A DNA stretch of 64,000 nucleotides from Citrus sinensis (lineage: Eukaryota > Streptophyta > Magnoliopsida > Sapindales > Rutaceae), in assembly GCF_022201045.2 (NCBI RefSeq), contig NC_068564.1, positions 1,860,001-1,924,000 of the forward strand, in the 5' to 3' direction. The stretch's first letter is position 1. The number at the start of each line of letters is the position of its first letter. Below the pieces are notes generated by a model that saw only the letters and a list, made by a program, of their open reading frames with translations, did no database searches and had not been told where the DNA came from. Positions 1 through 64,000 of the stretch are shown here, one piece after another. The position numbers and the translations under genes are program-made.

Positions 1-278
1 TTTCTGTGCTACTTACCATACGTAGTGGAGTTCAATGGATTACAACTTTGCATCACTCGTTTTAATGAACAATTTAATGGGGAAACACGCTGCCATAGTG
101 CCATGTTATATAGATCATTTCATTGACTTTTTTTTTTTTTTATTGTATCCAATTTTTTTCTTTTTTTTTTGGGTCTTGTTTACTAAATGCAATTTGAACC
201 ATATCCTAATTCTAGTTTGAGAGATTTAATTTTTAATTTTTTTGTTAATTTATAATATTGTAATTTTTAACAGGTCCG
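1..278. other. AT-rich intergenic sequence
   Basis: No gene is recognised here. The stretch has long T-runs and one short open frame of 61 codons that is mostly Phe and Leu from poly-T, so it is not a credible protein. Confidence 0.6.
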
Positions 279-359
279 GCTACGGTGTTGCATCCAGCCG
301 TTCGATGCACTCGAATGGGTGGGGTCTATTGGCATCCAAAGGTTGGATGCAACTGTAGC
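279..359. mobile_element. Very short MITE-like inverted repeat
   Basis: An ~81-bp unit whose ends form imperfect terminal inverted repeats of about 20 bp. The left end reads GCTACGGTGTTGCATCC and the reverse complement of the right end reads GCTACAGTTGCATCCAACC. It is GC-richer than its surroundings. The compact fold suggests a non-autonomous DNA transposon or hairpin repeat; no clear target-site duplication was seen. Confidence 0.45.
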
Positions 360-384
360 ACGGTACTACAGTTGCACCACATGT

Positions 385-1376
385 TTTTTCATTTTTAACA
401 TAATTGTTGTTAGTTGAATAGTTGTGCTGTATAAACGATAACCTGTGAAGTGAACTAATTAAATGTTTAGTAAAATTTATTTTTAAAAGTGTTGTGAATT
501 TTAAAAGTAGTCATATGTGCTTAGTAAATTTTATTATAAAACTATTATAAGAATCTAAATAACTGAATTAGACATAATTTTAGATAATATTTATTTATGC
601 ATTTATAAACATCTATATAAAATATTTTTTTATTGTGTATAAAATAATTGATAATTAAAATAAATATTTTATAGTATTAATTTTATTTTTTTATTTTGCT
701 ATCTCAATATAATTGGTAATAATTATAATAATTTCTTTAAAGTTAATTATTTTGTTTTCTAACCAATATTGATAATTTTGAATTTTTACAATATATATGA
801 GGATATATATAAAATTGCATTAAGTATGAAACTAATTCTCAAAATTAGGTTTTGAAAAGCTACTCCATCTTACCTTTTTAAAATTTGCTTGCCAAAAGTG
901 ATTTTTTTAAACAAAAAAAAAAATTACCAAACACCAAAATTAACTTTTAACTTTTCAAAATCATTTTTAACCTCCCAAAAGCAACCAAATATGGCCCTTA
1001 ATACTGGTCCATAAAGTGATTAAGGACCCATTTGGGATGTTCAAAAGTAATTTTAAAAAGTTAAAACCTACTTTTGGTACTTGATAAATTTTTCTAGAAT
1101 TCATTTTTGGCAAAACACCTCATTTTACAACAAAATTTGAAAAAATAAGGAATGAGTGGTTTTTTAAATTTTGATTTTGAGAATCAGTTTTGTATTTAAT
1201 ATAATTTCATATATATCCTTAGATTTATTATAAAAATCCAAGATATCCTTATTAATTAGGAAATAAAATCATAAATTTTAAAGAGTTTATCATTATTACC
1301 AATTATACCGAATAAAAAAAATAAAAAAATATTTATTTTAGTTATAAATTATTATATATAAAAAATAAATTTTATA

Positions 1377-1412
<36 letters not shown>

Positions 1413-1600
1413 AAATTTTATTCAACATTATGTTCAATTTAGTCATTTATATTCTTACAGTAATTTGATTTACTAAAGACATATGATTTTTTAAACAATT
1501 CATACAATTTTTAAAAAATAAATTTTACGAAATACTTAATTGATTATTTTCACAGCTGATTAACAACAATTATTTTAAAAATTACAGTATTATCAAATTT
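385..1600. mobile_element. Foldback element with ~600-bp inverted arms
   Basis: The left arm (~385-1002) and right arm (1019-~1600) are imperfect inverted copies separated by only ~16 bp. Matching blocks include the arm tips at the centre (GGCCCTTAAT against ATTAAGGACC), the AATATAATTGGTAATAAT block near 708 against its complement near 1295, and the outer blocks near 400-520 against 1500-1590. No coding capacity is seen. The right arm carries an AT/GT microsatellite at ~1377-1412. The outer ends and target duplication are not resolved; similarity of GGTACTACAGTTGCA near 361 to the complement of ~1747 hints that the element could extend to ~1760. Confidence 0.7.
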
Positions 1601-2530
1601 ATCCTGAAACCCAATTAATAAAATGCAATAACTAGTAGCACTAAGCTAACAAAACGGTGGGCAGCGAAAACTTTGGTGCTTTTGGATAGCACGTTCTATC
1701 AACAATATGAGATATGTACCAAATCACCAACTCTAGCCGACTGCACTATAGTACCATACTTCCCATTAATTAACAATTAATTTACTCTTGTTTCGGGTTT
1801 AGATACACTAAAAATGATTCAATTTGTAGGGTCATTATGCTAAAGCTTTTTAATTTCTTTATTTAAGATGGACTGGCCATTCACATTTTATTATGTGGTG
1901 GGCCAATATTATTTTATTTTGGTTTTTTTTTTGGGGGGTTCGGTTCGTGAGTGTCACTTTCCAAATTGTAGAATGATCAAATATGACATAATTTTGACAT
2001 CATCATATGCCTTCTAATTATATATATGTAAAAAGAAAAATTATATAAAAGGTTTCTTCATGGGTCGTGGAGCCCAGACCGTAAGGATGGGTAAAAGGCC
2101 CAAAATTGCGGGAGCACAAATCAAGTCCGTGATCAATTGACCATCAGGTCAAACAGCTTATACGTTGCCGTTTTAATCTCGACCCAAACGTAAATGCAAG
2201 CGTCGAGTTACTTTTTCCGTTTTTGGGTGGCGTTGTCTTGCTCGCAAGAATCTGGTTGCTGGAACTCAGAATTTGGTTCTGTGAGTTCGCTCGTTGCGGC
2301 CGACGTCGGCGCACTAAGAAGCTTCAATTTGTAAGTTCTTTGAATATCAACGATGATTAATTTCTGAGACCTCGCAAAGTTACTATTTTTTTTTTTAGAT
2401 TGGTAAATCACGTGCTTTTAGGTTTTTTAAAATCTATAATTACAATAATTACGGAAGAAACAGTAATTGCAGGAGGGTTCCCGATCGTTTGTGATAAAAT
2501 ATTTGTCTACTCCCCGCTTTTGGTGGTACC
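1601..2530. other. Intergenic DNA and RRM-gene 5' region
   Basis: Holds the proximal promoter and 5' UTR of the downstream RRM gene. It becomes less AT-rich from about 2060, as is common near a plant transcription start. No other gene is recognised. Confidence 0.4.
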
Positions 2531-3901
2531 ATGGTAAAGTTAATCCCTAAATCATATTAGTGAATATTTATTTTTTGTTATTTGCATGCATTGGATATTT
2601 AGTTCACTTATATGATGGATTTTATGTGCTTAATTTATGTTCATATTTAATCTAACTTCATATTTTGTGCTGATTGTTGGGTTGTAGTGTCTTTGATCAT
2701 ATGATCATGTTTCAGTGGATCGTTCTTGTTGTTTTGCATTCCATGTTATAGAATGACGTTAAACTGATGATCATAAGTTGAGGATTAGTAGCCTTGTGGA
2801 AATGTTTTGCCTTTATTTTTGTTGGACCAATTATAATCTTCCCCTTAGGTGTTAGGTGATTGTCTGTGTCAAATCCTCCAGCAGTTTGCCGAAGTTTTTT
2901 TTTTTTCACTATGTAAGTCGTATAATCATATTCATTATCTTCTATGAGGTGGGGGTTCATTCTTTATGTTACCTTTTACTTGTTCTTTTGGTCTTTTAGT
3001 TGCAACCTAAGTCTGCCAGTTGTTTTAGAAGATATTCTTGAGTGGAGGTTAAAGTTAGAGGAAGTTCAGATTAAATGGACTTCATGGAAGATTTCATCTC
3101 TTACATGATATATCTGAGGCATCTAATAATTTTGAATTGCATGTTGATTATATGCAGGATGCTAGCTACATTGATGAGAAGTCTGAGAGCAGACTTTATA
3201 TTGGTAATCTTGATCTGAAAATAACAGAGTAAGGATAATTTTTGAAATTGAGTTTGATGCTCTTTGTCCTGGCCCAAAAAAGAAAAAAGAAAAAAGGTTA
3301 TTTATTGCTGAAGTACTTGGAACTCTTGATTTGATCATAGTTGTTGCTTTATTCACATTCGGTGTTCTTTCCTTAGGGCTGCTTTGATTAAGATGTTCTC
3401 TCCTTATGGGAAGATTGTATCAGAAGACTTCCTTTGGCACACCCGTGGGCCAAAGCGTGGAGTGCCACGAGGCTTTGCTTTTATCGAATATAGCACCAAA
3501 GAGGTAAGTTAGTCTGCTTTAGCCTCCTGGATTTTAAGCAATTCCTGATTTCCAAATTTAAAGTGAGCATGCAGGAAGCTAAATTGGCCAAGGAGAAGAT
3601 GCACGGGAGGCTCGCTTGTGGTCGTCCTTTAGTTGTTCGGCTGGCCAGTGAGAAGTACTTGGAGGACGCAGCTCAAAATTCTTCAAAAGCAGTAGGTGAG
3701 GCAAATAAAACAGGCTTTGTTGGAGGAACTTCGGGACAGATGAACCGGAGTGCTAAAATAGCGGCAATTAAGAACAAATTGAAGGCACTGGAGGAAGAGA
3801 GTTCGAGCGCAAAGAAGCAGAAGCAAGCTGACAACAGCTCTTGTAACGGTAGTCTCAACTGTTTGTCTGGCAAAGATGGATTAAACAACTTGCAGAACTG
3901 A
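2531..3901 (+). CDS. RRM RNA-binding protein, RBM18-like
   Basis: Predicted 175-aa protein with a single RNA recognition motif, probably a nuclear RNA-binding factor. Coding exons are 2531-2533, 3158-3228, 3377-3503 and 3575-3901. The first coding exon is only the ATG, followed at once by a GTAAAG donor. Joining it to 3158 gives MDASYIDEKSESRLYIGNL. RNP2 is LYIGNL (~residue 14) and RNP1 is RGFAFIEY (~residue 60), with the typical KEKMHGR and GRPLVVRLA segment closing the RRM near residue 95. The C-terminal ~75 residues are Lys/Ser/Asn-rich and low complexity. This length and architecture fit plant RBM18-type proteins (At5g52545-like, from memory). Targets are unknown. The ATG-only first exon is the least certain part of the model. 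Confidence 0.8.
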
Positions 3902-4912
3902 TATGTTGGGAATTAGCCGCAATTTCAAGATTGTAACATGTCGGAAATGAACTAATTTTATGGTGAAACTAATATTATGTAATCACACAATGACCTTTAG
4001 TGGCTGAAATCTTTTTGTTAATACTACAATGCAACTTTTTTCTGCGTTTGCACAAATCTTTCTCCGGTTCTACACAGCATGTCGGTATCCGTGTGGTTTC
4101 TTCCTATGCGGATCACTTCTTGTTGTTGATGATGCGCGAAAAGAAGTTGAGTTTAATTTTAACTTTTGGAATCAATGGGTATTATTATTTTATCGCTTAC
4201 TGTTACTTGACATATCATTTTATTGTTAAAATTTTTTAACAATTAACAATTAATTTTTTATTTTTTATTTCAATTTTTATTATTTTACCACTAAATTATT
4301 AACCCCTCAATAAGCTGTTGATGTCACATGAGTATCTTAAGAATTTTACAAGAACTAATATTTATAATTTTATTAATAGATTAATTTAGATATAAAATAA
4401 TCATTGATAAAAAAATATTTTTTATATAATTAATATATATTTTTTAATTTAGAGAGTTAAATTATACTTGCATAGTTTAAGGATAAAATAGATTTTTACT
4501 ATAGTTTTGTTAAAAAATCTAGTAACTTTAATAGTTTGATGGTAAAATAATAAAAACGGAAACACCAAGTGAAAACAAATAATTGTTAGAAAATTTAAAT
4601 AATAAAATAATATGTTAAAAATATTAGGTGGTAAAATAATAATATTTTAATTTAATATAAGTAAAACATTTATAGACCTTCTAATCTCCGTACCAAAATT
4701 TAAAAAAATATATGCATGTTATAGATTTTTATTACAAGACACAAAAATTGAGCATCAAATATAGTTATTTTGGTGAAGGGAAATAATAATAATAATAATC
4801 CAAGTAATAGTTATTGACCGAGACCAATGCGCAAACTGAAGTCCACTGTCGAGGAAACTACAAATCTCGCTCTTTCTGCCATTCAACTGAGCTCGCCAGA
4901 GACTCGGCATCA
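3902..4912. other. Intergenic: RRM gene 3' UTR and DUF819 promoter
   Basis: Begins with the 3' UTR of the RRM gene and continues as AT-rich DNA up to the first DUF819 gene. A short ATT/AAT repeat lies at ~4785-4800. Open frames of 66-79 codons near 4000-4240 are not supported by splice context or composition. Confidence 0.4.
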
Positions 4913-7358
4913 ATGCCAATGGCATCGAAACTAACATTTTTACAGCCAATTCTCACATCATCACGGCCAGTCGAATCCCAACGGTCACATTCTTCCTGTT
5001 CCCGCCAAAATCTCCTGCTCACCTCTACAAAACCCAGAATCATAATTAACTCAATCCCTCAACATCAGTCATCGGCATCATATTTGTCTCACAGTAGAAC
5101 CAACACCTTTCTCTCTCCTCAATTCCCCCATCCATCCAACCGGACCCGCTCCGTAACAGCCAGATCCCAGCTGCCTAATTTCCCTCTCATTTCTCCCCAC
5201 GACAAATGGGGCACCTGGACTGCCCTCTTCGCCACCGGCGCTTTCGGTATCTGGTAATTCCCCACCCTTCTTCTCTTTTGTAAACAAATATCATCGGGGC
5301 TTCGTTTGAATTTGTTTGCTGCAATGGAATTTTTGAATTGAAGGTCAGAGCGGACCAAGATCGGGAGTGCATTGAGTGGGGCGTTAGTGAGCACTTTGAT
5401 AGGGCTCGCGGCTAGCAACTTGGGGGTTGTTTCGTGTGAATCGCCGGCGTATTCAATTGTTTTGGAGTTCTTGCTTCCTCTTGCTGTTCCTTTGTTGTTG
5501 TTTAGAGCTGACTTGCGCCGCGTGATCAAGTCCACTGGGACTCTTTTACTGGCTTTCTTGATCGGATCAGGTAGAGTATGTTTGTGATTGTCGAATTAAC
5601 ACTTCTGCTTAATTTTGAAAGCGTCATACCTAAAGTTTTACTTAGCACTTGTTAGTGATATCATTTTACAGTTGCTGCGGAGTAAAAGTCACAACACCAA
5701 TTGTCGAGAAGAAAAATATTGATTTTTTTTAGTGTACTTGATGACCTTTGGATAAAGACTTGGATAAAGCTGTGATTTCAGAAATGTTATCTGAGATGAA
5801 TGAATGATATTAGTAGGTTTACCGTGGAGTTTAGATGCGAATTCTTGATATGCTTTAGTTTGCTTAGAGGGATGTTTTTGATTTTAACATTCTCTTTGTA
5901 TTGTTGCACGGCAGTTGCAACAACGGTTGGAACAGCATTGGCATATCTGTTGGTGCCAATGAGATCACTTGGTCAAGATAGTTGGAAAATTGCAGCTGCG
6001 CTCATGGGCAGACACATTGGTGGAGGTTATTTGCTTTTCACTTTCTAGAGATTTATAGAAATTTGGAAGCTGTTTATATTGTTATCATTGTTTCTTGTAA
6101 TTACAGTTCTGTTTAGTTATCATGACTAATGAATTTTTCCTCATTTGATTTGTGTAGCTGTCAATTATGTCGCTATTTCTGATGCTCTTGGCGTTTCTTC
6201 ATCAGTTTTAGCTGCTGGATTAGCCGCAGATAATGTCATCTGTGCGGTATATTTTACAACATTGTTTGCTTTGGCTTCAAATATACCTGCAGAGTCTTCA
6301 ACCTCAGTTGACGGTGCAATAAATTCTTTTTACCTTTTCATGATTTGTTTAATTGAGTTTTATCTCTTTGTGGCGAACGAACTTTTGGTTCGGTTTTCTT
6401 ACATTCGGCAGATGCATTTTTGACCAATGAGAGCCTTCTATGCCATTAAATGGTTTATTCACAAAACATCAATTCTTCACTTTAGTTTAAGTTTGTGCCT
6501 CATTGTGATTGTTTATTCAAGATGAGTGATTCCATCCAGAAGTTATTTCCTCCTCTCACCTTGGGTTTATCTGCAATCTTTAATTGTTTCTCTTACAGAA
6601 ATTTGTGACCTCTAATTCAAGGATGCGATCTTGACAGATGTTTCAATGAATGAGGGTTCTGTCCGTGGTGACAAACCTCCTGTGCTACAGTTTGCAACAG
6701 CCCTTGCTGTAGCCTTCGCTATCTGCAAGGCTGGCACTTTTCTCACAAAATATTTTGGTATTCAGGGAGGTAGCCTTCCAGCCATAACAGCTATTGTTGT
6801 TACTTTAGCAACTACGTTTCCAACCCAGTTCAATAAACTTGCCCCAGCTGGTGAAGCTATGGCTCTAATTCTCATGCAGGTGATTAGATTAGATTTATCC
6901 TGAACGCGTATTATGCATGACGTTTCTTTTTATGATCTTCTGCTGTTAAAATCTTGGTTATCTAGTTTATAAATTCGTCTCTGATATATCTTGTGGGAGT
7001 TCAAGGTTGTATAATGACATTTTCTCTGCATCAGGTATTTTTCACTGTGGTGGGAGCAAGCGGTAACATATGGAGTGTTATAAACACAGCACCTAGCATT
7101 TTCATGTTTGCTCTTGTCCAGATTGCCATTCATCTTGCTGTGATCCTCGGATTAGGAAAGCTATTTCGCTTTGATCAAAAGCTACTGCTTATAGCATCGA
7201 ACGCTAATGTTGGAGGCCCTACAACTGCATGCGGAATGGCCACGGCTAAAGGCTGGAGTTCTTTGATTGTTCCTGGTATTCTCGCCGGTATTTTTGGAAT
7301 TGCCATTGCAACTTTTCTTGGCATTGCCTTTGGAGTCACTGTACTCAAATATATGTAG
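4913..7358 (+). CDS. DUF819 plastid membrane protein, copy A
   Basis: Predicted 466-aa multi-pass membrane protein of the DUF819 (YjcL-like) family, biochemical function unknown. Exons: 4913-5253, 5344-5570, 5915-6025, 6158-6313, 6638-6879, 7035-7358. The first ~85 residues are Ser/Thr/Arg-rich with few acids, like a chloroplast transit peptide, followed by HDKWGTWTALFATGAFGIW. The membrane part is many hydrophobic helices with conserved turns such as [32 protein letters not shown] and [19 protein letters not shown]. The two Gly-rich re-entrant-looking motifs suggest a transporter (inference only). ATG 4913 was chosen because the frame upstream lacks a transit-like start; ATG 4919 is also possible. 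It is the upstream member of a tandem pair; from memory the family corresponds to At5g52540 and At5g24000. Confidence 0.85.
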
Positions 7359-7782
7359 TACGCTCTCAAATTGTATTCAATAATTTGTAACCGATGTTTT
7401 AATAAGTGATAAAGTGAATTTGCAAAGGTTGCTTCTGTAAATGATATTTTTAAGAATTCTGATGTATTAACTAACTTTAAAGGGTTTTCCCACTTTACCT
7501 GTGTTAATACATTTTATTTATTAAAAAAATAAATGAAAAAAATGAAATCATTTCAATTAAGATTCCTAGAAAAGGAGCATGTCAAAAGGAATCTGAAACA
7601 AGCAACTTGTCTTGTCCGTTTCTTAAACTTCCGGAACTCGCAAATGCTGCCACGTGTTGTTCTCAAAGTTTGGTTAGAAAGAAAAACAAAAAAAAAAAGA
7701 ACAATAAGCAAAACAAATAAACGGAGTCAGAAACACACACTCTTTATCTCGCAGTATGCCAGTGTAAGACTCTCGGCCATCA
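7359..7782. other. Short intergenic spacer between the DUF819 pair
   Basis: Holds the 3' UTR of copy A and the promoter and leader of copy B. A GCCACGTGTTG G-box lies at ~7649-7659, about 125 bp upstream of the copy B ATG, so light, ABA or bHLH/bZIP input is possible. An in-frame start at 7533 in another frame is not credible. Confidence 0.4.
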
Positions 7783-10504
7783 ATGGCTTCCATTGCATCA
7801 CCGTATCCCCTGCCCCTGCCACGTCCGAGGTCCCTCTCTCCCTTCTTACCAATCCCTTTTATCCACGTGTCACCACCATCCTCTTCCCGCCACAACTCAA
7901 AATGTTCACCTTCATTTCATATCACAAACAACCCACGTCTTTCACCGTCCATAATATACAAAGAGGGTCATCGGAATCGATCTGTGGTGATGGTTCGGTC
8001 ACAGCTGAGTAACCCCATCATTTCTCCCAATGATCATTGGGGCACGTGGACTGCTCTCCTCGTCACCGGCGCTTTTGGACTCTGGTATTCAACTTTCAGC
8101 TAGTTTTCATTTTTTTTTAAATTTTAAATTTTTATTTTTGGTTGGAATTAAGAAAAGAAAGTGAAAATGTTATTGGAAAATTTTTTGAAGGTCAGAGAAG
8201 ACGAAGCTTGGGAGCATGGTGAGTGCAGCTCTAGTGAGCACATTGCTTGGGCTAGCAGCGAGTAATTTGGGCATAATTCCATATGAAGCAAAAGCATATG
8301 CAGTGTTTTTGGAGTTTTTGCTTCCATTATCAATTCCATTGCTGCTGTTTAGAGCTGACTTGCGCCGGATTGTACAGTCAACTGGCATATTGCTCCTCGC
8401 ATTCTTGCTTGGATCAGGTAACATTACTTGTTGCAGCAATCACATATTAAATTATTTTATCATTATTCATTTAATCCTTTATATTAAGCTTTTGTTTCGA
8501 TATTAGAGGTACTGCAGACAGCGATATTGTAACACATGGATTGTTCCCAATTATACTCAGTTTCAGCATTTCGTGTTCAGCTGGTACCATTTAATTTGAG
8601 TGCCTGTAGTAGGCAAGTAAACAACCTGTTTTTCTATTGGTCTTGGCTAGAATTGGCTGTGCTGCACTTTCTTTTATACTGTCATCCGAATTCAACCCTT
8701 TTCTGATCCTCATAACTTGTATTTACTATTTTGTCTGACAGTTGCAACTACCGTTGGAACATTAGTGGCTTTTCTGTTGGTGCCAATGCGATCTCTTGGA
8801 ACTGATAGTTGGAAAATAGCTTCTGCTTTCATGGGTAGTTATATTGGGGGATGTAAGTTACCAGAAACTTTGTTGCTTCTTATTTTTGGAGTGAGACCTC
8901 CTTCTTTAATGTAATAATATTATTTGTCTTTTCACTTTTATGCCATTGCTAACAGCATTCTTCACCAATTAAGACTTGGGAGTTCACTCATTTATGGCTG
9001 CAAATCTGCATTTCTATTTTTTATAGTGTATATATGGAATGAACTCTTTAGTTAAGCACTTTTGTTCTGGAGGACAATTCCTATATGATAGAGGTTCTTC
9101 GAGGAAGGGAATTTTATAATTTATGATCAATGACTTGAAAGAATTTTGTAATAATTCCTAATTCAACCAAATTTTGTTACGTGCAGTTTTTCTTGCCTAT
9201 ACAAGTTTCCCGTTAGTTAATGATAACTCACAAATTAGCTTCATGTTGTGTACCTGTAACTTAAGGCCAAAGTTAACTTATGGTGTGGTCACAATAATCT
9301 AGTCCAGAATCCATGTTATGTGGAGCTAATTATGCTTAAATTTGATTAAATTTCAGGATGGGTGAGTATGTTTGAAAACACGTGTAAATAATAATGTGGT
9401 AAGTACCATATGCAGTAGCTCTGTATATTTGCCTTCAGCCAAGAGATATGAAGGACATGTTTAATTGACTATCCAATGTCTCAATTTGGTGCTTTTTAGT
9501 TACTTGAATGCCTTTCTCAAACAGCAATTCTGTCATCATTGTCAGTAATATAATTGATTAATTTTTTCCTTCCATTCCATTGTTGCAGCTATTAATTATG
9601 TTGCAATTTCAGAGGCTCTTGGTGTTTCTCCATCAGTTTTGGCTGCAGGAGTAGCTGCAGACAATGTTATTACTGCCATATACTTTATGATATTATTTAC
9701 TTTGGCATCTAAAATACCTCCTGAGGCTTCACCAGCCAATGGTATGTGCCATTCAATTCCGATATCATTGTCTTGATAACCACATTAGGAGATCTACTGT
9801 TGTTGTTGTATTAAAACCTCTATTAAGACCTGAAATTCATTGCAGGTACTGAAGTGGATAAGGAGTCCAATTCTGAAGACAAGACACCAGTGCTACAGAC
9901 TGCTACAGCCCTTGCTATATCCTTCGTGATTTGTAAGACTGCCACTTACCTCTCAAATCTGTTCGGAATTCAAGGAGGTAGCCTTCCAGGAGTGACAGCT
10001 ATTGTTGTCATTTTAGCTACCCTACTCCCAAAACAGTTTAGTTATCTTGCACCCGCAGGTGATACTCTTGCGCTGGTCCTCATGCAGGTAATTGAAATAG
10101 CTCTTCTTCAATGGATCTAAAAGTGCGTCTTTTCTTGATGACTCAACAAGTGTATGCCATCTATAATGCTTTCGTCGCAGGTGTTTTTTTCTGTGGTGGG
10201 TGCCAGTGGAAGTATCTGGAATGTCATCAACACAGCACCTAGTATTTTCTTGTTTGCTCTAGTTCAAGTAACTGTCCATCTTGCCATAATCCTTGGATTG
10301 GGAAAGCTTTTTCGCTTTGATTTAAAGCTGTTACTTATTGCATCAAATGCCAATGTTGGAGGCCCTACAACGGCTTGTGGAATGGCAACAACAAAAGGAT
10401 GGGGTTCTCTAGTTGTTCCTGGCATTCTTGCAGGCATTTTTGGAATTTCCATGGCCACGTTTCTTGGACTTGGATTTGGAACGACGGTCCTTAAACATTT
10501 GTAA
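7783..10504 (+). CDS. DUF819 plastid membrane protein, copy B
   Basis: Predicted 452-aa tandem paralogue of copy A. Exons: 7783-8084, 8191-8417, 8742-8852, 9589-9741, 9846-10087, 10181-10504. Exons 2, 3, 5 and 6 have exactly the same lengths as in copy A (227, 111, 242 and 324 nt) and all intron phases match, so the pair arose by DNA duplication. The N-terminus (Pro/Ser/Arg-rich, ~75 residues) has diverged but still looks like a plastid transit peptide. Motifs kept include [50 protein letters not shown] and [19 protein letters not shown]. The third-to-fourth exon junction gives Ser where copy A has Ala. It looks intact and functional; substrate unknown. Confidence 0.85.
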
Positions 10505-12470
10505 AATTCATTTCCGACAGTAGCAAGCACATCAGCCAGCTGAAAACTTGTAACTACATTTACCTTGCTGATGATTCTCAATAAAATCAGGTCTCAGTTT
10601 TTCGGTCTGAAACTGTTGCACTTCAGCTTAATTTTGAAAGCACGACGTTAACTATTAGAGTAGCTGAGTCCTTCATCTTCTAGAGATTACAGTAAAATAC
10701 TTTCCTCTTTAACGATTCTCTTCTGTTCTTGGCAGTTGAATTCCTATGTTACCTGCAAAAGACATTCCGACGACGTAACATCGTTGAAGTTAGTATTTCG
10801 TAAAATATCGAGAAATGGAGAATATTTTAGAAATCAGTAAAATATTTTAGAATATGAACAATGCTAAATAACTAACTAAATGTCCTGATAATAATGAACA
10901 TAAAAAAGGGTATTTGTAATAAAATGACCACTACAGGGGAATCCTTGAGCTGGTGGATTCCTTGCTTTTGTGATAGATTCTGTTTTAAGTGATCGGGTGT
11001 TACTTTTTAGCAATATCTGAAAAGCTATGAAAATGTGGCAAAGTATGGCGGCAAAAAACCAGCACCTACAGCTACACATCATGAAAAGTCGACCAACAAA
11101 TTATGCGTAATTCCTTCTCGCTGCGAGTCAATGGAATCAACAGCTACACAAGTCTATTTGGACGATTTAATTTTGGGTTTCGGTAGTCAAAGACTGAGAT
11201 GATGTAAAACGAAATCTAGCAAAACTTCTATTAATGGCTGAGGCTACGTGGCTGCCATTTTTTTTTTTTTTCCAAAAGTAAATTGACTTTGCATTCATCC
11301 GCATTTTAATAAAGCATGCTTATTAAAAGATTGATATTAACAAATTAAAGCATATTTAATAGCAAAATTTCAACCCTCCAATTGTGTTAATCGTCAGCTG
11401 TGAGTATTAGTACGTACTCCTCGTACTACTTAGCAAGCTTTTTACCCAGGAGGCAAATGTACTACAATTCGTATAAACACCATAATTAGCAGGTCAACTT
11501 GTACTTCCAAAATTGCAATGGAAAACACTCATGATTGTGTTTGTGTATTTATTTACAGATTAAAGAATCCTCTAATCAATATTTTTCAGATTTTTTTTCT
11601 AAATCATTTTCACAAAAGGGTTGGAAAAAGGTGTCGGAACAGAAGCCAAAATTAACCTTTGCAAGGTGACAATTTGAAGCCTAATACCCCTTTTTTATTT
11701 TTATGTTTAGGGTTACAGTACAAGTTTATTTGGTATGAAACCCCCACTTTTTACAAAAGAAAAACTTTTATTTTCCTTTTGTTAGTCGCCCACGTTTTTA
11801 TTGCTGAAACTTAAGGTGTATAAACATGAAAATTCATCAATTTTTTTTGTTTTTTTTTTGGTCCATTCATAACATAACATTATCCTTATAAAAAGTGAAC
11901 TGATATATCAAAGTTATATTGAATGTGCTGTCAGTCTTGCGGTCGTTATTCTTTCTTTCATTTTCATGCCTTTTATTTTATTTTTTTAATTTTGGAAAGA
12001 TTTTAAAATATTCCGCATGATGCGTAGCTAGTGTCATTATGTGCCCAATGACAAGTCGCTTCAATTTTGTCATGCAAAATATGAAGACGTATATGGGACT
12101 CTGTAACAATTACCAGAACATAGAGACAATTTGTGGAAAATGGACCACTTTAATTTGCAACAATTAGTGGGTTTATTTTGTTTGCTTCTATATATATGTG
12201 TGTGTCTGTCTTACTTAGGGACCCCCATATGAGTTTGTTTATAGCAAAAACAAGCTGTTATTGGTGGTTATCGGATATATAAATATGAAAAAAAATAATA
12301 ATTAATTAAATTGTAGCCACATACTTCCATCAGTGAATTAACACAGGTCATAAAAATTTTTAAAAGAGCTTAAATCAAGAAATAATCTGAAACTTGGATG
12401 TTAAATGACTCACTAAAATAAAAGTCAATGATAATAATAATTTTTAAAAAAAAGTCAATGTCATGCATCT
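10505..12470. other. Intergenic region upstream of FRO copy 1
   Basis: Starts with the copy B 3' UTR, where AATAAA lies near 10579. The rest is AT-rich with poly-T tracts (for example ~11261 and ~11841). No gene, tRNA or clear transposon was recognised. Confidence 0.4.
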
Positions 12471-12478
12471 TATATAAA
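12471..12478 (+). promoter_or_regulatory. TATA box of FRO copy 1
   Basis: TATATAAA lies 99 bp upstream of the ATG at 12577, which leaves room for a start site near 12505 and a ~70-nt leader. No diagnostic iron-response element was identified. Confidence 0.5.
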
Positions 12479-12576
12479 TTCTTGTCACTGCATAAAAGAA
12501 CACCAACTTTTGCTTACCAGCACTGAATACTGATCATTTGCATCTGCAGAAATTGCAAAGGAGGAGCCAAAACAAG

Positions 12577-15500
12577 ATGGGAAGCAGCGTAGTCTTAATG
12601 AGGACTATTTGCTTTGCTGTGTTTCTTGGCTGGCTTCTGGTTTGGGCTCTGATACCAACTAAGGTTTATAAAAATACATGGACTCCTAAGCTTAACAACA
12701 AGCTCAACTCAACATATTTTAGAGAACAAGGTAATTACTTCTTGTCATATATATATATATTTTTTCTTTTTCCCCCCTGTAAGCTAAGCTGAAATAGTAT
12801 TGTTGTTACAGGCACAAATCTTCTGCTTTTCTCGTTTCCAGTGATGCTCATAGCTCTTTTGGGTTGTGTCTATCTTCATCTTCAGAAGAAACCCAATAAG
12901 CTTCAATCCAAACGGTTACAATTTTCTCTTGAATACCTACCATTTGTCAGTCTTCAATTTATCAGCAGCTTTTCATTTTCAACATAATGTGAACTAACTT
13001 ATTGTTGCATGCAGTAAGATGAGGAGCCCTCGTTTATTTTTCTCTCAGCGGCCGGTGCTAGTAATGGCTCCTTTGGGAATAGTTACAGCAATAGAGCTTA
13101 CAATTGCAGTAATGTTTGTCGCATTCTTGATATGGTCTCTTGCTAATTATTTGTATGTCAGCTTTGGTCATCTCCACATGCATAAAGCAGGAGAGAAAGT
13201 GTAAGAAGCAATATCAAATCTCGTCACTTGAACTTTTTTCATCCTCATGAGCAGACATGATCATATGTCATGAATGGTCTATGATTCTCTTCTGATCTAA
13301 ATTTTCATTTCAGTAAACATATATTAAACGAATCCTTCAGAGCTCAAGTCAGCATATATAAAAAGAGGGATCTAATTCTTCATAAATCATGATTACACTC
13401 TTATCGGCAAAAGTTTAGAAAAACTTCATTATAGTACAATCCTCTGTCTAGGGATATTATATTATTCAATTGCTGTAAAAATGACGTGATACAGGGATCA
13501 GGTATCATACATAATTGTATACATATAAGAAGCTCATTATGCGCATGTCTTATTTCTTTGAATTTGGCTTTGGCACAGATGGCAAGCCAAGTTTCGAAGT
13601 GTATCATTAAGACTTGGATACATTGGAAACACATGCTGGGCATTTCTCTTCTTTCCAGTAACTCGAGGATCATCAATTTTGCCTCTTGTTGGACTCACTT
13701 CGGAATCGAGTATCAAGTATCATATATGGCTAGGGCATCTCTCCAACGCCCTTTTTGCTTTGCACGCCGTTGGATTTTTAATTTACTGGGCCATGACCAA
13801 TCAGATGGCTGAGGTACCTTATTAATGCTTTTTGATTAGTCAATGATTTTTGCTTTTTTTCACCGTGCTATGACTTTAAGCCTATGAAGATGATGGTAGC
13901 TTTATCTTTTTATTATCTTTTTGTTCTTCGGAATCCGAGTAACATTGTCTTTTCTCTTTGAAACTTAAGTGAGATTCCTGCTGCTTCCTCACTTTTCTTT
14001 TTCTTTTGCCAAAAAAAAGAAAAAAGAAAAAAAGGGAGAAATAATTTCTGATTGATTTGTCAATGTGTGGGGTAGCTAGTATGCAAGTAAAGTCACCATC
14101 ATTGTAAGACAAAGAAGAGGTACCTAGCTTTATTAATTTGGAGTTACTCTAATAAGTTAATTGATGGGCCTTCGTATCTTGAGTTATGGTGATTGAGGTT
14201 GTTGTGCGGACACACGACTTTTTATATCTATCTATACATAGTCATCTATTAAGTCTTCGTTTTTCTGAACCGCACATGATAATAAACTAATAACATTGCC
14301 CAAGTTATAGTTGGCAACATTGCATAGATGATGCAATCTAATCAATCCACAGTTTACGCACCTTTTAAGAGGCACTATATAATTATACTACATATATGTC
14401 AATTCCCCTTGATCTTTTTTTTGGTTATTTAATAAAGCTATTGTTAAATAATACACAATAGCTGATTTTAAGGCACGTGCATGTCTTCTGATATACTCTA
14501 TAATTTCTTCTCTTGTTGCTTGTAATTGTTATTTACATTTGGGTTTGATTTGGAACAAGCAGGTGCTAGAATGGAGCGAAACTTATGTATCAAATGTAGC
14601 TGGAGTAATAGCTATTGCAATTGCAACGGTGATTTGGGCAACGAGTTTACCTCGCTTCAGACGAAAGATGTTCGAGCTTTTCTTCTACACTCACCACCTC
14701 TACATTCTTTACATCATATTCTACGTATTGCACGTCGGCCCTGCCTACTTTTGCATGATCCTTCCGGGGATCTTCCTCTTTGCCGTCGATCGTTACTTGC
14801 GATTCCTACAGTCCCGAAACCGGGCTAGATTACTCTCCGCTCGCGCCTTGCCATGTGGTGTAGTTGAATTGAACTTCTCCAAAAGTCCAGGTGTCAACAA
14901 AGGGCCTGTTTATAACTATTGTGCTTACAACTTAAATTTTTAAGTGTTTACCCACGTAACTTTACTTGACTAATAACATTCACTAAACGCAGGATCATTT
15001 TACTTGCAGCTAATAATTTCATTCCGTATCATTTTTTTTCTTTTTCCTTTTCCAGGATTGTATTATAATCCCACAAGCATACTATTTGTAAATGTGCCAA
15101 GCATTTCCAAGCTGCAGTGGCACCCATTTACTGTAACTTCCAATTGTAATATGGAGCAAGACAAGCTCAGCATTTTAGTCAAAACTGAGGGAAGTTGGAC
15201 TCAAAAGCTATACCAGCAAATTTCTTCTTCTGTAGACCGTCTTGAGGTGTCTGTTGAAGGACCCTATGGTCCTAATTCAGCTCATTTTCTGAGGTAAATT
15301 GAAGAAATTAAGATAAATGGGCGGTTTTATGAGTTCTATATATGATATAAATTGCTTGCAATATCTTATTCAGTTAATATTTTGTGTCCACAGGCATGAA
15401 TCACTGGTGATGGTGAGCGGAGGCAGTGGCATTTCTCCTTTCATTTCCATAGTCCGCGAGCTTATATTTCAAAGCAATAACAACCCGGACTATAAAATTC

Positions 15501-16360
15501 CAAATGTGCACCTAATTTGTGTCTTCAAGAAATCTGCTGACTTATCCATGTTAAATATCATGTTGCCAGTTTCCGATGCGCCTACGGAACTTTCGAAACT
15601 GCAGTTGCAAATCGAAGCCTATGTCACTAGAGACTCAGAGCAGCCTAAAACAGACACCCTGAAAGAACTTCAATCTATTTGGTTCAAGTCAAATCCATCA
15701 GACTCACCGGTTTCCGGAGCTCTAGGCTGTAACAGTTGGCTGTGGCTTGCTGTAGTCATAGCGTCATCATTCGTTATGTTTCTCCTCTTGTTGGGCATTG
15801 TCACTCGTTTCTACATATACCCCATTGAGCGAAATGGCACTGAAGTTTACCATTATTCCTACAAGTGTCTCTGGGATATGTTTCTTGTTTGTGTTTGTGT
15901 TTTCTTGGCTTCCAGTGCTGTTTACTTGTGGCTTAAGAAACAACAGAATGCTATCGAAGTGAAGCAAATTCAGAACATGGAGGTGCCAACACCAACAACA
16001 TCACCATCTTCATGGTTTCATACTGCGGATAGAGAGCTCGAAGAAAGCCTTCCTAATCAATGTCTTGTACAAGCCACCAAATTTCATTTCGGTGAAAGAC
16101 CAAATCTCAATAGTATGTCGCAGAGTAGTAGATTAAAAGTCCCGGCGCCTCAATTCTATATATATACGTAATTACTATTTTCAAATAAACTACTGAATGG
16201 TTGTATTGTTGTTTCTGCAGAAATACTGCTTGACGTAAAAGGAACAGACGTGGGAGTTTTAGTATGTGGTCCGAGGAAGATGCGGCATGAGGTTGCAAAG
16301 ATTTGTTCATCTGGGTTGGCTGATAATCTGCACTTTGAGTCTATTAGTTTCAGCTGGTGA
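12577..16360 (+). CDS. FRO: Ferric-chelate reductase (FRO family), copy 1
   Basis: Predicted 700-aa flavocytochrome b that moves electrons from cytosolic NADPH through FAD and two haems to Fe(III) or Cu(II) chelates across a membrane, the reduction step of strategy I metal uptake. Exons: 12577-12730, 12812-12914, 13015-13200, 13579-13813, 14563-14890, 15056-15293, 15394-16112, 16221-16360. An N-terminal helix is followed by the ferric reductase membrane domain with the haem-ligand pattern HIWLGHLSNALFALH (~194-208) and THHLYILYIIFYVLH (~269-283). FAD-binding HPFT is at ~358, nucleotide-binding GGSGISPF at ~423 and CGPRKM in the last exon. Two further hydrophobic helices lie at ~520-600, as in plant FROs. 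ATG 12577 is preferred over the in-frame 12538 because it starts the usual short hydrophilic lead into the first helix. Closest class by eye is FRO2/FRO4/FRO5 (plasma membrane). Confidence 0.92.
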
Positions 16361-16724
16361 TGCATGTGTTGTACGATCTGTAATCAATGGTGTAAAATAT
16401 ATATAAAGCCATCCTCTTAGGGCTTGATGGCTTAGCGTAACTTTTTTGCTCCACAGTGCTTATTCATCAGATAGCAATTTGTGCTATTCCGTCAGTTTAA
16501 TTTGAAAAGTACTTCGAAAATGATTTTGATATGTTGTAAACTGTTGAATGAATAATAAAAAAGGCAGTTTCAGGTTAGCAGATTACTCAAAATGGACTCC
16601 GTGCACATACAATATTTTTTGTCAATTATGATACAGGCAAGAAATATTTACATCTTCCGTTAACAATATGATATTAATTTATTTATTACTAAATTTTAAT
16701 TATAGACATGTTGTCTATATACCC

Positions 16725-17012
16725 AGTATATTAGCTAATGGGTTCGTTTGGGGAAGCTGCGCTTATACACCCGATCATTATTTTCAAAGAAGGTACTGAG
16801 TCGTGTGTTGATTTTGCTGCAGAAATATTGTTTGATGCAAAAGACTTGTTCGTATGGTTTGGGTAGCCGAATTCTGGACTTTCAGTCCCTTAGCTGACGC
16901 AGTAATTGTCAGTTAGCAATTGGTATTGTACAGTACAATCTTTAATCAATCTTACAAAACATAAAAGTTATTCTCTTAAGCTTTTAGTTTGGTGTATTGT
17001 GACTTTCAGGTC
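16725..17012 (+). pseudogene. Decayed copy of a FRO last exon and 3' UTR
   Basis: The stretch repeats, in order and orientation, the end of the last FRO intron, the last exon and the 3' UTR of copy 1. The intron tail TATTTTCAAA matches near 16774, the acceptor and exon start GCAGAAATA.TG.TTGA recur at 16820, and the tail with GTAC..TCTTTAATCAAT recurs near 16940. The middle of the exon is deleted and frameshifted, so it cannot code. It is the relic of a third FRO or of an unequal crossover inside the tandem array. Confidence 0.65.
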
Positions 17013-17029
17013 AGAATATTTTTTAAATA

Positions 17030-18064
17030 AAAGTTTATAGTTTTTGGGTTTCTAAAAGGTAATATCTGATTTTTGAGCTGATTTTTTTTTCTCAAACATG
17101 TAGATATTAATGATACTAGACCGAAAGAAAAAAAAAAAGGGAGTCAATTTCGACGCCCAAAATAATTTTTATGAAATTCTTAATATTTCTTCAAAAAATA
17201 AACAAAATCCCAGAAAAAAAGATAAAATTTTGGAATGATGTGAAATTCTTTGAGGTGCCTTTTATAACTCAAGATGATTTTGGTGGAAGAAAATCATATT
17301 GGTTTTGAAGAAAAACTCAAATTTTCTTCCCTGACCCAGAACTGAAGGCTATATAGCACATAATTTTGGGTCTTTAAAGGGCAATTTTAAAATTTTGAGT
17401 TGATTTTTCTTGAGCACATAAATATTAGTGAAACTAGACCATAAGGAAAAAAAAAAAAATTGAAGTCGATCTCAAGGCCTGAAATAATTTTTACGAAATT
17501 TTTGGTACTTTTTTTTTTCTGAAGAATCAAACAAAATTCTAAAAAATTAAGAGAACTTTTTAAAATGATATGTAACTCCTTGGAAGAGAACATTTAGGGT
17601 TTTGATGGAAGAAAATCAAACTGGTTTTTGGTTAAAAAAAAAAAAAACTCAAATTTTCTTCTAGGCCCATTTTAGTTCCTGATTCAAAGGTTGTAGCACA
17701 CAGTTTTAGGTATTTAGAGGGCAACTTTGGAATTCAAGCTAATTGTTCACACATAAATAGATATTGGTGAAACTAGAAAAAAAAAAAAAAAAAAAAAAAA
17801 AGAGGGCCTATTTTGAGGTTGGAAGTAATTTTTACAGTTTTTTTTTTTTTTTTTTTGAAGAAAATCCTAAAAAAATAAAGAAAACTTTTTGAAATGATGT
17901 GAAACAATTTGGGAGGACTCTTTATGACCACGTAGGGTTTTGATGGTAGAAAATCGAACTATTCTTTTAAGAGAGACCAAAATTTTCTTTTTGGACCTAT
18001 TTTGAGCCTAGGACTAAAGGCTGTAGCACACACTTTTCGGCCTCCAAAAGGTGATTTCAAAATG
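17030..18064. repeat. ~325-bp tandem repeat array, left part
   Basis: About three full units begin near 17041, 17363, 17702 and 18033. Each starts with a TTTTGGG.CTC.AAAGGG-like block, continues with CA.ATAGATATTAGTGAAACTAGA, then an A-run, a GAGTC.AT.TCGAGG-like block, TAATTTTTACGAAATTTT and finally a GAAGAAAATC block. Spacings of ~320-340 bp, divergent sequence and no coding frame indicate an old satellite-like array. It is interrupted by a Mutator-like element and resumes at 21708. Confidence 0.75.
18056..18064. repeat. Target-site duplication, left copy
   Basis: TTTCAAAAT, an exact 9-bp match to 21699-21707 on the other side of the element. A 9-bp duplication is typical of the Mutator superfamily. 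Confidence 0.8.
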
Positions 18065-20325
18065 AGTGGAGCTATTGGCACCCCTCTATTAATCTCTTAA
18101 AACCTCTTTTCTAAACGTATTCCACAAAATAATTTAAAGTTTCACATTTCTTCTATTAACACCTAATCAATTTCCACAAATAACCTTATCACTTTTGCCC
18201 AAAACCCCATTTGTCTCTTTCTTGAGCTCGTTTAAGTTCTCAAATCTCAAATATCAAATGAATAAAACAAATTTGTCTCCTTTCTTTAGTAGCTACATTT
18301 GTTGAAATTTGTCAGTTGTTCAAACTTTTCAAATAAGCTTGACAAATTTGAAAATTCACGACAATAGAAAAGAAAACTCAACATATTATAGTGGTAGAAA
18401 TATTTAGGTAATCTAATAAATAAACTGCAATTTGTTATATTGGATTCTAAACTTGATAATTATATTGTAAATTTGTCAGTTTCCAAGTTCAATATTTTTT
18501 TCTAATTGCACTGGAATTTTTCTATGGATGCAAACAAGTTCTTATCAACTTCTTGAGAAGTAACAATTGCAAAGGGTGTTTATGGTAGATCTTGACCATC
18601 GTGGGAAATGGTTCAATGATAAAAAAAGATTAAATTGCTGGCAATATAATTAAATTATATCATGATTAAGGATTTCTCTATGATGCTGTAATTTTTTTGC
18701 AACATCAATAATGTTTTAATTGTGTGCCATTGGATTAAATCTAATGGTATACAATATTTGTACTAAAGAAAAAAAATTAAAAATAATAGTAAACAGATTG
18801 TTAACCGTTCAAGGGGTGGAGAAATTTTGTAAAATAATTGTGATCACCCTTAGCGTTTGAAGCAATTTCACTTAAATAGCATATTTTATTTAAAATTATT
18901 TTTCTACTCTCCTTTAAATTTGTATTGTGATAATCTTTTTTAAATAAATCTTCCAAAATCTATTATCATTAAGTATAAAATATAATATGAAGTAGGTTAT
19001 TTAACACAAATCAAATAAATAAGTTGCAATTGTAAAATTAATTATATATAATATAACACTAGTAAATAATACAACTAAATACATATATTTAAGTAAGTGT
19101 CATAGGTACATCAATAAACTCACTGGTGAGATTGCTTGTAACCTAAAAAAGACTTAATCACACATATTTTAATAAAATTTAATATCCTATATCAAAATAT
19201 TTATTATTTTATATAATTTTAAGGACCGTTGTATAATTGATTATGAAGTATATATTATTTTTAACACTCGTTTAACATACCTATTCTCTCAGATTTTTGT
19301 TTAGGATTTCTCTATAATATTGTATGAGTTTTTACAGCATTGATAATAGGATTGTTGTGGACTCTTAGATGTTAGGGTTTTCATGTTTAGTATTCATTTG
19401 ATATAGTGAATAAAAAATTAGCTATTTAAATCATAACAAGTAATCTTCATGCTGCAAGTAAATATAGATTTTTTTTATTTTTAATTAATTGATAAAAGAA
19501 AATTTATATTATGATGGATAAAAATCCCAGAATCAATAATGGGATCATTGGATTTAATATTAGAATCTTCACCCTTAATTTAGTTTTAATGGATAAGTAA
19601 TTATGTAACAAGTAATATGCAAGTTGTGATATTTCTTCATATTTTAAATTATTTTTTATCTAATCAATCAATAAATATTTTAAATCATTAAAAAATTAAA
19701 GAAATACAAATAATTTTGGAATTAAAATTATTATATATTAATCCTCTTACTTTACAATTTTACATTTTTTTTTACTTTTACATTTAGTATTAGAAATACA
19801 TTTAATAGCAATAAAATAAATGTAATTAACAAGTAATGGTATTTCAATAATACTTTATATAAAGTTATTACATAAAGTCTTATAATAATTTGTACTGTGT
19901 GAATTTAATTACAAACCATTAATACCTAAACAATAATGATAATAGAAGGCATGGTAATAAAATATTTTATATATGTTTTATTAGTAATACTATGAGTCAC
20001 AACAAATGAGAAATATTTTATTCACCAATGAAAAAAAAATATATGGCTATATAAATATATAGTGAGAAATATTTTGATTTAATTTTTTAACAAAAAATTA
20101 AAATATTAATTTCATGCGATTCAATGGTGGAGGATATGCCAATATGAAATGCTGCTTTGATATGACAATATGAAATGTTGCTTTGGCTTTTAATATTAAC
20201 CATTACACTATAAGATATTAATGACTAAAATATTGTATCAAAATTTTAAGTTCAAGTATCCCAAACCATGTCTTTATAATGGAAATATAAAAACATGCAA
20301 TGAATTTTTTTCTCATTTTGTCATT

Positions 20326-20555
20326 AAATATTATTGGATGCAATATTATATTTATTGTCACTATTACTTATCATAATAAAAGTAATGACTCTTAGTAATA
20401 TAAAAATTTTATAATTACAATCAAAGGATGTCAATAAAATAATCTTTCATGATTCATAAACTAAAACTCATTAGGAATATGTGTTAGATTAAACTTTTAT
20501 GAAATTAACAAAGTGACATTTGAAAATAAAATGAAAACAAGCTTGTGAAAGTTAA
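20326..20555 (+). repeat. Internal direct repeat of the Mutator-like element, copy 1
   Basis: About 230 bp, repeated at ~20630-20865 with an offset of ~305 bp. Both copies contain TACAATCAAAGGATGTCAAT and the following AAATAATCTTTCATGATTCA. It lies in the central, non-inverted part of the element. Confidence 0.75.
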
Positions 20556-20629
20556 ATTTTATAAGGATTGAATAATTTTCTACCATGTAAATAAAAATAT
20601 AAAAATAATCTTTCATGATTTTTTCCACG

Positions 20630-20865
20630 TAAATATTATTGGAGGCAATATTTTATTCATTGTCACTAGTAATTACCGTAATAAAAGTAATGGCTCTCAG
20701 TAACATAAAATTTTATAATTACAATCAAAGGATGTCAATAAAATAATCTTTCATGATTCATAAAGTAAAGTTAATTATGAATATATATTAGATTTAATTT
20801 CTATGAAATTAACAAAGTGATATTTGAAAATAAAATGAAAATATATAGGCTTGTAAAACTTAAAA
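20630..20865 (+). repeat. Internal direct repeat of the Mutator-like element, copy 2
   Basis: Second copy of the unit at 20326-20555, differing by scattered substitutions and short indels. No open frame spans it. Confidence 0.75.
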
Positions 20866-21698
20866 TTTCTATCATGTAAGAATATTAATTATAAGATAAA
20901 CAAAAATAATATATATTTTATGATCAATTATACAATAGTCTTAGTATTATATAAAATAATGAACATTTTAATATGCGATTTTAAATTTTATTAAAACATG
21001 AGTGATTAAGTAGTTTTTAAGTTACAATCAATCTCACCAATGAGTTTATTAATGTAACTATGACGTTTACTTAAGTATATGTACTTAGTTGCGTTATTTA
21101 TTAGTATTATATCATATATAAATTTTGTAATTGTAATTTATTTATTTGATTTGTGTTAAATAACATACTTCATATTTATTTTATACTTAATGGTAATAGA
21201 TTTTGGAAGATTTATTTAGAAAAGATTATCACAATACAAATTTAAAGGAGAGTTGAAAAGTAATTTTAAATAAAATATGTTATTTAAGTGAAATTGCTTC
21301 AAACTCTAAGGGTGGTCAATGTGATTTTACAAAAATTTCTCCACCCCTTAAACCGTTAACAAACTGTTTACCATTGTTTTTATTTTTTTTCTTTAGCAAA
21401 AATACTATATACCATTAGATTTAATCCAATGGTACACAATTAAAACATTATTGATGTTGTAAAAAAAATTACAGCATCATAGAGGGACCCCATGATTAAT
21501 TCAGAAACTGCTTTGAAAATCTTTAACAATTTTTTTGTTAATTTCAAAACAAATTGCTGGCGTATTGTGGTGTAAAAAGTTGGTTCAAATTGTCGAATGA
21601 TTACATTGTCCTTTAGTGTAATTATAATTGAGGGTAAAAGTGTAAACATGGAGGAGGGGTTTTAATAGGAGATTAGAAGGGTGCTAATAGCTTCGGTC

Positions 21699-21707
21699 TT
21701 TCAAAAT
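21699..21707. repeat. Target-site duplication, right copy
   Basis: TTTCAAAAT, identical to 18056-18064. Removing the element and one copy restores a continuous tandem-repeat unit. Confidence 0.8.
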
Positions 21708-22640
21708 TTCAAGCCGATTTTATGCATGCACTTAGATATTAGTGAAATTAAATCATAGGAAAAAAAAAGAGAGTTCGTTTTGAGGTCTGGAAAAATTTTT
21801 ACAGATTTTTCAGTATTTTTTTTGAAAAATCAAAGAAAATCTCAAAAAAATTTAGGAGAAGTTTTCAAAATGATGTGAGTGTCTTCTGGAGGCTTTTTTT
21901 TTTTTTTTTTTTTGCCAAAGAGGTTCTTGGTAGAAAAAAATGAGCTGATTTGCATATGATTTTGGGCCTCTAAAGGGTGATTTTAAATTTTTGAGCTGAT
22001 ATTTTGCATATACATAGATATTAGTGAAACTAGAGAATATGAAAAACATGAGTTGGTTTTGAGATCTGAAATAATTAAATTTTCATTTTAAAAAAAAATT
22101 AAAGAGAATCCCAAATAGGTTCAAAGGACTTTTCGGAATAATGTGATATTTATTATTTGAGAGGCCTCTTCATGGCCTGAAAAGGATTTTTGGAAGAAAA
22201 CTAAATTAGTTTTTGAAGAATGACCCAAGTTTTCTTCCAAATGTATTTTGGGTCTAGAACCAAAGACACTATACCACATGATTTTGGGCAACTAAAGGTT
22301 GATTTCGAAATTTTGAACTCTTTTTTTGCACGCACATAGATATTAGTGAAGCGAGATAATAAAAAGAAAAATAAGAGTCAATCTCGAGGTCCGTAATAAT
22401 TTTACAAAAATTTTGGTGCTTTTTTAAAAAATCAAATATTTCAAAGAAAAAATGGGAGAACTTTTTGAAATAATGTGAAAGTCTTTGGGAGACCTCTTTT
22501 TGACCCAAAGAGAGTTTCGGTAGAAAAAAGTTCGAATTGATTTTTAATAAAAACATAAATTTTCTTCTCAGCCCAATTTTCAACCCAAAACTAAAGGCTA
22601 TGGCCTTCAAAGTTGATATTTTGACAAAATGGTTAGCATA
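21708..22640. repeat. ~325-bp tandem repeat array, right part
   Basis: Continuation of the array at 17030-18064. Unit starts are recognisable near 21959 (TTTTGGGCCTCTAAAGGGTG), 22281 and ~22610, each followed by AGATATTAGTGAA. The open frame of 130 codons on the minus strand (22269-22661) is Phe/Lys/Leu-rich and crosses unit boundaries, so it is not taken as a gene. Confidence 0.75.
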
Positions 22641-22943
22641 AATAGATTTTGCATCCAACAATAATGAGATAAAATAATCTTTAACTTCCTAACCACAATA
22701 TTAAGTAAGACTTATCTATTTATTGTCTAGTGTGGGCAATTGGCACTATTGGGAACAAATTTCCTTTAATTTCATTATAATTTTTTGGATAATTATTTTT
22801 CAATGGGGCCAATTTTGGATTGAAAATTTTATAATCAATTAATTTTATAAATTGTGTTTTGTAGTAAGGGCAAAATAATATTTTCCAACTCAATTAAAAT
22901 ATTAACAAAATGACCTATCTAATCTCTCAAATCTTACAGGCAC
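22641..22943. other. AT-rich intergenic sequence
   Basis: No gene or clear repeat was recognised between the end of the tandem array and the short frame at 22944. Confidence 0.4.
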
Positions 22944-23085
22944 ATGGCCGCTACTCTTTTCCCGAACAAACAAAACCCTCTTAATAAGCTTGCCTCTCAC
23001 TTCTCACCCTTGATCAAACAACCCTCTTTTACTCCATCAAAATTCTTCTGCTTTCTTTGTCTCATTTCACCAATTGGAAGGTATA
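22944..23085 (+). other. Possible stray first exon (transit-peptide-like)
   Basis: An ATG frame starting MAATLFPNKQNPLNKLASHF, rich in Ser, Pro, Lys and Phe and low in acids, like an organelle-targeting leader. It runs about 46 codons to GGAAG followed by a GTATAA donor-like site. No matching downstream exon was found: a foldback element follows within 100 bp. It may be a gene fragment captured or left by rearrangement, or chance. I do not recognise the family. Confidence 0.2.
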
Positions 23086-23166
23086 ATTACAAGTTCAAAG
23101 ATTTAGAGATAAAATTATTTGCTAAATTAAGGTTTTTTTTTTCGTTCCTTGATTCAATAGTTTTAA

Positions 23167-23818
23167 GGGAAAAAGACATCGAGTCCCCTAACATTTGAGA
23201 AAAACGACATAAAATCCCTTAACGGTTTGAACAAGATATATAACCCTAATTTTTATTATTAAATTATATTTATTTTAAAAGTAAATTTATTCTAATTTAT
23301 AATTACTATTATGTCCCTATAATAAATAATTCAATATATTGACCTAAAACATATCATGGGTGTAATGAAATTAACAATTTTTTATTTGAAGCTGAAAATT
23401 AAAATGTAATTACGTTTTGCCCAAATTATTCACTCTAAATTATGAACATACCCTTCTCAATGATAAATTTGATTTTAAATTTTCTTATTATTCATCATTT
23501 TTTTATCATCCTATCATTAGGAAGAGTATACTAATAATTTAGAGTGAATAATTTGGGCAAAAAGTAATTACAACTCAATTTTAAGTTTTAAATAAAAAGT
23601 TGTTGATTTCATTATACATGTTATCAATGACATATCTTAAGTCAATATATTGAATTATTTATTATAGGGATATAATAGTAATTGTAAATTAAAAATAAAT
23701 TTACTATTAAAACAAATGGAATTTAATAATAAAAATAGGGTTATATGTTTTTTTTTAAAACGTTAAGGGGTTTTATGCCCATTTTTCCAAACTTTAAGGG
23801 GTTCATTGTCCTTTTACC
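23167..23818. mobile_element. 652-bp foldback MITE
   Basis: Two inverted arms of ~310 bp. The left end reads GGGAAAAAGACATCGAGTCC and the complement of the right end GGTAAAAGGACAATGAACCC. Further inside, the left-arm block with GCCCAAATTATTCACTCTAA recurs inverted in the right arm near 23540. Flanks TAGTTTTAA (23158-23166) and TAGTATTAA (23819-23827) are a 9-bp duplication with one mismatch, which suggests a Mutator-type MITE. It has no coding capacity. Confidence 0.8.
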
Positions 23819-23827
23819 TAGTATTAA

Positions 23828-24741
23828 TAATGAAACTATTATTTTAAAGTTTTCAAATTATGAGAACGAGCCGAGAACAATTATAAGAATATTAAGCTTG
23901 GAAAATTTTATTAGACCGCCTTGATAGTAAGGATTAACAAAACACTTCAAATGTCTTATGGCTAAGATACTTTCTCATGTAAATTTATGTAATTTTGTAA
24001 TATAAATAACCAAAGTTGCCGTGGCACTTTTGGTGATAAAGATGTACAGCTAAAGACAAATCAACCACTAGCATTCATAAAATAAAAAAATAAAAATTAC
24101 TCCAATCTAAACAACCATATACAGAAAGAGTGTGAATTCAATTACTTGTTTTTTTCACACAGCTAAATCAATAAAAAAATATCATATAATCTTATACATA
24201 TAGTATACGAGAGCTTTTTACAATATAATCAATGTCAGGTACATCGTCATCCATTCTCTATTTAAAATCTCAAATTTTTTATTACATCCTTAAATTTTTG
24301 TTTCTAACCCCATGTTTCTATATATGTATATAATGTATAATCAATGGAGGGTCAAAATTAAAAAAAAAAAGAAAATTTAAGAGTGTAATTAGAATTTAAA
24401 GCTTTCCCCAAAAATATATATATATATTTCCACTGTAGTATATAGTCATTCTCCGCACATGAATGAAAGTAAACATCGGTCAAAATCTTAGAACAAATTG
24501 TCTGACACTTGAACTGGAAGTAACGCTAAAGCCCAAAGCGATTGTATTCACCGTATTGGCACGTTACTAAAATAAAATAAAAAATAGATTATTATTGCTT
24601 AGTCAAATTCAAAGGAAGTGTGATCTCTATTTTCATTGATTTTTTTTTAAAATTCCAATATCTTGTTCTTGTTCGGAGATAATTGACAGATAATTTGGCT
24701 TTCAGAGCTATTTTATTAACTTATTAGTTAAATCGTTGCTG
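23828..24741. other. Intergenic region upstream of FRO copy 2
   Basis: AT-rich sequence leading into the second FRO promoter. No gene was recognised. A GGCACGTTAC ACGT-core site lies at ~24557-24566. Confidence 0.35.
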
Positions 24742-24749
24742 TATATATA
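24742..24749 (+). promoter_or_regulatory. Probable TATA box of FRO copy 2
   Basis: TATATATA lies ~80 bp upstream of the ATG at 24831. The assignment rests on position only; other TATA-like sites occur nearby. Confidence 0.35.
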
Positions 24750-24830
24750 TAGTTATATACATATAGTTATATGATTAAGAAATCTTTTCACTAAAGAAAG
24801 GGATTTTGCTCCTGCTTCTTGTGAAGTAAA

Positions 24831-27766
24831 ATGGAGACCATTAAATCAGCTATAAAGCTGTTAGTGATGGTGATCTTTCTTGGGTACATACTGCTGTGGA
24901 TCATAATGCCCACTAACAAGTTTTACTTAAACTGGTTGCCTCAAATCCAATCAAAAACAAACTCCACTTATTTTGGAGAACAAGGTTTGTGTTAACAGTC
25001 AAATTCTTTGCTTCTGTTGTCTTGCTATCTGAAAAGTGTGTTTAGGTTCTTTCGTATCAACAAGCTATCAAGTACACGGGAGTGAATATTTTTTAAATAC
25101 TAATTATAAAGTAAAAATGGGTGTTTACTAAATACTTTATTTGACGTGCATTGTAAACTCATTAAACAGAAGCATGACAGTTGTCAATATTTCCAACATA
25201 TCACTATTTTAAATAAATCAAAGAATCTAACACATGTTTCTATTGGAATAGGTGCGTATATGTTAATTTACTCATTTCCCATTCTCTTCATTGCTGCCTT
25301 GAGCTGTTTATACCTTCATCTTGGTAACAATTGCAATGATAACAATGTTAAAAGGTAATAACCTCTCTATTAATTACTCCCAGCTTTTCTTTCGTATAGT
25401 TGATTTATAATAATGAAGTAACGAATGGTCCCTCTGAAGCAGCAGTGAGGGGGAGAATATTTCCCATTTTGCCACGTGGCGACGACCAGTGCTTGTAAAA
25501 GGCCCTCTTGGGATTGTTTCTTGGATAGAGCTGTCATTTGCAATAATGTTCATTGCACTGCTTGTTTGGTCTTTCTCCTCTTACTTGCACGGAATGTTTG
25601 CACAAATTAGCCAACAGGCACCCGCACATGATGGAGAGCAAGCGTAAGACTTAACACATTTTGCTTTTCTGATTCACTTTGAATGATACAATAATTCAAA
25701 CTAATTTGGTTTGAGCGGTTTGGCAGGTGGGTAGCTAAATTGGAAATGTCAGGCCTAACGCTAGGCCTCGTTGGGAACATTTGCCTAGCCTTTCTCTTCT
25801 TTCCTGTGACTAGAGGATCATCAGTCTTGCAGCTCATTGGCCTCACCTCCGAGGCCAGCATCAAATATCATATTTGGCTCGGGCACATTGCCATGACCAT
25901 CTTTACTGCACATGGTTTATGTTACATCATCTTCTGGGCCAAGACAGACCAAATCTCTCAGGTAACAAAATTTTGTTCCAATTTTTTCACATTCTCTTCT
26001 CAGTTGGGTCCAAATTACTTATTACCTTTTTGCTGAATGTTAGATGCTCGGATGGGACAAGGTAGCTGTGTCAAATGTGGCTGGAGAAATAGGTTTGCTT
26101 GCTGGATTAGCCATGTGGATAACAAGTATCCCACGTATTAGGCGAAAGATTTTTGAGCTCTTCTTCTACACTCATCATCTCTACATTCTTTTTGTTGTGT
26201 TCTTTGTGCTTCATGTGGGGTTCTCCTATTCTTGCATCATCCTTCCCGGCTTCTATCTCTTCTTGATTGATCGATATTTGAGATTCCTGCAATCCCAACA
26301 AAGAATTCGTTTGGTTTCAGCTCGCATTTTACCCTGTGATACTGTTGAATTGAACTTCTTCAAGAGCCCAGGTCAAGCCTATTCGACCAACGACTTGATA
26401 TGATGCCTATCGTTGATTCTGGTGCAGAAAAGCCCTCGATTTACTGATATTCTGTACATTGTTGTTCTGGTGCAGGGTTAAGCTACAATCCGACCAGCAT
26501 TTTATTTGTAAATGTGCCTGTGATTTCCAAGTTGCAATGGCACCCTTTTACAATTACTTCTAGCAGCAATGTGGATCCTGACAAGCTAAGTGTTGTCATC
26601 AAAAGTGAAGGAAGTTGGTCTCGCAAGTTGTTTCAAAAGCTTTCTTCTCCCTCGCCTCTCGACCGCCTTGAGGTCTCCATTGAAGGACCCTATGGACCTG
26701 CCTCAACCCATTTTACAGGGTTTGTATTTATATATGTATATACATATAATCAGCCAACAGTACAAGAAAATTTCAAAAATTTTGTTGTGAAAATACATAA
26801 TTTGATTAACATGAAGCTATTCTGCAGGCACGACATGCTAGTGATGATAAGTGGAGGAAGTGGCATTACTCCTTTCATCTCCATCATCCGCGAGCTGCTC
26901 TCTTTGGCCAATAATTCAACTGGAAAAACTCCACGGATTCTCCTTATATCTGCTTTCAAGAAATCTCAGGATCTCGCCATGCTAGACCTCATTCTCCCAG
27001 TTCTAGGCACAACCCTTGACATTTCTCCTTTGGAAGTGCAAATTGAAGCCTATGTAACAAGGGAGAAAAAATCCGCAGAAAACAACCGCCAACTTGTTCA
27101 AACCCTATGGTTCAAGCCCAAAGCAGAAGACTCCCCAGTTTCTGCAATTTTAGGCCCCAAAAGCTGGCTCTGGCTCGCCGCAATAATTTCATCTTCATTT
27201 ATCATATTTCTAGTGCTCATTGGCTTTCTTACCCGATACTATATTTACCCAATTGACCATAATTCTAATACGATATACGCTACCTCATGGAGAGGCGGTC
27301 TAAACATGTTGCTCATTTGCGTCTCAATAGTCATTACAGCAACGGCAGCTTTTCTTTGGAACAAAAAGCAGCATACCAAGGAAATGACACGGATTCAAAA
27401 CACCGAGAAACCAACACCAATTGCTTCCCCAGCCTCATGGTTTTACAATGCAGAGAGAGAGCTGGAGAGCCTTCCCCATCAGTCTTTTATTCAGGCCACC
27501 AGAGTTCATTACGGTGAAAGACCTAACCTGAAAAGTAAGCTTTCATTTTTATCTTCCAGTCTTACTAAATCATATTAAATTAGTTTGCTTCCTTAACAAG
27601 GGTGACTGGGAAATTCTTCTTGGCAGAGCTACTAATGGAAATTGAAGCAACAAATGTTGGAGTTCTTGTTAGCGGGCCCAAAAAGATGAGACAAGAAGTG
27701 GGGGAAATCTGTGCATCTGGTTTTGCAAACAATCTCCATTTCGAATCCATAGCCTTTAGCTGGTGA
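24831..27766 (+). CDS. FRO: Ferric-chelate reductase (FRO family), copy 2
   Basis: Predicted 702-aa paralogue of the FRO at 12577, same reaction and domain order. Exons: 24831-24984, 25252-25354, 25446-25643, 25727-25961, 26044-26371, 26476-26719, 26828-27534, 27627-27766. Exons 1, 2, 4, 5 and 8 have the same lengths as copy 1 (154, 103, 235, 328, 140 nt) and intron phases match. Haem-ligand motifs are HIWLGHIAMTIFTAH and THHLYILFVVFFVLH. FAD-binding HPFT, NADPH-binding GGSGITPF and SGPKKM are all intact. The fourth intron is only ~82 bp, against ~750 bp in copy 1. It begins METIKSAIKLLVMVIFLGY, a short lead into the first helix. It looks functional. The two genes may differ in tissue or metal response, but nothing in the sequence decides this. 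Confidence 0.92.
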
Positions 27767-28189
27767 AATGCTAAAGAAGCTTGTAACACTGGCGCACGGG
27801 CTTCTTTTGTCAGATTGCAGGATTTTGCACGTCCATGTAATTGATAATACAAAAAGGGACTAGTACTGTTATTTTCATTGATAATATAACACGAACACAA
27901 ACATCACAAACTTTTGCCAGTCGTCATATTTTAAAGGCCACATTGAAATAGGACTTACAATGGACGGTAAGATGAAAATAAAAGGATAAACAGAACGACA
28001 TAAAAGATGGACAAAACTAAGCCTATCTATTCAGATGGAAAATAAAAATTCTGACAAGGAGATGAAACGGGTTAAAGAAGGAAGCATCTCCTCAACAGCA
28101 AATAAAACCCTAATAGTTGAGGAGTCACCATACACTGTTTCTATTCAAAAAGAATTGAGGCTGCAATGCGGAGAGCACTCTGCCACAGT
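27767..28189. other. Convergent intergenic spacer
   Basis: Lies between the 3' end of FRO copy 2 (+) and the 3' end of the acidic/RS gene (-); it mainly holds the two 3' UTRs. No gene was recognised. Confidence 0.5.
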
Positions 28190-31100
28190 CTACGATTCAT
28201 TAGCTACAAATGAATCCTCTGGGTTGTTATTATACCTCAACCGCCGCATAACTCCATCACCATCATTATCATATCGCCTTACTCGATGAATAACCTCATA
28301 TCGGTTCCCCGGCTTTCTTCTATCATCAAGATCAGTACCTTCATACTTATATCCCCTACCAGCACCACTGCCCATATCTGGAAATCTTCTGGGAGGTATC
28401 ATGGGTCTAAAGGGACGTGATGAATCAAACCTTTGGCTCTGACGGAACATCCTAACCGGTGATTTCCTATCCCTGAAATTATCTAAACCAGAGATCCGGT
28501 CATCAAACCTGGGAGGATTGCGCTGTGGCGACATCCGATTTCTTGGTGGGGACATGAACCCTTCTTCGTATTCAACTTCAAAACGCTTCTTAAAAGGCGC
28601 CCTCACCCTATTTATTCTGGTAGACCTAAAATCTGGCGACCTGCTGCGGCGTCTGGACCCCTCATTTCGATCCCTCATTGAAAACCATGAACTAGGCGAC
28701 CGGCTTCTGGATCTCGACCTGGGTTTCTTATAAGGTTGAGCATAATGGGGTCTCTCCCCACCAAGTGGAGAAATACTTCTCTCTCTCCTGGCTATCCGGT
28801 GTGGCATATGATCATCAGCAGGATAGTTGGGCATTGGCCTGCGATAGTCCTCCCTGAAGCCTCTACTGATGCCTTCTGGATATCTCCTAAACCTACTCCT
28901 ATCAGGACCAATATCATCTCTAATAGGAGCTGTTCCAGTATAAATATCATCCCTGCAGCCCAGGGGTCTCCGATTAATGGACCGATAGACACTGTTTGAG
29001 GAAGAGCTCATATATTGCCTCCGTACACGGCTGTCAAACCCTTCAACTCCAGATACTTCAAACATTGTTCGGTCTGAGGCCATTAAAAATCCACGGCTCT
29101 CAACAACACTTCTTGGCCGAGGACGCCCAGATCCGTAAGGGCCATGGCAAGGAGGAGACTGACGGGTATTGACAATGTGGCCACCTCCTGGGCTTCTACG
29201 ACGCATATGCAAAGAAAATCTATCCCGTCCCATGAATCTGTTGTTTGGATCAGACTCCCTTTCTGACCGAGGACATAAATCATCAAAATTATTGGATCTG
29301 AAACAAAAGACTAGTTAGCAACCAGCCAAAGAGAAAATTGAATGTATATCAGGAAAAATTAATTGGAACCATATAATTACCCGCATCTCTGTAGAACATT
29401 GGAAGATAAAGATCCTTGAGTGCGAGACAACAAGTCCCTTCTGGATGCCCTTGCTCCAACCATTGTATAAGTGAAATCTTTACCACTGGACTCTTCACAA
29501 TCAGCAGTATCTTTCTTTATTTTGTTGCCATGAGCTGCTTCTGAAATTCTGGCCTCAGAGCTCATCAAAGAATCTCCAAAAGCATCACCTACAGCACCTT
29601 GTTCAGATTTTTCAGTCACCTCACCCGATCCTAGACTAGACCCACTCTCAAATTTTCTTTTATTGTCATTATCTTCAGCTTCAAAAGTACATAATCTTTC
29701 TCCATCACATTCAGACTCGTAGTCTACTTGCTCAATTTCTTCACCCTCACAATCATTTTCCTCCCAGCAATGTGCATCTGTTTCCCTCAATTCGCCGTCC
29801 TCAAACTGAGAATCATAACCATCCTGCAACTCCCTAGAGCTTTCCATGAGAACTGTGTGTACCTTGCCATCATGAGAAGTGTCTGACACACAAATGTCGT
29901 CACAGGATTCTTCAAAGTTGATCTTACATGAGCTGTTTGAAGGAGCACAACCTCCGGATTCCTCATTAGCAAGTCCACACCCCGTATCTAATCTAGCAGT
30001 AACAATTCCAGAAGACATGTGCATCGGTTCTTCAGACCCAACATGCAGTAAAGCAGTCTCCCCTTTTGCTTCCTCAGCTACCACAGTCTCGACTTCCTTA
30101 ACAGATCCACTAGATGCTACATATTCATACTTGGGTGAAGGATGATCAACACACGCTTCCTCCGCTTTACTTGCAGGCTCTGCCATGACAGGATCAGCCG
30201 CTTTACTTGCAGGCTCTGCCATGACAGGATCAACCGCTTTACTTGCAGGCTCTACCATGACAGGATCAGCTTGTTCACAATTGTCCATGCTAATCATCTC
30301 CTTGTCAGTATTTACGTCATTATGTAAGGAAGATGCTCTACCAGAATCTTCACCATTTTCATTTAGCGAGGTCCTGTCAGACTCACAAACAACCCTATCT
30401 AAAGCTGATACATGAGTAGAAGCAACATCATATTCATCCACCTGTGCACTTTCAGCAGGCACAACTTTTTCCTCTTGGACACTAGAAGCACAACATTCTG
30501 TCTTCTTCTCAACGTAACAGGGTAGTGATGAATCGCTTGCCACATTATTCTGGCACACAACACTAGCTATGTGTGAATTTAAGCTTACAACTTGAGTGGA
30601 GTCTTTCAGATCAGCATCACATTCATTAAGGCCGCGATCAAGGCCAGAACTAGCTTCCATTTGATTGTCTTCTCTGTCTGATCCCTTAGCCAAGCCTCTC
30701 CCATCCGAAAACAAGTGGGTCTCCTCATGTACTTCAGTTGAAATCTTATCATTTTTGAGAATTTTAGTTTCACTCTCTGTCTCAAAATATTTCAAAATAT
30801 GATGCTCTACACTCCCAACAACCGAAGTACCTTCTACATCTTTTGTTTGAGAACCAACACTTACACCATCACAAGGTTCCTCCCATGCATCCATGACTAC
30901 ATTTAAATCCCAATGTAGTCTTGAAGGTACAGACTTTTCTAAAGTTCTGTTTTCCTTTTCATTAGAAGAATTCTGCACAAAAGTAGCACTAGTATCTTGA
31001 ACAGAAGAATCCTCTATTCCATCTGCATCTCTTGAGGGGCAATCAGCTGCCTCCATCACTGCAACAGCTTCTCCCATAAGCACTGTAGAACCATTGTCTT

Positions 31101-31757
31101 GTACAGATCCTTCCACCGCTGGCTTTTCCTCTGGGTGGTCAACATCAGCATCAAAACTATTACCGCATGCCGCAGCTGCAAGTATCTCAATACCAGAGAA
31201 GTCTTCTCTATAACCAAGCTTCTCCTTCAATGAACCTGAAATTTTCTCATCAACAACACCATGACTAGGAGCCACCATAAGAAGAGACTTTCCATTTGAA
31301 TTTGAACACGCCCCTTGACCTGAAGCATGTTCAACCACTTCAATGGATGATGGGGTCTGAGGCCGCGGAGGTGATGGGGATGAGGACCGAAAGTTAAATT
31401 TCCTTTTCTTAATAGGCACGTGCTCTATTTCATCGCTGAAACGTCGTCCAAGAACAGCCACACCAAGCTGCCAGAGGAAGAAAGCAAACCATAATCATGA
31501 AGCAGAATGCAAAGTTAACAATGAAGTTAAAAAGCAACAAACAAAGCCACAATAATTACCTTCTCAGACTCCGAAACTGTTGTATCCTCTGCCCTTTTGC
31601 AAACATTATTTTCAGTTACCTCCGCACTCATAATCAAGTTTCTACCTCCTGGTTTCCTAGTACGCCTTGTTGCGCTCCTATTCCCTTTAGCTACTTTCTT
31701 CCAAGTGAGATCAGGATTTATGAAATTTGTAAGTTCTAGACCTGCTGTGCTCATCAT
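28190..31757 (-). CDS. Large acidic, Arg/Ser-rich nuclear-type protein
   Basis: Predicted 1130-aa protein if translation starts at ATG 31757. Coding exons (5' to 3'): 31757-31560, 31467-29381, 29297-28190. The start region has STAGLELTNFINPDLTW, then a basic patch and VPIKKRKFNFRSSSPSPPR, which looks like a nuclear localisation signal. The middle (~130-760) is acidic, Ser/Glu/Asp-rich and low in hydrophobics. The last ~370 residues are Arg-rich with RSRSRSRSPS and repeated RSPxRxxPxR motifs, as in splicing-associated proteins. It probably corresponds to the Arabidopsis 'dentin sialophosphoprotein-like' gene At5g52530 (memory and synteny). The frame is open 38 codons upstream of 31757 to the acceptor at 31872, so an earlier coding exon is possible. 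Molecular function unknown. Confidence 0.75.
30168..30275 (-). repeat. Three 36-bp coding repeats in the acidic/RS gene
   Basis: Three in-frame copies encode DPVMxEPASKAx in a row. The repeats are nearly identical at DNA level, differing at a few bases, so expansion was recent. They lie in the disordered acidic region, and copy number probably varies between alleles. Confidence 0.85.
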
Positions 31758-31872
31758 CCTTTTAGGTACAGATCCTATCCCATCAACTAATGGTTCAACA
31801 CAACAAGTCTTGCAGGTAGCCGTAGCTTCTTGCTTTCCAGGGAAATCCCCTAGAGCAAGTACACGATCACGT

Positions 31873-33260
31873 CTGAGAAAGGTAACATAAAACTTCAATT
31901 AATATACCAAAACATTTCAATTAAGGGAACACCGCTTGTATACTGAATGCAACACAACTAATAATAGTATTTAGTGAAGCAATTCTTTATTCTTTATTTT
32001 CTTTAGGGTGCTCAAGCTCCATCCCAGCCCAAGAAACATCAGAAATCAGAATAGCCCCGAAGAGTGAAGATCTGTATTCAATTACCAAACTGAGCTGAAT
32101 ATATAAATATCACCTGGCACCTAACTACTATGTGACTAATAGCACAAGTAGACAACGACCGATACAGGTGGCCCCTTACCCACCTCAAAGCAATCTTTTA
32201 AGCTTAAAAGTACAAGATGGAACAATAAGAACTCCCTCGGCAACTTACTTAAATTTAATTCCCCCAATCTTGACCGATAAATTTTTGATAGGGAAGGTTC
32301 TCCTCAGTGATTACCAGCTGGACTCAAGAATTCTCAGATCTGCAAACTACTACAACCTGTAATAATATAAAGTTCAGATCAGCTTAAAGTAGAAGACGAT
32401 ATATAACATTAACAGCTAGTCCAGCTAATAGATAACATATTATCAAGCCCAAACGCTGATAAGAAATTATAAGACTGGCGGTATATGCCTCCATAAGCAA
32501 GGCAGATCATGATTTCCTCAATTCAATAAGCAGGTTCCAACACTAGGAACCAGAGCACGAGGATATAATAACAGACATAAAAAAGATTAAATATTCAGAT
32601 GATGCTTTCTAATCACAGGCTTCTAAGTTGAAAAATCAACATCTATGAATCTGTTGTTTCGAAATTCTCCTCGCAAAGTCCTCAGATCCATCAAAAGCTT
32701 TGAGATTTCGGAGATGCATATATCATCCGCAACCAATAGATCCAATCATGTAAACAAAAGATTAGGAGTTCAAATCTCCTATAAAGAAATTTTAGATAAA
32801 AAATTCATCTGCGCCATTAGCATCCAGATTTTATTCAAGCCGAGGTCATCGATGAAGACACGAGATTAATGTAAAAGATTCCTCGGATTCGCCGATACAA
32901 GAACCCCTATACATAAAAATCGTCGCTTCGGCATGTGAACATTATCCTCTTCAGAGAGAAACCCTAACTTTAATCTTCGGCAGCCGATGAATTACAAAAT
33001 CAAAGCCGATTTAGATCTTTTCAGGAGAGAAGCTTCTCCGCTGTTTTGAAGAAAAACAACCACAAACAAAATAATAAAAAAAAGCTTACGATTTTTTTAT
33101 TATTATTATATACCTGCCGCTTCTTTCAACTCAAATCGCCGCCGAGTTTCACGATTCGAACGAAAAGCTTCGAGAGATTTAAACAAAATCTTTGAATCTC
33201 GCTAAAGAAGATTACGATCTTCTCCTTCTTCTTCTTCTTCCTCTTCGTCTTCTTCTTTGG
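31873..33260 (-). other. 5' leader exons and introns of the acidic/RS gene
   Basis: Two probable untranslated exons can be placed. Exon one ends with GCGGCAG and a GTATAT donor (boundary at 33114). Exon two spans 32315-32356, with acceptor TATTATTACAG and a GTAATC donor. Intron one is ~750 bp and intron two ~440 bp. A TTC repeat in the plus-strand reading (33220-33240) falls in the leader as GAA repeats. Confidence 0.55.
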
Positions 33261-33266
33261 TCTTGT

Positions 33267-33274
33267 TATATATT
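33267..33274 (-). promoter_or_regulatory. TATA-like box of the acidic/RS gene
   Basis: TATATAAC on the minus strand, ~150 bp upstream of the first donor. The equivalent position in the duplicated copy upstream of RUB1 is a stronger TATAAATA (40465-40472). Confidence 0.45.
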
Positions 33275-34477
33275 ACAAAGGCTTTCACAATATCGACGAC
33301 TATTGACCGTCCGAATACGGGACCTTTGATCGCAAATCCATCAAACGCTGCGCCTCCTCCTCAAGAGCCAAATCTTCTCTGTGTGTTTTGGATGAGACCT
33401 TCACAGCCCTATCATCACTATGTATTTATCATTGACTTTCTCCCGACGCTACCCTCGCTCATTTTGTCATTTTTCCAATATCGCCCTCGCCAGGGGCCTC
33501 TAATTTCGGGCCCTGCCAAAAATTGAATGCGGTACGTATTGGGGGAAAAGGAGAATTAATAAATGTGCCTTTTTTTTTTTTCTCGAAGTGTCGATTTTCT
33601 TGGCTATAACAGGGGGGGAGAAAGTCAATAGTGAAAGAATAAATGAAAAACCAACGATATATTTTTTAAATAAAATTCCACAAAAGTTGAGTCTCAATTA
33701 GTGCCTTCACTGTTTACATATACATAAGTTGAAATTTCCTCATAACTAATAATAATATTTTTACTGGCTGGACGGATTTGTGCTGCGTTGATTATGACTG
33801 AAAATTGTAGAAACTCAAATTGTTTTGTGCCCGCAGAATTAACTCATAGTCAACTGGTGAAGCAATTGGAGAGGGGAAAGGCAAATTAATTGACTTTTGG
33901 AATTTATATCAAACACGACAAGTGTTGTTGAGGGTGCCTGGTGCCTCCACTTAGCATGTCACTCTCTGAGATGCGTTTGCTATGGCCTTTTTAAACGGAG
34001 CTTCTTCGACTGGAGTTTTTACCCAATAAAACAAATTCGTTGCTTGCGTATGATTGTAAGAATGTGAGTTTTTTTAATTAAAAATTATAATATTATTTTG
34101 ATAGATAAATTTTTTGAATTTTATGTTAAAAAAAAGGAATGAAATACAGTGTGAAGAGATTCCTCGTTTGAATAAAATAAAAAATTAAATTGGAAAATAG
34201 ACAAAAATTTCATATACCAAAAAAAAAAAACACGCACGCTGCAATGAACCAAATTTCCACTAATTTTCTTTTCTTTTTAACTTTTCACCATCTGTTATGT
34301 GTGTGATCTAAATTCAGCGTCCGCTTCATTTTTCCCTTTTTGGATTGGTGTTTACAAATCAAAGTAATTTTTTCCCATAAGTTAATCGCTGTATACTTTT
34401 CATTTAAATCGATTATATGTTATAGAGTAATAATCGTAGATATACAAACAAAATTTTGTGTATAGATTCTATTTATC

Positions 34478-34570
34478 CAAGGAGACTTGTCGCCACTCGG
34501 CCAAGTGGTGAACCACTATCCTCGTAAGCGTGAGGGCAGTAGTTCGAATCTATATGGACTCAATATTTCT
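34478..34570 (+). mobile_element. tRNA-derived SINE-like head
   Basis: An A-box-like TCGGCCAAGTGG (34497-34508) and a B-box-like AGTTCGAATCT (34541-34551) are spaced ~33 bp apart, as in tRNA-derived RNA polymerase III promoters. No cloverleaf with paired acceptor ends is evident, so a SINE remnant is more likely than a tRNA gene. The 3' end of the element is not resolved. Confidence 0.5.
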
Positions 34571-35129
34571 CAATTAAATATAATTGTACGGAATTAATTT
34601 ATATTTTTCTCCCTTATAAAATATGAGTGGAAGAAATATTTCTCTTCTGTGAGAATATTATTTATCTGGGCCTAATATTTCATAGAAACTAATGTAATAT
34701 TATAGTTCGAATTATATTATCTCATGACTCTTTAGTAATTTATACTTAAAATTTAAGAATATGGGTTTGAGTTTTAACATACGCTAGGATTCTATTCGCT
34801 TCTAACTTTAAAAGTAGTTTTTTTTTTTTTCTCACTTTAATATGGGTGGATGGAGTAGAATTTTCAATATCGATTACTTGAGTAAATTTTTATTGTAAAT
34901 ATGAATCGATTGTAATATAAAAAGGAAAAGGGTCAAAAAAAAAAAAAGGAAGAAGAAGGAAGGAGACATGTCTATTCTTCACTTGTCAAAAAAGTTTTTG
35001 CATCCCAAGGCAGGAAGGAATTATGCTTTGAGCACAAAGTTGGATTTCCGGTAATTCCTAAAAAACAAGGCAAAGCAATGTGATTGTGAGACATTCTATG
35101 CATAATTTGATTCCTTTCTTTCCTCCACA

Positions 35130-35195
35130 CCCAGTGACCTTGAAGCCGCCATCACCGCCACCGCCACCGCCGCCGCCACCACCACCATGCCCCGG
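35130..35195. repeat. CCACCG/CCG trinucleotide tract
   Basis: A GC-rich stretch of repeated CCG and CCA triplets in otherwise AT-rich DNA. The minus-strand frame across it (Ala/Val-rich) has no support as a gene. Confidence 0.6.
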
Positions 35196-36174
35196 GCATC
35201 ATGATGATGAGCGACCCCACTAACCCCAAAATAAATAAAAAAATGAGGGGAAAAAAAAAAGGTCAAAAGATTCTCTTTCCTCTTTGCCAATTGATATCAG
35301 CATCACCAACTGGACCCACTCAAAGGTGTACTCCACCTAATTTTATGTCCCTTAGCCCTTTGCTCTTCTAGTGTGTTTTTATTTTCCTTCTTCTTTCTTT
35401 ATTTTATTTTAAACTTTTCTTTGTTTTTCTTTAATTATCATTTCTTCCATATTGAAGAAAAAAAAAATCATGAAAAAGGGAAGCAAATTCATATGCTAAT
35501 TCCACCCAGTTCAGTTTCCCATTGTGAAAGTGAAGGATCAAATTCGATTTGAATTTGAATGAAGCACAAAACAAAAAACAAAAATAAACGATTATAACGT
35601 ACATTTATCGTGAGGTAGGCGGACTCCACCAAAGAAAATGAAGAATTTGTAATTTAATAAAGCAAAGAAAGTACTAAATAAAAAAGGAAAGTTCATGAGA
35701 AATTTCCTACGCTTCTCCTTTTTTTCTGCAGACATGTCTGAGCACAAGATTAAACGCTCTACAATTCAACATATTTTCCACAAAGAGTTGGAAAAAATAT
35801 ACCGCACAGGAAAGGGGAAAAAGGAGTATTAATATCTTATAGTCAAATTGCTCTTAATTACCTACTGTACCACGCCGTTTGTTTTTTTATTTATTTGAAG
35901 TTTGAATTTTAATTATTTTTATATTTTTTTAATTTTTTAATTAATTTATTTATTTATAATTTATATATGATCATAAGATATTTAGGTATGAATGGAAAAA
36001 GTTAAATATTTTGATTTTTACGTGAATGACAAAATACTTAAATGAAACTTTAATATTCTATTTTATTAGCACCTCTATTAAATACATTTATTTTCTATAT
36101 ATAAATTATCCTTTAATTTTTTTTTATTTATCAATTTTCTTTGTTCTAAGCATATTCAACTATCATTTTTTCTA

Positions 36175-36784
36175 TTTTTTTTGTGAATGAGAATTTTAAA
36201 CATAATGAGACTTAAGTGAGTGTCTTTTATAATAGGTCCATCACTTTATACATACGTGTTAGATATATATATTTTTTAAAATTTTTCATGCTTTGTTAAA
36301 ATTTACATTCGATGTTTTTTACTAATCAAATCATTTATTTAACAAATAAATATAAATATTATTAATATTTATGAGATTATAACATCAAAGTACCATATTT
36401 CAAATATTTTCTTTTTAAAAAAATAAATGATTCTACACTTATACTAAGATATTCAAAAAAATAAAAACAAACATGTCATTCAAATATATGAATTCAGACC
36501 TATTCAAATTCATTCAAATTTTAAATGAAAATACAAACAAATTATTCAAATACACACATTTACATCTATTCAAACTCATTCAGGTTTTATATTTAAAAAA
36601 ACACACACACTATCTTTTTTTTTTTTTATCGAACACTACCTTAATATTATACATAAATATATGAATATAATATTAGGACTGGTGAGTGTGCACAACCAAG
36701 GACAATTGTAAATGCAACAATCAAGCCCAAAAACTAGGTCATTGTTTATATTTTACATCAACTCACATTAATTCAGACAAGGGA
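36175..36784. repeat. ~610-bp tandem duplication, copy 1
   Basis: Nearly identical to 36806-37406, with an offset of ~630 bp. Both copies contain TCCATCACTTTATACATA and AGGACTGGTGAGTGTGCACA. No coding capacity. High identity suggests a recent event. Confidence 0.85.
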
Positions 36785-36805
36785 ATGAGAATTTTTTTTC
36801 TTTTT

Positions 36806-37406
36806 TTTTTTTTTGTGAATGAGAATTTTAAACATAATGAGACTTAAGTAAGTGTATTTTATAATAGGTCCATCACTTTATACATATGTGTTAGATATAT
36901 ATATTTTTTTAATTTTTCATGCTTTGTTAAAATTTACATTCGATTTTTTTTACTAATCGAATCATTTATTTAACAAATAAATATAAATATTATTAATATT
37001 TATGAGATTATAAAATCAAAGTAACATATTTCAAATATTTTCTTTTTAAAAAAATAAATGATTCTACACTTATACTAAGATATTCAAAAAAATAAAAACA
37101 AACATGTCATTCAAATATATGAATTCAGATCTATTCAAATTTTAAATGAAAATACAAACAAATTATTCAAATACACACATTTACATCTATTCAAACTCAT
37201 TCAGGTTTTATATTTTAAAAAAAACACACACACACTATCTTTTTTTTTTTGATCGAACACTACCTTAATATTATAAGTAAATATATGAATATGATATTAG
37301 GACTGGTGAGTGTGCACAACCAAGGACAATTGTAGGTGCAACAATCAAGCCCAAAAACTAGGTCATTGTTTATATTTTACATCAACTCACATTAATTCAG
37401 ACAAGG
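36806..37406. repeat. ~610-bp tandem duplication, copy 2
   Basis: Second copy of 36175-36784, joined to it through a T-rich tract. It differs by small indels (one loss near 37137) and a few substitutions. It ends ~340 bp downstream of the RUB1 stop codon, so it could affect 3' processing of that gene only indirectly. Confidence 0.85.
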
Positions 37407-37744
37407 AAAAACAGAGCCCCCAAGTCTATGACACAATTGTTTGAATTTAAAAGCTTTTCACTAAATTTCTCATTGGAGTATCAGTACATTAAAAAAGAAA
37501 ATTCCCATTATCAACTTGGATCTTCTCCGGGGAATGGTCATTCAAAAAAAAAAAAACCGAGTAAAGACTACTAAGCCTGACAGGAAAATATATTAAGCGA
37601 AAGAAAGAAGAAACAACAATGTTTAGTCCAAAGAAATAGAATATGTTCTTTGTTTTCAAACTCATTCAAGTTCATCAAGTTCCGTGGCCAAATAAAGCCT
37701 ACATAACGTAGAATTCTGAATTCTCTTCATGCGAAAAGAAGCAT

Positions 37745-40435
<2,691 letters not shown>

Positions 40436-40464
40436 TCCTCCCCCTCCTCCTCCTTCGGCTTAGT

Positions 40465-40472
40465 TATTTATA
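40465..40472 (-). promoter_or_regulatory. TATA box in the duplicated promoter upstream of RUB1
   Basis: TATAAATA on the minus strand, ~125 bp upstream of the leader-exon donor. It is a better TATA match than the homologous site of the acidic/RS gene at 33267. Confidence 0.5.
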
Positions 40473-41293
40473 AAGGCTTTCATTTTATCGACGATAATTA
40501 ACCGTCCGGCTGGGCCTCCTGCTCCTCCAGAGCCTAATCTTCTCTTTGTTTGTCGACGCTACCCTTGTTTATTTTTGCCATTTTGACAATAATGCCCTCG
40601 TTAGGAGTCTCCTATTTCGTGACTTGTCAAAATCGAATACGGAAGAAGGTTTTGATAAAGGGGAACAAAAAATAATGCCACGAGATTTCAATTATTCTGC
40701 GTCCTTAATTTATCTATTAAATAATTAATTTTATAATATAATAATGAGCCGAGCCAATTGGAGTTTTTAGCAAATTGCTAATATCGAATACAGCAATTTC
40801 CTTTGTTAGTCCTCCAATGTTTCAATATCTCTCATTAGCTTGTTACCATCACTGAATTTCCTCTAATTTTTCACTATCTAGCCTTTTGACTTTTTGGAAA
40901 TGGATAAATTATATTTATTCTACAACGACACCTCAACAACAAGCACAGTATATTAATTGTGAATCACTTCTCGATAAAATACAAATGCCATTCATTATGA
41001 GTCTAAATATTTGGTGCAATTAATTATAATTAAATCTATAGACCATAAGCCATGCTCAAAGCAAAATAAGGAATTTCTTATTTTAATTTTAAAGAAAGTA
41101 CTAAAGTACAGGAAAGTTCATAAGAAATTTCCAAAGCCTCTCTTTTCTGAAGACATATCTAGTACAAGATTAGTCTCTCTGACTCTACATTTCAATATAT
41201 TATGGACAAACAACCAGAAAAATGAACAGATAACAAGGGAGGACAAATGCATGAAACTGAAAATGACAAAAGTCTTATTTGGTATCGAGATGT

Positions 41294-41520
41294 TGTAACT
41301 TTTAAGTTACCGCTGCTGTAAAAAAAAAACTGTAAATATATGTAGTAAATATAATTTTTAAATAATAATTTTAATAAAATTAGTAAAAATATAATAATTT
41401 TTTCACATACAAGTGTAACATCAAATTAACTTAGCTCCCAAACTACAACAATTAGTGTTACCAAACACTTTAATGCTATATCTTAAAAGTTATAACTGTA
41501 CAAACTCAATCTTAAATAAA
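41294..41520. mobile_element. ~230-bp MITE with GTTRTAACTTTTAAG ends
   Basis: The left end GTTGTAACTTTTAAG and the complement of the right end GTTATAACTTTTAAG form terminal inverted repeats. The interior is AT-rich with TACCAAACACTTTAAT near the right end. A related copy lies at ~61985-62200. No reliable target duplication was seen. Confidence 0.55.
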
Positions 41521-41880
41521 ACTAAAGAATGTGAACCATATAAACTGATAAGTGCTTTTAAAAGTTCCGATAGGAACTGAGAGTAGCCTTGTATTTAAGA
41601 GGAATCTCCTATATTAATATCTAAATCAAATTGCTCCAGATAACTGACTCTGTCAGACTCTAATTACACTTACCTTCAATGAGAAAACAAAAATGATAAA
41701 AAAAAATTGACAAGCTTCATCCATCTATAATAATCAATAAATTACATTGCACTCAATTTAATGAAAATTATGTACTTCTAGTATAATAAAAAGAAAAAAA
41801 GCCTTAACTTTTTAAGGCGGATACCTGTAGCGAAAAAAGTTTTATCATTCAGACGATTGAAGACAGAGCAAGATGAAAAC

Positions 41881-47237
<5,357 letters not shown>

Positions 47238-48352
47238 TCATGGTGATTCTATCAATCTGAAATTGGCCTCGTCATGATCCTTCCATAGCATATAATGATT
47301 TGGTGATTTTGGAGATGCGCATCGAGGTGGGGAATCGAGATCACTGAACTGATCATATTTCCAAGGAGAGAGATGAAGCTGGTCCTCTGGCAGCTCTTCC
47401 AATTCCAAGTATCTTGGAGGACTTGCAGGCTGAAACAGAAGGAAACAAAAGCATGTATTTGGACAATCCTAGAGCCATAGAAATATAAAGCAATATAGAA
47501 GAAACCAAAATGAAATGAAGACTTGCAAAAAAGGAGGGAAAAAGTTGCAAACTGACCATCACTTTACTCAACTGTGTAGGCTCTGCCTGCTTGGGAAAAC
47601 CTTAGAAATGAACAAACAAACAAACAAAATTCAGTGGCAAGGCTACACACACAATAGACTTTTGAAATACTACTAACCAACTTCGTTTACCTTTATCCAG
47701 TCCCACTGTCCTCAAAAGTTCATCGATGTCCATAGATTTAGTCTGGGCTTTGATGCATTCTTGATGATTGTGTAGATACCCTTCCTCTGCAATAGCACTG
47801 AGATCTTCCTCAGTCAAAACACTCAATGTCGGATTAAAATTCTTCTTTGGTGCCTCATGCAGATGTGACTTCCCTGAATTTGAAATGTCGGAAAGCGCTT
47901 TTCTGCCACTGGTCTGCAGTTTCTCAGGTGCTCTGGAGAAACTTTTCTTTTTGCTTCCATCAATTTTGATTTTAGATTTAGAAGCACCAATCACGTTGTC
48001 AGAGAAAACGTTGGAATTCTGCTTTTTCAGTGACTGGTTCGGAGTGGGATTCACAGAATTTGATAAATCACCAAGAGGCTTCCTTCCGCCAAGCGCCCCT
48101 TTCTTAGGCACTTTAGAGATGGTGCTCTTGCCCCCAGCAGAAGCTCCTATACAGATATTGAGATAATCAGACCAAGAGGCTTGAACACAAAATGCTTGAA
48201 AATCAATTGAATATTAAACAGAAATTATAACAAAATCCTTGAAAATCGATGAAAAGTCAATTAAGCATTAAACAGAAAAGAACAAGTGGAGTACCATTCA
48301 AGTGAGCATTCAAATTCTGATCACGGATCAAGCCACCAAGATGTGAAGCCAT
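47238..48352 (-). CDS. PATRONUS/securin-like mitotic protein
   Basis: Predicted 249-aa, mostly disordered, basic protein. Exons (5' to 3'): 48352-48295, 48146-47691, 47600-47557, 47429-47238. It has two similar blocks, GGRKPLGDLSN and SGRKALSDISN, each with an RxxL destruction-box-like motif, and a conserved segment AEEGYLHNHQECIKAQ that resembles the ERFLHDHSKCIKEQ region of Arabidopsis PATRONUS1 (from memory). PANS proteins act as plant securins: they protect centromeric cohesion by restraining separase and are degraded through APC/C. The C-terminus is Pro/acidic and contains PASPPRYLELEELPED. The family call rests on short motifs, so it is moderate. An MSA-like promoter site fits a G2/M role. 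Confidence 0.65.
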
Positions 48353-48386
48353 TGACTATGTTTCTATGGAAATTCAGACTAACAAT

Positions 48387-49078
48387 CTGCAGAGATGAAA
48401 ACAGTTACATAACAAAACTTAACAGAAGAACTTATGACTAAAAGCAGCAAATCGACAAAAGGAAAAAGAACCTAAGAAACAATAAATGGAACTCAAACCC
48501 TCAAGAAAAACAACAGACGAGGGGAATTCAGAAAATGCAAAGTAGTTTTGCATACAACTCTCTCTCTCTAAATTCCCTCTGAAGAAAAAATTAACAAAGG
48601 CAGCCCACATACATGTTTATAGATTGCAGAAACCATGCACTAATTGCAAAAATTAATTAAAATAAAAATCTAATCGTTTTGTTCCCCAAAAAATATGACT
48701 TGCTAATGAAATCATTTCTTACTTTAATGCATCTCGTTTCAAACAACATTACATGGCTGCATAATCAAGACATTTTATGTCTACTCACTGATCCCTGGAA
48801 AGAGATTTTCAAAATGACCCACAAATTTCTTTAGTTATATAACAAACCCTAGTTTGTTTCCCGAGAGGTAACCTAAAAAAGAAAAAAAGAAAGAAAAGGG
48901 ACTTCAAATCAAAACCCATTGGTAATGTAAAGAGACTTTCTTGAACCTTAGACCAACAGAATCTTCAAATTTACAGTTAATTTCTAAATCATAACTAATT
49001 TTTCCACAAAAATTCAAACCAGGAATAACTAAAAACAATAGAACTAGAAAATTAGGGATTGAATAGAAGAACACTCAC
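48387..49078 (-). other. 5' leader intron of the PATRONUS-like gene
   Basis: A GTGAGTG donor at 49078 and a CTCTGCAG acceptor at 48387 bound a 692-bp intron in the 5' UTR. The untranslated first exon runs from 49079 to about 49190; the second begins at 48386, 34 nt before the ATG. Confidence 0.6.
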
Positions 49079-49210
49079 CAGAAGGGGTTTTAACGGGCAA
49101 ATCTTGATTTGATTGCTTCGATTCTCGATCGATTTTCTCGGCGTTTCCAGTAAAAATTTCAGTCTTATTCACAAATTTCGAAAATGGTTCTTCGTTGCGT
49201 TTCGCTCGTC

Positions 49211-49243
49211 TTTATAGAGCGCAAATGGGGTTCCAACGGTAAC
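49211..49243 (-). promoter_or_regulatory. TATA box plus MSA-like element
   Basis: A minus-strand TATAAAG (49211-49217) lies next to TCCAACGGTAA on the plus strand (49233-49243). The latter matches the M-phase-specific activator consensus YCYAACGGYYA at 10 of 11 positions, including the AACGG core bound by three-repeat MYB factors. This suggests G2/M-phase expression of the PATRONUS-like gene. Confidence 0.55.
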
Positions 49244-49259
49244 ATTATCTTTCTTTTAC

Positions 49260-50744
49260 GTCAATGCCCCTCTGTTGAACACACAATCACAAGAATGCCA
49301 TTCTCGTTTTCAGCCGTAAACTTAGAATCTATTGCTTTGTAAATTGTTTTGTAACTTCAAATATAATAATAATAAGAGTAATGATAAAGAAATAAATTCT
49401 TATATAATATAAAATTGGTTGAATTAAATATATTTTACCCTACATGATTTATTTATATTATTTTATATTTTTATCCAATCAATGAATTAATGTCACATCA
49501 ATTAGTACAAGATAAGTTTAAATAAGAATTTATGATTGTATCATCACTCTAATAATAATAATCAGTGGCGATAACCTCCTCTTCACTGTGAGAGTCAAAA
49601 TTGAACTTGCAACTTTTTGCATTACCATACCAAATTTTGTCAATCTATCCAATACCCACTACTATGTTTTTCAATTAAAATAGTACAAAGTTGAATAATA
49701 ATAATAATAATTGTCAATTAATATTTGCATGTGAATAACACTTTTTTTATATGTATTTTAAGTATGAAGTTGAGAGTTGAAACAATCATCGCAAACAGTA
49801 ATGGGACACGTACCACGTTGACTCAATGGCCTGTAAGACTAACCAGAAAAAAAAAATTAAATTTGATTTTGAGTTGGGTAAGATCCAAATAACTAGATTT
49901 TTTTTTTCATATTCGTAAGTTGTGGTGTTTGATCATTGTAGTTACCCACACGTTAATCACCATTCACCAACAACTATCTTGCTGCGGCAACTTTTGGTTG
50001 GTTCACATGAAAGAAAAATTTGGCAGAATCTTAGACTTAAAGGGTCGATAAAAAAAAATATATCAAAATTGGAGCCAGCTGGCCAGCAAGTCCACATTTT
50101 GCAAATTAAAAGGGTCATTAGTTAACTAATCTACTAGATTATTGCTTAAATCTGGCGCGTAAACCTTTAGATTAAGAATTAATCAAATAACCACCTATCA
50201 TAAGTTCATATCTGGTTAGAATTTTGATTTTTTTTTTCTTTTCGTGCCGTGACGCCCCTTATTAATTACATCGTTTTTATGGGTTTTGATTCATAATTCA
50301 TAATTGCACCCCCCATGCATAATAATAAGAATGTTCATTTCATGCTTTCCGCACCAAGCTTAATTCGATCGTGTGTGTATGAAGAATCTAAAATTAGATT
50401 TTTACTAAACAAAAAATATGTGTCTTGTTTTTCTCTTCTTAATTAATGAGATTCAGACGAAATCATGTGAGCTTTCATTTGAAACAAAACGTATTATTCG
50501 TCGTCACATATTCGCAATGTGCAATAAAAAAAAAAATTTTAAAAAAAGCAAAGGCCGACATCACATTTATGAGCACAAATTGAAATTGACTGCGCAGGCC
50601 ATGACTTCGTTTCCATTCTTTTTTTTGTTTTTTTGAATACTGTTTATATAGGATTGTAGGTATTACAATTAATATTTACACACAGATTTTATAATTAGGA
50701 CCTTCATCGTGGCATGTACTCCTCTGAAGCGCTGTCCAAATTCT
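49260..50744. other. AT-rich intergenic sequence
   Basis: No gene was recognised. It contains AAT repeats (~49365, ~49550, ~49697) and scattered repeat debris. The open frames of 67-72 codons lack coding character. Confidence 0.4.
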
Positions 50745-50842
50745 TCAAACCCTCTCAAATATTCAAGGGTTGTCCACTCTACTCACATTTTGTGAGGAAT
50801 AGACTGGCTCCACTCAATTATGTGATAATTGAGGAAGGATTG

Positions 50843-50850
50843 TAAATAAG
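50843..50850. repeat. hAT target-site duplication, left copy
   Basis: TAAATAAG, identical to 51827-51834. Eight base pairs is the hallmark length for hAT elements. Confidence 0.9.
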
Positions 50851-51826
50851 TAGGGATGGCAATGGGGAGGGGACCAATCTCCCCATACCCATCCCCGATG
50901 TTTTGCATATGTCCCCGTCCCCTCCCCGTCCCCGTCAAAATTGCTTGAGAGAATCCCCATCCCCTCCCCGAATAATAACAGAGGATCCCCGAGGGTCCCG
51001 GGTCCCCGAATAATTAATAGTCTAATACATTTTTTATTTTCGATTTTAAATTAATCATATTAAAATAAACTCATACCGCTATTGTAAGCTCGTAACCAAC
51101 TTTGACAGCACATTAAGGCCTCCAATGTGCTTGGATGAAGTTTGTTATGGTATGAGCTCACAACTCTACCACTAGTGTTAAAAGCTGATTCAGAAGCAAC
51201 TGTTGTAATTGGAATTGCCAAAATATCTCTAGCAATTCGAGCTAATGTAGGATACCTATTAGCATTTGTCTTCCACCAACTCAAAATATTAAAATCTTCC
51301 ATCCGAGATATAACTTTCTCATCCAAATATGAATCTAATTCATCTGCAACAACTGCACAATCTCCATTGTTTACATAATCATTAAAACCTGTCATCCATT
51401 TGGTTGCTTTCTTATAAGAATCCCCTGTAGATCTAGTAGAAGAACTACTACCAGTATAATCAAAGCAATAAACAGTTGGTGAAAACTTCAATTAATACTC
51501 TTCAACTAATTCCCGGCAAAGGGTGACCACTTTCCCAACATACAACTATTTTGATATTTATTATTTTTAACAATATTTATAATTTTGTTATTTATTTATT
51601 AGTAATTTTAAAAATAAAAATAAAATTAAAAATTAAAATGGGGAAATGGGTAGGGGATGGGGATTCCACCTCATCCCCGTCCCCTCCCCGAATAAAAAGT
51701 TGGGTAAAAAATTTTCCCCGTCCCCTCCCCGAAAAAAAAATTGGGTATAAAATTATCCCCGTACCCTCCCCGAATGGGGAAAATCCCCGAGGGTACCCAT
51801 CCCCGTGGGGATTTTTGCCATCCCTA
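50851..51826 (-). mobile_element. Internally deleted hAT transposon
   Basis: A 976-bp element with 12-bp terminal inverted repeats TAGGGATGGCAA at both ends and a perfect 8-bp target duplication. Subterminal regions (50866-51010 and 51645-51815) are dense in CCCC/GGGG blocks such as TCCCCGTCCCC, in opposite orientation, as expected for transposase-binding subterminal repeats. The body retains only the 3' part of a transposase gene on the minus strand. Confidence 0.93.
51060..51491 (-). pseudogene. hAT transposase C-terminal fragment
   Basis: About 143 codons holding the hAT C-terminal dimerisation region: YPTLARIARDILAIPITTVA, followed by SESAFNTSGRVVS and LHPSTLEALMCCQSWL. A full hAT transposase is about 600-800 residues. 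The BED zinc finger and most of the catalytic domain are missing, so this copy is non-autonomous. The SESAFSTGGR-like signature is diagnostic for the family. Confidence 0.92.
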
Positions 51827-51834
51827 TAAATAAG

Positions 51835-51935
51835 CCTCATAAATACTTTTATAGAGGCTCGAACACTTGTACTCATTATTCTAAGTGCAAGGACTCTCCC
51901 ACTGGACCAAAGGCCCATTGGTAACTTTGTTTTCA
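51835..51935 (-). mobile_element. tRNA-derived SINE-like sequence beside the hAT element
   Basis: On the minus strand an A-box TGGTCCAGTGG (51899-51909) is followed ~34 bp later by a B-box-like TGTTCGAGCCT (51855-51865). Read leftwards it runs straight into the hAT target duplication and probably continues at ~50745-50850, so the hAT element seems inserted within this older element. Confidence 0.5.
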
Positions 51936-54320
51936 TTCTTAAATTCCTGTCCATGAACTTCATTTATTTATCTACGTGCAACAATAAATTTTTTTTTCTT
52001 CTAATATTTGTTTACAGAAATAACAACATTTTATCTTATAATTTTCACAAATTATCGTACATGTAATACATTTGAAAATGTAATATTCGATTAAAAGGGT
52101 CCTACTCATACCAAAGAACAAAAGTGAAAAATTGCTCAACAAAATTATATCTACAAATGACATCTCCGCCAATGAATAATGTGCACACGAATAAATTAGA
52201 ATTACATCAAATAGATCTTATCATCTCTTTTTCATTACCCCATAACAATATAAACAGAAAGAAACAGTGAAAAAAAAAAGGGCCTAAACTTTACCATAAT
52301 CTATGATCTTTTTAGTTATGACTTGAGGTTTCTTATCTTGCTTTTAGGAGACATGGTTGGGTAAATCTCAATCTATTATTCCACCCATCAAATCCCAGCA
52401 CTCTCTCCCCCTTTTTTGCTCATTATTGATCGATCTTTCTCCTTGTTGGATGAATAGTAAATTTTTTTAATCAATCTCCCTGACACTTCTCTATGGTTGA
52501 TAAACTCATTCAATTTTTAATTCACCTTTGTAGTCACTTTTGATAAATATTATTGAAAAATTTAGGTACTTTTGTTTATTAGAACACTCTTTTTTTTTTC
52601 ATTAGATTATTGTTGATCACATTGAGTATATGCACAATTAGTAGTTTTCTAATTCAAGATCTTAAAATGCAGGAAAAGTCTGAAAAAATTTTAAAATTGT
52701 GAAATTTTAAAGACTTAAAACTTAAAACGTTTAAACCACATAGTTTATACATTTTATCGAAGGTTTCCATACTTTAAAATTTTCAATTAAGACATTTCTA
52801 TATGCAGAATATCCAACGCTACTCTCAAAGCCTTGCATTTGTACTTTATCTATTTATTAGTTGCAGGTTTCTCACAATAACTCTTTGCCATACGCAATTA
52901 TGATGAACCAGTTTCCATCTCCATCCTTATTGTTATTGTGCATTTATGTTTCTTTTAGACCCTTTGCCCTAAGACTTTAATATTTTTCTTGAGTAAAATA
53001 TGTGAAGGATGTGGATACTGCATTGACAATGGAATAAATATGCCAAAACTTACAAGGAAGTGATGGTATTAATATATTTCTCTTTTCATTAGTTGGTAAG
53101 CAAATTGATGTTTGGAAAAAGATTGAAGAAGAAGGCAGTGTTTTGTGCCAATAAGATTTGCTAAATTTTAGACAGATCAAATTAATTATGACGGAAAAGA
53201 CTAGTTGAGGCTATTAGCATCTTAGCTAAAAAGAGCTCATTTTCTTTTCTTTTTCCCCCCCTTTATACTGTTTTAGATTTTAGATAAAGAAGGTAGGCCA
53301 AGGGTTTAGAGTTTTGAGGGGGCATTATGAAATAATTTCCCATGCATTTTAGGTTTTAAAACAAAAGATATAGTTACATGTTAACCTCACTGAAAATGTC
53401 TTATCCAAAAAATGTTCTTGTCATGCAGCAAGCTTGTATGTTAAACATAATTATATTTTTTTAGCCTCGAAGAATTTATTTATTTTAGTTTTGTTCCCCC
53501 CCCCCCCCCCAAAAAATAATAATAATAATACTTAACTCTTAACAATATTCTAATCATCAATTGAATAACTTAGTAGACTAAATAAATGATTTAACAAGTT
53601 ATAAAATTAATCATCTAATTGTAATGGATTAATGGCAGCACTACAATATTTGGGAAGAAAATATTGAAATGCTATATTTGGAAAAGTGCATTTTAATTGA
53701 AAAATCCAAATATTGACATTTAATGTTCATTCTGTTCAATGTTGGCTTTGCAATAAATAAGCTGAGATAAGCACCCACCAATTTGCGTGGGCTGGAAAGT
53801 GAAAACACATACATCCGATGTGATTCGAAAATTATTTATTTGTTTGGTGAACGAAATTAACCAACATCTGAACATGCACGCGCGAAACCCCAATCCCATC
53901 CCCTCCGTCGCCGCCACGAACCAGTCGAATACCCACACGTGTGTATCAGGAGAATTAAATCACCGAAACGAACGCCGCATACAATAACAAAGGAAATAAT
54001 CTGATCAGTGGAGCCCTCTGTTGTTGGCAAATGTGTGTGCGCATACCATGGCATTACCAAACAATACTTCATTGACAGACAAATCGCACTCGCGCACATA
54101 CATACGTGCAAATAGTTCTAATAACTAAAAATAAAATAAAAAATTAAATGCAAAAAAAAAAAAAAAGAAAAAAGTCCCTCAAATACAAAACGCTACTCCT
54201 TTATTATTATTTCCTTTAGTGGGCCTCTTTTTTTTCTTTCCCTTTCCATTTTCTCAGGAAAACGTTCGAAAATATAATAACAATTAATAATATTAAATTA
54301 AAAAGAGAGAGAGAGTGAAT
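51936..54320. other. Intergenic region downstream of SCL8
   Basis: Mostly AT-rich with no recognised gene. A C homopolymer lies at ~53496-53510, followed by AAT repeats. A GC-richer patch with ACACGTGTG and CCGCC-type sequence lies at ~53870-54110; its short open frames on both strands look like chance. Confidence 0.4.
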
Positions 54321-56300
54321 TCAACGCCAGGCAGATACGACGGTGAGAGTTCGACCCATCCAGCCAAAGCAAATGCCGCCGTTTTCTTCTTTGACGGTGA
54401 ACCCCGGGTTCACTCGGTTCCCGGAACTCAGTCGAGTCCGCATTGACTCGGCAATGATTTGACTCATTGGCTTCAACTCGAACCCAGCCATCCTCATGCG
54501 GGCTCGCCACTTGCCAAACACCTCGCATCTCTCCACACGGTCCCTGCCTTCACAAGCAACCGAGTTAGCCAATTTACGACTCAGCCCTTCCTCGACTTTG
54601 ACTCGGTCCGAGTGGTCTCTCAGCACGGTCGACTCGATCGAGTCAAACAACGCTCCGTAATATGCACACGCCTCGTTGACGCGCGCCATGAACGGCGCCG
54701 TATTTGTGTTCGTTTCTTGCTCCACCAACGTTACCACACTCGGTGACAACCCCTTTACACGCCGGAGCAGCTCGTCCCTCGGATTCTCCGTTGACACGCT
54801 CTCGTCCGGCATTCGAAATAGCTTGAAAGCGAAATTCACAGCTAGTGTTTCATCCGGCTCGCAACCCAGTGAGTCGCGACTCAGATCATCGAATTTCAAA
54901 CAGATTGCTACGTTGAAACGCAGACAAACTCCAACACGTTCCGCAACTTGACTCAGCTTATCACGAACGGCCTTCAGTTTCTCTTCACTGGCAGTACCAT
55001 CAGCCACGGCTGTGACTTTAACGATTGCGGGTTTCCCGTTTAGACGCGCGGAGAGCGCGTGGAAGAGATTCATGTACTGTCCGCCTTGGCCGATATCGAA
55101 ATCAATAACATGAATCTTATTGCTGCCAATTGTGTTACCTGTTGTTTGCTCCATTGTAGCTTCAAGAATGGCGAGATTAGCAGCCATGAAGCCCAGGCTG
55201 AAACACGGGGAGAAATCGTAAAGCAACTGAGTCGACTCGGCGTGTTCTTTGCCGAACAACTCAGCGACAGGCGGCGGGTTCTCGTGTGGGTTCACGCGCG
55301 ACTTCAACGCTGAACACATGTGCTCCATCAACCTCTGTTCCGAATTCCCTTTCGAATTCGTCGCCTGGCTCAGCCGCGTCAAGATCTCGGAGGCGACGTC
55401 GTATTTTCCCTCCGAAACCGCCGTTGCTGCTTCGATAACCGTCTGTTTCGAACAGCTCGTAGCCGGCGAAGCCACCGATGACGATGAGCACGACGACGAC
55501 GACGTAGTAGGTGATGGGGCGAGCGGACGTATCGACGAGACCGTCTGTTTCGGACTGAAAGTTATGAGATTTTGTATGGTTTCTGACCACTCGCTGTTTG
55601 TATTCGTTATAACTGACACGTCATCGCCTTCCTCCTCATCGTCTAACAACTGTTTCTCCAGTTCCTGCAGACGATTCAGCATCTTCTTCTCTGATTCCTG
55701 TCCTTGAACCTGAACCCTGTTATTATAAGACGGTACCGTATTGTTGTTATCCACGTACGGTATCGTGTTGGAAACGAGTGCTACATGTTGCTGCTGCTGA
55801 TGCTGCTGATACAGCCTTGGTTGCTGCTGCTGCTGCAGTTGTTGTTGAAGGAGCGGCAAGTTATAACGGTGAGACAACGGTAACGACTGCTGTAAATCTG
55901 GGGAGAGGACGTTATTGTTGTTGTTGTTGATGTTGTTAGGGGAGAAATCTAAGGGGGAAATAGGAGACAAATTTTGATACGTTCTGGGTTTAACGGAACG
56001 GAGAAAAAGGCTGTTCATGGCTGGGTTGATGTGATTTTGTTGGAATAATTGTTGCTGTTGTTGGTGGTGGTGATGGGTAATTTGGTAATCGTTGAAGGTT
56101 CGCTTGCCGATGAGGTTTCGGTTGGCGATCTGAGGCGACGACGTCATTTGGTCCATGAAAATTCCCGGGAGCTGCGATGATCTATACGAGGGTTGATGCG
56201 ATAATTGGTTACCGTTCATGGTAATGGATCTACCACCGGCCGCAAGTCCCGAATACAAGTCCGGGCCGCCGCCGCCGCCGCCCGGGAATCCAGACGACAT
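54321..56300 (-). CDS. SCL8: GRAS-family transcription regulator SCARECROW-LIKE 8
   Basis: Intronless gene for a predicted 659-aa nuclear GRAS protein. The N-terminal ~280 residues are disordered: a Gly run (7-12), His/Gln tracts (75-85), an Asn run (~123-130) and Gln-rich stretches (~150-172). The GRAS domain follows: leucine heptad region I (~287-335), the VHIID core as IHVIDFDIGQGGQ (~396-408), heptad region II, a PFYRE-like segment, and the SAW motif ending GRTLTVVSAWR at the C-terminus. The start at 56300 gives MSSGFPGG, as I recall for SCL8 (Arabidopsis At5g52510). GRAS proteins generally act as co-regulators rather than classical DNA binders. Upstream, ~1.2 kb away, is a GC-richer G-box-containing island that may contribute to regulation. 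Confidence 0.92.
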   Translation of the reverse strand: MSSGFPGGGGGGPDLYSGLAAGGRSITMNGNQLSHQPSYRSSQLPGIFMDQMTSSPQIANRNLIGKRTFNDYQITHHHHQQQQQLFQQNHINPAMNSLFLRSVKPRTYQNLSPISPLDFSPNNINNNNNNVLSPDLQQSLPLSHRYNLPLLQQQLQQQQQPRLYQQHQQQQHVALVSNTIPYVDNNNTVPSYNNRVQVQGQESEKKMLNRLQELEKQLLDDEEEGDDVSVITNTNSEWSETIQNLITFSPKQTVSSIRPLAPSPTTSSSSCSSSSVASPATSCSKQTVIEAATAVSEGKYDVASEILTRLSQATNSKGNSEQRLMEHMCSALKSRVNPHENPPPVAELFGKEHAESTQLLYDFSPCFSLGFMAANLAILEATMEQTTGNTIGSNKIHVIDFDIGQGGQYMNLFHALSARLNGKPAIVKVTAVADGTASEEKLKAVRDKLSQVAERVGVCLRFNVAICLKFDDLSRDSLGCEPDETLAVNFAFKLFRMPDESVSTENPRDELLRRVKGLSPSVVTLVEQETNTNTAPFMARVNEACAYYGALFDSIESTVLRDHSDRVKVEEGLSRKLANSVACEGRDRVERCEVFGKWRARMRMAGFELKPMSQIIAESMRTRLSSGNRVNPGFTVKEENGGICFGWMGRTLTVVSAWR

Positions 56301-57470
56301 TTTGTTTCTTTGATTGCTTCTTGATGAAGAAGAACTAATGAATGAATGAGAATGAATATAAGGGAGAGCGGGTATGAGGGGAAGAGAGAGATAGAGAGAG
56401 GATACAAGTTTACAACTTGTGCTTAGCGGTACATGGCCATTTTCTTTTTCTTTGTTCTAGTTGTGATCTTTTTTATTCTTTTTTAAATACGTGGGTGGTG
56501 AGATTTTGTGTGCTGGTGCGGGTGTATGTGTGCCTTTCGAGTTGAGCCGTTGGATTGCTTGTGAGTTTCGGTATTTTGCTGATATTTTCAAACTTTGAAA
56601 CGCTGATTAGATTTTGCCGATGCGGAATCAGTTGCAATAAACATTTATAGCTTATCTTTGTCGGTTAAATTTACGTCCACATCTCATTTACGCGCGTGGA
56701 AATACCAACTAATCAAAATGTAGAGACTAACGAGGTATTCTTTGTCTAGTTTATTAATGATTTGTTTGGAATTATTATTAAGTAGTGGACTTTAAATTAT
56801 TTAATAAATATTTATAATTATAGTATGAAATTTTATGTGATTTTAGCTCATTATTATTTTTTTAAAATTATTTATTATCAAAATTATTATTTAAATCATA
56901 TTTATAAAATGTTATACATTTTTTAAAAGCAACAACACTGTGATACTAAATTGAGATTGAATTTTGATCTTTTGTTAAATAAATAATAATATAATATTAA
57001 TATATCCCAAATTAGTGGCTAAATGGTCAAAAAATATCTTTCATTATTGGGTTATGAATTTGTATTTTTATTAAAAACTTATTCTCCTTCATAATATTTA
57101 TAATATCGAGATAAAATATCATCCTTATTAACAAATATTTCTGTATCACTATAACTTACAATATTTCTTTCATACAAATTGCTATAAAATACATGAAATG
57201 ATAAGAAAAATATTGTTATAAGTGGCATAAGTTGAGAATCAAATTTTGTATCTTTGTTAATTTGGGTTATATCATTACTGAATAAATATATGTTTTACCT
57301 TCTATTTAAAATTTAAAAAAAAAGCTTACAAATATCTTCCATTAACATTAAATCTGGGGGATAATAGATAGTTAGTTAAACTATCATTTTTCTAGTGGAA
57401 GACAGCAAAAGCATTTTGATATTACGAATAAAAAAATGAAATAGATGCAAAAAAATGTGCGTGAATGTAC
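56301..57470. other. SCL8 5' region and AT-rich upstream DNA
   Basis: Begins with the SCL8 leader (GA-rich on the plus strand near 56350-56405) and proximal promoter. From ~56640 it is AT-rich with no recognised gene. Confidence 0.4.
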
Positions 57471-57474
57471 ACTC

Positions 57475-57935
57475 TCTGAACAAGGACGTGGGAGAAGAAT
57501 TTTAACTTGTGTCAATGAAACGCTCTGTTTTCGGCAGTGATCATCTGACGGGACAGTTACGAACTATTCTAAAAGGCTAACGACAAGAACCCGGGGGGAG
57601 TGCAATCCAGAAACGCTTCGTAAAGCGACGCTTAGTACACGTGTAAACAAGGCAGCAAGCATTCACGTAACTAACTATAACAGCTCCGTAATATGAGAAG
57701 TCCCGCAACTGGTTTCGCGGATTCGAAATTCCAGTACCCTGGGCTTTTGTCCTAACTCCTAACAGACGACACCCGGTTGATCCCCCGGATTAACACGTGC
57801 ACGTGTAGGTGGGTAGCGTACGCGTGTCGGTTTCCAACTTTATGCCTTACTACAGAATTTCAAACCAGAAAGTTGGCAACGCTGGCCTTAACCCTCGCCA
57901 TTAAAAGATTCGGCTCCGACATACCGAACGAAAAA
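57475..57935. promoter_or_regulatory. GC-richer island with G-boxes, possible distal regulatory element
   Basis: About 460 bp of balanced composition within AT-rich DNA, with no long open frame on either strand. It carries clustered ACGTG cores: GTACACGTGTAA at ~57636 and ACACGTGCACGTGTAGG at ~57794-57810, plus CGTACGCGTG at ~57818. Such clusters bind bZIP and bHLH factors. The nearest gene is SCL8, 1.2 kb away and transcribed away from the island. A noncoding RNA exon or decayed gene are alternatives. Confidence 0.35.
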
Positions 57936-60900
57936 TAAATGAAGGGGTTGTAACATAAGTTTCTGCTTAGAAAAGTAAATATATTTTGTTGCCTCAAGTT
58001 ATAAAGTTAAATTCCTCGAGAGTAATTTCATTTTCACAGGACAACTTTGCCATTTGAAGGTAGAATCGTCATGTACAAATACGTAGCTTGGATTTGTAGC
58101 TACTAGTTTCATTTAATGGATTTTGTGGCCAACAATTTCTTCTATAATACATTATCCTAATTTGTGGCCCTTAAATTTGTCTGAGTCCTTCTACTTAGTC
58201 GATGGTTTCACAAATCAGATTGATTATTACTTTGTATATTAACTCTAGGAGAATTTAAGATCAATATGCATGTGCCAAATGAAAGAAGGGGTGACAAGTT
58301 TTCATTACGTGAGAAAAATGCAAAGAGGAGAATGAAGATTATTGTATAAATGCCTGCCGTACATGAGAAAAATGTGTTGAGTTTTTATATCCTTCTCATT
58401 TGTGTCATGCATGAATATATTATTTGATCTTTTTAAAAAAAAAAGAGTTGTTGACTGAATTATAATATTTTTGGGCAAATGTATCGAGTCATGCAGTCAT
58501 GTAATTAAAGACCTTGACCTAGCTCACTCAAATTTTTTTAAAAAAATTCTCAATTAAAATATCTTTAACTGCTACCATTAAAGATAATTAATTAACTTCT
58601 TTCAAAGCTCCACATGAAATATAAAAAAAAAAGGTTGTTATTCTTATTTTTAAAATAGGTAAATAAAAATTGTTGTTCTTATTGTTAAAATAAGTCAATT
58701 CATAATAACCGGGAAAAATATAAGTGATTCTTGAAAAAGTTAACTTTAAATTATGAATGAAAAGATGACAACCTTAGAAAAAAAAATCAAATTTGATATC
58801 GACCATCTTAATTTAAGTGTTAGGCCGATTTCTTTCTTTCTTTCTTTCTTTCTTTTTTTCTTTTTTTTTGAAAGGCCGTAAGTATAATATTTCATGAGTA
58901 TCGTATCTCATAACTTAGGTAGCATCAAAGATGACCAAATTTTATTAATTTTTTGATTACTTGACAATACTACAAAATGTAGTATTCTTAAGATACAATA
59001 AGTAGACCCTACTCGACAAATAACTAAAATATATACTACTTTCAATAACATTGCCAAATTTTACTTTTGATCATTTTTCTTTATGTTTTAATCTACACGT
59101 AAAAGACATTTCTTAAGAAGATCGATGTGATATATTACTCGTATTACATTTAACAAAAAATTGCTAATTTTACAAGTATTTAATAAATTTCTTGAAGCAT
59201 CCTAGTGTTGCCCATATTTACATTTTTAATCATCCCTTACCGCAACCAACGTACGGCTGGAATCTTTTATGAAGTTGAAACAATTACTAATAATTTACTT
59301 GCACAATACACGGGATTAATTACATGCATGCAGCGTATTCAAGGCTCAATATAAAGGGCATTTAATTTATTGATTCATTGCTAGCCTTCAAATTTAAAGC
59401 TTAGTGTTTGCCGCATTAATTTTTTTTTTTTTTTTGGGTTTTAAGATTAAATAGTAACGGGTTGGTTTGCTCTTGAAACAATGCGTATTATTTAATAGAT
59501 TCTGACATTAATTTATTAAAAATGATGGTGAGATTTAATGGTTCGAAATTAATCAAATATCTCAAAATTCAGCCGAATTTAATTGACGGCAGGTTTCTAC
59601 AATTTATAAGAGTTAATAATTTTAATATTTGTTAAAAAATTTACATTAATCTTGCATGCGCACACGCGCACGCGCACGCGCACATTAATATCCAATAAGT
59701 TAGTTATTTTTTTCATTAAATGATGATTTCTACTTTGAGTATCACTTCTTCAAGCTATGGTTATTCTCTTCACTAGGGTTTTATCCTTTTTGGTTCTTGC
59801 TTCCATTGAAATTAATTATTTTTCTTAATCAATTGATAATAATTTGAGAATGACTTTTAGGCTTTCCCTTTCCTCTCAAATGGCTTAAAAACTAAGCCAT
59901 TTCTAACAACTTTACAACATATTTCTTTTAAACAAATGCCAATTTCCTCATTGGAGAGAGCATCTTAATTTCAATAAAATAACACCCCATTTGACAATAA
60001 TTTTATCATTATTTTCCATTTTCGCGTCACAAACACTCCCGTTGAGTCTTACAGCTGAAGCAATTTTTGACCCCCCGATACGAAAAATCTGTAAGCATAT
60101 ACCACTTAAAAGATTGGAGTATCTCCACTCGCATTTGAAAATTTAAAAGGTGGGTCAACTTTGCTTTTAGTAAAATGTATAAAATCAAAAGTGATTTGGG
60201 AAAGATATTTTCTTGGCCCCCCAACAAAATCTCTCATAAATGCACCAATTGTGAAATTCTTGAAACAAAAGTATTCACTGTCTAGCATTTCAGTTGTTGT
60301 TGGTTGCGTGTAGGCAAATATCATTTGAGAAAATTGGTTAGCAACTAAACCATCCAATCTACTTTTACCTCATTCTTTCTCCCTTTCTAATTGAATCTAT
60401 GCCTCTCATCTACCTTCACGTGTCAAGCACATATCATTTGCCATTTGTATTTTGCCTAACTATTTTATTTTCTAAATATGCGCTCTCCCGATCTAACTTC
60501 AAAAAGATTTACACGGAGTTCTCATTCGGTGCACAATTTCATACGTTTTGATATGCATATTTTGAACTAGTTAATTACCCTTATTCAGTATTTAGTTTCA
60601 ATAAGATGTCATACGCAAATTAAGTTATACGTCGTTAGTTAATTTTAAAATATGTGAATGTTTGTGTTTGAAAAGTTCATCAAAAATCACCTTTGAAACA
60701 AGTAACTATCGTCTCTCTTTGGGTTATTAAAAAAAATTATCTTTTTTCTCGAACAAATATATAGTGAGTATAATAGATACTGATGAATAACAATTTTTAA
60801 ATAAAAAGAAATATTGCGATAAATGACAGTTAGAAAAACGAAACTATATATTATTTATATACATTGGTGGCTAAATCCAAAGGTACCAAACTATTTTGCA

Positions 60901-61010
60901 TTATCTAGTATGTTGATTCTTCTCATGATATGCACCCACCACTCCACCTAATTAAAAGCTAATTATAAATATACAAGGGCAAATTGGTCATTTAATTATT
61001 CCACATTACT
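57936..61010. other. AT-rich intergenic sequence with simple repeats
   Basis: No gene was recognised. It has a TTTC repeat at ~58829-58856, a CGCACA repeat at ~59657-59683 and a short perfect palindrome AATGGCTTAAAAACTAAGCCATT-type at ~59879-59901. Confidence 0.4.
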
Positions 61011-61014
61011 TCAA

Positions 61015-61345
61015 TTGGAAAAGGCAAAAAAGAGTTGGCGGAGACTGCCTAACAGAAAAACGAATCAGTCCTAACTCGCGGCAACTAGGGGCATTACTGG
61101 AATTTAACTCCACGTGGGCCCTGTTAAGTTCCGGGGGTTTTGAGTTAAACCGGGGGTAGCCGGTTTCTATTTTGGAATTTAGCTTACGCCAGGTGAGAGT
61201 GAAACTTTTTTAAAACGGAAGACGTTACGCGCTTTGGTGACGCGTGTACGCGCACACGCGATCCGTGCCACACGAAACCCACACACCACGCAATGACACA
61301 AAAAAGCTGGCGGTAGAGTCAGAGCGGCTGACAGGTAATTGTGGA
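61015..61345 (+). other. Second GC-richer island, possible promoter and leader exon
   Basis: Contains CCACGTGGGCCC at ~61112-61123 (G-box plus site II/TCP-type motif), several CCGG blocks and GTGACGCGTGTACGCG near 61237. It ends with GCTGACAG followed by GTAATT, a donor-like site at ~61336. It could be the promoter and first untranslated exon of a plus-strand gene beyond the window, but no coding exon was found in the remaining 2.6 kb. Confidence 0.25.
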
Positions 61346-62374
61346 TTACATGTTCTTAAGCAATTGATTAGCGATTTAATTATTTGTTTAAGTACTTTAA
61401 AATTTATTAAATCCTCTTTGGCGGGACCACTTAATATTCATATTAACAAGAAATTGACTATCGCTCGGTGTCCTTTTGGTTTTTTGCGAATAATGAAATA
61501 AAGACCCCTTAAAACTAATTTTTCATCAATTTTAACGATTTAATTAAATTGCGCTTTGGATTTATGTAGTTAGATGACCATCTTGAATTGTTCTATTAAA
61601 GCATTATTATATTGTTAATTTCAAAAAAAAAAAAAGTGTTATATTGTTGTTTATTGTTCTACTAAACAACCATCCAATCAAATATCCGTTCTAAAATCCA
61701 AATGAAAGTTCGACTACCAAATTACATTAAAATATTTCGGAGAATTTGCGCGATTTTACATATTTCAATGGAGAAAAAAAATATTTATTTAGCTATTGTT
61801 TGGTTAATACATAACTAAAAAATTGTTTAATATGTTCATTTGTGTTCAATAATGTGGGCGACGTTATTCACTAGATCATTTCATAATCAAACCAAGTGTC
61901 GTATAAAATACTTATTCTTAATTTTGTGAATTGATTGGTTTCTTTTATGTCATATTTAGAATTGATGTGTTGTTCCTTTTAAATTACAGCTGCTAAAAAA
62001 AAATAATTATAAAATAAAAGTTAATAATATAAAGTAAATATAAACTTTAAATAATAATTTTGATAAAATTATTAAAGATATAATAGATTTGTTATCATAT
62101 AAGTGAAAAATAATATCAATACAACTTACAAGTTACAGCAACTTGTGTTTACCAAACACTTTAATATTGTAACTTAAAAGTTATAATTGTTCAACCTCAA
62201 TCCCAAAAACACCATTAAATTGGTTATAAAAAAAAAAGAATCGAAATGGAAAAAAAAAAGCTGATCCCAATTTAATTGGTTCGATTCAATTCAATATAGT
62301 TGTATCGAGTCATGATAAGCTAAAAAATCACTAAATCAAACCCAAACATTGCCCAGTACATCCAAACATTTGAT

Positions 62375-62417
<43 letters not shown>

Positions 62418-64000
62418 ATGCAGATATAATAAACAATCTCGTATATGATTTTCAATGCAATAAACCACTTTACAATAAACTGAGAAGATTCCAAAGCTGG
62501 CAAAGAGTTGGGTTGATGGGAAACTTGAGGACCACTAGCTAAAGATTGATAAAAATCTTATAGAGCATGGATTTTTTTTTTTTCTTTTGTGGATAATTTC
62601 ATTATGGTCGCATGATGTATGATGCGCATGCAAAAGCAAATTTCAATTAATAGGGGGATTTATCTTTAGGACCCTCACTTTTTGATTAGATGGTCCCAAT
62701 TGAGCCCCCACTTTGGCAATTTGATTAGGTGAGCATCGACTTTGGTTTTTCTTTGGGTTCGAAATTAGTTACAAATTATTGGGGTGACCAACTTGATTGC
62801 ATTTGTTAATTCGTTCTTGGGAAAAGGAGCTAAATTTAGGTAAGAAAATGAAGTTGTAAATAAGAAATATGAACAACTTCACATTTTTGTAAGCACAATT
62901 CGTTTCTAATGACTGATTAAAGGGATTGGAACTATGTCATGATAATTTGACACCCTTAATTGTTTTTTTTTTTCCCATAGCATGTGATTTAAAGAACCAA
63001 TTTGCCTAACAAGTACAAATGTCATGAATAAACTCACTCACATATCTTATATCGATAACAGTTCATGTCAAATGAGCGGTTGTTGAATCGAATTTATCTT
63101 GTGAAATATATGTTAGAAACAATATATTAACGACAATTTTAACAGGTCTTATTAAGTAAAACATTAATTCAGTTTTAGAGTTTATGCGGATTTCAAGAGA
63201 TCAATTTTAAGATTATGTAGATCTCAATAGAGATACCATGATAAAGATTTTGAGATAGTCTAACTTGAAAAATATAAAATAATTAACAGCAAGTAAGCAT
63301 GCATAATTTAAATGTGACACCTTACCTTGCATGTTAGGGAAACTATCAAAGTCTAAAGTTTAAATAGTTTAGACAAACCAAACATTTTAATTACATAGAA
63401 TGTTAAGGCATGGCCTAGGTTTATAACTTCAATTATTTTTAATAAAACAAGGCACAGCCAAGCTAGCTTGATTATTGATTTGTTTTCCCTCGTTTCAATT
63501 GAAACTAAAGGATAACTTGCTACGTACTCAATGCAACATTTATTCCACGAAATTAATGCACCATTTATTTCAATACAGCCTTTTTTAAAAAAAAAAAAAA
63601 AAAATTTCCCCCTAATGTAGATCGTTTGTCTATTTCCATATCAACTCGACCTAAAAAATTTGTAAAAACTGTAAGCTTATTAATTAGGACCACAATAAAT
63701 AAACAAATGCATTAGTTCTTGGTGTTGTCAGAAAATTTTGGAGGCCTTGTTGTTATTTCTGCTTGTTTGTAAGCTTACATAAATAAAATAATAAAAGCTT
63801 GGATGAATTCAATTGAAACGTAATCCATGGCGCCATAATGCTGTCAATTTTTGTCTGCAGTGAAATCTCAATAATATTGACACAAATAAACTGAGCACAT
63901 TGAAATCTTCTTGAATGTATTTCGATTAATTTGTAAATAGATAATTAGATTTGCAAATAATTATCAACATTCTTGGTCCGACTGAAGTTCCTGATTCTTT
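61346..64000. other. AT-rich intergenic sequence to window end
   Basis: No gene was recognised. It holds a MITE copy (~61985-62200), an AT dinucleotide repeat (~62378-62410) and A/T homopolymers near 62570 and 63585. Confidence 0.4.
61985..62200. mobile_element. Second copy of the MITE family seen at 41294
   Basis: Shares with the 41294 copy the segments TTTAAATAATAATTTTGATA-like, AAAATTA.TAAA.ATATAATA and TACCAAACACTTTAATATTG, then CTTAAAAGTTATAA at the right end. The left end TTACAGCTGCTAAAAA is closely related to that of the other copy. Confidence 0.55.

Follow-up and report, generated by a model that had tools for sequence, protein, structure and literature searches.

RUB1 of Citrus sinensis, a probable chimeric duplicate carrying promoter sequence of its neighbour

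RUB1 of Citrus sinensis is probably a chimeric duplicate, a reading to which we assign a probability of about two in three. Judged from the sequence, a RUB transcription unit appears to have been joined to copies of the promoter of a neighbour, the acidic/RS gene. The initial annotation had raised promoter capture as a possibility. At the DNA level capture is well supported, by a third promoter copy, by a second RUB locus for which no match to the promoter was found upstream and by the similar divergence of the two duplications. Local DNA rearrangement thus seems to have changed the control of a vital gene. Coordinates are positions in the window, the whole 64,000-nt stretch analysed (NC_068564.1, 1,860,001-1,924,000 of the forward strand); the genes, promoter elements and introns described lie on its minus strand. 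P1 denotes the copy of the acidic/RS gene, and P2 and P3 denote the copies upstream of RUB1.

Copies of the acidic/RS promoter and leader

RUB1 is located between the acidic/RS gene, which has two coding open frames (29380..31898), and a gene that we take from its residues to encode a prolyl-tRNA synthetase (ProRS; 41881..46261 by its open frames, with the stop codon at 41883-41881 and an approximate 5´ end). No Pfam family was found in the acidic/RS gene, and a query covering 307 residues of its N-terminal part detected no second copy at E values up to 1. The ProRS-like gene gave one HGTP_anticodon match just below the cut-off, and its frame at 45863-46261 gave no match. The two flanking genes are presumably adjacent in Arabidopsis, and the interval from At5g52520 to At5g52530 in that species is not known to contain a RUB gene. 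The accessible part of the literature on At5g52530 contains only an RNA-editing study.

In the acidic/RS gene, P1 (32357..35853) covers the promoter with the DNA upstream of it, the leader exon and the first leader intron. P2 (39653..41636), in front of RUB1, is a second copy of this promoter, with its leader exon and leader intron. Self-comparison of the window revealed four direct matches, all collinear, which pair 39650-40245 with 32354-32955 (E 4e-82), 40320-40508 with 33094-33313 (E 4e-18), 41057-41210 with 35630-35784 (E 4e-18) and 40554-40642 with 33444-33532 (E 2e-8). A short match at the outer edges, whose score is reached by 0 of 200 shuffles, connects P2 at 41636 with P1 at 35853. 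The duplication proposed earlier between 32-36 kb and 39.6-41.7 kb is thus real. Its blocks are collinear and, as described, on the same strand, but the copies are interrupted, and P3 intervenes between P2 and RUB1. A stretch of ~2.1 kb in P1 (33.53-35.63 kb), including a dispersed repeat at 34.50-34.73 kb, has no counterpart in P2, which contains ~0.4 kb of other DNA instead. A further dispersed repeat, found by self-comparison and also present at 61949-62202, is inserted in P2 at 41272..41520. The P1/P2 homology ends at the intron acceptor (CAGGTT). A genome search with 39600-40500, which skips very common words, returned four matches, namely the query itself and three pieces of P1. An origin of the leader block as a dispersed repeat, present at many loci, is therefore rejected; the initial annotation had named such an origin as a finding that would refute it.

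In P1, the 18-base promoter motif AAGATTTGGCTCTTGAGG (33359..33376) is located upstream of the TATA box TATATAA (33272-33266), and in P2 the corresponding motif AAGATTAGGCTCTGGAGG (40524..40541) is located upstream of the TATA box TATAAATA (40472-40465). Sequence and alignment place GT...AG leader introns at 32357..33113 in P1 (leader exon end 33114, next exon start 32356) and at 39653..40339 in P2 (leader exon end 40340, next exon start 39652); the P2 leader exon is estimated at ~40440-40340. The TATA box, donor and acceptor are kept in P2 when the sequence is read directly, and the predicted splice from 40340 to 39652 agrees with the positions given earlier. No ATG was found in the spliced P2-RUB1 leader; the scanned pieces omit one G per exon end, which cannot create an ATG.

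P3 (39588..39644), which the initial annotation missed, is located directly after the P2 acceptor. It is a partial core-promoter copy between this acceptor and the RUB1 5´UTR, with the 18-base motif at 39641-39624 and a TATA-like TTTAAATA at 39606-39599. In each of two scorings, none of 300 shuffles reaches the score that P3 obtains against the P1 or P2 promoter, and the lowest counts among the control comparisons (exon 2, the P intron, DNA upstream of the second RUB locus on C6, two far-upstream parts and the RUB gene) are 27/300 and 69/300. An origin of P3 from remains of acidic/RS exon 2 was rejected (27/300 shuffles reach the strict score and 69/300 the loose one), as was one from the DNA upstream of the C6 locus (112/300 and 211/300). 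With up to one mismatch allowed, the 18-base motif, which was derived from the P1, P2 and P3 copies themselves, has six matches in 300 Mb, three of them exact (P1, P2 and P3, on one strand) and three elsewhere with one mismatch; the reversed-pattern control has none. The TATA-like box of P3 is weaker than the P2 TATA box, and the spacer sequence is lost in P3, both of which count against our preferred reading. Foreign promoter sequence, in the form of P2 and P3, thus lies upstream of RUB1 on the same strand.

The RUB1 unit and its counterpart on C6

RUB1 contains three coding exons, at 39417..39509, 38349..38608 (with a PF00240 ubiquitin family match in the open frame) and 37745..37856 (including the stop codon), which encode an intact product of 154 residues. 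One ubiquitin is joined head-to-tail with one RUB that ends in LRGG and a short tail, and introns are present, as in ubiquitin-NEDD8 fusion genes; a protein-structure sequence search gave ubiquitin-type matches only. The genome has one other three-exon RUB locus, on C6, another chromosome. The transcription unit common to both loci (37460..39584; BLAST pieces between 37479 and 39585) spans the 5´UTR to ~285 bases beyond the stop codon and keeps the introns. A retrogene with an acquired promoter is rejected because both RUB1 introns are kept.

Both proteins are intact and show a single difference, in the cleaved tail. With dN of 0.0056 and dS of 0.32 between the loci, the RUB protein is under purifying selection. 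Since the proteins differ only in the cleaved tail, RUB1 can differ from the C6 locus only in expression. PsaF, which we take to be the neighbour of Arabidopsis RUB1, has a single match on C2 and none in the window or in 86 kb around the C6 RUB locus. RUB1 protein is reported in sweet orange fruit in the accessible part of PMC7021301, where the two loci are not distinguishable.

The homology between RUB1 and the C6 locus begins at ~39584, a few bases from the end of P3, and the sequence is common only across the transcribed unit. BLAST found no P-like match in ~6.8 kb upstream of the C6 ATG, and the P-like score in the 3.3 kb upstream of the C6 RUB is reached by 78/200 and 8/60 shuffles. The DNA upstream of the C6 locus contains repeated stretches, so a P-like promoter may have been lost there. 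RUB1 combines sequence of two sources, in that its RUB unit matches the C6 locus and its upstream unit matches P1 of the acidic/RS gene.

Origin and use of the promoter copies

P1 and P2 have diverged by K2P 0.23-0.33 and the RUB non-coding DNA of the two loci by K2P 0.21-0.46, figures that depend on the alignment and on hand-cut pieces; identity of the P1/P2 leader intron is 84% in another alignment. The two splits appear similar in age. The RUB introns are equally or somewhat more diverged than P1/P2, so RUB could predate the copying of P.

We propose that an intron-containing RUB (ubiquitin-NEDD8 fusion) unit was placed between the ProRS-like and acidic/RS genes, directly behind P2 (long and distal, with leader exon and intron) and P3 (short and proximal, reduced to a core and its TATA-like box), such that P3 would have come to abut the RUB1 5´UTR. 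The acidic/RS gene would be the donor, and the arrangement may have arisen at once or in events close together in time, replication template switching being one candidate mechanism. The captured promoters would set RUB1 expression. On this model RUB1 would most likely be transcribed from P3 (predicted starts near 39575, in its own 5´UTR) and possibly also from P2 (predicted start near 40440), the distal leader then entering the RNA by splicing of 40340 to 39652. Cap sites only near 39570, which the initial annotation regarded as contrary to capture, would still be compatible with it, since the promoter at that position, P3, also duplicates that of the acidic/RS gene. A more detailed version is tentative and rather doubtful: one replication-based event would have copied the neighbour's promoter twice, as P2 and P3, and joined the RUB unit almost exactly at the transcription start, leaving RUB1 with two serial captured promoters and under common regulation with the acidic/RS gene, and the C6 RUB under the old control. 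If true, promoter capture would be the whole divergence of two RUB loci with the same mature proteins.

The most serious competitor, which falls somewhat short of even odds and overlaps with the chimeric-duplicate reading, is that P2 is a dead by-product of local duplication, that RUB1 is driven only by P3 or by its own native last bases ahead of the start, and that the spliced leader is never made. The splice sites of P2 show no convincing excess of conservation (P = 0.04, 0.05 and 0.19, in windows chosen after viewing the alignment), and the regions around them are compatible with constraint acting on just one of the copies (P = 0.63, 0.87 and 0.70 for half the mid-intron rate). As the splice-site neighbourhoods are not clearly above the mid-intron in conservation, P2 may be decaying, which is also consistent with its repeat insertion and a long AAT run adjoining the donor. 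However, its TATA box, donor, acceptor and CTGAT branch-like site are intact, and the leader lacks an upstream ATG.

The reverse direction, in which P was native to an old RUB1 site and the acidic/RS gene received P1, is unlikely. The similarity of P1 and P2 is symmetrical, and a RUB non-coding divergence at least equal to that of P1/P2 leaves room for RUB having occupied the site earlier. This direction is opposed by the C6 locus, whose upstream DNA has no P-like match, and by P3, which is a truncated fragment rather than a full native promoter. The outer edges also argue against it: P2 begins ~245 bases beyond the ProRS-like stop codon and P1 leads into leader exon 2 of the acidic/RS gene, the layout predicted if a single P originally spanned the interval between these two genes, which we take to be neighbours in Arabidopsis. 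Remnants of the acidic/RS gene or of the P leader were not detected between RUB1 and the repeat at 35879..37160 (of 200 shuffles each, 66, 22 and 156 score at least as high; in a second comparison of the RUB1-to-repeat DNA, the score is below the best of 60 shuffles), and ProRS 3´ DNA was not detected beside P1 or after RUB1 (score below the best of 60 shuffles).

Less probable still is that a transposable element (a Helitron, Pack-MULE or similar) brought in a RUB gene together with a piece of P. The block is indeed flanked or interrupted by two dispersed repeats, the one inserted in P2 and that at 35879..37160 between RUB1 and P1, whose right part is tandemly duplicated together with its flank (36166-36785 and 36798-37409). 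The two repeats nevertheless do not match each other in the window self-comparison, one of them is inside P2 and not at an edge, and the second copy landed right beside the first. It is very improbable that P3 resembles the promoter by chance or convergence, with a native RUB1 core promoter and P2 as the only copy: P3 is short (57 bases), its alignment needs gaps, its TATA-like box is near the position of the C6 locus's own CATATAAT and the motif was built from the three copies, but no shuffle reaches its score in either scoring, the motif, even when one mismatch is tolerated, occurs elsewhere only about once in 100 Mb, and P3 has no similarity to the C6 upstream DNA.

Relation to known systems

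Chimeric gene duplicates are defined, in the accessible part of PMC3449122, as paralogs that combine at least two donor sequences, one or more of them genic. RUB1 resembles them in that its donors would be a RUB transcription unit and a neighbour's promoter and leader; it differs in that the chimera is only regulatory or untranslated, and the mature proteins are unchanged. Tomato SUN, according to the available portion of PMC7072075, was carried into a DEFL1 intron by the Rider retrotransposon, and its high expression is attributed to the DEFL1 promoter. Both cases would involve a relocated gene copy with the promoter of a resident gene in front. In contrast to SUN, the donor promoter itself would have been copied, the donor gene is still adjacent, and our reading includes no putative carrier element. 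For Arabidopsis AOP2/AOP3, the consulted part of PMC3095303 describes a reported promoter exchange by inversion, which was not found within 2 kb in that study's own Ler stock. There too a neighbour's regulatory region would stand in front of another gene, whereas the RUB1 case would be a duplication of an unrelated gene's promoter.

RUB1 shares its protein layout and a conserved intron with the plant RUB1/RUB2 ubiquitin-NEDD8 fusion genes in PMC3968751, the accessible text of which describes no captured promoter for them and reports that Arabidopsis embryos without both RUB1 and RUB2 arrest at the two-cell stage. Because they have the same mature proteins and different regulatory DNA, the two citrus loci may be a clean natural example of duplicates that have diverged solely through replacement of a promoter, and the putative donor promoter, still next door, allows a direct comparison.

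Gene order and the duplicated promoter block

The genome searched is a 299.7-Mb, 11-contig assembly. The window covers C9:1860001-1924000 of this assembly and is nuclear DNA of a plant. On the minus strand, a GRAS gene (PF03514) is followed by a ProRS-like gene (stop codon 41883-41881), the ubiquitin-RUB fusion gene RUB1 and the acidic/RS gene. The Arabidopsis counterparts of the genes other than RUB1 are presumably At5g52510-52530, a run of adjacent genes. One paper (PMC8001311) annotates At5g52530 as dentin sialophosphoprotein-related. Elsewhere, the window contains a tandem pair of similar genes (5165-7357 and 7999-10503; the tested frame of the first is DUF819, PF05684) and two other genes, similar to each other and in direct order about 10 kb apart (13623-16115 and 25771-27537), the second being ferric-reductase-like (PF08022, PF08030). 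Self-comparison also revealed long inverted repeats at 443-1555 (69% identity) and 23166-23819 (78%), both palindromic in layout, and at 18676-19262 with 20902-21484 (89%).

The initial annotation had proposed that the promoter and leader of the acidic/RS gene are duplicated upstream of RUB1. The window self-comparison bears this out as four collinear blocks common to 32.35-35.78 and 39.65-41.21 kb, which belong to the acidic/RS gene's own upstream region, promoter, leader exon and leader intron (P1, 35853-32357) and to a second copy (P2, 41636-39653), both on the minus strand. A short match at the outer edge pairs 35853 with 41636, and the homology ends at the acceptor CAGGTT. Ungapped aligned bases are identical at 530/629 positions in the leader intron, 84/92 in the leader exon and 65/81 in the core promoter; a second alignment program gave 73-80% identity over four cut pieces. 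The copies do not form one unbroken duplicate, because dispersed repeats interrupt both outside the leader: P1 at 34500-34730 (not seen in P2; best 40 of 205 genome candidates scored) and P2 by another (best 40 of 1369 scored). When the whole genome was searched with 39600-40500, the matches were this segment and three parts of P1, nothing else, so the leader block is not a dispersed repeat of many loci.

Directly after the P2 acceptor, a 39644-39588 segment (P3, minus strand) presents the motif AAGATTTGGCTCTGGAGG, ACGG, AGCC and a TATA-like box in the same order as the P promoter. Its scores against P1 and P2 exceeded those of 300/300 shuffles in two scorings. In comparisons with exon 2 of the acidic/RS gene, the P intron, the far-upstream parts, the RUB gene or the C6 upstream DNA, its score was reached by at least 27/300 shuffles. 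A degenerate motif derived from the three sites themselves has six matches with at most one mismatch in 300 Mb, three being these sites (exact) and three lying elsewhere with one mismatch; the reversed motif has none. The promoter match and the rarity of the motif therefore indicate, at the sequence level, that the DNA immediately before the RUB1 5´UTR is a further copy of the P promoter.

RUB1 and its counterpart on chromosome C6

RUB1 has three coding exons and encodes an intact 154-residue ubiquitin-RUB protein. Plant RUB1 and RUB2 are described as ubiquitin-NEDD8 fusions, and arrest at the two-cell embryo is reported for the Arabidopsis double knockout (PMC3968751). Among 93 protein-search matches, mostly ubiquitin-type, all three exons recur only at C6:10234594-10232889, with the same intron positions. 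A single residue distinguishes the two proteins; it lies in the C-terminal tail, beyond LRGG (GL versus SL). The coding changes comprise 27 synonymous and 2 nonsynonymous (averaged paths; dS 0.32, dN 0.0056). DNA similarity spans about 39584-37460, with none beyond. BLAST found no P-like match in about 6.8 kb of DNA preceding the ATG at C6; the best P-like score was reached by 78/200 shuffles in the gene-proximal 311 bases and by 8/60 in the next 3.0 kb. Within RUB1 intron 1, about 420 bases (38698-39118) are absent from the C6 intron. Polyubiquitin-type repeat clusters lie at C6:10.60-12.27 Mb and C9:25.99-26.03 Mb, on the chromosomes of both RUB loci.

Direction and age of the duplication

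The outer end of P2 lies about 245 bases beyond the stop codon of the ProRS-like gene. P1 extends into the acidic/RS gene. We assume that the Arabidopsis order is ProRS, P and acidic/RS; if this order is ancestral, P2, P3, RUB and the later repeat constitute an insertion that duplicated P. A 307-residue query found no second acidic/RS copy in the genome, and P is not seen in the upstream DNA searched at the C6 locus. The acidic/RS gene is the probable donor of P (probability roughly 0.75-0.8). Copying from the RUB1 side to the acidic/RS gene is unlikely; it would require an ancient RUB gene here that Arabidopsis has since lost.

K2P distances between P1 and P2 are 0.26 and 0.33 for the intron (two cuts), 0.33 for the promoter together with the exon, and 0.23 for an upstream piece; the alignment behind the identity counts given above shows a lower divergence. 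For RUB, dS is 0.32 and the non-coding K2P values are 0.28, 0.36 and 0.46 (intron pieces) and 0.21 (3´UTR). All K2P pieces were hand-cut, one of them being only 60 bases long. Within this scatter the duplications of P and of RUB have similar ages, that of RUB being equal or somewhat greater, which is compatible with a single event without proving one. A dispersed repeat lies between RUB1 and P1 (35879-37409; best 40 of 437 genome candidates scored), and a tandem duplication has doubled its right part along with some flanking DNA. These copies (36166-36785 and 36798-37409) are 94% identical, so the tandem duplication is younger than P1/P2.

Candidate RUB1 promoters and known systems

In P3, the TATA-like box (39606-39599) precedes the likely start site, within the shared RUB1 5´UTR, by about 30 bases, and P3 can therefore serve as a putative core promoter. 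P2 may provide a distal start, estimated near 40440, with a leader intron whose GT, AG and CTGAT branch-like site are intact; the spliced leader contains no ATG. Compared with the mid-intron rate, the donor region has 6 mismatches/70 (P = 0.04) and the acceptor 7/60 (P = 0.19) or 7/76 (P = 0.05), all compatible with constraint on one copy only. Such splice-site conservation does not prove use of this candidate leader.

With RUB1 as the putative derived copy, the locus fits among chimeric gene duplicates as defined in PMC3449122. Promoter capture by gene copies is already known, tomato SUN and DEFL1 being an example (PMC7072075). RUB1 is distinct in that the donor promoter and donor gene both persist next door, RUB1 is preceded by two promoter copies in series, and the mature proteins are the same at both RUB loci, so that only regulation can diverge between them.
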